This document shows, piece by piece, positions 1 to 64,000 of a DNA stretch of 64,000 nucleotides. Positions within the stretch are counted from its first letter, which is position 1. The number at the start of each line of letters is the position of its first letter. This DNA comes from Pythium myriotylum (taxonomy: Eukaryota; Oomycota; Peronosporomycetes; Pythiales; Pythiaceae). Made by a program: the position numbers and the translations under genes. Under the pieces are notes generated by a model. That model made no database searches. It was given only the letters and a program-made list of their open reading frames with translations, and was not told where the DNA came from. The stretch spans positions 560,501 to 624,500 of the forward strand of contig JALJCQ010000030.1 of the NCBI GenBank assembly GCA_023091665.1, read 5' to 3'.

Positions 1-91
1 ACAACTCAATCAGAGAACCTCAAGTTATCTTCGACACGTTGGTCTTCGCTTGCGGCATTTCAGAATCGACCTGCATTCGAACTCAGCACTG

Positions 92-1303
92 ATGGCTCCC
101 CAGAACTCGATCTTTTCGACACCAACGGGAAGTGTGGGCCTCCGTGTTAGAGCCAACACTGCTGGAACTGCTGGGGCACAAAGTATCAGCACCCAAACAA
201 GCCCACGTGTGAATGCCCCCGGTTCGCCTACCGGGTCAGTACTATCGCCTCGTGCAGCTCCGCTCATTCCTTCTACGACAGGAAATCGCAGGATCTTGGT
301 CACCGGTGCTGCAGGATTCATCGGTTTCCACACGAGTAAGGCGCTTCTCGACCGAGGGGACGACGTCGTCATCATCGATGAGATGAATGACTACTACGAT
401 GTAAAACTGAAACAGTCAAATCTTGACTACCTCGTGCATCACTATTCCAGTGACCGAGTCAAGGTGTATATCGGCGACCTATGCGACCAAAAGCTTGTTC
501 GGAGGGTCATTCGCGACACTCGGCCCGAGTCGATGATTCACCTGGCAGCACGCGCAGGCGTACGCCCAAGTATCATGGATCCGTTGCTGTACATCCATTC
601 GAACGTCACTGCAACAACCGTGCTGCTGGAAACATGCCGCCGCTACGGCATCAAGAAGTTTGTGTACGCCTCAAGCAGCTCAGTCTACGGCGGCAGTACG
701 AAGGCTTCGTTCAGCGAAGAGGATATTGTCGACTGCCCAGTGAGTCCGTACGCTGCGACCAAGAAAAGCTGTGAACTGCTCGCGCACTCGTACCACCATC
801 TCTACAAGATGGACTGCATCGGGCTCCGTTTCTTCACGGTCTACGGCCCTCGGGGTCGGCCGGACATGGCTCCGTTCAAGTTCATGGATCGCGTCGCCCG
901 TGGCGTAGCGATTGACCAGTTTGGCGACGGCAGCTCGTCGCGAGACTACACATACATCGACGACATCGTTCAAGGAGTACTACTGAGCCTTGACAAGGCC
1001 AGTGGCTGTGAGGTCTTCAACCTAGGCAACGGATCGCCGACGCTCCTGACCGATTTCATCCGCATCATTGAATCGCTCGTCGGGAAGAAGGCGATCGTTA
1101 ATGTCCTCCCCAATCAGCCAGGAGACGTACCGCGAACCTGCGCGAACGTGTCCAATGCCAAGCGCATGTTGGGCTACCAACCCACAACGCCATTGGAGCA
1201 GGGACTCAAGAAGACATGGGCGTGGTACAAAGAGTACTATGAGCCCCACCAAGGAGAGCGTTCTCCTCCGCCTCTGACCCGAGCCACTTCCGTCAAGCCG
1301 TGA
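92..1303 (+). CDS. UDP-glucuronate 4-epimerase-like NAD-dependent sugar epimerase
   Basis: Predicted 403-residue extended short-chain dehydrogenase that would interconvert UDP-glucuronate and UDP-galacturonate for wall or surface polysaccharides. Seen: a Rossmann motif GAAGFIG near residue 70, the acidic end of the second strand (VVIIDEMNDYYD), the serine strand ASSSSVYGG, the catalytic YAATK (YxxxK) and a late GDVPRTCAN stretch typical of this family. The reading frame stays open upstream of the chosen ATG, but the only ATG giving a sensible N-terminus is at 92. The first ~65 residues are Ser/Thr/Pro-rich with no clear signal or membrane segment, so an upstream exon outside the window is possible. 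The family call is strong; the exact UDP-sugar is inferred, since UDP-glucose epimerases and dTDP-glucose dehydratases are relatives. Confidence 0.85.
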   Translation: MAPQNSIFSTPTGSVGLRVRANTAGTAGAQSISTQTSPRVNAPGSPTGSVLSPRAAPLIPSTTGNRRILVTGAAGFIGFHTSKALLDRGDDVVIIDEMNDYYDVKLKQSNLDYLVHHYSSDRVKVYIGDLCDQKLVRRVIRDTRPESMIHLAARAGVRPSIMDPLLYIHSNVTATTVLLETCRRYGIKKFVYASSSSVYGGSTKASFSEEDIVDCPVSPYAATKKSCELLAHSYHHLYKMDCIGLRFFTVYGPRGRPDMAPFKFMDRVARGVAIDQFGDGSSSRDYTYIDDIVQGVLLSLDKASGCEVFNLGNGSPTLLTDFIRIIESLVGKKAIVNVLPNQPGDVPRTCANVSNAKRMLGYQPTTPLEQGLKKTWAWYKEYYEPHQGERSPPPLTRATSVKP

Positions 1304-1416
1304 AACTATGTGTAGCCATCGAACTTAGGAAGAGGATCAGTTGCCGTGGTTAAGTCCGTGAATGTCCGTTGAAGTGCCGTGGCTCTTCGGGTCACTTTGG
1401 ATCTCCCACACCAGCA

Positions 1417-2600
1417 ATGAGCGAGAACGCGACAGCCGTGCATGCTCTTGAAGCCTCCACGACGCACCGTCGGCGGAAGACTCGTCCTGAGCCAACTGTA
1501 GATGACAAGACTGAGGAGTATCTAGAGGACGAGTATGCTGAGACCGAGAGCGACGAGCCGCCACCGTCTGCCACGGAGGACTGCATTACGTTTCTAGTCG
1601 TCTTGGCTGTGATCGCTGCGATGATTGCATTCTTCTGGTTTGTCTTCACGCAGTTGGCGACACCAGGTGACCTTCTGGCTCAGCGGTTGCAAAATGGTAG
1701 GAGCTTTTCTCTCGTCATCTATCGAAACGGAGATTAATCGAAGTTGCCACCAGCACCCAAGGTCGAGCCCAAGCACTTGCATCTCCATGTGAATCTAGCT
1801 CAACTCTACACAGGGCATACCGCCCACGTGGACGTTGACCGCCAGCTCGTTTGCCGCCACTGTGCCGGCACGGGTTCCGACCTCAAGGCTGGCTTCCACG
1901 AGTGCCATGAATGCAAAGGCTCGGGCTTCCGCACACACGTGCAGCACATAGGACCCATCAAGCAGCACGTCCGCTCAACGTGCGTGGTGCCTCTCTGATG
2001 AGCCGATCATTATTTCCCTAACGAATGGAACCTGCAGATGCAACGTCTGCAAAGGGCGAGGACAAGTCGCGAACAAAAAATGCGACTCGTGCCACGGCCA
2101 CGGACTCTTGCGAGACCGTACGACACAGGCCGTGACCATCGAGCGCGGTATGCGTCACGGCGACACAGTCACGATCCCACACGAGGGCGATCAGGCCACA
2201 CGCAAGATGCCAGGCGACTTGGTCTTCCACTTGGTACGTTCAGTCAGTCAGTGGCCGTCTCCTGCCCTCACCTTACACCCTAGCTCGATTGCAGCACATG
2301 GACCCACACGAGAGGTTCACGCGTCGAGGAGACGACCTGGAGATGGAGCTACGGATCTCGCTACTGGAAGCTCTCGTCGGGTTCACGCGCGAGGTGCCAC
2401 ACGTCGACAACCGCGTCGTACGCCTCACGCGGGACTCGGTCGTCACGCCTTCCACAGTGTGGAGATTACCCGGCCAGGGCATGCCTGTCCGCGCGAGCAA
2501 GGGCGCGAGCTTCGGCGACCTGCTCGTGCGATTCTCGATCCAGTACCCTACGAACCTGACAGCGGAGGAGAAGCAGCGCGTGGCCGAGCTCTTGGCCTGA
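1417..2600 (+). CDS. Membrane-anchored DnaJ-type zinc-finger/C-terminal-domain protein lacking a J domain
   Basis: Predicted 335-residue protein from four exons: 1417-1696, 1754-1979, 2038-2233 and 2295-2600. Exon 1 encodes an acidic N-terminus and one hydrophobic helix (FLVVLAVIAAMIAFFWFVF, about residues 53-72). Exons 2-3 encode four CxxCxGxG zinc-binding repeats (CRHCAGTG, CHECKGSG, CNVCKGRG, CDSCHGHG). The rest matches the substrate-binding C-terminal domain of type I Hsp40s (GDLVFHL, LVGFTREVPHVDNR, WRLPGQGMPV). Introns of 57, 58 and 61 bases keep frame, and the join at 1979/2038 restores the third zinc repeat. No HPD-bearing J domain is present, and only 113 bases separate this start from the preceding gene. 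Type I Hsp40s bind unfolded clients; without a J domain this one should not stimulate Hsp70 directly. The target membrane is unknown. Confidence 0.8.
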
Positions 2601-2919
2601 GGTGAGGGTATACTGTGTGTATTTTGTTTTACGGGGGTTGAGGTGCGTCGCCGGTCGTCTCGACTGCCAAGCTCCCGCGTCACCGCCTCTCGATCTCTCT
2701 AGTGGTCTTGCTGCATGTTCCCCCACGCCGCCCGAAAACAAACTCCTCCTTCTGCAATATACAGCGTCTGTGGTGAGCGCTTCCACTTTCCTCACGGGCT
2801 CGGGCGACTCGCACGAGGTTCGTACCTTGCGGAAGAGCCGAGCGGGCAGATCGTTCAAGCCTCACACGACAGACAGAGCGAGTTTGCCGACAACGCGGTT
2901 CGATACTTTAAGGGGACAT
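2601..2919. other. Intergenic gap between convergent genes
   Basis: This 319-base stretch separates the ends of the DnaJ-type gene and the complex III core 2 gene. It should hold both 3' untranslated regions. I see no gene or repeat in it. Confidence 0.6.
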
Positions 2920-4266
2920 CTAGTTGAGCTTGTGCACGAGCGCGTCCAGGCGCGGCACGTCGGCGAGTTTGCCGACGGAAGCGAGCGACGGTCGGGATGC
3001 GATCGCCTTCTGCGCGAGCTCCTGCACGGCCTTGGCCGACACGGCGTCCACGGCAGCGAACGGGGTCGCGGCCTTCTGGTGGAAGGCGGCCGAGCCCAGG
3101 AACGCGAGCTTGCCCTGTCGCGAGCCGAGCTCGTCCGAGAGCGCGAGGCCCGCGCGGGTCTTGGCGGCCGCGAGCTCCTCGGCGGTCGGCGCCGCGGTCG
3201 CGGCCTTCTTGAACTCGTGCGCGAAGGCGTCGACGAGGCTGCCGGCCTGGGCCGGGGCGGCAAAGCCCCGGAGACCGACGAGACCAGCATCCTCGTACGT
3301 GGCGGCGAAGCCCTGGGCCTTCTTGTTGTTGAGACGCAGCGCGAGCAGCGCCTGGAGCACGTGGGCAGTGGCGTAGTCGGCGCTCTGCTTGCCGCCCGTC
3401 GGGAAGCCGAGGGCGACGTACGTGTTCTTGACCGGGGCCTTCTTGACACGCGACTCACCGCCGTGGTACTTGGCCGGAGCCGCAGCGACCGGCGCGCCCG
3501 TGGGCACACCAGCAAAGTAGTCGTTCGCGATGTCGACGAGCGTGGCGTGGTCGATGCCCGAGCCCACGAGCGCGAGGCTGCCGGTCGTCACAAACTTGTT
3601 GTAGTAAGCGATGAGATCGTCGGCCGAGAACGCGGCGAGGTTGTCGAGCGAGTACTGCGAGCGGCCGAGCGCGACGTCGTCGTAGAACGCGGCGGCGTGG
3701 ACATTCTCAAAGACCGTGCGCTCCGAGCAGGCGAAGCTGGCCTGCGCGTCGACCACGGCCTGGGCTTTCTGGGTGTCAATGTCCCACTGCGCAAAGCGCG
3801 GCGCGAGCGTGGTCTCGGCGAGGATCTGCGCGGCAGCCTCGAGCTTGTCGGGCAGCACCGAGATGTTGTAGCGCACAAAGTCGCGTCCGGCGGCCTTGTG
3901 GATCACGCCGCCGATGGCCTCGATGTCGCGGAAGAGGCGCAGGTCCGAGCGCGCGTCCGTGGCGCGGAACGCGAGCTTGGCGAAGAGCTGCGAGAGCCCG
4001 GCCGAGTCGTCGGTCTCGAAGCGCGAGCCGGCCTTCAGCTCGACGCCGAGCGTCGCGACGTAGCTGTCGCTGTCGTCGCTCGCGAGCTTGAGCCCGTGGG
4101 CCGACGTGGACGTGGCGCGCGAGGGCGTCTTGGGCGCCCTGGCGTGGGTCGCCGGCACGCCCGGGAACTCCTCGTCCAGCGCGTACTGGTACGACTGCGA
4201 GGAGGCCTTGGCGGCGAAGAACGAGCGCGCGAGGGCGACGCGCGTGGCGACCGGGCGCGCGAGCAT
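2920..4266 (-). CDS. QCR2: Mitochondrial cytochrome bc1 complex core protein 2 (M16 peptidase family)
   Basis: Single-exon 448-residue protein of the M16/pitrilysin fold, a core subunit of respiratory complex III on the matrix side of the inner mitochondrial membrane. The N-terminus is rich in Ala, Arg and Ser with no acidic residue for about 28 positions (MLARPVATRVALARSFFAA), as expected of a mitochondrial presequence. The zinc motif HxxEH of processing peptidase beta is absent: the matching position reads SQLFAKLAFRATDA, which fits the non-catalytic core 2 subunit. Conserved family stretches include AGSRFET, VRYNISVLPD and NTYVALGFPTGG. Length is normal for the family. Strong codon bias produces a very long open frame on the opposite strand, which I regard as a shadow. 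The gene is divergent from SPT4. Confidence 0.85.
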   Translation of the reverse strand: MLARPVATRVALARSFFAAKASSQSYQYALDEEFPGVPATHARAPKTPSRATSTSAHGLKLASDDSDSYVATLGVELKAGSRFETDDSAGLSQLFAKLAFRATDARSDLRLFRDIEAIGGVIHKAAGRDFVRYNISVLPDKLEAAAQILAETTLAPRFAQWDIDTQKAQAVVDAQASFACSERTVFENVHAAAFYDDVALGRSQYSLDNLAAFSADDLIAYYNKFVTTGSLALVGSGIDHATLVDIANDYFAGVPTGAPVAAAPAKYHGGESRVKKAPVKNTYVALGFPTGGKQSADYATAHVLQALLALRLNNKKAQGFAATYEDAGLVGLRGFAAPAQAGSLVDAFAHEFKKAATAAPTAEELAAAKTRAGLALSDELGSRQGKLAFLGSAAFHQKAATPFAAVDAVSAKAVQELAQKAIASRPSLASVGKLADVPRLDALVHKLN

Positions 4267-4594
4267 CTTGAGCGAGAGCAGCAGGCGACGGAGAGCTGCC
4301 GAGGAGCTACGGGAGGCAGAGTGGCGCTGGAACGGGAGGCTCTCGGCCGCACGCTGCGTTTCTGGGGCGGGCCACCACCAAAACCAGGGAAAAAACCTCG
4401 GACGAGGGGTGAGGCCAGTCCCGTGGGGGGAGGTGGGACGAGGGACACACGCGAACTTAAGCAGGACCGTCGGAATCGATGTACTGGAATTTACGAAGGG
4501 AATTTTAGGTTACCATACGTACTTGAGCGAAGAGGTACAGTAGATATAAGAGGAGTTGGGCACGTCCCAAACAGATTGAGGAGTCGGGAGGAAG
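4267..4594. promoter_or_regulatory. Divergent promoter region of QCR2 and SPT4
   Basis: This 328-base interval lies between the start codons of two genes read in opposite directions, so it must contain both promoters and 5' leaders. I could not identify a specific element with confidence. Confidence 0.5.
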
Positions 4595-5101
4595 ATGGCG
4601 CGGTATGAGGACGAGGAGGAGCTGGACGAGTCGTTCGTGCACGCCGACATCCCCAACACGTTCCGCGAGCTGCGCGCGTGCATGACGTGCTCGCTCGTCA
4701 AGACGTTCACGCAGTTCTACGACACGGGCTGCGAGAACTGCCAGTTCCTGCAGATGGCCGACAACCGCCAGCGCGTGGCCGACTGCACGTCCGCCCACTA
4801 CGAAGGGTGCGCCGCAAAGTGACGACGGACTAATGTGAAGACTAACTGTGGACTATCGGCGTGGTTAGGCTCATCGCGATGATGCACCCGAAGGAGAGCT
4901 GGGTCGCGAAATGGCAGCGCATTGGTGGGTCTAACGAGGCGTCTAAACTCCTACTCAACTTGCTGACTCCCACGGTCTCGTTTCTCCCCAGTCCGCCTCA
5001 TGCCCGGCATCTACGCTGTCTCGGTCTACGGCGAGCTGCCCGAGTCCATCAAGCGGTTCCTCGAGGATCGCAACATCGCCTACCGTGTCCAAGGCCACTG
5101 A
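4595..5101 (+). CDS. SPT4: Transcription elongation factor SPT4
   Basis: Three exons (4595-4806, 4869-4924, 4992-5101) join into a 125-residue protein, the usual size of SPT4, the small zinc subunit of the Spt4-Spt5 (DSIF) elongation factor that holds RNA polymerase II on DNA. Seen: the four-cysteine zinc site CMTC...CENC, the family stretch LRACMTCSLVKTFTQFYDTGCEN, here quoted only as LRACMTC and FYDTGCENC, then IAMMHPKESWVAKWQRI and MPGIYAVSVYGELPE. Both introns (62 and 67 bases) begin GTGCGC/GTGGGT, end in TAG/CAG, and the first has a good CTAAC branch-point candidate. The joined frame matches SPT4 from end to end, so confidence is high. Confidence 0.93.
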
Positions 5102-5173
5102 GCTCCTCATCTGGATGACTCGAAAATCAGAAAAAGAAAAAAGAACTGTTTTGCTGCTCAAAAAGCCGGTTGG

Positions 5174-6721
5174 CTACTTGTTTTCCATGTAAATCGAGGC
5201 GTCAGCAGGCCACTGAGCACCCCAGTGGGCTTTCCGTGCAGCGCGGTAGACCTCCCGGATGGACTTGCCCTTGGTCACGGCGCGTCGTTCGATCTCACCC
5301 TACGAATAAAGTACAGTTGGATCCAGTCGTTAGCGAAACCACAACGACAAAAATTTTTCACGGCTGGCACGAACCTCTGGCATGCACAGATCCAGAAGGA
5401 CGTGCTTGTTGGCGAGAAGCGGGCCGCTGCGTGGATGAGACAAACTGTGTCAGTGTCCGGATCAAATGAGACAAACTTTTTGAATGGTGACTCACCGAAT
5501 GAGACGAGCGACTTGTTCATTCGAGTGGTCCACTGGCGTCTTGCTCTTCTCCATCACGACGTACGAAAACTTGGAGACCTTGTGGCCGTGCCAGCGCTTG
5601 TTGGTCGCATCGCGAGGGTACTGCACACGTGGAGAGCGCTGAACGAAGTGGCACCACGTTTTCCCCTTGGCAGGACACTCAAACTCATGAGGACACGGTG
5701 CGAGCACCTTGGCCGTCTCAGCCTCTTCAGTGTCCTCGGAAACCGAGTCTAAGATGAACTGGCGTGCGGACCGCACCTGGTGCGAGCCCCACGTGCTGCC
5801 GCGGTCAACGATGACAATGACACCCTTGTCAGAGAGCAGTTCCCATAGCGCAGACATGATCGCGACGCGCTCGTAGTCGCTCGTGATCTCCGAGAGCACA
5901 AAGTTGACCACGATGAGGTCGTAGCTTAGTCCGTTCTGGATCTCGCGCTTCATTTCCGAGATACTGCGTCGGATGCTGAGACCGGGGAACCCGTCGAGCA
6001 TGACTTCGGCGGCGTCGACCATGGACTGACTTGGCTCCAGCACGCGGTATCGAGACAGCGAGTCGTCGTAGTAGTCCTTTGCGACCCACGACGCTGTGCC
6101 CGGGCCAGCACCAAAGTCGAGCACAGACTCGGGCGCGAAATCCGGTCGGCTCTGCTTGAGTTGTCGGAACGCCTGATGGGCACACGCAAAGGTCATCTCG
6201 ACGTCTTCCGCTAGATACGCCATGGTCTCTCCGGGCCCATATAGAAACGGCTTGATCTGCTGGTCCTTGTCCAGCGTCCATCCGAGCGGTCGTCTGTGCA
6301 TATCCAGCGGGATCTGGCGGTCGTTGTGGGCTTCGTCCTCGGCGAGCTTCTCGCGAAGGTGCTTGAGCTGCGAGTGCGTGCGGCGCTTGACAATGTGAGT
6401 GAGGCGAGCGAGCATCTCCTGCGGCATCTCGACGCGGTTCGTGAGTCCATTGCGCGAGAGATCCTCGATGTCAGAGACCAGCTTGAGCGCCTCGCGCATC
6501 TCGCTGAGCCGCGACGCCACGCTCGGCTTGTCCTCGGCGTCGCTCTTCGCGACGCGGCGCTGCCTCCGCGCGCGTCGGCTCGAGCGCCCGCTCGCCGCCG
6601 TCGCAAACGCGCTGCTGGGCACGGTCGCCAAGGCCGCGAGCGGCGCACGCCGCCCCAACGCGAGGCCCCGAGCGAGCGAGGCGGCCATGAAGCCTGCTGA
6701 GATTTGCTTCCGCACCACCAA
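5174..6721 (-). CDS. RSM22: Mitochondrial ribosome assembly methyltransferase-like protein (Rsm22/METTL17)
   Basis: Three exons: 6721-5496, 5426-5375 (52 bases) and 5299-5174, giving about 467 residues. Rsm22/METTL17 proteins assist small-subunit mitoribosome assembly and carry an iron-sulfur cluster. Seen: an Arg/Ala-rich presequence, methyltransferase motif I (VLDFGAGPGT), FVLSEI, and the cysteine set CPHEFECP...WCHFVQR with a fourth cysteine in HVLLDLCMPE. That fourth cysteine lies on the small middle exon; without it the reading frame stops at the exon 1 donor GTGAGT. The last exon gives the family tail (VTKGKS, ARKAHWGAQWP). The first ATG is at 6721; a second in-frame ATG at 6688 gives an equally good presequence. 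Divergent from the dehydrogenase at 6943. Confidence 0.88.
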
Positions 6722-6942
6722 GTTGCCGAGACGTACTGGAGCTCCTCACAATACTGGAGCTCTTCACCTGTTACAAACAGGTTCCTAACAGCTACCCTTT
6801 CCCGCTTTCCTCGGTGTTCCGTGGTGATTATGACCTCCTCGGGTTTCGAAGAAGTGTATCCATCGGGCCCCTCGCTGGACGCGCTCTCGCGCACTCCCCG
6901 ACTCGCCTGCAAGCCCCCAGACCGTCGACCCGACTGCCCAGA

Positions 6943-7944
6943 ATGCCGTGGTTCAACCTCGTCGCGATGCCGCAGTGGTATCTCGAAGGACTCAAGTACT
7001 ACGGCTTCGAAGGCTACAACAATGCGCGCAAGAGCTGGGCCGATCCGGACATGGCGCGCCACGCCGACCTCTCGGGCAAGCACTACATCGTCACGGGCTC
7101 CAACTCGGGGCTCGGCTTCGCGGCCGCCGAGGAGCTCGCCAAGCGCAAGGCCACGGTGCACATGGTCTGCCGCAGCGAGGCGCGCGCGAACGAGGCCCGC
7201 GACAAGATCGTCGAGGCCGCCAAGACCGCCGGCGTCGAGAACCCGGACGTGCAGGTGCATCTCGCTGACTTTGGCTCGCCCGAGAGCGTGCGCGCGTTCG
7301 GCGACAAGTTCGCCAAGGAGCACGGTGTGCTCCACGCGCTGATCAACAACGCCGGCGCGCTGTTTAAAGAAGAGACGCGCACGCCCTCGGGCGTCGAGCT
7401 TTCGATGGCCGTCGCGCTCAACGGCTCGTTCCTGCTCACGGGACTCATGCTGCCGCTGCTCAAGCGCGCGCCCAAGGGCCGCGTGATCAATGTCTCGTCG
7501 GGCGGGCAGTACCTCGTGGGCCTCGACGCGCTGGATCTCGCTGGGAAGGCTCGCACGGGCTCGGTGTACGACGGCGCGTGTGCGTATTCGTACGCCAAGC
7601 GCGCACAGGTGGAGCTGACCAAGCACTGGGCCAAGCATCCGGCGGGCGAAGGCGTGATCTTCCACTCGATGCACCCTGGCTGGGCCACGACGCCCGGCGT
7701 GACGACGTCGCTGGACGACTTCTCGGTCAAGCACGCCCACATGATGCGCACTCAGGAGCAAGGAGCCGACACGGTCGTGTGGCTCGCGGTCGCTGACGAG
7801 CCGGCGACCAAGAACGGGCTCTTCTGGCTCGACCGCGAGGAGGTGCGCACGGATATGCGCCTGGCGTTCACCAAGGCGAGCGACAAGGACCGCGAGACGC
7901 TCTGGCACGAGTGCGAGAAGCTCTGCGGCTGGAAGCCCGAGTGA
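6943..7944 (+). CDS. DHRS12-like short-chain dehydrogenase/reductase
   Basis: Intronless 333-residue classical-type SDR. Seen: cofactor motif TGSNSGLG, NNAG, the active-site serine stretch INVSSGGQY and the catalytic YSYAK. The N-terminal lead (GLKYYGFEGYNNARKSW) resembles the front of DHRS12-type proteins, which is why I place it there. CRSE after the second beta strand suggests NADP preference, by inference. The ATG at 6943 is preferred: the frame is open further upstream, but those residues are Arg/Ser/Pro-rich and overlap the divergent promoter. The substrate is unknown; steroid, retinoid and lipid aldehyde substrates are all possible in this family. Confidence 0.82.
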   Translation: MPWFNLVAMPQWYLEGLKYYGFEGYNNARKSWADPDMARHADLSGKHYIVTGSNSGLGFAAAEELAKRKATVHMVCRSEARANEARDKIVEAAKTAGVENPDVQVHLADFGSPESVRAFGDKFAKEHGVLHALINNAGALFKEETRTPSGVELSMAVALNGSFLLTGLMLPLLKRAPKGRVINVSSGGQYLVGLDALDLAGKARTGSVYDGACAYSYAKRAQVELTKHWAKHPAGEGVIFHSMHPGWATTPGVTTSLDDFSVKHAHMMRTQEQGADTVVWLAVADEPATKNGLFWLDREEVRTDMRLAFTKASDKDRETLWHECEKLCGWKPE

Positions 7945-10900
7945 GATGGCACGCTGGTTGTTGGTTTCTCTATTCTTTAATCGATTGTATTACACCACTC
8001 CAACTGAATTGACTGAACTTCCAAGTCCCAAGTAGCGAAACCCAGAGCGCGTGATCACGGTGCCTGATGGCGTGTTCGAGCAAGTCATCTTCCGGTGCTA
8101 GTGATACGCTGGCGAAGGTCTTGCTGATGGCCATGGGACTAATTGCAAGCCGATCCACCAAGCCAAGGCGTCCACGACTTCGGGGATCGTAACATGCGGC
8201 TAGAGCGTGTTCCTTGTTCATTTCGATCGGTACTGTAGCAGGTCAACTGTCAGCTTCAACGATGGGGCATCGACAAATCCCGTAGAAGAGATCGTGGGGA
8301 GTCATCCGTGCCACTTTGGAAGTGTTGGACCATCCTCACCCCCCGTGCTGGTCCACGACGCGCAGTGTGAGCTTGGCATTACGAACGCACTGGGGGCTCG
8401 ATCGACGCGAAAGTATCATCATCCTCACCAAAACGAATCTCGTGCGATTGGTCTCATGGACCGTCTTCGCCGTTTCGAGGTGATGTTGGAACGCCTCTAC
8501 TCGCTCGCGGCCTTCGAGCCTCTACGAGCTGCGCATGTTTGTGCGCCGACTCACACTGACCACCTTCTTCCCGACCAAAGACCAGGCTGCGTCTTTCGTC
8601 CAAGTGTACAGAGTGAAGAGCCATCCGGAGTCGTTCGGTCTCACTTGGAAACGCCTTTGAGCAAAGTTTTGACCACGCGAGACATTCGGGTCGTTACGTT
8701 TCGCGGCTTCTCCATCCACTTTGTCGGTCGTCACATGTGGCCACTCCAAGCACCACTCTCGGTCTTCTCTCTCTTGCCCTTGGCTCTGGCCGACGCCGTT
8801 CGAGTCGACTCGAGCATCGAAAGGAGGCGGAGACCATCACGGCCCACGGTCGAACGGAGACCCTCGAGGTCACGAGAACGGCCTCGCCATGGGGAATGGG
8901 ATCCTTCCATGGAAAATGCCACGGGGTTCACCACTGGGGCTGTCGTGCTTGTCCGTCGTGGGAGAAGAGCCCGCCGTGTGCCGTGGCGTCGAAGCTGCAT
9001 GTGATCCTGCTCGCCGGGTGTACCCACGACGCCGCGAAGCGTACCCATCGCGCTGGGTACTCCGCTCCGACGAACGACGAGAAGATCCAGTGCGGTCTCT
9101 TCTGGTCGACGAGGTCCCGACCACGACCGCGAGACACACGACTGGAAAGCCCTCCCTGAGACGCTCGCCGTGCGCTCGACCGTGTGCTCGTCTTAGTCCT
9201 TCGTAATCCTCTTTCTCTCGAGAGGGTGAACCCTCTTTCGCTCGCGAAAACCCAAGTGGCGGCTCGTCCTTCGTGGCTGCGAGTCGCACGTGACGACCCG
9301 CAAGTGTCTTTGTCTCTCTCTCTCCCTCGAGGCCGAGAGGAGCTTCCCACGCTCCCCTTCTCTTTCGTACCTACTAGTACAATGCCACGGTGCGAGGGCT
9401 TGTCTTTATGCGCATTTCGATGGGTCGTCCGTTCCAAGGCGCGCTCCCGTCTGAAGCAACCACGCGCGCGGTCGTCGTGGGGCCCTCGGCTTCCATTTTC
9501 TGCCCGGCGCCCCGTGGTCCCGAGCCGCGACGACATGGACATTCGAGGGTCCTCTGCACTCTCCGGGAACATGGATGGAGCATGGCGAAACCGCTCGTCT
9601 CTGTGGTCGAGCCTCGGTGGCCTCGCCACGCACATGGGACTTGGCGACCGTGACAGGCACTCGACCAGCCTCGCGGAGGGTGACAGACAGTCGGCGAGAG
9701 AGAACGAGAGAGCGAGAGAGCCGGCGCTCGGCGGCGCCGCATGGGGAGCGCTACCAACAGCCCCGACGCCACTCATCGCCCCAGTCATCCACGCCTGGAG
9801 CCGGAAGGCTGCCGCCACGCGGCACGGTGGCACTCACGGCGCCATGTTGCTGAGGCCATCAGAAGCTGACCCGTCGGCCACAAGGCCTGCGTCAACAGCC
9901 AAGGTGGCGGGGTGCCACATCAGCGTCCTTTCTGCTAAAAATGAATTTCCAGAGGGTTTTGGAACAGGAAGTGCATTGGCTCAGAGTGGCACGGCTTTTA
10001 TTTCTATTGGCGATAAGAGGGTTGTAACGGCAGCTGTCGCCACGCGCGCGCAGAGCGCGGCCATCTTCACGATCTGACCCATCCTCCGGCTGGCCCGGCC
10101 TTCCCCCAGGTTCAAGGCCGGGTCAGTCATCCCCTTTCTCTTTTCCTCGACTCTTTCACTTCCTCACGCGTTCAGAAGGGGCGCCTCGTAAACACTTGCT
10201 TGCGAGAAACAGGAAAAAACACCACTCTGAGGGCGGATCAAGACCGTTTTATTTACGACTCGACCTTCTCAACTGTGCGGATTCTGTCAGAGGCGCGCAC
10301 CTTCCATGTGAAAGTTTCCGCCTAAAAACAGTCTGCACCCCCCAATCTTGGCTTGTCCCCCGTACCATTTCACTGAGAGACCCGCCGTGCAAGAGAAGCG
10401 AGGAGACTCAAGTGAGTTATCGGAGCGCCCCCTGGGGTCATTCCAACTGATCAGCCCTGCCACGCGGCGCTTTAAGCGGCCTCTCATTGGCACGCAGCAG
10501 AGTGCGCACCCGTAATCACGGCTCTGAGAACGATGAGGTCGAGAAAGAATCCAGTGCGCCGGCGTGGCTGAGTGGATGACCAGGCGCGGAAATTTGTTTG
10601 GCCGGTTGCGGTACAGAGCCAGGTTTACACATCATCCGTCTACAGGGCTAGGTCTCTTACCTCGTGCCGTCCAATTGCAAGAGGCAACTCTGCGACACAC
10701 AGAGGCACTAACAGGCGGCTCGTCTGTGTCCCAGATTTGCTCCCCCCCTGTGGAGCCCTAGCCCTGGTGCGGTTTGTTTGGTTTTTTTCTTCTTCTCGTG
10801 ACAGTGAGTGCTACGTGGGTCTCTTTTTTCCGACGGGATTCTCGGGTCTTTGTTCCGCTTATCTCAGTGCTTTCCGCCCGTGTGTCACTCCGCCAGCAGG

Positions 10901-11168
10901 CGGAGGGGGAGAGAAGAGCCCTTTCGCTCGGGCTTTGTTCTCCCCCCCCTGGGCGCTCTCCTGTCCGTCCGAGTTGTCGAAGCCCGGAACACAGACAGAG
11001 CCGCCATTCAAAGAATTCGCGACTGGTTGGGAGCCCGACAAGGCAGCCGCTGCAAAGACAGTTCCGGCCATTCAATTCCAACACCCCGGGGTTTTTTTGT
11101 TCTCCCCTCCTCCGGTTCTCCCCTCCTCCTCTCCTCCTCCGAGTCGACTCGTCGCCTCAGTTGGTTTT
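7945..11168. other. Long stretch without a recognisable gene, including the leader of the zinc-finger gene
   Basis: I recognise no protein family in this 3.2-kb interval. Open frames of 265-300 codons occur on both strands (for example 8207-9004 plus, 9184-10077 plus, 9833-8928 minus) but overlap one another, have low-complexity Arg/Ser/Pro composition and no domain. I read them as a by-product of high GC content. The last ~400 bases (10770-11168) are pyrimidine-rich and probably the 5' leader of the next gene. A polymerase III box-A-like string TGGCTGAGTGG lies at about 10565-10575. Confidence 0.5.
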
Positions 11169-12761
11169 ATGGCCTCTGCCGTGAGCAGCTTCCTCGCGCC
11201 CCCCAGCAAGATGCACCCGGAGTCGGACGACGCCAGCAGCGTCGGCAGCAGCGAGGCCTTCAACTACGAGGCCTACTCGGCCTACTCGGCGTCCTCGGCC
11301 ACGGCGGCGTCGGCGCCCGCGAAGAAAGGCGCCAAGCCCAGCCTCACGATCTCGACCAACGCGCCCATGGGCAAGCCCGCGCCCAAGAAGGCGCCGGCCT
11401 CGGACTCGTCGAGCGACAAGGAAGACGCCGACGCCAAGGACGGCGCGCCGCGCCCCGACCACCTCAAGCCGCGGCTCTGCACCGTGCCCGGCTGCAAGAA
11501 GCGCGTGCGCTCCAAGGGCCTCTGCAAGGCCCACGGCGGCGGCCGCCGCTGCATGGTCGAAGGCTGCGAGCGCAGCTCCCAGGGACAGGGCCTCTGCATC
11601 CGCCACGGCGGCGGCAAGCGCTGCACGCAGCCCGGCTGCACCAAGGCCTCGCAGTCGAACGGGCTCTGCAAGGCCCACGGCGGCGGCCTGCGCTGCATGG
11701 CCGGCAACTGCACCAAGAGCTCCCAGGGCGGCGGCTTTTGCCGCGCGCACGGCGGCGGCCAGCGCTGCGAGAAGGAAGGATGCAACAAGGGCGCGCAGCG
11801 CGGCGGCTTCTGCGCCGGCCACGGCGGCTCGCGCTTCTGCCAGCACCCGGACTGCACCAAGAACGACCGCGGCGGCGGCTACTGCGCCGAGCACGGCGGC
11901 GGCAAGCGCTGCGACCAGCAAGGATGCAACAAGCCCGCGCGCAAGAAGGGCAAGTGCTCGTACCACGCCAACGCCAACAAGGCCAAGGCGCCCAAGGAAC
12001 AGCCGCCCTCGGCGCAGAATGTGCCGCCGCCCATGATGGACATGCGCCAGATCACGGCGCCGCAAGCGCCCTACAGCAACATGGCGCCCATGGCGCCCAG
12101 CGGCGTGCCCAAGGACGTGCGCGAGTCCATGGACCAGCACGCGTCCATCCGCTCGTCCTACCCGCCCGTCTCGGGCTACCCGCCGCGCGTCGACATGGAG
12201 CGCTACTCGACCAAGGGCTACGACCAGCCGCTGCCCATGGGCTCGGCCACGGCCTCGAACCAGTACCTCCCGATGCACGGCGACCAGCGCGGCTACGAGC
12301 CCATGGGCATGCAGCCCACGGCGCCGCGCGGCCACTACATGGACTCGTCGCTGCCGTCGGTGTCGCAGGGCTACTCGGCGCCGCACAAGCAAGTGTCGTC
12401 CATGGCCGGCATGGACCGCAGCGCGTCACCGTACGAGCCCGTGCGCCAGTCGCACCAGATGCAGCACCCGGGCTACTCGCAGCACTCGGCGCATTGGTCG
12501 GCCAAGGACCCCGTGGCGGCGCAGGGCCGAAGCAGCATGGACTTCTACGACCTCAAGGACCAGGGCGGCCACCAGGCGTACCAGGCCTCGCAGTACCACC
12601 ACCACATGTCGGTCGACTCGTCGGCCTACAGCAGCCAGCGCGAGAGCTACTACAGCCAGCAGCAGCCGGCGCCACACCACGCCGGCTCGGGCGACGGCGC
12701 CTCCATGTACGGCTCGTACAACTACCAGCCGCACCAGATGCACAACATGAACCTGCTGTAG
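11169..12761 (+). CDS. WRKY19-like tandem zinc-finger protein
   Basis: Predicted 530-residue, single-exon protein. Residues ~103-270 form seven consecutive 24-residue units of the type C-x4-C-x(8-9)-G-x-C-x2-HGGG (for example RCTQPGCTKASQ then GLCKAHGGG). Oomycete genomes annotate such proteins as WRKY19-like zinc-finger proteins. The last unit has lost HGGG (CSYHANAN). The N-terminus is Ser/Ala-rich and acidic; the C-terminal ~250 residues are Gln/Tyr/Met/Pro-rich and look disordered, as in transcription regulators. A nuclear regulatory role is inferred. The frame stays open back to 10572, but the ATG at 11169 is the first that starts a plausible protein; the part before is a pyrimidine-rich leader. 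Confidence 0.8.
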   Translation: MASAVSSFLAPPSKMHPESDDASSVGSSEAFNYEAYSAYSASSATAASAPAKKGAKPSLTISTNAPMGKPAPKKAPASDSSSDKEDADAKDGAPRPDHLKPRLCTVPGCKKRVRSKGLCKAHGGGRRCMVEGCERSSQGQGLCIRHGGGKRCTQPGCTKASQSNGLCKAHGGGLRCMAGNCTKSSQGGGFCRAHGGGQRCEKEGCNKGAQRGGFCAGHGGSRFCQHPDCTKNDRGGGYCAEHGGGKRCDQQGCNKPARKKGKCSYHANANKAKAPKEQPPSAQNVPPPMMDMRQITAPQAPYSNMAPMAPSGVPKDVRESMDQHASIRSSYPPVSGYPPRVDMERYSTKGYDQPLPMGSATASNQYLPMHGDQRGYEPMGMQPTAPRGHYMDSSLPSVSQGYSAPHKQVSSMAGMDRSASPYEPVRQSHQMQHPGYSQHSAHWSAKDPVAAQGRSSMDFYDLKDQGGHQAYQASQYHHHMSVDSSAYSSQRESYYSQQQPAPHHAGSGDGASMYGSYNYQPHQMHNMNLL

Positions 12762-13096
12762 TGCTGGTGCGAGGTATCTTCCCCCCCTCCCCCCGTAATA
12801 TATAAGCGCCCGTGCGCGACGGCCATAGATAGAGAACAGATAGAGAACTCCCCCCTCCAGCTCCCCCCACGACCTCCCCCCCACGAACCATCACCACTTC
12901 CTTCTCCCCCTCCTCCTCCTTTTCATCTGCATGTGCACAGAAGTACATTTTTTCCGGAACTCGAATAGTAGTAGTAGTAGTTACAATACAGAATGACGAC
13001 CCTTCCTCGCTCGCGATTCGATTCATATTCATCTCGTGTACTCGTCGCGCGTCGGGGGAGGCATCGGGTAGTGTACAGAAGGCCGCGGCAGCGCGC
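12762..13096. other. Intergenic gap with pyrimidine-rich 3' flank
   Basis: The 335 bases separate two convergent genes. They contain C/T-rich runs (about 12781-12797 and 12850-12925) and a short AGT trinucleotide run near 12967-12980. No gene is visible. Confidence 0.5.
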
Positions 13097-13573
13097 TCAG
13101 AGCGGCGACGGCGTCGTGCGCATGGCGCTCGTGCTCGCGGCGCGCGGTCGCGGGGCTGGCGTCGCCGCCGGCGCCGCCGGCTCGACGTCGCGCATGCCGT
13201 CGCCCTTGCTCGCGACGGAGCGGCGCGCGCGCAGATACGTGTCGATGGCCTCGCGCGGCAGCGAGAAGGCGGCGCCGCCGACGCGGAAGCCGCCGGCGCC
13301 CGTGTAGTAGTGGCGGTAGCACTGCACGAGCTCGCGTTCCTAGAGGCGGACAGTGTGAGTTGCACGGCTTGAGGAAAGAGACAGAGGAGGAGGAACAAGA
13401 GGACACACAGACACACGCACCATGCCTTGGTAGGCGCGCAGCACCTCCATGGCGCAGTGCGCGCGCGCCGGCTCGTGCTCGCGCAGCAGCGCCTCGAGCT
13501 CGCGGCGCCAGTGGTCGAGCGTGCGCGGCGCGGCTTGTCGCGGGACGGCGATGTACTGCGGCGCGACGGTCAT
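13097..13573 (-). CDS. Small orphan protein, two exons
   Basis: Exons 13573-13421 and 13339-13097 join into a 131-residue protein; the 81-base intron starts GTGCGT and ends CTAG. I do not recognise a family. Exon 1 encodes a Trp/Arg/Glu-rich amphipathic helix (LDHWRRELEALLREHE), exon 2 a short folded-looking stretch (CYRHYYTGAGGFRVGG, FSLPREAIDTYL) and a disordered Ala/Pro/Thr tail. The consistent splice signals, frame continuity and change of composition at the tail support a real gene. Function is unknown; no membrane or signal segment is seen. Confidence 0.55.
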
Positions 13574-14092
13574 GGTGCTTGGGCGAGGGGAAGCGAGCGC
13601 GGGTGGCGGTGGTCGTTTTACAGTCTGGCGATCCGCCGAGTGTGCGAAGGGGGAGAGAGGCGAGCAGAGCGGGCGGGCGGAGGTTTCGCTTTGTCTGCTA
13701 TCGGACACCTCCGTTTCCACGGATTTCCCGACGCGCTGAACCCTCCATGGGCAGGGGGAGCCCGTACGGTAGGAAAATTCGAAGCTCGCGAAGAGAGGGA
13801 CGGCCTCTCCCAGAATGGCCACGCGACGCGACGGGGGAGGAGGCGACCGACCGACGAATCTCGAAAGCCCCCCATCGGATCGACGGTCGCGCCTCCTCAG
13901 CCGGACGTCATCGTGAGCCGTTGGGGGGGGGGGGGAAGGATCTTCCCCTCGGTCGCTTTTGCTCCCCCCTCATGGAGAGACAGCCCGGGCCGACCCAGAT
14001 GACGACAGGCGGGACCTCATGAGCAGCTCAACGAGATCCGCCTCATGGAGAAATCAGAAAAGCGGACTGGCGATGGGTTTGTTACAAGGGAC
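13574..14092. other. Gene-free interval with a 13-base G run
   Basis: Upstream of the small orphan gene and downstream of the multikinase gene. It must hold the orphan's promoter. A run of 13 G occupies 13923-13935. I see no coding region with support. Confidence 0.5.
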
Positions 14093-15171
14093 TCATGCGC
14101 TAAGAAGGAGCTGCTGGAAGATGCCGAGCAGCGAGACAACGCCCAGCAGCACGCCGTCGTCGCGACGCGCCGCGGGCTGCACATGCGCAAAGTCGATGAG
14201 CCGGATGTCGGCGTTGCCGGCGGCGGCTTCGTCGCCGTCGTAGAGGAAGAGCAGCGAGCTCGCGATGAACTCGAGCTCCTCTTGGGTCTCGAACCACGCG
14301 CGGAACTGCTCGAGCCTCGTGATGAACTGCAGCATATCATCATCGATGAGGAAACTTGCAAAGAACACAAGGATGTGTAGAAGAAGAAGAAGAGGAGGAA
14401 GAACAAACACGTACGGCCTGGAGCAGTCGGCGCGTCTTGGCGGCGTCGTGGGGTGGGAAGAACTTGGCAAAGAGCGAGACGAGCTCGCTCTCAGTCGTCA
14501 CGGCGCGCCCCGCGTGCTTGTCGTGCTCCACGTAGGCGCCGAGCGCTGGGTCGTACACTTTGATGCCTTGCACGCGGAAGCCGACGGTCGTCTGGAGAGG
14601 GAACTTGCTGCGCTCGTACGCGATCTTGTCCTCGCTCGCGCCGTCCTCGTACGAGCGCGTGCCGACCTTGACGTCCATGATACACGGCCATGAGCGGCCC
14701 CACGTGAGATCTTCAAGCGCCAGATACTCTACCATCACCAGAGCAGTTGCGTCAGGTCTGGAGATGGATCCCGCGGGATCCTTGCGTCACGTACTGCCAG
14801 CGTGAAGAGAAGACTCCCCATCCTTGGCCGCATCCTCTTCCGCCACGACCACCAACCCGCGATACCCAGGCAGCAGCGCGCGCAGCTGACTGTACACGGC
14901 GCTGTCTCTCGTCGCCTCCGACGCGAAGACACGCTCGTAGAACTCGTGCTCGTGCTCGCCGCGCCGTTTGCTCTGGAAGGGCTTGAGGATCTGACCCCCA
15001 AACGCGCGGAGACCTACCGGACCATCCCCGCAACCGTCAGCCGCTGGAAAAGCGGCAGCAGAAAGTCCGCGGAATGGAGCGTTTTATCGACGTACTCGTC
15101 TTGGTGGTCGCGTGGCCGCCCACCTGGTGGGCCATCGTCACGAACTTGGCGGCATCGAGCGGGATGTCCAT
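14093..15171 (-). CDS. Inositol polyphosphate multikinase (IPK2/IPMK family)
   Basis: Four exons (15171-15096, 15043-14795, 14728-14415, 14326-14093) join into a 290-residue kinase that phosphorylates inositol tris- and tetrakisphosphates. Seen in order: HQVGGH near the N-terminus, ILKPFQ with the ATP-binding Lys, EFYERVF, YLALEDLT, the inositol-binding PCIMDVKVG (PxxxDxKxG), TTVGFRVQGIKVY, SSLLFLYD and the metal-binding RLIDFAHV. Introns are 52, 66 and 88 bases, with GTACGT donors; the second uses acceptor GGTAG so that the frame runs into YLALEDLT. Every key motif is present, so it should be active. Product range (IP4, IP5, or PIP2 phosphorylation) cannot be read from sequence. Confidence 0.9.
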
Positions 15172-16633
15172 TTTGAAAAACAAAAAAAGATCGCTTGGAG
15201 CTGCTTGATCAGATCTTGATCGTCTGAGTCGACCAGATTCCTTCTGAGTTTGACGGCCTTTCCCGAGCCCTTCGAGGAAGCGTCATCTCTTGAGAAGCTC
15301 CAGGGGTGACAACTGTGGGACTGCACAACCAGGACGAACAGGACAACTCGGTGGGTAGAGCATCCTGCAAGGGACCAGAGACGGACCACTAGCGGACAAG
15401 CTCAGCAGCTTCAAAAAGACAGCGTCTTCATTAACTAACTTAGTAAACAGCGACGCAGTTGGGTTTTCTTGACTTCTCAACCCGTCGACAGATTGAAGCT
15501 GCGCTCTGGACTTCTCAGGGGCCGAGCTGAAATCTTGGACTCACTTCTCTCAAGAGTTCACGCTGGCATGGTCTCACCGTTCATTGTACACAGCCGAAGG
15601 CAAGCCGTTCGCTTCTCGAACTCGACGGGTTGACGAGGCATGAGTCCGCATTGAAGCAGCGAAGTATTCGGCTTGATCATGACGCCGACGAGGATGCAGA
15701 AGCACCGGTGTTGTCTGCTCTCTATCCACAAGGACGATTCTTGGCTTTGCAACGTGCAGATGTGCAGCAACGTTCGCCGCTTCATCCCAACTGCTACAAA
15801 TCGAAAATGATCGCGCAACTCCAAAGCATGTCACGTTCCGAGCCCCATGCCCGCCTTCAGTTCCTCCGTGGCTGTATCGACTTAACGACAGCTTATCTCT
15901 TCTTCGCCCGACAGCACTTGCTCACTTTCTATGAAGACGAAGACTGGCCGTCAAAAATCCATCGCTGATACTTCCTCTGTGTGGTTGGGTCCTGCAGCCG
16001 CCTGCGCGACACAACGAACGAGGAATGCCAGTTCACAGTGCTGAAAACCTTGCCTGTGGCTTGGGAGTCTGAAGGAACCAAAATACAAATGCAAGTGGTC
16101 GTCCAAAAGATCGTCAGATGTGCGTTTGTGACGGGTGGAGTATCTACACGAAAAGGTAAATACTCTTGATTCTTTTACATAGGATGAGCAGGAAATGCAG
16201 GGGCTTGTGACGATACACAGCGAAGCGGTGATGTTGAGGATCTCAACAACGCGTTGCCTCAAGTCGATGCACGCGTACAGGTCATGGGCCATTCGCTGGG
16301 TTTTGCAGAATATCCCGCAGGAGTTTTACATGCTAATGCATGGCGCTATGCACCTGTAATCGTGCATGGTTAAAACGAGCCTTTAAAAACTGTCGGCTGC
16401 AACTGGACAAAAGCTGGAGCCGTCGGCTTGTCCGTGAGAACCACGACCCATCACGGCTCGAAACCCATAGAAAGGACCATTCCTTCTTCCTTCGCGACAC
16501 AAGACCCCCTCAATCACGGTTTTCTTTCACCTCCAGAGCAATCAATCTCCATCGTCTTGTGCATTTTCGAGTTGACCCGTAGAATCAGACAACTGAGGAC
16601 TGAGACCATCAGGGCGATGCATCTGATCGCAAC
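15172..16633. other. Gene-free interval
   Basis: Nearly 1.5 kb between two divergent genes. Frames of up to 112 codons occur (15630-15968 plus, 15824-15558 minus, 16292-15951 minus), none with a recognisable domain or clear codon bias. The last ~150 bases should include the promoter of the downstream reductase. No repeat or RNA gene was recognised. Confidence 0.45.
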
Positions 16634-17958
16634 ATGACCACCAAGGTCCTGATCCTCGGCGGCTCGAGCTACGTCGCGCAGTTCCTCTGCGCGCGCTTCC
16701 TCCGCGGAGACGTCGCCGCGAGCGTCGAAGTCGCTTGCACGCTCCGCGCAGCCGACGCTGGCGCGCTGCCCGCGGGCTTTCGACTCGCGACCGACACGCC
16801 GACGGCCGATCGCGATGTCGCTGTGTTCGTCGGCGTGGATCTGCTGGCCTTGGACGGCGTCGCCGCGGCCATCGACGCGTACGAGCCGCATGTAATCATC
16901 AATTGCGTCGGTGGGTTGATGTTGCACAAGAGAGAGAGAGTTGGATCCAAGACCCACCAGAGACTGACGGGTTGTACTTTCTCGCCTTGTTGATTGTCTT
17001 GATAGCCATGGCGTCGCCCGCGGCGTGTGAGCGAGACCCCGCGACCGCCCACGCGCTCAACAACGTGCGTGGTATTCATCTTCCCGTCTTCTCATGGTCT
17101 AATGTTTTTATGTGCTTTCCCTCGTAGCCCACGGCGCTGATCTCGTACCTCCAATGCCGACCAGGGGCACCCGTGAGATACTACCACTTCTCCACGGTGC
17201 GTTTCCTCCCAAGGATCCGACACCAGCTACATCCTATTAATAATACGGGGGTATATGCGGTTAGGATTTTGTGTACGATGGCTCCGCCGTGCCTCCTCGT
17301 GGATACGTCGAGGAAGACGCTCGGATTCGTGACGGCCAGTGTGTCTACGCTGCCTCCAAGCTCGCGTTCGACAACTTCCTTCTCTCGCAGTCCTCCCAGA
17401 GTCTCCACTGCACGGTGCTGCGGATCGCCAACGTCGTCGGTGGCCCCTCTCCACTGTTTATCGACCAGCCAACCAAGTTTGCGCAGTGGCTTTACAACGA
17501 CCTCTTCCTCGTAGAGGACAAATCTTCCAACCCAGTTCGACTCTGGTGCGACGAAGTGCGGTCGTTCCTTTACGTCGACGATCTCGTAGATGTGATATGG
17601 AGACTCGTGGCGACTCCTCCGCCTCCAAGGACGCAGATCTTGAACGTCGGTGCGTCTCTCTGTCAATGACCTTGGTGCGAGTCAAACATCTCCTAATGAG
17701 CTTCTGGTAGGTGGCGTGGAAGCGCTGTCTCGGGTCCAGTTCGCCGAGCGACTCATCCAGCAGCACCAGCGACTTTATCCAACAAGACCACCTCGCTCCA
17801 TCGACAGTTGCGCGCGAGCTGCCGTGGATCTCGGCTACAACGCACCACTGGACGCACGGCTCGACTGCTCAAAGCTCGAGGCCATGCTAGGGGACTTTGC
17901 CTTCACCCCCACCGACGAGTTTCTCCGGAGGTTGTGCCAGGAATTCCGCTTGAGGTGA
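16634..17958 (+). CDS. RmlD/MAT2B-like NAD(P)-dependent sugar-nucleotide reductase
   Basis: Five exons (16634-16910, 17006-17064, 17128-17196, 17265-17649, 17711-17958) join into a 345-residue extended SDR of the RmlD substrate-binding family, which includes dTDP-4-dehydrorhamnose reductase and the regulatory MAT2B subunit. Seen: VLILGGSSYVAQ at the N-terminus, ACERDPATAHALNN, HFSTDFVYDG, the catalytic YAASK, LRIANVVGG, FLYVDDLVDVIW and LNVGGVEALSR. The 95, 63, 68 and 61-base introns all keep phase, and the joins rebuild STDFVYDG and NVGG, which strongly supports them. Whether it reduces a sugar nucleotide or acts as a regulatory subunit is not decidable here. Confidence 0.85.
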
Positions 17959-18263
17959 TCTGCCGCATTCGGTTCGATCATCGGACGACGCAATCGGACG
18001 GCCACTCACTGCTGGAATTCGTGAACCATAGAGAAGCGGTTACAAATCAGTCAAGGGTAATTCGATGTTCATTTTTGTCCTGTTCTACTGGACGCGTCCA
18101 TTCGATCGGCGAGTTGCTGAAGTGGGGAAAAACTCTCAAAGGCAAACTTTTTTAGAATGGAGACTGGAGGAAAACAAAGCTGGAGAGGGAGAATCCAAAG
18201 TACACGTCAAGAGAACGCGCCACTGCTCGGATCGTAGCGCGCGGTGGATCGTTCAGTGGTCGC
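17959..18263. other. Intergenic gap between convergent genes
   Basis: The 305 bases separate the ends of the reductase and the multi-saposin gene. Nothing recognisable is seen. Confidence 0.5.
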
Positions 18264-21200
18264 CTAAGCGCGTTGCTCGGCCATGACGTCGCTCAGACGC
18301 TTAAGTTCGACTTTAGGGTCTTCCACGAAAGCTGCGTCGCACAGACTCAGCGCATGGCAAGCCTGGCTAGGGCTCTTACCCTTGCTCACGAGCTCTGCGA
18401 GGTTGTCAAACTTGGACGAGAGCACGTCGCAGCGCGCGGTCGGCGGCAGCACCATGCACATCGTTTCAAGGGCCTGCTTTGCGAGGCGCAGCTCACTCTG
18501 GCTACCCTTGATGAACACGAGCGCTTCTGCTGTGTACTCGCATAGCAAGCAGCCCATCGACATCGACTTCTCCGACTTGTCTGTCTCCAGAGCCTTCGCA
18601 TCGAGACGATTCAGTTTCTCGACAGAAAGAGGGGTGAACTTGGAGTTCGTCGAAGCCGAGCTGCTGCAGAATCCGAAGCTGAGACACACATCGTGCGGTG
18701 ACTTGCCACTCTTGAAAGCCGCGATAGCAGAGTCAAGCATCTTCAAATCCTTATGGCACTAAACAAAGCAATCAGATAAGTCAACCTCACGAGCGCCTCG
18801 TACTTCTCTAACAATGCCACACACCGTATCGTCCTGCGGTAACAGATCGCAAACAATGCCCGCAATCTCGCGGATCTGTTGAACCTGGTCGGGCTTGCTC
18901 TTGATTGCATACTGCAAGACAGTCGCAACACCATCACAGTACGCGCACTTGTTGTTTTTGACAGTCGCCGGAAGGGGCAGACTTTCCGAAGCCTTCTTAC
19001 AGAAGTTCATATCCTGGCAGATTGCCCCAGGCTCCTCACCCTTCTTGATCGAGTCGATGATTTGGTCCATTTCTTGCATTACCTTGTGACACTTCAACAT
19101 AACAAAACAGCGTTAATGTAAGTAACAGAACAAAAGAAAATCATAGACAGTCGAGAAACTACAAACCTTGTTCGCCGCGGGCAAAGTCTTGCAGATAAGA
19201 TCGGCAACCGTGCGGATCTGCGAAACTTGGGAGGGATCCTGGGCAACCGCAACCTTGATCAAGTTGGCAACTTGGGTGCAGAAGAAACACGGTTCAATCG
19301 GATCTACCACCGATTTCACCATGACACCCTTGAGCATCGATGAAGTATCAATGGGCTCGAACTTCGCACCACAGTACTTAAACTCGGTACAGATCTGACG
19401 AGGCTTCTTGCCCTTGTTCAGCGCGTCGATCGCGTACTCGAACTTGCTCAGGTACTGGTGACACACATTACCGTCACCCAGCATGCCGCAAATAATGCCG
19501 GCGTAGAGGCGAAGAGCGTCCACGTCGTTCGGATCCTCCTGAAGAGCGACTTGGAGAATCGTTGCGAAGTAGTCACAGTATGCGCAAGTCTTCGCGTCAC
19601 TGGTAGCAACAGGAGATGGAAGCGCGATTTGGTGCTGTGACTTCGTACAGAACTCCACATCTGTGCAAATATCGTGCGATTTCTTGCCCTGCTTGAGCTC
19701 ATCGACGATCGTGTCGATCTTACGTACGTATTGGTGGCAAACGTTGTCGTCACCAAGCATGCCGCAAATCATGTCAGCGTACTGGCGGAACATATCAATA
19801 TCTGACTCATCGTTCAAGATGACGACTTCGAGGATAGTAACGAAATAATCGCAGTACAGGCAGTACTTGTTATCGCGTACTGCCGGAACGTTTGCGAGTT
19901 CAAGGGCCTTCGCACAGTACTTCAGTTCAGCACAGATTTCACGAGGCTTCTTCCCCTGTTTCAAACCGTCGATGGCTGCATCGAGCTTGCCTACGTACTG
20001 GTGGCAGACGTTGTCGTCACCCAGCATACCGCAGATCAAGTCCGCGAACTCACGAACTTGGTCCACGTCAGCCTTGTCCTGCTGAATAACGATCTCCAAG
20101 ACTGTCACGAGGTAGTCGCAGTAGAAACATGTCTTGTCGTCGTTGACAAGAGCAGGTGGCGACGGAAGCGCAAGCTGCTGCGACTTGGTGCAGAATTGGA
20201 ACTGCGTGCACACCTCGCGGGGTTTCTTGCCTTGTTTTAGCATGTCGATCGCGCTGTCAAACTTGCTCACGTATTGGTGGCACACGTTGTCGTCGCCGAG
20301 CAAGCCGCAGATCATATCAGCGTACTGGCGGATCTGATCGATATCTGCTTGATCCTCACGGATGACAATATCGAGAAGCGTCACGAAATACTCGCAGTAA
20401 AAGCAGTATTTGTCGTCAGCTAAGACTGGCAGGTTGAGAGATTCTTCCTCAATCTTCTTCACACAGTACTGGAGGTTTGAGCAGATCTCTCGTGGTTTCT
20501 TGCCGCTTTTGATGGCATCGATAACAGTGTCGAGCTTTGTCACGTACTGCTTGCAATACTTGTTATCACCCACGAGACCACAAATCATGTCCGCGTACTG
20601 GCGGACCTGGTCGATGCCCTGCGGGTTTTCTTGGATCGCGACCTCCAACAGCGTAGTGAAGTACTCGCAGTAGAAGCACGTCTTGTCATCGCCAGTCTGC
20701 ATTGGCAACTCATTCAAGAGGAGCGAGGACACCTTCTCGGCGACTAGTGGGTTCGTCAAAAGTCCCGCTAGCTTGGACTGACCATCTCCCTGCTTCTTAC
20801 ACATGCCAATAGCCTGGCACACTTCGACTGGGCTCTTGCCCTGCTTGGTGAGGTCAACAATCTTGTCAAATTGCTGCACTGTCTCATCACACTTGCAGTC
20901 TGACGGCGAGAGCTTGCAGGCGTAGTGAAGCAGCTTGCGCACCTGTGGAAGGTGGCGCGGCGCGTGCTGCTCCACAAACACCACGACGCCGACAATGTGC
21001 TCGCAGTAGTAGCAGGCATGGTCCTGCTCGTCGTCGTGCATAGCCACAACTGCGACCTCGTTCGCAGAGCACATCATTAGGCGCTGGCACACGACGTCAG
21101 GCGACGTGCCCTCGATGAGCCAGTTGACGACATCATCGTACTGCTTCAAGAATGTGTGGCACATCGAGTCGACGGACATTGAATCACAGATGTCGCCGAG

Positions 21201-21857
21201 AATCTCGCGCACTTCTTGCACGTGGGCCAAATCCTGCGCGATGGCCTTGACGACCATCGCCACGAAACGCTTGCAGAGCTTACACGAGAGCGGTGGCGGG
21301 TCCTGCGTGCTGTCCACCATCTCATCCATCATCTGGACTGCATCACAAATCTCTTCCGCCGTGCGGCCCTGCTCCAAAAAGGCTGCAATCTCCTTGTCCA
21401 TTTCAAGCACGCGCTCGCACTCGGCCACGAGTCGCGGCGTCGCGAGGTCGTCGCAGCTCGTCTCGTCTTCAAAATGGAACGACACCAATCGCCCCATGGG
21501 CGTGCGCAGCCGCGCGCTCATGCGCTGCGCCTCGCGCGCGAGCACGCGCTGCTCGTCCACGCGCTCCACGGCCACTCGGCACGCGAGCGTCTTCTCTTCG
21601 AGCGTCAGCGGCCCTTCGTTGTCTTCTTCTTCGACCAGCACGACCACGACGTCGTCGCTCTCTTCTTGCTGCGGCGCACCGAACGCCGAGTCCCAGAACT
21701 GCTCCAGCAGCTGCGAAGATCGCTCGAACTCGCGCTGGATCGCGGCCAGCAGGCCGTTCTCGCGCGCCGTTTCGCGCGGCGCCGACGCACCCAAGGGCGC
21801 CACCAGCGCGGCGCAGAGCGCGACGCCCGCGAGCGCACGCAGCGAGCGAAGCTTCAT
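18264..21857 (-). CDS. Secreted multi-saposin-domain protein
   Basis: Three exons (21857-19167, 19091-18825, 18758-18264) encode about 1150 residues. After a signal peptide (MKLRSLRALAGVALCAALV, cleavage near APLGAS) comes an acidic segment with a degenerate domain, then ten saposin B-type domains. Each has six cysteines in the pattern CxxC...C...C...C...C (for example CFYCEYF, ICGLLGDDNVCHQY, REVCTQFQFC). Domains 4-8 are very alike, pointing to recent tandem duplication. Saposins bind and disturb lipid membranes; oomycete members are known as secreted proteins, so a lysosomal or extracellular lipid role is likely. Both introns fall directly before the cysteine of a CHK motif, the same place in two successive domains. 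Start chosen at the ATG preceding the signal peptide; an in-frame ATG at 21911 adds a basic lead. Confidence 0.88.
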
Positions 21858-22208
21858 GGTCCACGGAGCTTGTCTTGGCTTCTTTCCCCTTGGCCGACTG
21901 CCGAGCTTCAACCAGTTAGTCTTTTGTGTGGAAAGAAGCTCCGAAGAGGAGGGATGACACGCTGCACGATCCGGTTAGTTCTGGGACAAGGCGGCACGTG
22001 CCCTATAGAAAAACCAAGTATAAAGGGCACGTGCCCTCGCGGAAATGTTCGTGATCAGCGACAACAGGAGCTGGCTCGGAATGGGAGGGGGGAAATTCTA
22101 CACCCATGGAAGCCCTTCTCTTTAACCGACCAACATTCTTGGGACTTTTTGTTTGGTCGGATACGGTACAATGCTTGGATCTTGAAGAGACGCGAGCGCC
22201 GGGCCGAA
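21858..22208. promoter_or_regulatory. Divergent promoter with two CACGTG palindromes
   Basis: The interval lies between the start codons of the saposin gene (minus) and the CFAP69-like gene (plus). It contains GGCACGTGCCC at 21993-22003 and AGGGCACGTGCCCT at 22024-22037, about 30 bases apart (three helical turns). CACGTG is the core bound by bHLH and some bZIP factors in eukaryotes. Spacing, symmetry and location suggest a functional paired site, but no binding data exist here. Confidence 0.45.
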
Positions 22209-25200
22209 ATGGAGATGAAGGCCTCGACGACCGCGACGACCTCGCGGCGACGCTCGACGGCGGGCAACGAGCCCGAGTCGACGCCGGCAGAGCCGCTGGA
22301 GCAAGGATTCAAGAAGCTCTTCGTGTCGCTCGCGGATCCGCAGACGAGCGACAACCACCAGCGCCACCTCGCGCTCTCCAAGCATATCCTCTACCAGAAC
22401 GAGAATGGGTAGGCTGCGGCGATAGGTACGACCAGATACGAGAGGGCTTATGCTGGTCTGAGTTGCAGGTGGAGACTCGCAGATCTGCCACTTGTTGCCG
22501 AGTTTCTATTGGCGCTGCGTGGCAAGGTTGTCGACGGCATGGACACGTTTACGCGGCTTCTACTCGACGCCGTGATCCTCAGCGGGAAGGTAAGTCACCT
22601 GTGAAGAGACCTCCTACTGATAATGACGAGGTCTAAGCGGTTCTTTGATACGCAGCCGTTCATCCGGACCAAGTCGAACGAAGAGCTCTCGAACCCGTCG
22701 CTGCTCACGGACTTCGTACCGATCCTCGCGCAACTGCTATCGTTTGAAGTTGTGGAGATTCAGGTCGCTGCAGCCGAGGCGCTGCGGCAATTCGCCATTG
22801 GCACATGTCAGCCCCATCGTTGTTCCTTTCCTTCGCACCTGGCCGTAGCTGACTCTCTGTCCAACTGTAGGCCTCACCCGTCCGGGCAAGTCCAAGAATC
22901 AAGTGCAAGATAGCGTCAACAGCGATGACCTCCGCCTGCCAACTCGCGTCAACAGTCAAAACATCATGGAAGACACGGGCGCCGTTGACCTCATCGTCGG
23001 CGTCTTGCATGATCTGTTTCCTGACGACGCAGGTGAGCACACCGGCGAGCAGAAACCTGCGACAATCCAAGAAGTGGAAGACGAAGAACGGCCACCGACT
23101 CCCTCGACTAAGCCAGATGAGATTGCTGATGGCGGGCCGTCAGCCAGTGAAAATGGAGAGGCGCAGCGCCAGCGCCGGCTTGACCAAGTGCTGTTTCCGC
23201 TCTTGGATCTCGTCTACGAACTGAGTAGCCACCAGAGATGCGCCGAAGTGCTCGTCGTCACGGGAGCGCTCCACTACATCGTGCTGATCCTCAGCTCCAT
23301 CTCGTCACCTCAAGATGAGCTGTTGCCACTGTGCCTGACGACGCTATGGAACGTGCTCGAGCTGAGCGACGAGAAGATGAAAACTGTTACGACATGCTCA
23401 TCGCGACGGGAGCTGCTCGAACAGTTTCGTCTACGCAATGCGACTTTCTTCCTATCGAACGAGTTCACTATGCAGACGCTACTCCAGACGCTCGAGCTGC
23501 TACTCCAGAAAGGATACCGCCGCCAAGACAAAGAGCTGCGCAACGAGTGCCTCATGGTCTTGCTTTTACTTTCGCGGCGTCAGCGGTCGCTTGATCTCTT
23601 CTACTCCACGGGACTCACAGCTTGTCTTTTGTTGTATGCCGTATCCAGTGAGCTCGCTCGGAAAAAGCTCCCCACACAACCTGGTGCAACAGGAATTGTC
23701 GCGGATCCTCACAATTATGCAACTAACTCTGAAGAAGATCTCGAGTTTAAGCAGACGCTATGGTTGCTCGTCTCGGCCATCGCGCTGAGCCACAACGACA
23801 ACCTTCAGTCGATTATCCAATTCCGCTTCCTCGACGTGCTGGTAGATTACGCCACCGGCGCCGTCGGCCCGGACCAGTACCAGGCACACGTTGGCAATGC
23901 TTCGACCAAGCCATCGGCCTCGCTAATCTATTCTTCTGCCCAGCTGCAAATCCTACAAACGACAGCGCTGGCCGTGCTGACGAGCATAGCTCCTCACCTT
24001 CTCGACCACTTTTACGAGGTTCAAGCACACGTTCGTTTACTTGAGTTCCTCCAGCTTTCGATCGGCTCGGAGGAAATACTGACGACGGCGTGGCAATTGC
24101 AGCTCCACATGACACCCCCACTTCCTCACATACAAGACGAAGTCGGGCGACTGAACGGAGTGGAGACAGCTCTAGCTGCTTTTGACACGCCACCGTCTCG
24201 CCATACGTATGCGATCCGGCGCAACGCCATCCTCATGTGCGCGAATCTCTGTCGCCAGCACGAGCTTAATCGCCATCGGTTTTTCCGCCGCAACGGCGTC
24301 TATTCAGTGGTAAAATTCTTGGTCTTGGACACAGCTCGTGTGATTCTGGAGGAGAACATTCTCGTCGGAATCTTCGAGGCCGTGCGGTTGTGTATTGTTG
24401 GATCCACCGAGAGCGAACTCGCATTCATCGAAGCCGACGGTGTGCTAAAGCTGCTGGACGTACTAGAGAAGGCACCCAAGGCCATCAAGTGCCAGGCCCT
24501 TGCAGCCCTTGCAGAGGTTACAGTCAACCCTGCGGCAATCCCATCCTACTCGAGCTGGCGGAGTGATATGGAAGAGACCAACAACGCCACGGCAAGCCAG
24601 CTACTCCTCAGGCTGTACGCGCAAGAAGAAGCTATCGAGGAAAAGCATTCGCAAGACCCAGCTAGCGACAATGAGGATTCGCTCGTGGCTTCCTCGAGTC
24701 TACGCAGCAGTGCGTTTGCATCCATTACCACTTGCAGAAGCCCGTTTGTAGTGTTTCCACCGAACGCCGCTGACGAGCTGTCATCGTCGATGGATCGCCC
24801 ACTATCACCGGCGTTTGCTCGCCTGAAGGAGGCTCTGAAAGCTGGTCAGTCGAAGAAAGTATCCAAGTCGATTTTCGACGTGGCGAACGATGAGTTCCAT
24901 CCAGAACTCAAGCTCAAGCCAAAGATCCACGCTGTGCTGGAAAACCTGTCGTTCGACATCGATCGACTGAGCCCAAAGGAGCAAGTCGTGCTAGAGATCG
25001 CCAAGGAGTACCCAACTTTCTGTGTGGGAGAAATGTGGCAGAATGTGCAACTCGCGCTCCACGCCGAAGGCACACGACCCATCTACGCCGACGCGCTGTA
25101 TATGCGACGCCAGGTCGAGCATGCCTACAATATCGCCGTGTGCACCAAACTCGCGCAACAAGAGATCGCGTCGTTCGACAAACACTGCGACGATATGCGC

Positions 25201-25503
25201 ACCAAAGAGTTCTACGAGGCGATTCTGCGGCAAAAACACCAGGAGGAGCAGGCCGAAATCTTCCACCGCGCCAACCGTCGGCAGAATTCGACCATGACGC
25301 TGCACTTGGACGCCAAGCGCACGCGGCTCGAGTTCATGAAGCGCCAGGACCCGACGGCCTTTGCCGCTTACGAGCGTGAGCAGGGACGTCGCATCGAGGA
25401 CCCACCGCCCGTCCACGAAGAGGAACTAAGCACGATCGCTCAGAAAGAGAAGGAGCTGCGAGGTCGCTTGAGTACGATCCAGATCGCACCGCATGCCAAG
25501 TAG
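22209..25503 (+). CDS. CFAP69: CFAP69-like armadillo-repeat axonemal protein
   Basis: Four exons (22209-22408, 22469-22589, 22656-22806, 22871-25503) give about 1034 residues of mostly helical, armadillo-like sequence. Landmarks that fit CFAP69 in order: LRNECLMVLLLLSR, LQTTALAVLTSIAPHLLDH, a YSSWR segment before TASQLLLRLYAQEE, and the C-terminal KLKPKIHAVLENLSF followed by a GEMWQNV stretch. CFAP69 is a component of the C1b projection of the ciliary central apparatus in animals and algae, so this gene would serve zoospore flagella. Joins are in phase; the third donor is GTCAGC, weaker than the others. The call rests on remembered family features rather than an alignment. Only 8 bases separate its stop from that of the convergent REX1B gene. 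Confidence 0.75.
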
Positions 25504-25511
25504 TGGAGTTT

Positions 25512-26216
25512 CTATTCTTCGTCGGCCAGTTCCATACGTAGCTCGTCGAGCAGCTCGTTGGTCTGGACGAGGATATCCGTGTGTGTCGAGCTCATTGTCT
25601 TGATGGATCGCTCCAGCAGTGCAGCAGTGGTCTCGTCCGGCTCAGCGCGTCGCTCCGCATCCGCGAGGCGCATCTTCTCCACGAACAGCGCCGACGTCAG
25701 CATCAATTTCTCTTTCTCCTGCGTCTGCACCTTGCGGATGAGCTGCGCGAGTGGTACGCGCTGTCTCTGACGCAGCGTCGCCTCGATCGCATTCACACGC
25801 TTGCTCACATCAGCGAAGCGCGTCGTGATCGACGAGCCTGGGACGACACGAACAGATCAGTAGAGTAAGACTCGACGAATAAGAGAGACCGCCAAATCAT
25901 TTTTGAACATACAGAAAGGAGCAAACTGTGGTGTCGCCTTGAACTTGTTGAATCCGTCCTGGAAGTCGTTGTAGATCTGCACGCGCTGCTCCTGGAGCGC
26001 GAAGAACTCGCGTCCGAGCTGAGCGATCGTCACGTCGGCGTCGCCGTCGTCAGCAGTCGGTGGCGCGGCTTCTCCGTGGACGTGGAGGCCCGCGGCGACG
26101 GCGTCCGCGACCGCCTGCACGTTCTCGTCGTCGTGGTCGTGCTTCTCGCCCACGCAGTGCTCGTGCGCGTGCGCGGGGCGCGACGCCAGCAGCTTGTAGC
26201 ACGTCTCAAAGTCCAT
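25512..26216 (-). CDS. REX1-B domain protein (putative DNA-repair factor)
   Basis: Exons 26216-25913 and 25837-25512 join into a 209-residue helical protein; the 75-base intron starts GTATGT and ends CCCAG. The core fits the REX1B family named after Chlamydomonas REX1-B, reported in DNA repair: FFALQEQRVQIYNDFQDGF, then an I-E-A-L segment, LIRKVQTQEKEKL and KTMSSTHTDIL near the end. The N-terminal ~70 residues are His/Asp/Ala-rich (AHAHEHCVGEKHDHDD) and may bind metal. An ATG at 26243 adds nine residues; the one at 26216 looks better. The molecular role of the family is poorly known. Confidence 0.7.
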
Positions 26217-26615
26217 TTTTGCGTTTGTTGGTGCTTTCTCCATGGATACCTAGACCCTCTTAAAACCGGGAGTTTACGGTAACATGGCGAGAAAGGTTGA
26301 GCTTCGATGGAGACGACCCTGCAGAGATGTGTACAGCATCGTCAAGGGCCCTGGTCGTCTCTTGATCTCTATGGCAAGTGTTATATAATGGGCTGATGAG
26401 GAACTTGCCCGGTGTTGCCATACTTGTTGTCGTGGAAAGTGGTTAGTGTTCAGAGAGAGGTAATGACGATTGTAAGCGGGGCGACAGCCACGTGGTTTCT
26501 TTAAACGCAAGTTCTATGTCGCGTGGTTGATCTCCAACATGCGATGCTTTAAAGGCCACATAACACGGGAAACTCGGCCACAGCGTTGCAAAAGTTGGAT
26601 ATATGTACGAACTTA
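26217..26615. other. Intergenic gap
   Basis: About 400 bases upstream of the REX1B gene and downstream of the acid phosphatase gene. It should include the REX1B promoter. No gene or repeat is recognised. Confidence 0.5.
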
Positions 26616-28178
26616 TTAGCACTCGGCTCCTTTCGAGCCGTCAATTGGGATCATCCAGCAGTGACCAACCTTTGCGCCCCCCTTGACTGTGTTCGCCTTG
26701 TCGGGGTTGAAGACCCAGTTGTTGTCGAAGGTCATGAAGCGAATCCGCATTTGCGTCTTCCCAAAAGACAGCTCGAAGATGCCGTACGGCGCGTTGTGGC
26801 CGATCCAGACAGTCGACACGCCGGTCGCGTAGTCCGGTGGCGAGCCGATGCTCTCACTTTGAATACCTCCACCGGCTCCATTTGTGACGAAATGGGTATT
26901 GAACGTGGCCCACTCGTGGCTCTCAGCGTGCGTGTGGCCGTTGATGAAGAGATGTACGCCCGTGGCGTCGAGCACGTCGAACCACTGCTGCATCATGGTT
27001 GGCTCCATGTGGAAGTGAGGTGAGTAGTGCGAGTTCACAACCTTCCACGTAGCCTTTGAGGCCTTGGCATCAGCTGCGAGCTGCTTGAGGGAGTCTGCCT
27101 GCCAGCCTTTGAGTTTATTGAGACAAGCGTCGAAGAGGTCTGTATCACCGCCGGCACAATGTGTGTGTCCTCGATGAACATTGTTGCACTGCACATCACC
27201 ACCGTACTTTGAGAGATAACCGTAGCACTGACAACAGATTTGCTCGCCACCGTGAACCGTCGCCGCGTTTGTGTCGACGTTGAAAATATCCACTGAGACA
27301 CCACTCGATGGATCCGTGATCGTCTCCACGAAGTATCTCGCTGGCATCTTCCAACGGTCTCCATTGGGACTCACGTAGGTCGATTGACCCGTGAACTTGG
27401 CCTCGAGCTGCTTGAGCAAGTCAGCTTTGCTCGTGCATTCGTAAAACTGGTTATCGTACTCGCCACAGATGAACATGGAGCCACCATAGTCGTGGTTTCC
27501 CATAACGTTGACCCACTTGATATTCTGCAGGGATTCGTGGTCGTACATGTTCTCAAAAGTGTTCTCGAAGCGATACGCGGCGTCCTTGGTGCCTAGGCCG
27601 TTCCAATAAAAGTTGTCCCTGACAATAAGCGGATCAGCACGGGTAAATAGCACGGAAAAAATGTGAGAATCGTACCCATGACCGATGATCACCTTGGGTT
27701 TTAAGTTAGCTGCCGAGAGGGATAGTAAGTAAGCAACGTTGGGTTGGGCCTGCTGGTCTTTGTAGTACTCCGAGTTGCCGGTGCCAGTCTGGCGATACTT
27801 GTTGCAGCAAGAACCGAGGCCAAGGTCGACGCCCCAGTCTCCAATGGCGAGGGCGTGGAGATTGTATGTGGCATCAAGAGAGACCGCAGCTGTTGGTGCC
27901 GGAGTTGCTGCCGGCGTCACCGTAGTCGTCGACGGAGTGGCTGTCGTCGTCGTGGGCGTTGTGGTCGCACATTTGTAGCCAAAGTAGACTCCGGCTTCGG
28001 CTGTCGCACACAGAATTGTCGTGAAGACATCAGTCGTGCCGTCCGCGGCTAGGTGTTTCTCTAGATGGGATTCCTCCACGCGGAATCGCAGAAAGTTGGT
28101 ATCGTCTTCATGCTCACCAATCGCGATGGTGGCCGATATGAGAAAGGTGACACCTGTAGTGCACAAGCTTGCCTTCAT
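26616..28178 (-). CDS. Secreted purple-acid-phosphatase-like metallophosphoesterase
   Basis: Two exons (28178-27676 and 27618-26616) join into about 501 residues. After a signal peptide (MKASLCTTGVTFLISATIA) and ~60 residues comes a mucin-like Thr/Pro linker (near residues 74-105), then the catalytic domain. Its five metal-binding blocks are present: GDWG, GDNFYWNG, GNHDY, VVNSHYS and GHTHAESH. GDNFY appears only when the 57-base intron (GTACGA...GTCAG) is removed, which fixes the join. Such enzymes are dimetal phosphatases that release phosphate outside the cell or in vacuoles. Two Cys-rich insertions (ICCQCYG; CNNVHRGHTHC) lie between blocks three and four. Substrate is not predictable. Confidence 0.88.
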   Translation of the reverse strand: MKASLCTTGVTFLISATIAIGEHEDDTNFLRFRVEESHLEKHLAADGTTDVFTTILCATAEAGVYFGYKCATTTPTTTTATPSTTTVTPAATPAPTAAVSLDATYNLHALAIGDWGVDLGLGSCCNKYRQTGTGNSEYYKDQQAQPNVAYLLSLSAANLKPKVIIGHGYDSHIFSVLFTRADPLIVRDNFYWNGLGTKDAAYRFENTFENMYDHESLQNIKWVNVMGNHDYGGSMFICGEYDNQFYECTSKADLLKQLEAKFTGQSTYVSPNGDRWKMPARYFVETITDPSSGVSVDIFNVDTNAATVHGGEQICCQCYGYLSKYGGDVQCNNVHRGHTHCAGGDTDLFDACLNKLKGWQADSLKQLAADAKASKATWKVVNSHYSPHFHMEPTMMQQWFDVLDATGVHLFINGHTHAESHEWATFNTHFVTNGAGGGIQSESIGSPPDYATGVSTVWIGHNAPYGIFELSFGKTQMRIRFMTFDNNWVFNPDKANTVKGGAKVGHCWMIPIDGSKGAEC

Positions 28179-28470
28179 CGTGAAATCTGCGTGTTGTGCT
28201 TGAGAGAATGTAGCGACTGCTGGCGAATCCTTCCAAAGTTGCAGTGCCCTTTCAAGATCCCCTGTCGAACACAACGAACACGGACCTAATCGGAAATTTC
28301 AGGGGCCTCCTCGTAAGTGCGATGGCTAAATCTGACTGGCAGGTCAGGAGGATGAAGATGGCTCCACTGCGTAAGAGGTTCTGACCCGTCCTGCCGAGAC
28401 ACGTTGCTGCGTTCTGCTTCGCTCATCTGCTCCACCAAGTACACGAACACGCGATCGCAAGTAGCAAGGC

Positions 28471-30033
28471 ATGGAGACCTACCACACGAACCGCCGCGTG
28501 TATATCATTGACGACCTCCTTGGTGCGATCCTGCTGATCGCAGCGGCCGCACTTGTTCTTCTGCTTGACCTCACGCGCCGCCAGATCTGTGCAGTTTACC
28601 AGCTTGCGTTTGCTCTCTGTGCAGCCTGTTCGTTTTTCGTTGTCGGCGGACTCATCGACCACCATCTCTCGAATGAACAGCTCAGCCTTGCTCTCTACGG
28701 ATCGTACATCCCCAGCTCGCTCACGACGTCGTACATTTACCTTCCGATCCTGGCAAGTATCGGAGTCTCTCTCGCCTTGCTCTTTTCTATATCGACGTGC
28801 AACTGTGACTGCTGCTGTCTCGTTGGCGCCTCTGTATCGACGCATCAGCGATGTTTTGGGTCGAGAATACGCGCAAACCTGTCGCTGTACGGATGTTGTT
28901 TCATCTGGTTGTACGTGGCGATCGGCACGCGCCTCAACGTCCGCTTACGAGAGTCCGCGATCAATCCTGTCGGCGGGACACTTCACTGGATGCTCCTGCG
29001 ATCGCCATTCTACCTTGCGATGGCACATATTGGCAGCTTGCTCTTCGTTGGACTGAAGATCTTCCTCCAGCATGCCGATCGGCCTGCTTTGTCACATTCT
29101 CAGGTGGCGTACGCATCGTTTGCGAGAACTGAAGTCAAAATCCCGACGCCCACACTATCGGCGAGTTCCTTACAGACTGCAAATCCGACCATGGTGGAAG
29201 AGCTGATGCGGCCACCAGTAGTGAAGACTTTCGCGCTAGCGCCACCTCGACGCCCAAGCGAAGGGAAGCAGGCGACGACTCGCACTCCTCAATTCACGAC
29301 CCTGCGCCCCACAGCTGAGGCGAAGCCCTCTCCAAGGCACGCAACAGGCACCAAAACTCCTCGTCGCAATTCGGATAACAACCGCGAGCCACTGAACGAC
29401 GGTGACGTGTCGTCACTCATCAGTAGTGACAGTGAAAGCGACGACGATGTGCTACGTCCCAGCTTCCGCTCAACATCATCGGCAAGCAGAGCATTACCAC
29501 CACGCCACACATCCGTTGCCGTGAGAAAGCGGCCAAGTGGAGATTCGGCTTCGATCCACTCAGGGTATTCGTCCAGCCCGCCACCGTCGCCGACCCGCTC
29601 CAACCTTTCCTCGGGATCCTCTTCAATCTCGCGACAGCGTGGAACCGCACGACCTGGATCGTCATCTTCCTCTTCATCAGGTCGCCCGCGGCTCACCAGC
29701 AGCGAGTCTTCATCGTCCACAACCTTCTTGAGTGACACGGACGACCACGTGCTTTTCCAGCTTGAAGCATACGGGTCTTCTGGTAACGAGGCGTCGTATA
29801 TGAGTGATCAGCGGTATAATGGTGGTATCCGCCGACGAGCTCCCAGTATTGGAACCAATGCAATGCGTCGGCCTTCGATCGGAGGGACCACATTAATGCC
29901 TGGGGACCACAAGATGAGTTTCGACTCTGCGCCTTCCGCCCAGAACGAGTGGATGGAATGTCTCGATGAGGCAACAGGAAGTATATACTTCTACAACACT
30001 CGCACGGGTGAGAGTCGGTGGAAAGAGCACTAG
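28471..30033 (+). CDS. Multi-pass membrane protein with disordered tail and C-terminal WW domain
   Basis: Intronless 520-residue protein. The N-terminal ~200 residues contain five or six hydrophobic segments (for example LLGAILLIAAAALVLLL, LAFALCAACSFFVVGGL, YLPILASIGVSLALLF). Residues ~205-480 are Ser/Pro/Arg-rich and look disordered. The last ~30 residues form a WW-type module (WMECLDEATGSIYFYN...SRW), which binds proline-rich peptides. I know no named family with this layout; the transmembrane part may be a tetraspan or GPCR-like fold. It could recruit Pro-rich partners to a membrane. Divergent from the acid phosphatase and convergent, 64 bases apart, with URB2. Confidence 0.7.
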   Translation: METYHTNRRVYIIDDLLGAILLIAAAALVLLLDLTRRQICAVYQLAFALCAACSFFVVGGLIDHHLSNEQLSLALYGSYIPSSLTTSYIYLPILASIGVSLALLFSISTCNCDCCCLVGASVSTHQRCFGSRIRANLSLYGCCFIWLYVAIGTRLNVRLRESAINPVGGTLHWMLLRSPFYLAMAHIGSLLFVGLKIFLQHADRPALSHSQVAYASFARTEVKIPTPTLSASSLQTANPTMVEELMRPPVVKTFALAPPRRPSEGKQATTRTPQFTTLRPTAEAKPSPRHATGTKTPRRNSDNNREPLNDGDVSSLISSDSESDDDVLRPSFRSTSSASRALPPRHTSVAVRKRPSGDSASIHSGYSSSPPPSPTRSNLSSGSSSISRQRGTARPGSSSSSSSGRPRLTSSESSSSTTFLSDTDDHVLFQLEAYGSSGNEASYMSDQRYNGGIRRRAPSIGTNAMRRPSIGGTTLMPGDHKMSFDSAPSAQNEWMECLDEATGSIYFYNTRTGESRWKEH

Positions 30034-30097
30034 TTCTGGAGGGAACATGTAGTCATAGCATTGTAGATAATCCACACTGTCTCTATAAGTACCTTTC

Positions 30098-33000
30098 TTA
30101 CACCTTGCCGGCATAACGGTATGTGAGCTTGTAGCTCGTATCAAGCGATTTAAGTAGCGATTTGCCAGTCGAGTCGAGAGACGCATAGAGCTGCTCCTTC
30201 TCAAACTGCGAGCAAATCTCAAGCAATGCAAACACGCCGGATCGCAGCTTCTGCTGAACTGCTAGCGATAACTTGCCTTGTGTGACACCGCGTAGGTAGG
30301 TCAGCAACAAATACACGACGTGCTTGCGAAGTGCTGCATCCTGGGGCTTCAGGTAGCCGTATAGACGGGCGAGGTTGGAACTCCATTCGAGCGTGTAGGC
30401 GGTTGTCTCGCTGTCATTCGTCGCTGATGCGGATGCCGAGGTGGCAACGAGCACGCGAAGCAGAGCGTTTGATGCGTCCACCATATGGGGAATTCCATTG
30501 ACGAGCGAGGCAAAGTGGTGGCGCACGATTCGCAGTAAGAGAGTGTATGATAACAGCCATACTTGGTGGATTCGTGTGGGGGACCAAACTTTCGAATTGG
30601 CATCGGCCTTGAGCTGTGCAGAGATAACATTCAGTGGCTGAAACCCAATAAAGACTTGAAGTAGTTCCTGCGATTTCCATGTGAACAGCTCGGCCTTGCA
30701 AAAGAATAGCGCGAATACACGGAGATTCCACACGCAAAGCGCTGTTGCGTGGTCTGTCGATCGTTGATTCAGGGTCCGCGAAAATATTTGAATAAACATT
30801 TCAACAAAGCTGGCCTTGGCATCACTCAGTACTTGGCGACGTGAGATCGACAGCTTCCTGTCAGTCTCAAGCAGAAAGACGAGCGCTTTCAGTGCTGCGA
30901 TCATTCGGTCTGAACTTGGAACGAGCAGTTCTCGACGCAACGTGCTGACAAGCAGCCTAAACTCGTCTTTGTTAGCGTGTTGCACAAGGCAGGCAAGGGG
31001 CTGGTCGTTTCTGGTATCACTCTCCGCACTCGTACTCGCGAGCACAAGGGCAACGGCTAGGAGGCAACCAAAGGTTTCGAGCGTCACAGTCGGCCTCAGC
31101 AAGTGGAAAGACTCACAAAAAGTTGAGAAGAAACGATGGCGGCTTTCGGTTGAGTCTTGGTCTCCCACTATTCTCTGCATAGCTGCCGCTAACGCGCTGC
31201 TCACGTGTGAGCCCATGAGGGCTGAAATCTTGGAACGGCGATCGTGGAGTGCTGGGTTCAATGCATTCTCTGGGAGCGTCGCGGCGTACTTTACGAGTGC
31301 TGTCAGAACTTGGAAACTTGTTTCGGAGTCGTGAGCAGTCACGATAGACGGATTCGATTCGATATTTGCTATCAAAACGTCAACAAACTTGCTTGAAGTC
31401 ACGGTTGAATGCTTGTCCTCGATACTTGCGAATGCTTCCAATACAAGCGCACTCGTCTCATACCCACGCGTTGTTTTTTGCGCGAGGAGCCGAGAGAAAA
31501 CTTTCTCTAGAGCGGAGTGTGCCGACTCACCCGCATCAGGTGACGTGAGGTACGACACCGCGATTTTAACGAGACGAGTGCTAGATCCATCAAACGTAAT
31601 TGCCTCGATTAGCAGGAACTGAGCCCACGCCGAGATAGACTTCTGCAATTGTGCGTTCTCACTGGCAGTGGCAGTCGCGACCAAATACCGCTCGATCCAC
31701 TGGGCAACACTCAGGAGTGTTTCTGTGTCTCCCGATTGCTTGGATCTGGCAATACCCATGTGGACATTCAGTGCTGCACCTAGAAGATCGCCGCTTCCAT
31801 CTTGGTCAACTCGAAGGTACCCAACAGGAATCACGGTCAGGTGATCGAAGAATCGTTTGACAGTTGTACGTTCGTCAGCGAAATCCTTTGCACTGACCAC
31901 AGTGGCAAAAACCTGGGGTGCAACTCGCTGGAAAGGAGCAATCTCGTAGAAAGCAGCGTCATGGAGAATTCGTTCTGAGGCAGCCATTCCTGAGTCTAGG
32001 CAAAGGAAACTTCGCACAAGCTCGACGTACAACGCTGTGGCCTCGACGTCATCGATGTCTTGCACAAGCTCGGGAAGGTAAAATGCGACCGCATCCCAGC
32101 ATCGCCATCCGATTACACGATCTACGATGAGTTTCGCCACGTTTTTCGCGACCCCTGCATCCGTCGTGTTTCGTCGAAGCGTGTGGACACCAATCTTAAC
32201 AATTCCTGCAGCTGCGCCAACAGTATGATCATCTTCGCCTGTCAATAGACTTCTCATGATGGGAAAAAGCTTGGTTTCAAGCGACGAAAGAACAATATCT
32301 AGCGTCTGAGCTCGAATTGCGGGTGTCAGTCCATCGTAAAGCGCCAAAAACTCCCCGAACATGCTAAAGAGTTGGCGTTCAACGATTGAGAACTCGTTAT
32401 CATGGTTCTTCTTTCCCTTCTTCGACTGAAAGCGCGTTGCACGACTCGAGAGTGTAACCAGAAGCTTTTCATGGCTCTCCGTGACAAGGTCACCCACCTT
32501 CGCACGATTTTGCGGCGTGATATGAATTTCCTGAAGAAAAACGGCGAATAATGAACGCACCAGAGCCATCTTCGCAACAACTTTTTCGCTGTCGCGACTG
32601 CCGCACAAGATTGCCAACTTGTCTGTTAGCAGGCGCCACACAATCTCAAGTTGCCCAGGGGGGAGAGTCATATACGTGCGACGTAGAGTTGATTCCGCTT
32701 TCGCGTGGGAGAAGATCGAAAGTAAGCCAGACGAAACCTCTGCGTTGTCATCCTCCGTTGCACAGCACGAGCGCAGAAACGAATCGATAAGACGCATCGA
32801 TTCGTAAGCGTGTAGGAGCTGAATCATAGCGTCGCTTGCGGCATTCTCCACACTACTGCAAGCACCCATAACCTCGAAAATCGAAACGAGAGAGGAATTG
32901 ACGAGGTTGGGAGTGCATCGCACGGCGTTCGATATGATGCTGCATACTCGAGTCGTCGTTACCGCTGACGTCGTTGCAGCGACAGCTTTGTATTCGTCAG

Positions 33001-34399
33001 ATCGCAGGAATTCAATGAAGCGGGAGAGAATGGCCTGCATCATATGGAACTGCTCTTGTTCCTCCGTGTCTTCTGTCACGCGGTACACGTCAGCATCACA
33101 AAGAGCCTTGAAAAGTGATTCGTACACGCTCACGAGCATCGAGACGGCTTCCTGTTCGCCTTTCTCTTGTCGGACCGCCTGAAAAGCACCGAAAGTGACA
33201 CCACACAGCTCAGCCCAGAACTTGAACGGCGAGTAAGCAGTTGACGTTGTCGCAATGACATTAGCGACGCGTTTCTTGCTGCTCTTGACATCTGACCGTG
33301 TATCCTCGATCTTTTCATTCGCAGCGGCACGAATGCGCGCCGAGAATCCGCCGACAAGAACCTCGACAAGCGAGCCTATTGATTCCTTGGCATCCAAAGG
33401 CACGACTGAGTCACTCAGAAACGCTTTGAGTTCGTCGAAGAGATGGCGTTGGTACGAAACCAACGAATCCGCTTTGTCACCTGCGCCTGGCTTTCGCTTC
33501 TGCTTTTTGTGTTTGTGCTGCGCACTCTCGTCGTCCTCGGTCGCTTGCCACAGTCGAATGTTTACCAGCGCACCTTCGAACTCGCGCAGGTGCTCACTGT
33601 CGAAGAGTGCGTCAACAATAATACGGTCAAGCATGCGGAGAATCTCGTCCACTCCGTCAATCGAGCGGTGTGACAGCAATGCGTGGCGGTAGCCTACGAC
33701 CTCACGGAAAGATGTCTTGGCGATCGCGACGAAGACCTTCTTCTTGTTGACTTGCGAGGACTGCAGCTCCTGGAAAACGCGCACGATCGCACGCACCAAC
33801 GCGACAAGTTCTCGCTGCGCTGGCGATTCCTTCAGCTGCTTGAACGCAGCCGTGCACGCGCGCTGCATGAACGCCGAATAGACATTAGTCGGCGGCTTGT
33901 ACATCGTGAAGCTCGGCACGTCAGTCGTGGCCATCGCAAACAGGAACACGAAGATCTGCTGCACGTCTACGATCGCATCGAGCGCGTCTTCCGCGTTCTC
34001 GACCACGCTCTCGAGCGTGTCGGCCATGGCGGCGAGCAGCAAGTTGCAGGCGTTGAGCGGGATCGCGAGGCTGCCGGTCTCGCCGGCCGTCGCACGCAGC
34101 GCCTTGAGCCCGAGATGCAGCAGCGTAAGCACGGCGCGACTGTGGCTCTTGCCGTCGTCGTTGCGCGTGGGCTTGGCCACGAGATGCAGCGCGAAGTGCA
34201 CGAGCTCGGTGGCGAGGCGGTCGGCCGGGACGTTGCACTTGGCCGCGGCCGCGCGCAGCGACGCGAGCTCGTCGCCGCGCAGCAGCGAGACGCCCGTCTG
34301 CAGCAGTTTCGCGTCGGCCTCGTGGGCGCGGCGCGCCGAGCGCCAGCGCAGCAGCGCGAGCGTCGCCTCCCACTCCGTCGCCATCGCTTCCAGGGGCAT
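30098..34399 (-). CDS. URB2: URB2/NPA2-like ribosome biogenesis protein
   Basis: Single-exon 1433-residue alpha-helical protein. The C-terminal region carries the Urb2/Npa2 signature: GVFALLEICSQFEKEQLYASL followed by LDSTGKSLLKSL and a short YRYAGKV end (quoted in parts). Urb2 acts in the nucleolus in early 60S pre-ribosome assembly. Other features are a Lys-rich patch (KHKKQKRK, about residue 300) that could be a nuclear localisation signal. The frame is open to 34576, but residues before 34399 look like translated promoter sequence; the next in-frame ATG at 34384 is also possible. The size agrees with the family. Divergent from the vWA gene. Confidence 0.8.
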   Translation of the reverse strand: MPLEAMATEWEATLALLRWRSARRAHEADAKLLQTGVSLLRGDELASLRAAAAKCNVPADRLATELVHFALHLVAKPTRNDDGKSHSRAVLTLLHLGLKALRATAGETGSLAIPLNACNLLLAAMADTLESVVENAEDALDAIVDVQQIFVFLFAMATTDVPSFTMYKPPTNVYSAFMQRACTAAFKQLKESPAQRELVALVRAIVRVFQELQSSQVNKKKVFVAIAKTSFREVVGYRHALLSHRSIDGVDEILRMLDRIIVDALFDSEHLREFEGALVNIRLWQATEDDESAQHKHKKQKRKPGAGDKADSLVSYQRHLFDELKAFLSDSVVPLDAKESIGSLVEVLVGGFSARIRAAANEKIEDTRSDVKSSKKRVANVIATTSTAYSPFKFWAELCGVTFGAFQAVRQEKGEQEAVSMLVSVYESLFKALCDADVYRVTEDTEEQEQFHMMQAILSRFIEFLRSDEYKAVAATTSAVTTTRVCSIISNAVRCTPNLVNSSLVSIFEVMGACSSVENAASDAMIQLLHAYESMRLIDSFLRSCCATEDDNAEVSSGLLSIFSHAKAESTLRRTYMTLPPGQLEIVWRLLTDKLAILCGSRDSEKVVAKMALVRSLFAVFLQEIHITPQNRAKVGDLVTESHEKLLVTLSSRATRFQSKKGKKNHDNEFSIVERQLFSMFGEFLALYDGLTPAIRAQTLDIVLSSLETKLFPIMRSLLTGEDDHTVGAAAGIVKIGVHTLRRNTTDAGVAKNVAKLIVDRVIGWRCWDAVAFYLPELVQDIDDVEATALYVELVRSFLCLDSGMAASERILHDAAFYEIAPFQRVAPQVFATVVSAKDFADERTTVKRFFDHLTVIPVGYLRVDQDGSGDLLGAALNVHMGIARSKQSGDTETLLSVAQWIERYLVATATASENAQLQKSISAWAQFLLIEAITFDGSSTRLVKIAVSYLTSPDAGESAHSALEKVFSRLLAQKTTRGYETSALVLEAFASIEDKHSTVTSSKFVDVLIANIESNPSIVTAHDSETSFQVLTALVKYAATLPENALNPALHDRRSKISALMGSHVSSALAAAMQRIVGDQDSTESRHRFFSTFCESFHLLRPTVTLETFGCLLAVALVLASTSAESDTRNDQPLACLVQHANKDEFRLLVSTLRRELLVPSSDRMIAALKALVFLLETDRKLSISRRQVLSDAKASFVEMFIQIFSRTLNQRSTDHATALCVWNLRVFALFFCKAELFTWKSQELLQVFIGFQPLNVISAQLKADANSKVWSPTRIHQVWLLSYTLLLRIVRHHFASLVNGIPHMVDASNALLRVLVATSASASATNDSETTAYTLEWSSNLARLYGYLKPQDAALRKHVVYLLLTYLRGVTQGKLSLAVQQKLRSGVFALLEICSQFEKEQLYASLDSTGKSLLKSLDTSYKLTYRYAGKV

Positions 34400-34686
34400 G
34401 TTGCCGTGTGGATTGGTGTGACGGTCGGTTCGATTGAACCGGAACGAACCGTTCCACGCTGGATGTACTGATATCGCGCTTGTAGAGGTAAAGTATGGAT
34501 ATACGAGAATAGGGTAGAATGATGGTAGTGCGAACCCAGTGAGAATGATGGTCTTGTCGAACGGTGAACCCATCATTCACTTCGGTATATCAGAAAGGGG
34601 TTAAATAACCTCAATATCTCTTTCTCCTCGTTGGTGCATGTTTCTCTCGTCTCCAGTTTTCCAGCTTCTCGACTAAGTGCACGCTC

Positions 34687-35975
34687 ATGGGGAACAAGCC
34701 CACGACCGCAAGCGGCGGCAGCCGCGAGAACAAGAACCTCAACCAAGCGATCCCGGACCAGTACGAGACGTTCGGTGCGTCGCGCTCGATGTGGTCTAAC
34801 CGCGCAGCTGGTCGTCTAACCGTGCAGTTGTCACCTTCGTTAGCCCAACTGCAGGAGGCGCTTCGGTAGGAAACGACATGGACCCAAGGCGACGCCAAAT
34901 GCTCTAACTGTATCGGCGCGCTCTAGTGCTCAAGGCCTCGAGTCCTCGAACCTCATCTTAGGAGTGCGTTCAAACGCCATGGTGTGGCTGGGTTGCACAT
35001 ATAGGGTCTAACCTGTGCGTCTGATGGTTAGATTGACTACACCAAGTCTAATACCGTGCGTGGCCTAACCAGTATTCGACGACATCTGTTGACTAACCTG
35101 TATGACCTAACCTAGTGGACAGGCAGGCACTCGTTCAATGGCAAGTGTCTCCACGACGTGGACCCAACGAACGCCGTGCTGAACCCGTACCAGGTCGGTC
35201 TCACTTGCCTGTAGCTGCTCACGAGCTCCTCGAGCCAATACCCTTCTAACTCGTTGTGTTATCACAGAGCGTCATTGCGATCGTTGGGCGTACGCTTGAG
35301 CCGTTCGACGACGACAACTTGATACCGGCCTTTGGCTTTGGTGACTCGACGACGGGCGACAAGGCAGTCTTCCCGTTCAACCAGAATGGTAAGCCATGCC
35401 ATGGCTTTGACGAAGTTCTCCGGCGCTACGGCGAGATCACGCCCAAGCTCGCGCTCGCGGGGCCGACCAACTTCGCGCCGATCATCTACGAAGCCATCCG
35501 CCAAGTCAAGGCCACCCACTCGTACCACATCCTCGTGATCATCGCAGACGGCCAGGTCACCAACGAGAAAGAGACAGCTGCGGCTATTGTCGAGGCCTCC
35601 AAGCACGCACTATGTACGAGCTGAGAAATATCGTAGCTTCATGAGAAGGTGGCGGCTAACGGATACGTGGTTCGTAGCAATCGTTGTGGTCGGCGTGGGC
35701 GACGGGCCGTGGGAGCTGATGGAGCACTACGATGACACGCTACCGGCGCGGCGATTCGATAACTTCCAGTTTGTTGACTTCAACCGCGTGATGAAGCTGA
35801 ATCGGATCAAGCCCGACGTTGGATTCGCTACAGCTGCGATGATGGAGATTCCAGGTACTGTACTGTACTTTCTGAAACCTTTTGTCGCTGCGGTGGCGGA
35901 AACTGGACTTACTGACTGTTCTCTCGACAACCAGAGCAATTCAAAATCATCCGCAAGCTTGGTTATCTGAACTAG
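34687..35975 (+). CDS. Copine/RGLG-type vWA-domain protein, eight exons with microexons
   Basis: Exons 34687-34774, 34844-34865 (22 bases), 34927-34963, 35032-35055 (24 bases), 35116-35193, 35268-35613, 35678-35854 and 35935-35975 join into 270 residues. The protein begins MGNKP, a likely N-myristoylation signal, and then is almost entirely a copine-type vWA domain: [77 protein letters not shown] and [12 protein letters not shown]. The MIDAS-like residues D-x-T-x-S (DYTKS) are present. Plant RGLG proteins add a RING E3 domain after this; none is found here, nor copine C2 domains. Role: probably membrane-linked protein binding. The introns carry CTAAC branch-point motifs. A large 3' part is duplicated at 38081-38770. 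Confidence 0.88.
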
Positions 35976-36154
35976 CAGCAGTGCACAGGTCACGTTTCTT
36001 TATCAAAGATGGAATGAATGGTGTCCAGGCTTTATCCAAATCTTCTCTCGTACAGCTTGCGTGAAGGTGGCCAGGGAAGTGTAGTTGCCACACGTAGGGT
36101 CAGCATTGCTCCAAGTCCTGACAGGCCTCCAGCTGTGCTGTGACCATCGTTGTC
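35464..36154 (+). repeat. Segmental duplication, source copy
   Basis: This segment, from within exon 6 of the vWA gene to ~180 bases past its stop, recurs almost unchanged at 38081-38770 in the same orientation. Introns and non-coding flank are copied along with exons, so the copy is DNA-based. Confidence 0.9.
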
Positions 36155-36800
36155 CACTGCACGCAGTGTCACGCCACCTTTTGTTTTGCACGCTGCAGTG
36201 CATGACGACGGTGCGGGTGTGCAAAACAAAAGGTGGCGTGAGGAAGGCACCTCGGGTCGTCAATCTTGTAGTCTCACGAGCGACATGGTCTATGCTGAAA
36301 CTGTCTCGGGAGTACTTTCACTTGGTTTGCCGGGTCGCAAAAGTCTGTCCTTGGCCACGGCTGGTACCACAAAGCGTATGTTGTTGCTTTCAGGACAATG
36401 AAACCTACGATAACAGTCTCACGGGGCCAGTATCGCAGACGAAATGCAAGTAAATGGCATGGTACCTCTTTCCCAACTCCATGCCAAGATTGACGAGGCG
36501 TTGATACCTCCTCTCAAACAACAACTTGACGTCTCTCGATGGATCTACAGCTTGCATGCGTGAATGGTAGGCATTCTGTTGCCCGAGGGCGTGATCGTTG
36601 ACGAGGGAGCGACCTACAGAGTCTCCACGGGTTCGTGGAAGATGTAATACTCGATGTCCAGTATTACCAACCATAGCTCATCGCGTTCGTCGGCTTTGCG
36701 TTCACCGTTTCGCGCAACTTCAACATCCTCGCTTTTGTTTGATGGTGGTAACCCTCGGTTTCACACTCATAGCATACCACCACGGCTGATTTGAACAGTC
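36155..36800 (+). pseudogene. Decayed LRR-kinase remnant, copy 1
   Basis: Pieces align by eye to the 43424-46176 LRR-kinase gene: the APRVV-type N-terminal exon (36248-36330), the next exon with its GC donor (36412-36450), a LTSLD-type LRR piece (~36515-36545) and then a jump into the kinase part (~36665-36730, VRL-FIGF-like). Most LRR exons, the transmembrane segment and much of the kinase are missing, and frames are broken. The same internal junction occurs in the copy at 51050-52090, so both stem from one already defective ancestor. A palindrome (36170-36240) sits in its first exon. Confidence 0.65.
36170..36240. repeat. Palindrome F1 (22-bp arms, 27-base loop)
   Basis: Perfect arms at 36170-36191 and 36219-36240 start CACGCCACC and end GGTGGCGTG. 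The loop holds an inverted copy (36195-36213) of the sequence at 36142-36160. The same structure recurs at 51114-51184. Confidence 0.9.
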
Positions 36801-37015
36801 CCAACAACTCCAACTTCCTCTCGGAAACCGGACATTTTGGCACACGCCAATAGTGTATTCGAGCGTTTTATTTTGGTAAGATACTCAAAGTTTCGAGTTG
36901 ACGCGCCGAATCGGAACGTGACGCGCGCATCATGCTGCAGCGGCTGCATCTTCGACCATGTGGTATCGTTCCAACCGTCTAACAACGGCACGCCATCTCT
37001 TTATCACACCATTGC

Positions 37016-37873
37016 TCAGAATTTGATGCGCCTGCCCGGAGTTCGGATCATCGTACGCTTCGTGGCACACTTGTATACTTGCGTGTTGAAGATATCGGGT
37101 GGTATTGGTCGCAACGCAGCGTGGTTTCTCAAGAAACTCTTACACAAGGTGTAAAAGCGTGCAGGCCAGGCGACCACCGTGACGATGAGATGGTCCGGAA
37201 GGTAGTATCCGTGTCTCCCAGTCGTTGATACGAGCGTGAGCTCCTCGATGTACGTAGGCAAAAACAGAGCTCGTCGATAACTGAAGCGCATGTTATTCGA
37301 AAGCAGCTGCTCCAGTTGGTAGCCGCAGTCTCCCTTGTGTGCTGATAGTCTTCCGATCTTGGGTGGTGTGTTCTTCGTCGGAATGCGTCGGCGCTTGCGG
37401 TATGGCTCGTTACGATACACATACTTGAGAAAGCGTAGAATAAGCTCCGTCAGTGAGTGGGCCACCTCATGCAGCCCTTTCACAAGCAGCAAAAACGTAG
37501 CTTTGTTTGTGTAGTCTTGATCGGTTGCCGGCCGATCAATCAAGATGCTCGTATCCAGTGTAATCCCGCGCGTTTCGACTTCGTACTGACCAAATTCGTC
37601 AACCAGTCCGGCACCATCGATGGTGATTGTCCGCCATTCGGCAGGGACAGGATGCGCAGTTGTCCACGCCATCCATTGATCGCGCGTATCGGCTTCTGTC
37701 CACTGGAATTGAAGCGCCACAGCGAACGCACCGCAGAGATCGAAGAACAAGTCGGCAAAGTCTGCCGAATTGAGAGCCGCCTCGATCATGTCTAGCGCTT
37801 GGTCAAAGACACCTGGCAGCGCAGACACGGCATGCGTGGGCCGAACGACCGCGAATGGCATGTTGGGCAACAT
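37016..37873 (-). CDS. Orphan protein with an HExxH zinc-site motif
   Basis: About 285 residues from the ATG at 37873 (a second at 37861); the frame is open and compositionally protein-like. I do not recognise the family. The centre reads LLLVKGLHEVAHSLTELILR, a helix with HEVAH (HExxH), the zinc site of zincin metallopeptidases; downstream GDCGYQLEQL offers a possible third ligand Glu. There is no signal peptide or membrane helix. Upstream, another frame (about 38060-37900 minus: PGEEYFNLVTKLGVDLVKV) looks coding and shifts into this frame near 37890, so the gene may be 5'-truncated or frameshifted, with the break close to the duplicated vWA fragment. A metallopeptidase role is inferred only. 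Confidence 0.5.
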   Translation of the reverse strand: MLPNMPFAVVRPTHAVSALPGVFDQALDMIEAALNSADFADLFFDLCGAFAVALQFQWTEADTRDQWMAWTTAHPVPAEWRTITIDGAGLVDEFGQYEVETRGITLDTSILIDRPATDQDYTNKATFLLLVKGLHEVAHSLTELILRFLKYVYRNEPYRKRRRIPTKNTPPKIGRLSAHKGDCGYQLEQLLSNNMRFSYRRALFLPTYIEELTLVSTTGRHGYYLPDHLIVTVVAWPARFYTLCKSFLRNHAALRPIPPDIFNTQVYKCATKRTMIRTPGRRIKF

Positions 37874-38080
37874 GCCGAGCGAGAAAGTGTGTGACAAAGT
37901 TCCGACGAATCGCTCGCTCGATTCGGATTGGCTGAAATATAGGTCACTTTCACGAGGTCCACGCCGAGCTTAGTGACCAAGTTGAAGTACTCTTCTCCCG
38001 GAGGCTGACGCGGCGGGAATCTCCCGTTCTGTCTGTTGATTGGCTGCTTGCTGAGGGAGGATATGGTTCGGGCATATTGG

Positions 38081-38770
38081 CGACCAACTTTGCGTCGATC
38101 ATCTACGAAGCCATCCGCCAAGTCAAGGCCACCCACTCGTACACATCCTCGTGATCATCGCAGACGGCCAGGTCACCAACGAGAAAGAGACAGCTGCGGC
38201 TATTGTCGAGGCCTCCAAGCACGCACTATGTACGAGCTGAGAAATATCGTAGCTTCATGAGAAGGTGGCGGCTAACGGATACGTGGTTCGTAGCAATCGT
38301 TGTGGTCGGCGTGGGCGACGGGCCGTGGGAGCTGATGGAGCACTACGATGACACGCTACCGGCGCGGCGATTCGATAACTTCTAGTTTGTTGACTTCAAC
38401 CGCGTGATGAAGCTGAATCGGATCAAGCCCGACGTTGGATTCGCTACAGCTGCGATGATGGAGATTCCAGGTACTGTACTGTACTTTCTGAAACCTTTTG
38501 TCGCTGCGGTGGCGGAAACTGGACTTACTGACTGTTCTCTCGACAACCAGAGCAATTCAAAATCATCCGCAAGCTTGGTTATCTGAACTAGCAGCAGTGC
38601 ACAGGTCACGTTTCTTTATCAAAGATGGAATGAATGGTGTCCAGGCTTTATCCAAATCTTCTCTCGTACAGCTTGCGTGAAGGTGGCCAGGGAAGTGTAG
38701 TTGCCACACGTAGGGTCAGCATTGCTCCAAGTCCTGACAGGCCTCCAGCTGTGCTGTGACCATCGTTGTC
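38081..38770 (+). pseudogene. Duplicated 3' part of the vWA gene, disabled
   Basis: Nearly identical to 35464-36154, including introns and 3' flank. Two lesions are visible: loss of one C in the string CGTACCACATCC (near 38141), which shifts the frame, and CAG to TAG in the stretch for DNFQF (near 38383). The 5' exons are absent. Sequence matches again stop sharply at GTTGTC (38765-38770). High identity in non-coding parts means the duplication is recent. Confidence 0.9.
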
Positions 38771-38793
38771 TGTTGATATTGATCAATAATCTC

Positions 38794-38960
38794 GCAGATT
38801 CCAGGCACTTTATGAGACCTTTCTTTCGGCGACGAATTGATCTGACTGTTTGCTCAACGCAGAGCAATTCAAAATCATTCGGAAGCTTGGTTGCCTCAAT
38901 TAGCAAAGTGCCCAAGCGGTTTGCTGATCTATGATGAATGGTATTTTGGATTTATTCGCA
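38794..38960 (+). pseudogene. Second, older remnant of the vWA gene 3' end
   Basis: The last intron, last exon (AGCAATTCAAAATCATTCGG) and 3' flank of the vWA gene are recognisable but with many substitutions. It directly follows the recent copy, giving two tandem remnants of different age. Confidence 0.65.
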
Positions 38961-38970
38961 TAATTTTTGC

Positions 38971-41954
38971 TCACACTTTCCGCAGCTCGTTCACCAGCTC
39001 GATGAACGTTGGCCGGCCCACGGGATAGTAATCCAGACAACGAACAACAAGATCGCGTAGGCGTCGAGGACTCATTGCCGTCATTTTGGGCTTCAGCTTG
39101 CCAGCACTCACCAGTAGCGCAATCTGTGTGCTGGCCATCGAAGCCTCGGAAGATGATGCATTCTCAGCAGCATATGGATGCGAACAACGATCCATTTCTA
39201 CCAACAACACGCCAAACGAGTACACGTCAGCCTTCTCGCTGTACCGCTCACCGCGCAAAATCTCCGGCGCAATCCACGCAAGCGTGCCGATCTCTCCGGT
39301 CATTGTCGTCGAACTAGATGGCACCGCGCGGCTGGTGCCAAAGTCGCTGAGTTTGGCATTGCTTTCCTCACCTAACAAGACATTGCGTGCCTTGAGATCT
39401 CGATGAATGATTGGAGGTTGAAATGAGTGCAGATACACCATCGCTTGGGCAACGTCAATGGCAATTGCTCTTTTCGGCTTGAGTTTTGGCGAGTATTCAG
39501 TCCATTGTGATGGATGCGATTGAGGGCCCGCATCACGGAGTGCTGTATAGAGATCACCTCCAGCCATGTACTCCATAATGACCGTCATATCACGTAGACT
39601 GTTGTACGAGATACCGATAAACTCGACAATTTGCGGGTGCTGCAGCTTTGCGGAGAGCCGAATCTCATCCACAAAGCCACCCAGAATAGTGGCGTCTCTC
39701 GCTAACTCTGGAAGTAGCTGCTTTGCCGCGACATATTGGCCTCTGTATCGCGCAAGATGCACTACGCCATTTCCACCGCGACTTAACACCTGAAGAACCG
39801 AAACCTCGCTGTTGTCGATGCGTAGCATCAAGAGGTCGCTGTCGTTCAAGGGATCGTTGCTGGAAAGTCTACCTGATGTAGTCTTTGCCGTGTTGGCTTC
39901 CGAGGGCGCCCCCCTAGCGAGCTCAAAGCCGGGCGATCCATTGGCACCTCGTTGTTGCTTGTTTCCACGTCTCACGAATATCCAAATGATACCGCACCCT
40001 ATAACGCAGGCGGCACTTATCAAGACCATGATCAGTGTCGAGTGGTCTCTCGTGTCGTTTGCCGACCCACTTGCATTTCCCGAGGGAGATTGTGCCGGAA
40101 AATGCTGATCAGATGAGTTTGACTGATCGAGGGGCGCGCTGCCCGCATTCTCGGTTCGTGAAGGCTCAGGGGTAATACTCCATTCAAATCTGCTCGGAAA
40201 TGTATCAAATGTTTTAGATATTTGAAGAGCGCTTGCGGGTTGACGCATCACATACCCTGTTGTGTCAAGCGAGCCACTCTGGACCTGGTCCGTGCCGTTC
40301 TTTGGGTTCATTGGGGGACTGGACGATGAAGTTTCGTCGGGCGAAGGTGTGGAGTCTTTGATACTCGGCGAATTTGAGGGTGCAGGCGTGGGTGAGTTGG
40401 TTTCCGTGCTGATAGTCGTGTCTAAACCACCTCCACGGACATATTTTTGTTGGAATCGTTCATCTACAATGCGGCATCCACGCATGGGTTTAGTCGTGTG
40501 TGGACGGATCAGCCGCACGTGTTAGTGTGAAAGCCTCACCGCTGATAACGCAGGCGGGAATGCCATTAGATGGCAGCAGAACTCGGGTGGCAGTCGTATC
40601 GTTGCACTTCGGCTGATTGACCTTTAGTTTGGGGAAGGTCATGGCTTGAAGTGTAGGAAGATCCGACCTACACACTTCGAACACTGAGATTGCATTTAAA
40701 TCGAGTGATCTGTGCGGTTTGGTTCGTTTAGAGATGCATCAAAGATGATCCATAGCAGTGGAGGACTCACAGTCTCTTGAGGTTTGAAGAAAACCGAACA
40801 CCAGTAATCGAGGTCAGCTGGCAACCGATACAAGAGCTTTCGAAGGGTCAAAGTAAATCAGCCTCGTTTGACTCTCTGCCCATGAGCTTATAGGGAACTC
40901 ACAACTCGGAGAGTTTGTCACCCCAAATGATTCCTTTCAGAGATCCGATAACATTGCTGGACATGTCGCTGTTATGCTCACAGTCCATCAGAATAAATCC
41001 TCATTCCTATGGATTCAAAATATTTTGCCGTATACTTACAGGCTGTCAAGTTGGGATGGCACCTCGAAGTTGAGGCTTGAGAACTTGTTTTCGGATAGGG
41101 ACCTATTATAATAGTATGGCTTTGGAATTTGACGAGTTTGGTGCATGCAAATCGAGTGTCACTCACAGCGACTTAACACTGCTGGGCAGTGCGACATCCG
41201 AGACACTGGCGATGCGGTTCCCGCTGAGCGACCTACCACTCCAACACAAAACATTAGTCTGTCATAAAGTACGTCATTCATACTCACTCTTTGTACTCAC
41301 AAGGACATAAGACCATCCTGGATTTGACCAGGCAGTATCCTTTCGAGCTGATTTGAGCTAAGGTATCTGTCCACGTTTCAAGATAAGTCCAACGCCCAGC
41401 TTCGGAGACCTGAAGACGTCAAGCCGTACAGAATTTGAAGAGACTTCGGGAATGCGAAGCCATCCAGGGACGAGATTTTGTTATCATTGAGTGACCTGCC
41501 GAGAATATCATCAGTGCGTTCACGTTCTTTTCAAAAAGAAAATTCGAGACCCACAGCAAAGAAATGGAGTTTCCCTTTGCGAAGTTTCCACTAGTGATGC
41601 GGTTCCCAGAGAGTATCCTTGGGTAGGTATCAGCAGCATGTTGGAATAGGTATCAGCAGCATGTTAGAAGTGGGCTCCGATGGCTTTGCACTCATACTGC
41701 ACTGACAGATTCTCAACGTCTGGGACGCTCTCAACTTGCTGAACCCCAGCATCTCTAATCTCGAGACTTCCAGGAGACGAGGGCGTGAACTCTTTCACGG
41801 TGCAGTCCGGGCTGAGCACAATCGCATTCGTCGGAGTATTCGGCGAGACCAGCAAAGTCACGACGGACGGCGCCTCCTTGCCCGTGACATCGCACACACG
41901 AGCAGCCACGTGCGGTGCGAGGAGATAAATTACGAGGCTCCACGCAAATCGCAT
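38971..41954 (-). CDS. LRR receptor-like TKL kinase with complete active site
   Basis: Ten exons: 41954-41707, 41617-41555, 41495-41430, 41366-41301, 41232-41167, 41102-41040, 40968-40903, 40836-40771, 40709-40540 and 40463-38971; about 788 residues. Order: signal peptide (MRFAWSLVIYLLAPHVAARV), a domain with CDVTGKEAPSVVTL, seven LRR units of 21-22 residues each on its own exon, a Cys-containing linker ending CVIS, a Ser/Thr/Pro stalk, one transmembrane helix (TLIMVLISAACVIGCGIIW), then a TKL kinase. Kinase residues are intact: VAAKQ lysine, HRDLKARN, DFGTSR, APE. It should sense an extracellular ligand and signal inside. All introns between LRR exons are phase 2. It is divergent from the 43424 paralogue. 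Confidence 0.87.
41624..41669. repeat. Two tandem 23-base units in the first intron of the kinase gene
   Basis: The unit TAGGTATCAGCAGCATGTTGG plus two bases occurs twice in a row, the second copy with one or two changes. Confidence 0.7.
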
Positions 41955-42264
41955 GAGTGTCTTGGCTACAAGAAGTGAACTGTGGGGAGCGCGCTTGGCC
42001 ACACAAGCGACAATCCAGGAATGATACATGTACGACAACAACGCAAGAATGATACGGTTCAATTTTATTTGTTCCTACAAGTTATGTAATCACAAAATGC
42101 AAAACACGTAACTTCTTGCTTTCAAATTTATTATTAATGCACAATAAATTAATTTGTATAGTTTAGATGCGAGAGAGGCTCCCATCGATTCCAGGGATAA
42201 TCGACAACGAACATTAGGATATGGCGGCAACGGTCGGCTTCGCCACTGGTCACCGAGCGACGTT

Positions 42265-42341
42265 GCAGAAAGTTGTGCGTAACAGAGCCGAGTAGGCACC
42301 GACTCGGTGCCTACTCGGCTCTGTTACGCACAACTTTCTGC
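42265..42341. repeat. Palindrome A (38-bp perfect arms, 1-base spacer)
   Basis: Arms 42265-42302 and 42304-42341 are perfectly complementary with a single C between them. An RNA copy would form an uninterrupted 38-bp hairpin. Confidence 0.95.
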
Positions 42342-42522
42342 CTGTTGATTGCATTGGGCACGGAAGCCACACAGTATTCCTTCTGTGAGATACATGTATG
42401 AGTCGGTGAATATTTGGCCCGGATCCAACTCTCTTCGAAGTGACACCTACAATCCACTACAGTGTAGATGCAACGGCGGGCAGAGACGTGTCAACCACGC
42501 CAAGACTCTACACTATTGGATT

Positions 42523-42590
42523 TTACGTCGAGCAATGCTGTTGACAAGTATCCTATGATAGATTCCTGTCAACAGCATTGCTCGAAGTAA
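42523..42590. repeat. Palindrome B (24-bp arms, 20-base loop)
   Basis: Arms 42523-42546 and 42567-42590 pair with one mismatch; the inner 18 bp are perfect (CGAGCAATGCTGTTGACA and its complement). Confidence 0.93.
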
Positions 42591-42874
42591 TATCCTCGGC
42601 TTTCACTAGTTCTGAGCAACTCAGCTAACGCTACTGCGCGAGTTTGAGCGTGGAAGCCCTAAGCAGCATGGCCCTCTCCACGAATTCCTTGGTCTTATCG
42701 ACCGTTATTTCCGGCAGCTTACTTGAAGAGGTCTTTGCTACTGCAGACTTCCTGTGGAATGAGATCAGAGGGGCGTTCTTACAATGTTCTCCACAGCGAA
42801 TCATGTTGTCGGCGACAAGCTTGTATGAACTGAAGTTGTATGATGACTTCGTTGACAGTCCGCTTATCGACAGA

Positions 42875-42938
42875 AAGCTCTTGTTTTTCGGTTTCTTGAA
42901 CTGTTTGAACAGTTGGAAAAACCGAAAAACAAGAGCTT
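42875..42938. repeat. Palindrome C (32-base arms, no real loop)
   Basis: The outer 20 bp are perfect (42875-42894 with 42919-42938, AAGCTCTTGTTTTTCGGTTT). The inner part continues on the same axis with an AACTGTT/AACAGTT pairing and a few mismatches. Confidence 0.92.
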
Positions 42939-43116
42939 GAGTACTGAAGTGGATGGGGATTGTTACATCCCTGGGATACGAGCAGAAACATTGGAGCGAA
43001 TAATTCTACAAGGATGAACCAGAGCCATGTAACTACTATACCAATCACCGCACTGCATGCCCACTCGATCCCAGCCGTTCTGCCTCGTCCCGACGATCTC
43101 ACGATCAGAGAGCAGT

Positions 43117-43170
43117 TTTTAAAACACTCCTCCAACGTTAGCCCTCCCAACGTAGGAGGAGTGTTTAAAA
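43117..43170. repeat. Palindrome D (22-23-base arms, 9-base loop)
   Basis: Arms 43117-43139 and 43149-43170 differ by one indel in the A run and one substitution; the core is ACACTCCTCC and its complement. Confidence 0.9.
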
Positions 43171-43423
43171 TCACAAGGCAGGGCACTTTAGCAAAGTGAC
43201 TCCAATTGCCTTGATAAACCAGAATTTTGAATCAGTTGCAAAACCATTACCCTCTTCCACCTATCGTTTGGGTGACTGTGGGCGCTTGATCTGACTATCC
43301 CATAAAAAAATCTCACCCCCAGACCTTCCATCAATCCTATCGAACATAGCCGGACCAATGTATCATTTGGGTTGGAAGAGAGGTGGTTCCGCCAAAACTC
43401 AATTGTCACCGAGACCGATAGGA

Positions 43424-46176
43424 ATGCTTGGAATGCTAACCGCCTTCCTTCTCCTGCTGGCGCCGTCGTCGTACGCTGCCATCTGCGAGACAATCGGCAT
43501 AGAAGCACCTCGGGTCGTCACCCTCGTAGTATCGTCCAAGAACGAGTCTGAAGCTTGGGTGGTCAGACCCAACTGCTCTTTCGAGGTGGTTCCCGTTGAA
43601 AATAGCTCCGGAATGCTCTCGCTCAGCTTGAACTTGCGGGGAATCGAGCGTGTTGAGAGCTATCCCCGTGTTCAAAAACTGTCGGTGAGGGTCACAGAGA
43701 TCAATGCTTAGCTAAAGCTGATGAGAAAACGTGTGTTCAGCCTTTTAGGAGGCAATTATATCTCGGACAGCGATCTCACTGGGCCCAATACTACAGATGA
43801 GATGCAAGTAAATGTCATTCTAACTCTTCACCAACTCCACGCGAAGACTGACGAAGTATTCGCATCTCTCTAGCGATCTGACCAAGAATAACTTGACATC
43901 TCTCGAAGGACTTCGATTTCCGACATCTCTGCGGATTCTGTAGGCTCTTCGCAGCACAGATTCATCTACCTAGAACTGCCTGGTCACAAGCATCGTTTTC
44001 TGCTGTGTATCATCCAGGGGTCTGTCTTTGAACCAGTTTACGCGAACGAGTGACATTGCGTTGCCACCGGGACTTACAGTCTTGTCCGTGTAATGGACCA
44101 TTTGTAATCGACCACGGCGAATCCTGAACGTGATTATTATATCCTCACCAGGCGGCTTAGGAATGGTCTTTTTGCGGACGTCAAGTTCAAGCTCCCACCG
44201 CTGCTGCAAGAATTGTGAGGCTTTGGATTGGGACATAGCTTCGTTGACTTACGCCAACAGCTAACATTATGGATTACGGTCAGAGAGTTATCCTACGGCG
44301 CAGTTTCGTCCTTACAAGGCCTTCAATGGAATGAAGCAATAACTAGGCTGTGAGATGGTGCTGCAACATCACCAACTTCGCCACGAGAATGACAATCTCT
44401 TCCCCAACAGATCATGTGCCCAGTGCCCGATTCAGTCAATCACGGGTGTACGCTTCCCTCCAAGCCTAAAGTATCTGTAGGTCATCGCTTGGTACCGAAA
44501 CTCGAGTTCAGGTGCGTCGCTAACCGTTTATGGCAGGGAAGTAGACTTCGAGAGGCTCACAACTCTAGAGATATGCGAGTCGGACCTGGAGACGATTCAA
44601 GAGATGTCCCTCAGTACTTTGCAGCCTAGCCAGATTCGTTGTGAGGACCCCATGGCGACACGAGTCCTTGCGCGAAAATCCCAGTTCCCAGTGTGTGTGA
44701 TCAGTGGTACGCCCCCCACTTAGGTCAGAAAAAAGGACTCGAAAAACTAACCAGTTGTGTTGTAGACGCCAGATTCAAGGAAAAGTACGGCGGAAACTTT
44801 ACCTCGGCCGTCGATATGTCGATTAGTGGGAGTGATGCAGATGAGAATCCGCAAGTTTCTCCCGTCGTGAAAAAACCTTTACCGACACCAGAAGGCACAA
44901 TTGTTATCGTCAATACCATATCGCCATCACCAACACCGCGAACTGTGAGGTAAGAGGAACCCCAGCTTTCGGCCCAAGTGGGATTACCAAAGACCTGACG
45001 ACAACCAATGCAATCAGCTACGAATCGGATCTTGTCACTCTGCCAAACCAGTCCTCTCTTCCCACTCCAGTTGCAGTTAGAAGTCTTAAGCCCAGCTCTC
45101 CTCAGCCGACCACGTCATCTCCTTTCTTGCGTGAGGAAACGGGACCAGGCGAAGAGCCTGGACAAAACGCTTCGTCAAACACTGCGGTTATCGTCACGCT
45201 AGGCTGCATTGCTGCTATCGCTCTCGTGGGTTTCGTACTAGTGCGCCAACGCAAGCGCCCAAAGGTGTCAAATGTCAGTCACGCATCCTTGCTCACATCG
45301 ACGGACGAAACGGGACTCGCGGACCTGCCATTGTTCGCCAAAGATGTCGTGGGCGAAGATCTCACGCCGTTTCGTTTGATAGCAAGCGACATCACCGATG
45401 TTCACACCCAAGAAAGAGATGATGGTACTACTCTGAAGCTCGCAACCTTGAATGGCAGGATTGTCGTCATCCGAGGAGTTCATCGTGGACGAGAGAGCGA
45501 CCATGAGAGCCTCCAATCGTTTGTCCAAGACCTTCGACTCGCGGTACAGCTTGATCACCCCCGACTCGTCGAGTTCATCGGCTTCACATTGACGCTTCCA
45601 CGCGACTTCAACGCCGTAGTCGCTTTTATGACCGGTGGAGACCTACGTTGTGCCCTCCACGATCCCGATTTAATCCCACAACGGCGTGATTGGTTTGAAC
45701 TTTCCCACAAACTCAAGCCCAAACTCGAGATTGCGATGGATGTGGTGTTGGCAATGACTTACTTGCACTCTTTCCAGCCTCAGATCGTCCACGGCAAGCT
45801 GAGCACTCGCAAGGTTCTCTTAGATGAATGCGGTGATGCCAAACTGAGTACGTTTGGCATTGCTCAGTGGGCGGCTCGTGACTCCACGATCATTGGAATG
45901 ATCCACGAGCCACTCACGATTGCCCCTGAAGTGCTAAGAGGTGAGCAGCATAATGACCGCGCTGACGTCTATGCGTTCGGACTTCTGCTAGTTGAGATGA
46001 ACCAAGGACATTCCCCGCAGTGCCACATGAATCTTCCTCGTGAACTCCAAACGATTGTGGCATCATGTATGAACGAAAATCCAGGCGAACGACCAAGCTT
46101 CATGCAGCTCCACTACGAAATGTCCATGCTTCGTTCAGGTATCAAAAGGGAAGACCAGAAGCGGGGTACTTCGTAG
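43424..46176 (+). CDS. LRR receptor with predicted pseudokinase domain
   Basis: Eight exons: 43424-43680, 43741-43803, 43874-43939, 44284-44349, 44411-44476, 44537-44706, 44766-44949, 45018-46176; about 676 residues. Signal peptide (MLGMLTAFLLLLAPSSYAA), ICETIGIEAPRVVTL domain, four single-exon LRRs (fewer than in the paralogue), Cys linker ending CVIS, Thr/Ser/Pro stalk, transmembrane helix (AVIVTLGCIAAIALVGFVLV), kinase-fold domain. Key catalytic residues are replaced: VAIK-type lysine is Arg (VVIRG), HRDLKARN is HGKLSTRK and DFG is TFG, while APEVLRGE and DVYAFG remain. Thus it is probably inactive but folded. Intron 2 appears to use a GC donor (GCAAGT at 43804). Intron 3 is 344 bases, unlike the ~60 of its neighbours. 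Confidence 0.82.
43970..44236 (-). other. Open frame of 88 codons inside intron 3, opposite strand
   Basis: An ATG-initiated frame (MSQSKASQFLQQRW...) encodes a charged, soluble-looking peptide with RKKTIPKPPGEDIIITFRIR. It fills most of the enlarged intron of the pseudokinase gene. I recognise no family. It may be a fragment of an inserted gene or chance. Confidence 0.3.
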
Positions 46177-46289
46177 CGTAGAGTTGGTCCATTTCTCAGA
46201 GAATCCTCGATTATCCTAGCGCCAAACTTCTTTTCATTACTGTGCCTCTGCCAGTGTTAGCGCTTTCTCTGTTATCGACGAAAGCTTCC

Positions 46290-46470
46290 GTGGTGGTTGA
46301 TGGGCACTATGATGATGGAACTGAACCGGATCAAGCCCGACGTTGGATTTGATATACAGCAGCCGCGGTGATGGAGATTCCAGGCTTTTGCCGTAAGCAA
46401 CAACTTAATTTTCTGACTGTTCTATCGACTCAGAGCAATTCAAGATCATCCGCACCTCAACTACTAAGTC
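46290..46470 (+). pseudogene. Third remnant of the vWA gene 3' end
   Basis: Pieces matching exon 7 (GATCAAGCCCGACGTTGGAT, GGAGATTCCAGG) and exon 8 (AGAGCAATTCAAGATCATCC) of the 34687-35975 gene occur in order with deletions and substitutions. It lies just downstream of the pseudokinase gene, which suggests vWA and LRR-kinase genes were duplicated together. Confidence 0.75.
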
Positions 46471-46491
46471 ATTCTCGCTCGCAACTTGAGT

Positions 46492-46554
46492 GAAGAAGGT
46501 GGCCAAGAGAGTACAGTTGTTCCGAACAACTGTACTCTCTTGGTCACCTTCTTC
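46492..46554. repeat. Palindrome E (30-bp arms, 3-base loop)
   Basis: Arms 46492-46521 and 46525-46554 pair with one mismatch around CCG. The left arm resembles the 3' flank of the vWA gene (GTGAAGGTGGCCAGGGAAGT at 36062 onward), so the right arm appears to be the added inverted copy. Confidence 0.92.
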
Positions 46555-46712
46555 CGACCGCAAGCCTACCATGTCGCGTGTTTCTCCGAGCTCTTACACC
46601 AAGGTCGGAAGAATCTTCTGCAGGTCAACCTAGGATCAGGTCTAGTATACGGTCATACTAGGTTTTTTCACCATGGTCATGCGTAGATCATGAGGTTTTT
46701 TATGGTGGTCAG

Positions 46713-48863
46713 ATGACTGGTCACATTTCGTTTGACAACCGTGGATCACAACCATTGATTGACAACCACGATCACGAATACAACTACAACACAGTCTTGC
46801 CATCCTCACTTTCCAAATCCCGAGAAGGTTGTCCCAAGTACCGAAGTCAGCTTCCACTGCCACTACCAATTCAATGCCATCCCAATTGCGTCTACGTGCT
46901 CTTCGTAGCATGTAGCATCCAACAACGTTCTCGAACGGCGTCGGCTCGTGCTGACAATCCGTGGTATGTGTCGGTCTCTTCACCACCTCCCACGGAGGTG
47001 AATGGTTCGTCAACGATGAGTAGCCTTTGCGAAGCCGTCCCGGCGCCACCACCAACTCGTGATGATTCAAGTGCGGTTGACGTTGGAGATGACGGCGAAG
47101 CCGTTGCTCCTCGTCGTGCGCGAGTGACTAAGCGTAGCCGGCTCTCTAATCGCGAACATGACGGAGCAAGTGATCATGGAGATGACGGCCCAACTCGGCA
47201 ACCATCGTCGCAAGAAGTCGATGGAAACGAGAGTGTAAGCGATGTGAATCCACCAACCACCCATGCGGTCGTGCGTGTTGTTGAACCGGGAGAGCTCTCC
47301 GCAGCCGAACGGGAGGATACTTTAAGTCTTGGTCGACGTGCTGGAAGGACCAAGGTGTTTGTCGATGGCTATGAATTTACGCAAGCAAACAAGACTCGTG
47401 TCAAGATCACCTATCGATGCAGTTTCTACCGGAGCCAAGACTGCAAAGCTCGGCTTCACCTCCTTGCATCGACGATGGAGTACGACACTGCGAATATGAT
47501 CCCCCACACCTGCATACCACCATCTCGCATTTCCGATTGCATCGACCAAGGTGCGTCGTGTCTCGACCTTCGCCATGCAATGCAACAAGATGTCGACAAC
47601 CACGCGCTTCCAGGAAACTTGACGCCGCACCAGATTTGGATGCGTGTCAGTGAGACCCACTTGAGTGAGCGTGGTGGTAACATAGTGGTTCGCGCTTTGA
47701 CAAAGAACCAAGTCATCAAACGTGTTCACAACGTTCGTGCCAGTCACTATGGTGCAGATATGCATGGCCGCGTGGAAGTCGCCCCACTCTCGCGAGTCTT
47801 GAACTCCAACCTCAGCTTTTTCCAGTTCCACCATGTGTGGCATAACCCACACTTGAAGGGCGAGAACAAGATCGACAGAGTCATTGGGTGGGCTCATCCG
47901 ACGTTGCTTACTCTGCTGCGGTATGAGAATCTGTCGCTCTTTATCGATGCAACATTTCGCTGTGTGCCGGTGAAGTTCAAGCAATGTGTGGTGTTGATGG
48001 TCTACGACAAAGGAACCAAGTTGTATGTACCTGTGTGCTACGTGCTTGCAGCATCGAAAACTTACGATGCGTACTGGAACATCTTCCAGTACATTCGGGA
48101 CGCGTGCGGGGAGAGTATCAAGGCAGCTGAGGTTGTGTGTGATTTTGAGACGGCTCTAGTTGGTGCTGTGTCCGAATGGTTTGAGGATGCACGGGTGATC
48201 GGCTGCTTTTTTCACTTTAAACAAGCATGCCAGAGGAGGATGGTCAAGTACCGCATCCCCAAGGACGAAATCAGTGTCGCAATGGAGCAAGGTGTTTTAG
48301 ATATGCTGACAGTTGTTGATCGCGAGCAGATTTTCCCTCAAGGCGTATCGTGGGTCAAGGCGACGATTCGACAGCGGTGCCAAGAGATTGGGATCGACTA
48401 CTCAAAGGCAAAATGGCGTGAGTTCTGGGCATACTTTCAACGAACCTGGATCCAACTGCATCCTCCTACAGTGTGGAACATTCACGGCATCCACCGGAGT
48501 ATCGTGGCTCGCACCAACAACCCGCTTGAGCGATTTAATCGCGAGCTTAATGCTGCGTTCGCAACACCACATCCCTCGGTGCCTCGCTTTGTCAACACAG
48601 TTGAGGCTATTTCGCGTGACTACGTTCGCCTACGTGAGCAGATTAGCCGTGGGCAAGCAGAGGCCCCGGCTCGACAGCGTTCCATCACTCTCCCAACTGC
48701 CGTTCGACTTCCAGACACAGTGCCTGGAGATGACCAGTCTAGCGATGAAGAAGCTGATCTAGGTTACGAGTACCAAAGCAGTTCGACTGACGACGACGCA
48801 GAAGAGGACATGTCCATGCTCGGTGGTGATGGTGTTGATGATGATTATGATAATGTAGTGTAG
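46713..48863 (+). mobile_element. MULE-type transposase gene with FLYWCH-like zinc finger
   Basis: An uninterrupted frame of 716 codons from the ATG at 46713; an ATG at 47016 (615 residues) is the more natural start because the sequence before it is Pro/Ser-rich and unlike the family. Seen: FLYWCH-like zinc module (ITYRCSFYRSQDCKARLHLL ... HTC), then the MULE catalytic domain: first Asp in SLFIDATFRC, second in VVCDFETALVGAV, the GCFFHFKQACQRR motif, and the Glu in NNPLERFNRELN. The tail is acidic. The frame looks intact, so the transposase may be functional. I could not find convincing terminal inverted repeats or a 9-11-bp target duplication; element limits are therefore open. Confidence 0.82.
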
Positions 48864-48977
48864 TTGACGTAAAATGGAGTGGCTCAACCGAGGCTAATCT
48901 TTCAATGCCATGTTCTTTACTCCCAATTGAGTACGTTCGCAGCGTCGGGTTGATCAACGATCGTTTGATGTGCTGTA

Positions 48978-49002
48978 CCGCAAACCACGGAAAGATGAAC
49001 CA
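48978..49002 (+). repeat. Left terminal inverted repeat of the pogo-like element
   Basis: Twenty-five bases starting CCGCAAACC, an exact reverse complement of 50674-50698. One further base pairs inside. Confidence 0.95.
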
Positions 49003-49293
49003 CACGGAAAGATGCGCCACCTGTCAAAAGTGATTGATTCTGCGCAGGTTTTCTTCATGGTGAATCAGATCTGTCCCACCCACTCTTGAAAATCATCTCT
49101 CAAGAAATTACAGGTTTTCGAGTCACTGTACTTCACCCCTGGAATTCACGGTACTCTCTGCAACAATGAAACATTCCCTGTAATACCTTCGGTAGTCCCC
49201 ACCTCTTCAAATATTGAGAAGTCAAAAGTAACATTAGGGAAGATATGGTAATTAATGCATTACCTATCGCTGACCAGAATGTGGGCGTCATTC

Positions 49294-50535
49294 TTACACT
49301 ATGGCCTCCAGGACGGCAGTGTTCTCGTTTTGGGGTTTAGGTCCAAAAGGCAAAAATGGGCCAGACGCGACGAACGCGCTGCGGACGACATCCGCTGAGA
49401 TCTCAGCGACCGCTGTTAGCGTGCGAACGATCATGTCACGTCGCCTTTCGAACGCTGAGAGAGGGGGCGTCACTCCAGTGTACATCTCGACGTAGAGACG
49501 TCTGAGACGGGCCTTGAAAGGGCCCATGATGCCCACGTCTAGAGGCTGACAGACACTGGTCGTGCCACCTGGAACGTAGACAGTAAATGTACCCATGGCA
49601 GCTAGGGTCTCTCTCACCGATGGCAACTGGTGAATCTTCAGACTGTCGAGAATGAGGACAGTGGGGCCTGTCACCTCATACTTCCAGGCTCGCTCGATCC
49701 AGTCGAGCATGACCTCTTCGTCAAACCATGCGTTTTTCTGCACTGCATACGTCGCATTCTCCCCGTCGCAATACCCCTCCACTTCATCTTGGACGTCGCC
49801 ACCCGGTTTTCCCTTGAAGACGAAGTGGGGTGCGAGAAAACGACCATCAGCGCACGCTGTTAGAGCGACAGTGCAGCGGTAACCCCCTTTCCCAGCGAGC
49901 TTGCATGGCACGCGTTTGACGCCCTTGAAATCGACGGTCGTTCGAGCACCGAGATTGCAGTAGACACTTGTCTGGTCCATGTTGTAGAGCACGAACGGTG
50001 GAGGCGTCCCAGTCGCAGAATCGAGGAAATGATCGATAAGAATAGCACTCACTTCAAGAGCAAACGCCTCCTTATATTTCATTAACTCATCCTTTGACTT
50101 CCGCCCCGAGTGACTGATGCGACGAATTGACAGCCCACTACGCTGCATGAAGCGGTCGCACCACGCCAGACGAGCTCCCTCTGTCTTGTCCGCAAGGAAA
50201 CCTGGGAGTAGGCGCAGGCACTCGAGCACGATACCCTCCCTCGTCACAGGCAGCTCCTCGCGTCTCTGGTCCTTGACCCAGGTGACGAGAGCATCCTCTA
50301 CGACGTGGCTTTCGGAGCGGCGGCCGCTTCCTCCCACCGTGAGCTTGCTCGCGCGTTTGTTCTCGCATGCAGAGCGGATGCGCTCCGCTCTGCGCTCCCA
50401 CGAGCGATGCGTGGATCGATTGATGCCGTTGACACGGCAAAAATCGGAGCGATTCTCGGTCGATGCAGCGAACGCATCGACCGCGCCGACTTTATTCTTG
50501 TTCGTGAAGGCCAAAGGTATGCGCTGCCTTGGCAT
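49294..50535 (-). CDS. pogo/Tigger-family DDD transposase
   Basis: A 413-residue intact protein. The N-terminus has a psq/CENP-B-like helix-turn-helix (FTNKNKVGAVDAFAAS, DFCRVNGINRSTHRSW) for binding the terminal repeats. The DDE_1 catalytic domain shows the three acidic residues in LYNMDQTSVY, VLILDSLKIHQ and SVCQPLDVGIMGPFK, with the usual PHFVFKGKPGG stretch between. It would cut and paste the surrounding element at TA sites. No stop or frameshift is present. Confidence 0.92.
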   Translation of the reverse strand: MPRQRIPLAFTNKNKVGAVDAFAASTENRSDFCRVNGINRSTHRSWERRAERIRSACENKRASKLTVGGSGRRSESHVVEDALVTWVKDQRREELPVTREGIVLECLRLLPGFLADKTEGARLAWCDRFMQRSGLSIRRISHSGRKSKDELMKYKEAFALEVSAILIDHFLDSATGTPPPFVLYNMDQTSVYCNLGARTTVDFKGVKRVPCKLAGKGGYRCTVALTACADGRFLAPHFVFKGKPGGDVQDEVEGYCDGENATYAVQKNAWFDEEVMLDWIERAWKYEVTGPTVLILDSLKIHQLPSVRETLAAMGTFTVYVPGGTTSVCQPLDVGIMGPFKARLRRLYVEMYTGVTPPLSAFERRRDMIVRTLTAVAEISADVVRSAFVASGPFLPFGPKPQNENTAVLEAIV

Positions 50536-50673
50536 CGGTTATCGTTTTGCACGTGATCGCAGTCCACCTACTTTCAGGAAAATGGATGGACCTGGTTCGC
50601 CAATCAAAATGCACAGTAAAACACGGAAAGATGCAACACCTCTCGAAACCGTTTTGTTTTTTGGTGGCATAGG

Positions 50674-50698
50674 TGGTTCATCTTTCCGTGGTTTGCGG
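50674..50698 (-). repeat. Right terminal inverted repeat of the pogo-like element
   Basis: Exact inverted copy of 48978-49002, followed by the TA target duplicate. Confidence 0.95.
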
Positions 50699-51049
50699 TA
50701 GTGACGTCGACATGGCTGCTTACGTTGTGAGTGATATGCATGTTGTGACCAATGTCTGGTTTTGGTCAGCGCTATTTTCTGCCACTGATCACGTGACCCG
50801 GCCTCGTGACCTGACCGGAAAATTGACCTGTATTAGACATAACCCCAAGGTCCTGTTCGTCCCCCAAGGTGACTACTAATTGATGTGCCATCTATGCTTC
50901 GCCTGACAAGCAAGCCCCGTAACGCAGTGTCGCACGACTTTCCTGTGCAATCATTGACCGTAACCCAATTACGGATTGGCCTGCTTTTGAGACCCAAATA
51001 AATCTGGCATCGTATTTTACGCAACCCTGGTTGTTTCCGCATACGGCCA

Positions 51050-52090
51050 GCGCTGCTCCAAGTCTTGACAAGCCTCCAGCGTCTGCTGGCACCATCGTCA
51101 TACACTGCGGTGTCACGCCACCTTTTGTTTTGCACGCTGCAGTGCATGACGACGGTGTGGGTGTGCAAAACAAAAGGTGGCGTGAGGAAGGTACCTCAGG
51201 TCGTCACTCTGCCAGTCTCACAAACGACATGGTCTATGTTGAAACTATCTCCGGAGTGTGTTCACTCGGCTTGCCGGGTCGCAAAAGTCTGTCCTTGGCC
51301 ACGGCTGATGCCAAAAAGCGCATGTTGTGGCTTTTAGGACAATCAAACCTACGACAGCAGTCTCACGGGGCCAGTATCGCAGACGAAATGCAAGTAAATG
51401 GCATGAAACCTTTCCCCCAACTCCATGCCAAGACTGACGAGGTATTGGGACCTGTCTCCAGAGACCTGACAAACAACGACTTGACGTCTCTCGAAGGATG
51501 CACAGCTTGCACACGTAAAAGGGAGGCATGATATCACCCGAGGGTTTGATCGTTGACGACGGAGCAACCAAAAGAGTCTCCATGGAAGATATAATACTCG
51601 CTATAGGGCATTACCAGCCCTAGCTTACTGTGTTCATCGGTTTCACGTTCACCGTTTCATGCAACTTCAATGCCCTCGATTTTGGTGATGACGGTGGCCT
51701 CCGCGGTGATCCTCGGATTTGAGCTCATAGCACCACTGCTGATTTGAACAGCCCCGAAAACTTTGGCTCAAACTCGAGAATTCTATGGATGGTGCTGGCG
51801 ATAAATGCTCGCATTCTTTCTTGCCCAGGCCGTCCACCTTGAGATGAGCGCTCGCACAGAGTCCTCAGATTGACTGTTGAGCGATCTACTCACAATTGGC
51901 CGAAGTGCTTAGAGACGAGCAGCACAGCGATCGCGCGAATAGGGTCTTGCAAGTCGAGATGAACCGTGGGAAATTCTCCCAAGATTTACCCTCTGAGGAC
52001 CAAACGATTGTTGCTAACTGCTGAACTGAACAAGAATGCACCCCAGCGAAATGTCCGCGCTTCGTTTAGATCCCAGGAAGGAATGACCAG
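51050..52090 (+). pseudogene. Decayed LRR-kinase remnant, copy 2
   Basis: More complete than the copy at 36155. It keeps the N-terminal exon (51085-51290, with an inserted palindrome), the second exon with GCAAGT donor (51362-51393), one LRR piece (51465-51500), then kinase pieces: FIGF-like stretch (~51632-51670), a region for APEVLRGEQHSDRA (~51895-51945) and the C-terminal part (~51955-52080). LRR exons, stalk and transmembrane segment are deleted, and stops and frameshifts abound. Closest to the 43424-46176 gene. Confidence 0.75.
51114..51184. repeat. Palindrome F2 (22-bp arms, 27-base loop)
   Basis: Arms 51114-51135 and 51163-51184 are perfect and equal to those of F1. The loop contains, at 51139-51157, an inverted copy (17 of 19 bases) of 51090-51108. 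Confidence 0.92.
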
Positions 52091-52874
52091 ATCCTGGGTA
52101 GTTGCCCAGGCAGTTTCGACTCATTTCACGGAAGTGTCCTCAACTATTAGGACGCCGAACTGCCCTCTCTCTGCCTTCTCTCTGCCTTCTCTGGCTAAAA
52201 AATTCCAGCGCTATCGCTTGTTTCGACAAGTGGTCAGTTTACTGTGACACCGACGGCTGTAGATCTGTGCATTGATTCGTGTTGTGTTGAGTCTGTTGCG
52301 GCGAAGACGACAATTACAAGCGAATGGTGATGGGGTTCGTGCCGCTCTCGACTTCCTTACTTGCATTAAAGCTCGAAACTTTCGGTGGGCAGCTCCGAGC
52401 ACTTGTCTTGAGTTACGTACATGTACTGTAAGTACTCGGGACTCACCAAGATTTGCCAGTCATTTCGAAGTGGGACCAACAGTGTCAAGACTGTCGTGAT
52501 GTCGCGTCAAGCTCGGGTTCAGACGATCTTCGTTTCCAGGGCCGGGAAGTCCAGACGAGCGAACCCATCTGGACCAGCTCTCAGTCAAGTTATCCACTCT
52601 TGGGAGGCTGCCCACTCTGTCTCGAAGCATCGCTTTCGAGCGGGTATCGGATTGCACCATACATTCCGTAGAGCTCACCACCATGTGAGTCACATGCCAT
52701 GCGCCGGAAATGGCTGGGGCTGCTGTGCACGGCCACCAGGACGATGGCAGAACCGCGCCGTCTGCGCTTCTGCAGAGTGACGACTGGCTTCATCGAAGCG
52801 GCGTGTGCTGTCGTTAGTCCGGACCCATGGATGGGTGGCCTCGGCGCGCGGAGACGCTCAGATCCCGATCGTCC

Positions 52875-55510
52875 ATGGCGAGGATCGAGGGCTGCTGCGC
52901 CCTGCTGGCGTCGCTCGTGGTTGGAACGCACGCAGCCGAATGCGTATCACTCGGCATTGAGGCGCCGAGCGTCGTGACACTCATGACCTCGCACCAGAAC
53001 ACATCCGTGGCCTGGGTCGTTCGTCCCGACTGCTCGGTCGAGGTGGTCTCCGCCTCGACTAACCCCAACGACGGCGTGTTCGAGCTCTACGTGCAGAGCA
53101 GGGGGATCGAGCGCGTCGTGAGCTGCCCGCCGGTCGAGCGTCTGTACGTAACACGCGCACATAGTGAAGGAATTGAACGAGAAGACGAGACTCTAACGAC
53201 CTCGGGGTGGCAGGGATTTGGGTGCAAACCGTGTCAACGAAATCGACCTCAGCGGAGACAAGACGACTACATCAATGTGAGGAGATGCTCTCTGGAAGAG
53301 AAAAATTGTTGGGTATTCATCAGAAGCTAACTATACTGTGGCCCAGTTCACTCATCGGCAACCAGCTCGCGTCTCTAGATGATATCAAGTTTCCATCTTC
53401 GCTCCAGACGCTGTAAGTGCGCTCGCCTTTTCATGACGAGGATCAAACGCGTCTCTAACTGCAAAGCATTCAGTGATTTGGGCATGAACAATTTCACCAA
53501 GTTGGACCAGATCACACTGCCGAACAGCGTCACTGCACTGTGAGTTGATGTGAAGTAAATAGTGGCCCAAGTGCCAGCCTCACATTCTTATCATGCAGGT
53601 CTGTCACCCCAAATCATCTCACAGACGTGAAGTTCCACGTGCCAGCTCAACTCGAGAAGCTGTAGGTCTCGAAGATTGCATCATTTGATTTGGATTTGGT
53701 TTTTAACATTTCTCTCGACAGGGACCTGTCATCAAGCATCATCTCGTCGCTAGAAGGGCTGGTCTTCAATGACAAGATCACGTCTTTGTAAGTTGCCGTG
53801 GTCACAGTACCGAAATTCCTCTTGAATTGACTGTAAATATTTTTGGTAGCACATGCCTCAGCTGTCCGATTGGGACTATTGCCGGCGTCCGCTTCCCCCC
53901 GAGCCTTAAGAAACTGTGAGTTAAAGACAAGTGTCCCGGTTCGCAAATTCACCATTCACAGATTCTTGTCGACGATCTACAGTTCCATCAATTTGAATTC
54001 AGTTGCCAATTTCGAGATCCGTGAGTCCGACGTCGAGACGGTCCGCAAGCTTGTGTCGAACACCTCCAGCTCTCAGCTCACGACCTGTGCTGATCCGACA
54101 GCCTCACAAGTCAAAATTTCGAGTGGATTCAACGTTTGCGTCATAACTGGTAGGCACTTCAGCTGCCGTTCAAATGGCAGGATGAGCAGATCCTGAACTT
54201 TGGATTTGATTGTGCTAGATGCTCGGTTCGATGCAAAGTACAGCGAAGCGTCCTCCACAACAGACAGCGGTAGTGGATCGGCAGGCTCTGCAGAGTCTTC
54301 GTCGAGGTCAAGTCGACAGGACTCTTCTAGCTCTTCAAGGTAGGATGTTGCGTCGAACATTATATTTCTGCACTTACGGAGAATTAATTCTCGGACTCTG
54401 ATTGTCTCCTCATCCTTTGGCGAACATAGCTCATCGCGGGGTGCTATATCAACGATTCGACCTCGTATCCCTACCAAGGGAACAGGAGAATCTCAGTCCC
54501 AAGACGAAGGCATCTCAGCTCATCGGACGTCTGCCGCTAGAACTTTTGCCTTGTCCGGTTTGATTGGATTCGTTCTCGCTGCCACAGTCGCGGTGGCTAT
54601 GGTACAGCTTTGCAAGAGATCAGTTTGTGCGGACAAAACAACACTACAAGCTCCTCTGTTGGAAGCGACGCAACAAACAGTGCAAGAAACGATGAGCTCA
54701 CCGGGTTGTGAGAGCTGTGAACTCATCGACGAAGATCTCATCCCGTTTCGCTTTCTGAGCAGCAAGCTTGTCTCTGTGCAAGAACTGAGTCGAGGCGAGA
54801 CTGTTATTACTCAGCTCGCGAAACTTGGTGACCGCATCGTTGTTACCAAGCAGCTTCTTCCAGAGCTTGCCGGCAACACTCCCTCCCTCCGATCGTTTGT
54901 CAACAGTATCAAGGTCGCGATCAAGTTCGACCACCCGCAGATTGTCGACTTCATGGGCATCTCTTATACTTATCAACGCAACTTCGTTGCTGTCGTTGAG
55001 TATATGGTTGGTGGAGATCTGCGCAGCACCCTCTCTAAGGGGGATCCAAGCCCACGCGATTGGTTTGAGCCATCCGAATACCTCAAACCCAAGCTCGAGA
55101 TTGCAATCGACGTGGCTTTGGCTATGGCGTACCTGCACTCGTTTCAACCGCAAATCGTGCATGGCAACCTGAGCGCTGGCAAGGTTCTTCTGAACGAGCG
55201 TGGCGATGCCAAGATTTGCTGCCTTGGGATTGGTGATCCTGACTCCAATCCAGTGGTGGCAGCTCCCGAAGTCTTGCGCGGAGAAGAAGCGAGAGGTTAT
55301 GCTGACGTGTTCGCGTTTGGTTTGCTGCTAGTCGAGATGGATTGTTGCACGGACATTAACGAAGCCGGTGTGGGTCTCACATCGACTTGCCCTGAGGGAA
55401 TCCGCGATATCGTAGCATCCTGTCTGCATGAAAACCCCTTGGCGCGACCCAGCTTCATGGAAGTTCACTACTTCTTGGCCATGCTTCGTTGGCAGCGCAA
55501 GAGATCCTAA
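52875..55510 (+). CDS. LRR receptor with predicted pseudokinase domain, third paralogue
   Basis: Exons 52875-53143, 53214-53276, 53347-53412, 53474-53539, 53599-53661, 53722-53787, 53850-53915, 53962-54149, 54219-54339 and about 54382-55510; roughly 698 residues. The last acceptor is uncertain: 54382, 54430 and one near 54540 all keep phase. Signal peptide (MARIEGCCALLASLVVGTHA), CVSLGIEAPSVVTL domain, six single-exon LRRs, Cys linker ending CVIT, Ser-rich stalk, transmembrane helix (SGLIGFVLAATVAVAMVQL), kinase-fold domain. The ATP lysine is kept (VVTKQLL) but HRDLKARN is HGNLSAGK and DFG is CLG, so catalysis is unlikely. AAPEVLRGE and DVFAFG persist. Convergent with the RPGRIP1L-like gene, 75 bases apart. 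Confidence 0.85.
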
Positions 55511-55585
55511 ATACCCATCGCCGCTTCTCGTCAATGACAATGAAGGACGGTGGAGTTCAGCTCCAAGCCTGAATTAATACAATAT

Positions 55586-58500
55586 TTATTCGAGCAGACG
55601 AACCCGGTGCACAAAAGTCTCCCAGTCGATCAGGACCGAGTCTCCGTTTTGCAATTGTGTGACTAATTTGTAGGTCTCTACGTGCACGCGCAGTGCAGCT
55701 TCTAGGCGGATCCACTCGCTATCTACAGTCGAAAGGACCAGCAAAAATCTCTGGAGCAATTGCTGAATTTGAAGATAACGCACGGCATGGTCGCTGGCTT
55801 CTTCCCCACAGTCTAAACGAAGACTACCGCTGACGAAGCTCAATTCAGACCGACTAAGTCGCACGCCGCTTTGATCCATCAACGCAACAAGAGAGAAATC
55901 CTCAAAAGAAGGGGGACTCCGTAATAAACTGATCAACGAATTCAAAGATCCCGTTCTGAGCTGAGATTTCTCCCACACGATCTGCCGAGCAGCTCGCTCA
56001 GTCGCTGTTAGTTGCATTGCTTCGCAAAAGTGTTTCCAATTCACTTGATTCCCGCTCCCGAATGTCCTCATAATGGGCATCCGCACGTTGCGGGCTTCAA
56101 GTTGCTCCGGTAAAGTCGGGTCGTACGCCTGCACTTCGAGCCACACGCGGCCAATCGCTTTTCGATGTCTGTTGACTTCGGTCTCCCGGCTCTGCAGCGT
56201 GGCTGCCTCGACGGAACAGCTGTGAGTATACTCTCGCAAACCAGATACGATCGTTTTCAACGGCACAGATGCCTGACCTCGCTGCTCAGACGAGTCCCAG
56301 GCACTCACGATGAGCTCATACCGCTCGAGGAAGTCTAGAATGTGCTCATCGTGGGGAATCTCAAACGACCGTTCTCGATCGACCACGAAAACGCTGTATC
56401 CGTGGCCCTCATAGACGTGCTGGCTCGACTGTCGAACCAAAGGATGCCCCATGAATCGGTATCGCACGTTTATCTGGCCAGTTTTGTTGGGTGCTGAACT
56501 TCGTGCAAGAACGAACGCGACGACTCGTACGCTGAGCAGAATAGGATCCACTGGAGAATTTACATCTGTGTGAGCTAATGTCCGGAACTTCGGATCTAGA
56601 GTGACGTGCCATGCTCTGAAGAGCTCGCTAACTGGATGAGCTAATATCGACGTGACCCGGAGCAAGCCAATCGCGACTCGGGTCGTGGGATCCAGTACTC
56701 TAATCGACATCGTGGCGTGTCCTTGATCCGACAGGAACGTGGAAATCAGTGAAACCTCCGCTATACCTACGACAGTCGAATTCGCGACCCCCAACCGATG
56801 CAATTCAATTACGAGAGCATGGGCGAGCGGTGAGCGGCAGAACGCCTGGTCGAGTATTAGCCGATAGCTGACCTCCATCTCAATCGGAGCTGCATCAGTC
56901 GCATCTCGACTCAGAGCAAATACAGGTGAGTGTTGCGATTCAAAGTCAAAGTAGTCGCAGAAGAGCACAAAAGAAGCCGCCTCCCGAAGACCCAACGCTG
57001 TTAATCGTAGATCAAATAGACGAACCTCGAGTAGGTTTTGATCCACGTGATCCGGAGATACTAATTGGTTTCTCACTTCGTTCGGAGTACCACTGCCAAC
57101 CTTGACCGGTGGTGTTTTGTGAGACAAAAATTGGTGCGGCTGTGTTGGCTTGATCTCTCGCTGGAGAGTAGCGATTTTGGCCACATACTCGTTCGCTCGC
57201 TGTTCCCATTTCGCACATTTGCGTTTTAGCTGAGCAACCTCAGCCTGGTGAACGACTCGCGCGTCCCGAAGCTCTGCTCGCAGATCCTCCTGGATTAGCT
57301 TTGTTGCTTCCACTATCTTCTCAATACGCTCTTGTTGAAGGATGCTACCAGAACCACCTCGACCTCCGCCACCTTGACACTTCGGGCATAGCGCACGTTC
57401 CGCGGTGACAGGCACCTTCGCTCCGACCTGGCTTGGCTGAGACCTCATTTGCTTGAGAGCTTTCCCGACCGCCTCCAATAGCTCTTGGCTCTCGATTGTC
57501 TCTCCGCTGAGGTAGAATTGCAGCTGCAGCTGGGCGACGTCTCGCTCCGTCGCGCACTGTTCTTTCTGGGCCTTCAAAACCTCAATCTCGGCAAGGGGTG
57601 ACTCCAATTGTTTTGTGAGCTCCTCAACGCGAGCCCTCAGCTTGGCGTTGGTCTGCATCACGATGCGATGGTCTTGTCTCGCCTTCTGTAGCTCGCCTTC
57701 AAGCTTGGCGTTCTGGTCATCTAAGAGCGAGATCTCCAGTGCCTTGCTTTCCAGCTTTGCACTCAAAGCATCAAGGGGTCGGGCTGAAAGCACGGAGACG
57801 GCTTCGTTCAGCGTCGCGTTCTCGCTACGAAGCACGTGAACCTCTTTCTCTAATACACTGAGCTGCAGCTTGGTATCTTCTTGTGCGTGAAGCCACTCAG
57901 CCTGCTGCAACAGAGTCTGCTTGGCGTCAAAGAGCTCTTTTGTGAGTTCTTCAATCTTGCTCACACTCTCGTTATACAGGAGCGTCTTGGTCATCATCTT
58001 GTTCTGAAGGTGTGAGAACTGCTCTTCAAGAATTTGCATCTGCCGCATGCGATCTCGGATAAGGTGCTCAAGCTCTTGCTGCTCTTCTTTTGTACGCAAC
58101 TGCTCTCGAAGCTCTTCGTACTGAACTAGATTCGACTTGGACGCATCGTTTTCCTCTGAAGACCGTTCCGATCGCAGCAGCTCGTTCTCGTGTTTAAGCC
58201 GCGAGAGATCCAAATCAAGCTCACTCAGTCGCTGTTTGAGCATGTCGATCAGCGACTTGACCTCCTCGGGGATCCTGCCTTCCGCCTTCTTCTCGCTTTT
58301 CTCTTCACCTTGCTCACTCGCCACTTTGTCCTGCGCTGGGCTCTCATCTCCGTCGGTCGCTTGGACACTCGCATTCTTTAGAGGAAGCCCAAGTGTCTTG
58401 ACACTCCTTCTCGTCCGATCAATCGACCTCCGTGGAGAGGACGGTGCAGAATTCCCGTTGAGCTAGATGGAGCATCCTGTCAGATTCCTGGTCCCCCTTC

Positions 58501-58803
58501 CATAGAAAGCATCTCACGCACCTTGGCGAGCCGTAGCTCCAGTGCTCGGAATCGCTGCAGCAGTTGCCGGTTCTCGTCCACGAGCTGCTTGGTGAAGACG
58601 TCGTTGTTGGGCAGCGACGACGCATACTTGACGACTGTGAGAGCGCGTCGGTGGGCTGCTTCCTGGCGTTGCAGCTCCTCTGTGAGCCTGGCGTTGGCCA
58701 GCAGAAGCGTCTCATAGCGCTGTCGCCAGTCATTTGTGGCTTGATCTCTCGGCGCCACGCCACGCCGCGAGTCTTCGACGCGCTGCCTTGATCCAGGCGA
58801 CAT
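55586..58803 (-). CDS. RPGRIP1L-like ciliary transition-zone protein
   Basis: Exons 58803-58522 and 58462-55586, about 1052 residues; the 59-base intron starts GTGCGT and ends CTAG, and ignoring it gives an early stop. The first ~550 residues are coiled coil (for example LRLAK, LIDMLKQRLSELDLDLSRL, EELREQLRTKEEQQELEHL). A CPKC/zinc-like CPKCQGGGGRGGSG occurs near the middle. The second half contains C2-like domains: LLEVRLFDLRLTALGL, FVLFCDYFDFESQHSPVF, VIELHRLG, IGLLRVTSILAHPV and IRYR-type strands. This layout fits RPGRIP1/RPGRIP1L, which sit at the ciliary transition zone and basal body. A C-terminal helical region (after WKHFCEAMQL) may be EF-hand-like. Assignment is by layout and motif memory, without alignment. 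Confidence 0.68.
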
Positions 58804-59182
58804 CCAAACGAAAGGTCACCACTCACTACGCAAAGAAGAGGATGGGGATACAACTCGGAATATGATATTTACAGATTATCCAGGATCTGCCGTGTACGCT
58901 CTCTTCGGCCCCCTCGCCAACTCACGAATTGACACCCTTTCAGGAGGAACTACAGCTCGTGTATCCGCAGTCAATAGCGAGTCCTCGTTGCCCAATTCAG
59001 ACCTTGGCTCGAGTGAGCATTTCCTCTAGATAGTAACCACGCGCTCGACGCCTCCCCTACAGTACATAGTGCTGTAGCCATCCACACGGTGCTCTCTTCT
59101 GGCTCTCTAGAGGCCAGCCAGACCCACAGGTCCGACAGATCATGGGTGGATGCACGTCTCCGTATTCTAACTTGACGTTCAG

Positions 59183-59209
59183 CCCCCCCCCCCCCCCCCC
59201 CCCCCCCCC
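59183..59209. repeat. Poly-C run of 27 bases
   Basis: Uninterrupted C from 59183 to 59209 as given. Its true length may vary or be a sequencing estimate. Confidence 0.9.
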
Positions 59210-59737
59210 ACAAACCTCTCGTCGTCAGGACGAAACACACTTCTCTTGGCAGGAAGCTCCATGTAGATGCGAGTCCCTTCCTGAGTTCATCACGTGGATA
59301 TCGTCGAAGCTCCTTGGCAGCCACAGACGCGGGTATCCATCCTCCCTCCAGACCACATTCAGCATTCAGCGTCTTGTCGTGGATCTTGCTCCTGAGATGG
59401 GCACCCCAGCCGCTCGATGCAGTTGGGCATCCACTAACCATCCAGTACAAACAGTAGTTTCTCCACCTGATCATCCGGTGGAGACACTACGGATCAGGCG
59501 GATCTGAGTGAGCGAGGCCCATCGCCAGAGCAGAGAGCGTGTCGCTGGTCGTCGAGAACCTTCCGAGATCTCCACTTGCGACCTGTGGCCGGAGCAGGAC
59601 GCACGAGGCCTGCGAACCTATGGCACAGAGAGATCTCTGGGTCTATGATTCGGGTAGGGAGTGTCGCGAAAGGTCACAGTAGGAGAAGTAGCAGTGTCTG
59701 ACGTGTCGCACTTAGCAGGAGCGTGGATCCAACAATT

Positions 59738-59757
59738 CCACGCCAACGTTGGCGTGG
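59738..59757. repeat. Perfect 20-base palindrome
   Basis: CCACGCCAACGTTGGCGTGG equals its own reverse complement. It could be a dimer-binding site or chance. Confidence 0.8.
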
Positions 59758-61373
59758 GCAGTTACCGTAAGTTCAGGATGGCGCGTCTGGTTGAACTGCC
59801 TGGCGACAGTTGAAGCTTGGCGATCTTCCATGGCTAATCAAGGGTTCAGCTACAGTTTCATAACTTCAACACGCGGGTACGCACGGTTCGTATCAGTCGT
59901 TACGAACTGGCGTGGTTTTACAACGGATAGAGAGAGTGAGAGATGGCCTGTCTGCGACGAACTTTCTGCTGCGTGGCCCGCAGCTGCAACTTGGCCCTTC
60001 TACCACCTGGCTCTCTTGTCTCTGAAGTGACGAAGCCCTGCGAGATCCAATTTCGTTCTTCAAAGATCAAACACTTTGGTTGGTATTTACCTTGAAGAGA
60101 ACCTTTGTAAACAGATTCCCCCGCCAGATCTGCTTATGGATTGAGTACTGTACACGGGATCAACTGCCGTTGACGAGCAAATGGCGCTTGTGGAGACCCG
60201 AAGGCAGACGTGGCGCTCAGCATCACAGAGATCACGCAGAGGGCGGGAACAGACACGAGCCAAAACCGTATCGTAGCTACTGCAAAGAACGTGACTCTGC
60301 CGCCGCAGCCAGTGGAGACTCGAAGTCGAGATTCTCGCCGACGGCGATCGAGATTCGCAGGCTGAGACCAGCAACTCAAGCTCAACTTTGCGACAAGTGA
60401 TCAGTCTCTGTGCCAAGCAGCCGGCGAGAGAACCCGGATGCTGCACCCCGCTGACAGTCCCGTTGGTGCTGGTTCCCGAGTCCCATCTGTGGGTGGTGAC
60501 ATGCGCTGCAGTCTCTCAAAGAAATGCACTGTCAAAAAAACAAGGAAAGAAGAAACGCACCATGTGCCCCCCCAAAGGCTGTTAGAAACGCCGCACGGCG
60601 CCACGTTCGTTCTCTACGATGGCCAGAGAACATCAAATAATGGCAGAACAGAACAGTCATGAATGTTGGCAGTCCCATTAGTGAACGGACGTCTAATGAA
60701 CTCGCGGGAGAGACTGAGAAAGACTTGATCTGGTGAAATCAAAGTTATGGCTCTGACCACCATTACGCGCGCCAAGAAGGGCACGCTACTCACGCCCCCA
60801 GCCGAGATCTTGAGAGCATCCGCCGAGCCAAAACCCAGTGTGCCCACTGCCCACACAGGAGATGGACGAGGACAGAGACGATCCCCGATGTTCAAGGAGG
60901 AGCCAATCGAACGGGATCCGCGTTTTATCGGGCAGACAGACGCCCCGGGAGCTCTCGGCGAAAGAAAAGCGCCTCGTTTGCGTATTTTTTCGTTCCGAAC
61001 TTTTCTCTTCATCAAAAATTCCGCTTTTCTTCTCTACCGGAGCGTCTCATTGCGGAAACTCGCTCCTCAACGGCCCGCACCACCTGAGAAAACAAAACCA
61101 AAAAAAAACACACAAAAACCAAATAAAAAACCTCGGCTGTCCAAGTCGCCAGCGACGGACACACAGAAGCAGAAGCCAGCAAGCGCAGACGAGGCGGTTT
61201 TTTGTTTTATTCCCTTGCCCATCGGGAACTTCCTCTCCTCTTTACCCCCTCCCCTTCTCCTCTCCTCTCCGCTCCTCCTTGGAGGAGAACGCTCCAGCCT
61301 GCACCTCCATTGCCTGGTCCGCCTCCCCCCCCTTTGCTCCGGCATTCCCACATTTTCCCCCCGTCGTGAATCA

Positions 61374-61394
61374 CCCCCCCCCCCCCCCCCCCCC
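61374..61394. repeat. Poly-C run of 21 bases just upstream of a start codon
   Basis: The run ends 10 bases before the ATG at 61405, so it would lie in the 5' leader of the PX-like mRNA. Confidence 0.9.
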
Positions 61395-61404
61395 TGTCAC
61401 CATC

Positions 61405-62043
61405 ATGGAACACTTTGACAACTCGAACGTGGATCCGGCGATCCTCAAGAAGCTCTCGGCGCAGGTGATCCATTTCCACGGCCCGCGCAAGAACCTCTCG
61501 TTCGTGATCTCGGTCGAGGCGCTCGGCGCCAACCGCGTGACGCGCGACCGCGACTCGAGCCAGTGCGTCGCGCGCTCGTTCGAGGAGTTCCGCCGCTTCC
61601 GCAAGTCGCTGCTGCTGCGCGTGGACAGCCAGTCGCCGCACGCGCTCTTCCGCGGCGCCGCGACCAACCACGCGCGGTGCTCGTGCCTCGGCGACAAGGG
61701 CTGCGCCTTCGACTTCACGCGCACGTTTCTCGAGCGCATGCGCCTCACGCGCAAGCCGTTCTTCGGCCTGAGCGTCTCGGAGCAGGACGTCGCGAGCCGC
61801 CAGACCGAGATGAACAACTTTTTGCGCCTCATCTTCTCGATCCTCCACAAGATGCCGCCCAGCGCCTGGCAGTCCGAGTGCCTCTTCCTCCAGGACATCC
61901 TCACGTTCCTCGACGTCGAGCAGGCCTTCTTCGAACAGGTCGAGGAGTTCCTCAAGCAGAAGCGCCGCCAGCTCTCGCTCGGAGGATGGAAGGCCTACAC
62001 GCTCGAGAGCTTCGGCAGCGGCATCCGCACCAAGGCGGCCTAA
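61405..62043 (+). CDS. PX-like (phox homology) domain protein
   Basis: Intronless 212-residue protein. The part SFVISVEALG, then SFEEFRRFRKSLLLR and, at the end, EMNNFLRLIFSIL with LFLQDILTFLD follow the order of a PX domain: beta strands, the R/F-containing helix region and the closing helices. PX domains bind phosphoinositides on endosomal membranes. A Cys-containing insert (CSCLGDKGC) is unusual. The canonical RRY/F lipid-binding string is only loosely kept (ARSFEEF), so lipid binding is uncertain. The ATG at 61405 follows the poly-C run; an open frame before it is C-rich leader. Confidence 0.6.
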   Translation: MEHFDNSNVDPAILKKLSAQVIHFHGPRKNLSFVISVEALGANRVTRDRDSSQCVARSFEEFRRFRKSLLLRVDSQSPHALFRGAATNHARCSCLGDKGCAFDFTRTFLERMRLTRKPFFGLSVSEQDVASRQTEMNNFLRLIFSILHKMPPSAWQSECLFLQDILTFLDVEQAFFEQVEEFLKQKRRQLSLGGWKAYTLESFGSGIRTKAA

Positions 62044-62302
62044 GGCCGTGTCCCTCCACCCACCCACCAACTGATCTATGTGGTCGTGTCGTCTCTCCCC
62101 CACCCAGTATGTGTGAAAGACTCATGCCCCTCAGTACCTCCCTCTCCACAAGAAGCCAAAAAAAAAAACACACCCACACGCCAACCCAAAAGCAGAGGAG
62201 ACCGAGGGGTAGTCTACTCTGTCGTGTACGCAATAGCTAGCTAGGAACCAAAAGCCAAAACATATTTATTGGAATGAACACCACGTCATTTGCCGCCATC
62301 CA
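62044..62302. other. Intergenic gap between convergent genes
   Basis: Holds the 3' ends of the PX-like and Ap4A phosphorylase genes, with an A run at 62159-62168. Nothing else is seen. Confidence 0.5.
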
Positions 62303-63579
62303 TTATTCCTTCTGGAGCTTGGGGAACGCGACGTGCTGCAGCAGTTCCAGGCCCCCATGCTCGTGGAAGAAGGCGAGCTGCTCGTCGTTGCGTTCGAAGA
62401 ACGAGCCGATGAAGCCGATCGAGTTGACCTCGATGCCTTGAAAGGCCGGCGTCTTGCGAGGCACGACGAAGAGGAACGACTCGGTGAGCAGCAGGTTGTA
62501 GGCCAGTGGCTTGTCGGCACTCGCGTACTGGCTCGCGTTCATGGCCGTGAGAATGGCCGTGTACGCGGCGTGCAAGTGGCCTGGCAGTCAGCACCTAGTC
62601 GTCAGTTCAAATGACTTTCAGATGATGCGCCTGAGTTCTTAAGTCGCACCGGCGGCCTCCTCGTCTGAAGCATTTTCGTTCACAGCGAGTCGGTGAACGT
62701 AGTGGTGGAAGGGGAGTTGTTCCAGCTGGACAAGGCAGTCAGTAGGGTGTCCGCTGAGCTGCTGGTGAAGGAAGTGAAGGAGAGGAGGCTGCTCGGGCGT
62801 CAAACCAGTCAGTCAGTTGGGAGAATAATGGCGCGAAAAATTTCTCAAACCAGATGCGACCTTCTCGAGCCCGCAATAGGCCTCCATGGACGCGTACGAG
62901 ATGAGCTGCATGTGCTTGTGGGGCTGGCTACATTCTTGCAGTCAGTCGTCCGTTTCGGCTCGCCAAGTCAAGCCAATGCAAGTCCACCATACCTCGCACC
63001 ACTCTCGTACCCGCAGTTGAAAAACGTGAACGCGTCGAGGTCTTTCATCGACTTCCACGCGGCACGCAGGTCGCTCTTGTTCAGCGGCGTCTCCTGCTCT
63101 TCAAACTCGACGGTCGCGAGCACGAGCTAGAGTACCACAGTAAATCCCGAGCAGCTCGTGAGCAGCTCCGTACTGCTCCAATGCACAAGTGTCCCACGTA
63201 CGTGTTCCTCGACGACCGCAAACTTGTTGAGCACGAGAAAGTGGTCGTCGTAGACCGGGGCCACAAAGAGATCCGACTCGACGTTCTCCTTGGCGAACGG
63301 GTCGAAAAAGTCCTTGCGCGTCTCCGAGCCCACGACCTGCGGCTTGATGGCGTAGCCGCCGGGCTTGCGGAACGGCGTCTCGGCCGAGAAGAGCAGGAAG
63401 CGCAGCCCGAGCGCGTTGGCCGGCAGCAGCTGGTGGCCGGCGACGATGCGCTTGAGCGCCTCGCTCTGCGTCGCCTGCTGCGTCACGTCGCGCACGCGCT
63501 GCCTCAGCGCGCCGCGCATATTCGTCCAGAGGGAGGGAAGAGAAGATCGCCACTGCACGATTTCGCTTCCATGCGGCAT
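62303..63579 (-). CDS. ATP adenylyltransferase / Ap4A phosphorylase
   Basis: Five exons (63579-63202, 63126-62993, 62927-62861, about 62791-62650, 62580-62303) join into about 332 residues. These HIT-superfamily enzymes split diadenosine tetraphosphate with phosphate into ATP and ADP. Seen: FLLFSAETPF near the front, PVYDDHFLVLNKF, LVLATVEFEEQETPLNKSDL (20 residues), FFNCGYESGASQ, the catalytic HKHMQ, LPFHHYV, AYNLLLTESF and VNSIGFIG. The joins at 62993/62927 recreate ASQPHKHMQ, which is decisive. The acceptor of exon 4 is uncertain by one codon. Start: ATG at 63579, or 63519, which gives a shorter, more typical front. Confidence 0.85.
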
Positions 63580-63727
63580 GTCTCTCGCTCCAATAATTAT
63601 TGTATTTATTGATGCTTTTAAGCCAATCAGAAGATTTGGAGTGTGTATTTCAGCGAATGAAATGGAGACGATGTCGTGTTTGGTGACGGGGTGTCATTCC
63701 ATTCAGCCAAACACGATTGGAATTGGA

Positions 63728-64000
63728 ATGGCCAAGAGCAGCAAGCCGGCCAAGCAGGCGCCGTCCGCGGCTGCTAGCGCTACGCCGAGCGCCGCGAGCA
63801 GCTCGAAGAAGCGCCGACGCGATGCGCCAGCGCCCGCTTCGCCGATCGCGGTGCCTACGGCCTCGCCAGCCCCCGTATCGACCAAGAAACAGCGGCTCGA
63901 AGAGGTCTCGGCCATCGCCAAGGAGGTGATGCTCGAGCTGCTGCAGGGCGATTTGAGCTACGACGTGAGCGACGCCGAGTGGGAAAAGCTCGTGCAACTC
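63728..64000 (+). CDS. Start of a basic low-complexity protein, cut by the window end
   Basis: The first 91 residues of an open frame. It is Ala/Ser/Pro/Lys-rich with basic clusters (SSKKRRRDAP, STKKQRLEE) that look like nuclear localisation signals, then an amphipathic stretch (IAKEVMLELLQGDLSYDV). No domain can be named from this part. It is divergent from the Ap4A phosphorylase gene with about 150 bases between starts. Confidence 0.5.
   Translation, partial: MAKSSKPAKQAPSAAASATPSAASSSKKRRRDAPAPASPIAVPTASPAPVSTKKQRLEEVSAIAKEVMLELLQGDLSYDVSDAEWEKLVQL

Follow-up and report, generated by a model that had tools for sequence, protein, structure and literature searches.

Short palindromes in a duplicated kinase region of Pythium myriotylum are probable scars of local fold-back DNA synthesis

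Background

In yeast, double-strand breaks give rise to local fold-back inversions, most of them about 5-34 bp in length, and the passages of the study drawn on here describe a break end that folds back at an inverted microhomology, is extended and is then captured by the other end, with Ku70, Lig4 and Mre11 being nearly essential (PMC11724301). Short-range template switches in apes and in RNA genes produce, in one event, a reverse-complement copy of nearby sequence that is often a perfect inverted repeat, according to the sections cited (PMC7954356, PMC8794818). Stem-loop synthesis by polymerase theta yields inverted insertions primed by approximately two base pairs, which in mammalian cells measure 3-30 bp in the excerpts used (PMC11292364, PMC5068794), although snap-back accounts for a minor part of polymerase theta templated insertions, as worded in a figure title (PMC5068794). 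None of the literature matches listed reported palindromes or template switching for an oomycete genome.

Here we analyse a group of palindromes in a 64,000-nucleotide stretch of the 58.7 Mb genome of Pythium myriotylum (GCA_023091665.1, contig JALJCQ010000030.1, 560,501-624,500), referred to as the window. Like the yeast events they are short inverted duplications, but most of the clear examples have arms of 16-38 bp where the majority in yeast are below 14 bp, and they would be old scars in a wild genome, unlike the yeast breaks, as far as the quoted parts of that work extend (PMC11724301). They have in common with the template switches of apes and RNA genes a reverse-complement copy of nearby sequence that would stem from one event; in the portions cited those switches were found by comparison of species, whereas ours are recognised from paralogues and self-structure only (PMC7954356, PMC8794818). 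The likeness to polymerase theta products, from the same excerpts as above, lies in the inverted insertions (PMC11292364, PMC5068794).

Results and Discussion

Palindromes in the window and in the rest of the genome

The seven palindromes reported by an earlier sequence-only reading are present (Table 1), with edges at most 5 bases from those first given. The upper end of the proposed loop range, 27 bases, also stands, but the lower end is 1 rather than 0. Among 17 palindromes with a score of at least 15, the loop is exactly 1 base in five and zero in none. Palindromes 1 and 7 are paralogous, as had been proposed (72 of 73 aligned positions identical), and count as one of six independent events. 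Palindromes 2-5 are located between two divergent kinase genes.

Table 1. Positions in the window of the palindromes, their relatives and neighbouring genes
Feature	Position	Strand	Arms	Loop (bases)	Remarks
Palindrome 1	36169-36241		36169-36191 / 36219-36241, 23/23 paired	27	
Palindrome 2	42265-42341		38/38, perfect	1	
Palindrome 3	42518-42595		29 bp, 2 mismatches	20	
Palindrome 4	42875-42938		31 bp, 3 mismatches	2	
Palindrome 5	43118-43170		22 bp, 2 mismatches	9	
Palindrome 6	46492-46554		31 bp, 1 mismatch	1	
Palindrome 7	51113-51185		23/23 paired	27	Paralogue of palindrome 1
Segment A	36143-36161	+			Inside stretch matching start of kinase gene at 43426
Palindrome-free paralogue	38654-38703	+			Paralogue of 46466-46519 (left-arm side of palindrome 6)
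Divergently oriented kinase gene	38971-41953	-			Kinase ORF 38971-40521; 5' end 41953 read by eye
Kinase gene region	43426-46176	+			Kinase domain in ORF 44845-46176; start 43426 read by eye
MULE-type ORF	46662-48863				
Pogo/Tc5-like element	48976-50700				

All seven palindromes score at least 16 and fall within 36.2-51.2 kb, against a simulated mean of 0.0, and at a score of at least 15 the mean in 40 order-2 Markov versions of the window was likewise 0.0; their number is far beyond chance. Outside 34601-55500 the window contains no palindrome at a score of at least 15 and two at 12 or above. A sample of 20 other 10-kb stretches taken at fixed positions in the same genome (200 kb) contains eight palindromes scoring at least 16 at seven sites (simulated mean 0.025), and nine scoring at least 15. 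The earlier statement that nothing of this kind occurs on either side therefore holds within the window, but not genome-wide. The cluster is approximately eightfold denser than the sample by a post hoc comparison (6 independent events versus 0.73); this enrichment is real but post hoc, and is confounded with duplication, pseudogenes and nested transposons. Because seven sites occur in 200 kb taken elsewhere, the palindromes are not special to kinase genes, and the suggested tie to LRR-kinases as such is not upheld.

Relatives of the palindromes that lack the palindrome

A palindrome-free paralogue corresponds to the left-arm side of palindrome 6 (Table 1), and a second copy of this paralogue is found in the 99.4% duplicate 35464-36154. 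The left-arm side aligns to palindrome-free 38640-38740 with a score of 40, equalled by none of 2000 shuffles, whereas the right side read forward gives no alignment (1650/2000 shuffles as good). On its own the left arm scores 30 (0/2000), compared with 26 (4/2000) for the reversed right arm. This comparison shows that the left arm is ancestral and that the right arm is new.

For palindrome 1 the palindrome-free relative is the start of the kinase gene at 43426. The palindrome loop carries an inverted copy, A' (36194-36212), of the upstream segment A, with 15/19 identical bases at 36 kb (30/2000 shuffles as good) and 17/19 in the 51 kb copy (1/2000). When 36169-36218 is reverse-complemented, it aligns without gaps to the beginning of this gene at 24/34 positions (1/2000), but no match is obtained when the stretch is read forward (1093/2000). 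The upstream stretch bearing segment A also matches the kinase gene start (17/2000), while arm B' alone shows no significant match to the gene (302/2000). This comparison shows that, at 36169/51113, an inverted copy of the kinase gene start lies between the two halves of its own source.

The pattern of one pre-existing arm with the other its reverse-complement copy is thus seen at palindrome 6, and at palindrome 1/7 in the form of an inverted insert. The right arm of palindrome 3 matches 36101-36116 at 15/16 positions (5/2000 shuffles as good) and its reversed left arm at 14/16; this single 16-base match is the only candidate ancestral state for that palindrome, and palindromes 2, 4 and 5 yielded none.

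In yeast, the break end folds back at inverted microhomology in the passages cited (PMC11724301), whereas here microhomology at the junctions is not shown in general. As a possible fingerprint of such junctions, a direct repeat linking the centre to an outer edge was sought on both sides of 16 palindromes; the signal was weak, with p<=0.04 in just 3 of the 32 side tests. The three are L009 (GTTTAA, 0.007), 36169 (0.02) and 46492 (0.04). A direct-repeat core common to the centre and edge of every palindrome was attractive for L009 and 46492 but did not hold generally, and was dropped.

Abutting palindromes and a broken gene

Two clear cases and one weak case of abutting palindromes are represented among the seven sample sites, as though each of two ends had undergone fold-back, which distinguishes them from the yeast events in the parts of that study used here (PMC11724301). 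At L037 (4076-4144) the two palindromes score 17 and 15. The partner at L020 is weak, scoring 8 by hand count, a value reached at 5/600 random places; an abutting palindrome with a score of at least 9 was found at none of the 600. No abutting partner was found for any of the seven window palindromes.

In the second clear case, at L021 (7261-7328), the two centres lie 34 bases from each other and both carry CAATAATTG. Here a 408-aa frame ends and a 242-aa frame begins. Searched separately, the two frames hit six shared paralogues, ranked identically; for five of these paralogues the hits from the two frames have identical open-frame lengths (668-890 aa), which we read as one unbroken frame. Judged from these paralogues, the double palindrome interrupts a gene that is unbroken in them. 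Among 7997 scored candidates from outside the genome, none was a protein relative of the first frame at E<=0.001. Between its two halves L021 has a longer stretch than the paralogues: the surplus is 25, 28, 28 and 51 bases relative to the four that are closely bracketed, and 91 and 166 bases relative to the two whose brackets are distant; therefore an insertion of about 34 bases fits only roughly.

The nine bases repeated at both L021 centres could represent an old target duplication, since that of MULE elements is 9 bp, and the palindromes would then be transposon excision footprints with filled-in hairpinned or staggered ends; MULE and pogo-type ORFs are indeed present in the window. However, the L037 centres have at most 3 bases in common (by eye) and the window palindromes are single, and we consider this origin improbable.

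Mobile elements and artefacts

The same MULE-type ORF and pogo/Tc5-like element, together with the occurrence of palindromes 1 and 7 as two copies of one sequence, might point to remnants of a small mobile element family, such as a MITE, a fold-back element or a bacterial-type palindromic element. Genome searches covering palindromes 1-6 argue against this, as each palindrome matched only itself, apart from the 1/7 pair, which is part of a more extensive gene duplication. These searches scored the best candidates only, and palindromes 3, 5 and 6 were queried only within longer sequences; palindromes 2 and 4 gave self-matches only, and the remaining matches in one search were to flanks rather than palindromes. 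The earlier view that, apart from the first and last, the palindromes have unrelated arms and are not copies of one MITE is borne out, and no high-copy transposon family carrying the arms emerged from the searches. A mobile element family is very unlikely.

Inverted chimeras are a known artefact, and the assembly sequence alone was examined, which leaves a very slight probability that the palindromes derive from chimeric fold-back reads in assembly or amplification. However, the duplication that contains palindromes 1 and 7 has diverged by approximately 17% in the rest of its length, which means that their structure either predates it or was copied between both places, and the arm mismatches in palindromes 3, 4, 5 and 6 are read as changes that followed formation.

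Hairpin RNAs and conservation

Palindrome 1/7 is conserved at 72/73 positions between the paralogues compared with 519/625 over the rest of the alignment, an excess that a neutral scar would not predict and which counts against the scar reading. It speaks for a rival reading, in which selection maintains the palindromes near kinase genes because they work as hairpins, be it as small-RNA precursors, RNA switches or binding sites for proteins. The six that were folded as RNA are far more stable than shuffles (z -7.8 to -16.4), but strong folding is automatic for any palindrome. Piwi-domain genes were found in the genome, and it is possible, given these genes, that hairpin small RNAs are made from the palindromes. 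Nevertheless, Rfam models gave nothing at gathering score across 35000-55600, and no 21-mer from any of the six distinct palindromes has a match at up to 3 mismatches on the plus strand of the window and sample (264 kb; self and the 1/7 copy excluded), a test that was also blank for 13 of 20 random control segments. Similar palindromes are present in unselected sample stretches, one of which, at L021, breaks a gene. A function maintained by selection accordingly has little probability. The earlier suggestion that small RNAs silence the neighbouring kinases gained no positive evidence, the 21-mers having no near target on the plus strand of those 264 kb.

Proposed mechanism

We consider it likely that the palindromes are scars left where synthesis at a DNA break or stalled fork folded back locally by a template switch; they would then represent a type of mutation already known, here in a host new to it. 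Each palindrome would be the scar of one local mutation, in which a 3' end at a break or stalled fork switches onto its own or the complementary strand beside the break, copies some 15-40 bases backwards and is then rejoined. The product would be a new inverted copy of adjacent sequence, variously termed an inverted templated insertion, a fold-back or a short-range template switch. Relatives point to local snap-back copying, raised in the sequence-only reading, for two out of the six independent events, as does the gene-breaking double palindrome at L021; palindromes 2-5 may have arisen by the same process. Unrelated arms with no family of copies in the searches, and the similar palindromes at seven sample sites, agree with this origin. 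Counting against it are the weak direct-repeat signal, the lack of an ancestral state for palindromes 2, 4 and 5 and a single short match for palindrome 3, the non-significant match of arm B', the absence of abutting partners in the window and the weak partner at L020. A one-base loop is too tight for a simple hairpin, so for the 5/17 palindromes with such loops either interstrand priming or a pre-existing short imperfect palindrome must be assumed.

Ku-domain matches are present in the P. myriotylum genome. A non-exhaustive search revealed no polymerase theta; the only DNA_pol_A place found scored 178 bits to bacterial Pol I and 91 bits to polymerase theta, and since this sole family-A place resembles Pol I, polymerase theta was dropped as the named enzyme. 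PF21099 had no match in the genome, but its control also matched nowhere.

Rather than a function, the cluster would reflect a region of kinase duplicates, pseudogenes and transposons in which insertions are tolerated and breaks are possibly more frequent; fold-back insertions may be tolerated, perhaps favoured, in such a duplicated, transposon-hit region. A further proposal, which we regard as rather doubtful, is that this lineage carries a heavy load of fixed fold-backs (about two thousand genome-wide if eight per 200 kb holds), part of which would derive from two-ended repair, whereby both ends of one break fold back, copy and join to form abutting palindromes, and that in duplicated kinase clusters gene copies are broken and remodelled faster than elsewhere.

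Conclusions

If the palindromes are scars of fold-back synthesis, the hairpin cluster becomes a readable record of how DNA breaks are mended in a little-studied lineage. Fold-back palindromes can break genes, as at L021, and as ready-made hairpins they could later be recruited as RNAs.

Kinase block and its palindromes

The window covers positions 560501-624500 of a 3.36 Mb contig in an oomycete genome of 58.7 Mb and 55 contigs; the assignment to oomycetes rests on the protein encoded at 22849-25503, whose nearest relatives are proteins of Pythium oligandrum (59%) and of Pythium insidiosum (58%). All seven reported palindromes fall within the kinase block (approximately 34.6-55.5 kb), in which GC is lowered (47-53% over 36-56 kb). 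Besides kinase ORFs and degraded copies of them, the block carries a MULE-type ORF along with a pogo/Tc5-like element. This block contains a 691-bp direct duplication (35464-36154 and 38081-38770), the 99.4% identity of which shows that rearrangement was recent. The 34-35 bases directly upstream of the MULE/FLYWCH-type frame have identical matches on two other contigs (C26 and C17) and are probably the end of that element.

Features of the kinase block (window coordinates)
Feature	Position	Remarks
Palindrome 1	36169-36241	order: A (36143-36161), arm B, A', arm B'
Palindrome 2	42265-42341	
Palindrome 3	42518-42595	
Palindrome 4	42875-42938	
Palindrome 5	43118-43170	
Palindrome 6	46492-46554	
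Palindrome 7	51113-51185	
Kinase ORF	38971-40521	
Kinase ORF	44845-46176	
Kinase ORF	54344-55510	
MULE/FLYWCH-type frame	46606-48863	
Pogo/Tc5-like element	48976-50700	28-bp matching ends; TA both sides; unbroken 414-aa DDE_1/HTH_Tnp_Tc5 frame

Seven palindromes in the window reach a score of at least 16, and eight reach 15 or above, under a single scoring rule (match 1, mismatch -2, loop up to 60); the eighth (50618-50694) belongs to the pogo-like element's end. Order-2 Markov copies of the window (n=40) gave a mean of 0.0. The sequence-only reading that seven palindromes cluster in one accessory region is confirmed. Its further remark that nothing similar occurs on either side holds within the window, where no palindrome of score 15 or above lies outside the kinase block, but fails genome-wide: a 200-kb sample (20 stretches of 10 kb, 16 at one fixed position per contig plus four more) contains nine at 15 or above and eight at 16 or above, the latter at seven sites, with 0.025 expected. 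One of these sites, a 27-bp-arm palindrome in stretch L019 (6652-6713), may have a different origin given its position between head-to-head gene copies; the nearly identical frames on either side form a large inverted duplication (5509-7824). Counting the paralogous palindromes 1 and 7 once, the kinase block has six independent events versus 0.73 predicted from seven sites per 200 kb (Poisson P ~1e-4, a post hoc test because the region was chosen for its palindromes).

Five genome searches (palindromes 2-5 jointly with flanks, 1 with flanks, 6 with flanks, 2 alone and 4 alone) returned, among the best candidates scored, only self-matches of palindromes 1-6 and the 1/7 pair, in agreement with the earlier view that the arms are not copies of one MITE. 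The palindrome 6 flanks additionally recovered kinase-tail paralogues and the two 34-35-base matches to the stretch preceding the MULE-type ORF.

Comparison with palindrome-free relatives

Three kinase copies have tails that are homologous to one another, and one of these (38640-38740) has a counterpart of the left arm of palindrome 6 without the second arm. The left side of palindrome 6 matches this copy (0/2000 shuffles equally good), whereas the right side in forward orientation does not (1650/2000); the right arm has to be reversed before it matches (4/2000), and then does so less well than the left arm. On this comparison the left arm is ancestral and the right arm its newly made reverse copy.

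Palindromes 1 and 7 each lie close to where a degraded kinase copy starts. A' is an inverted copy of A (15/19 in palindrome 1, 17/19 in the other copy), and the reverse complement of B+A' aligns ungapped with a palindrome-free gene start (43460-43493; 24/34, 1/2000 shuffles), so that the central part can be read as the A-B' junction, copied in inverted orientation and situated between A and B'. Arm B' alone is too diverged to match the kinase gene start significantly (302/2000), and a second gene start (52870-53000) scored low when compared with these pieces (raw scores of 19, 15 and 22). The two palindromes are identical at 72/73 bases versus 519/625 in the rest of the alignment (binomial P = 0.001 for one arm plus loop), which counts against a neutral scar; this conservation could result from selection or from conversion events at the palindrome.

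Palindromes 2-5 all fall within 906 bases of the interval between two kinase genes of divergent orientation. Among them, ancestry is hinted at for palindrome 3 alone, whose right arm holds a 15/16 match to kinase-copy sequence (36101-36116; 5/2000 shuffles) and whose left arm, reversed, holds one of 14/16.

Abutting palindromes

The clearest case is found in sample stretch L021, where two palindromes touch (7261-7295 and 7296-7328) and CAATAATTG occurs at both centres, 34 bases apart. The second palindrome contains the end of a 408-aa frame, and the first contains the beginning of a 242-aa frame; searched separately, the two frames share six paralogues in identical order, five of which have the same open-frame length (668-890 aa) on both rows. 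From these reported lengths we read the five as one unbroken frame each. Stretch L037 also has abutting palindromes (4076-4110 and 4110-4144, scores 17 and 15). In L020, a palindrome (4895-4931) is followed by a second, weak one (4932-4960) and a third copy (4961-4981); within 4893-4981, inverted copies follow one another around a single sequence, as though the copying had repeatedly switched. At 600 random places, an abutting palindrome of score 9 or above was never found and one of score 8 five times; all seven palindromes of the window lack such a partner. Such pairs would arise if both ends of one break folded back, each copying its own flank, before being joined, a reading made slightly less likely by the weakness of the L020 site.

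Hairpin RNAs

It had been proposed that the palindromes, if transcribed, would give hairpin RNAs that could feed silencing of the neighbouring kinase family. The palindromes fold strongly as RNA, as any palindrome automatically does, and match no Rfam family. Their silencing role is not supported: 21-mers of the six distinct palindromes, leaving out the 1/7 pair, have no match elsewhere with up to three mismatches on the + strand of 264 kb, a result that is not unusual since 13/20 random segments were likewise matchless. As Piwi-domain genes are present in the genome, a small-RNA role is at most possible.

Mechanism

Fold-back synthesis and end joining at breaks are described as generating short inverted duplications in yeast (PMC11724301), similar reactions are attributed to polymerase theta (PMC11292364), and template switching is reported to allow perfect hairpins in a single step (PMC8794818). 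Ku-domain matches were found in the genome. We do not name polymerase theta as the responsible enzyme, since the one family-A polymerase locus that was found resembles Pol I. Among the 17 palindromes of score 15 or above, five have a loop of one base and none a loop of zero. A single base leaves too little room for an ordinary hairpin to turn; priming between strands, or at a short odd palindrome that the sequence already had, is therefore suggested. A junction test gave a weak result, with p<=0.04 in 3/32 tests.

A limited literature check found no palindromes of this kind in oomycete genomes, and the type of mutation is itself already known. The proposed snap-back origin is partly shown and partly inferred: comparison with relatives argues for it in palindromes 6 and 1/7, and by analogy palindromes 2-5 may have arisen by the same fold-back.
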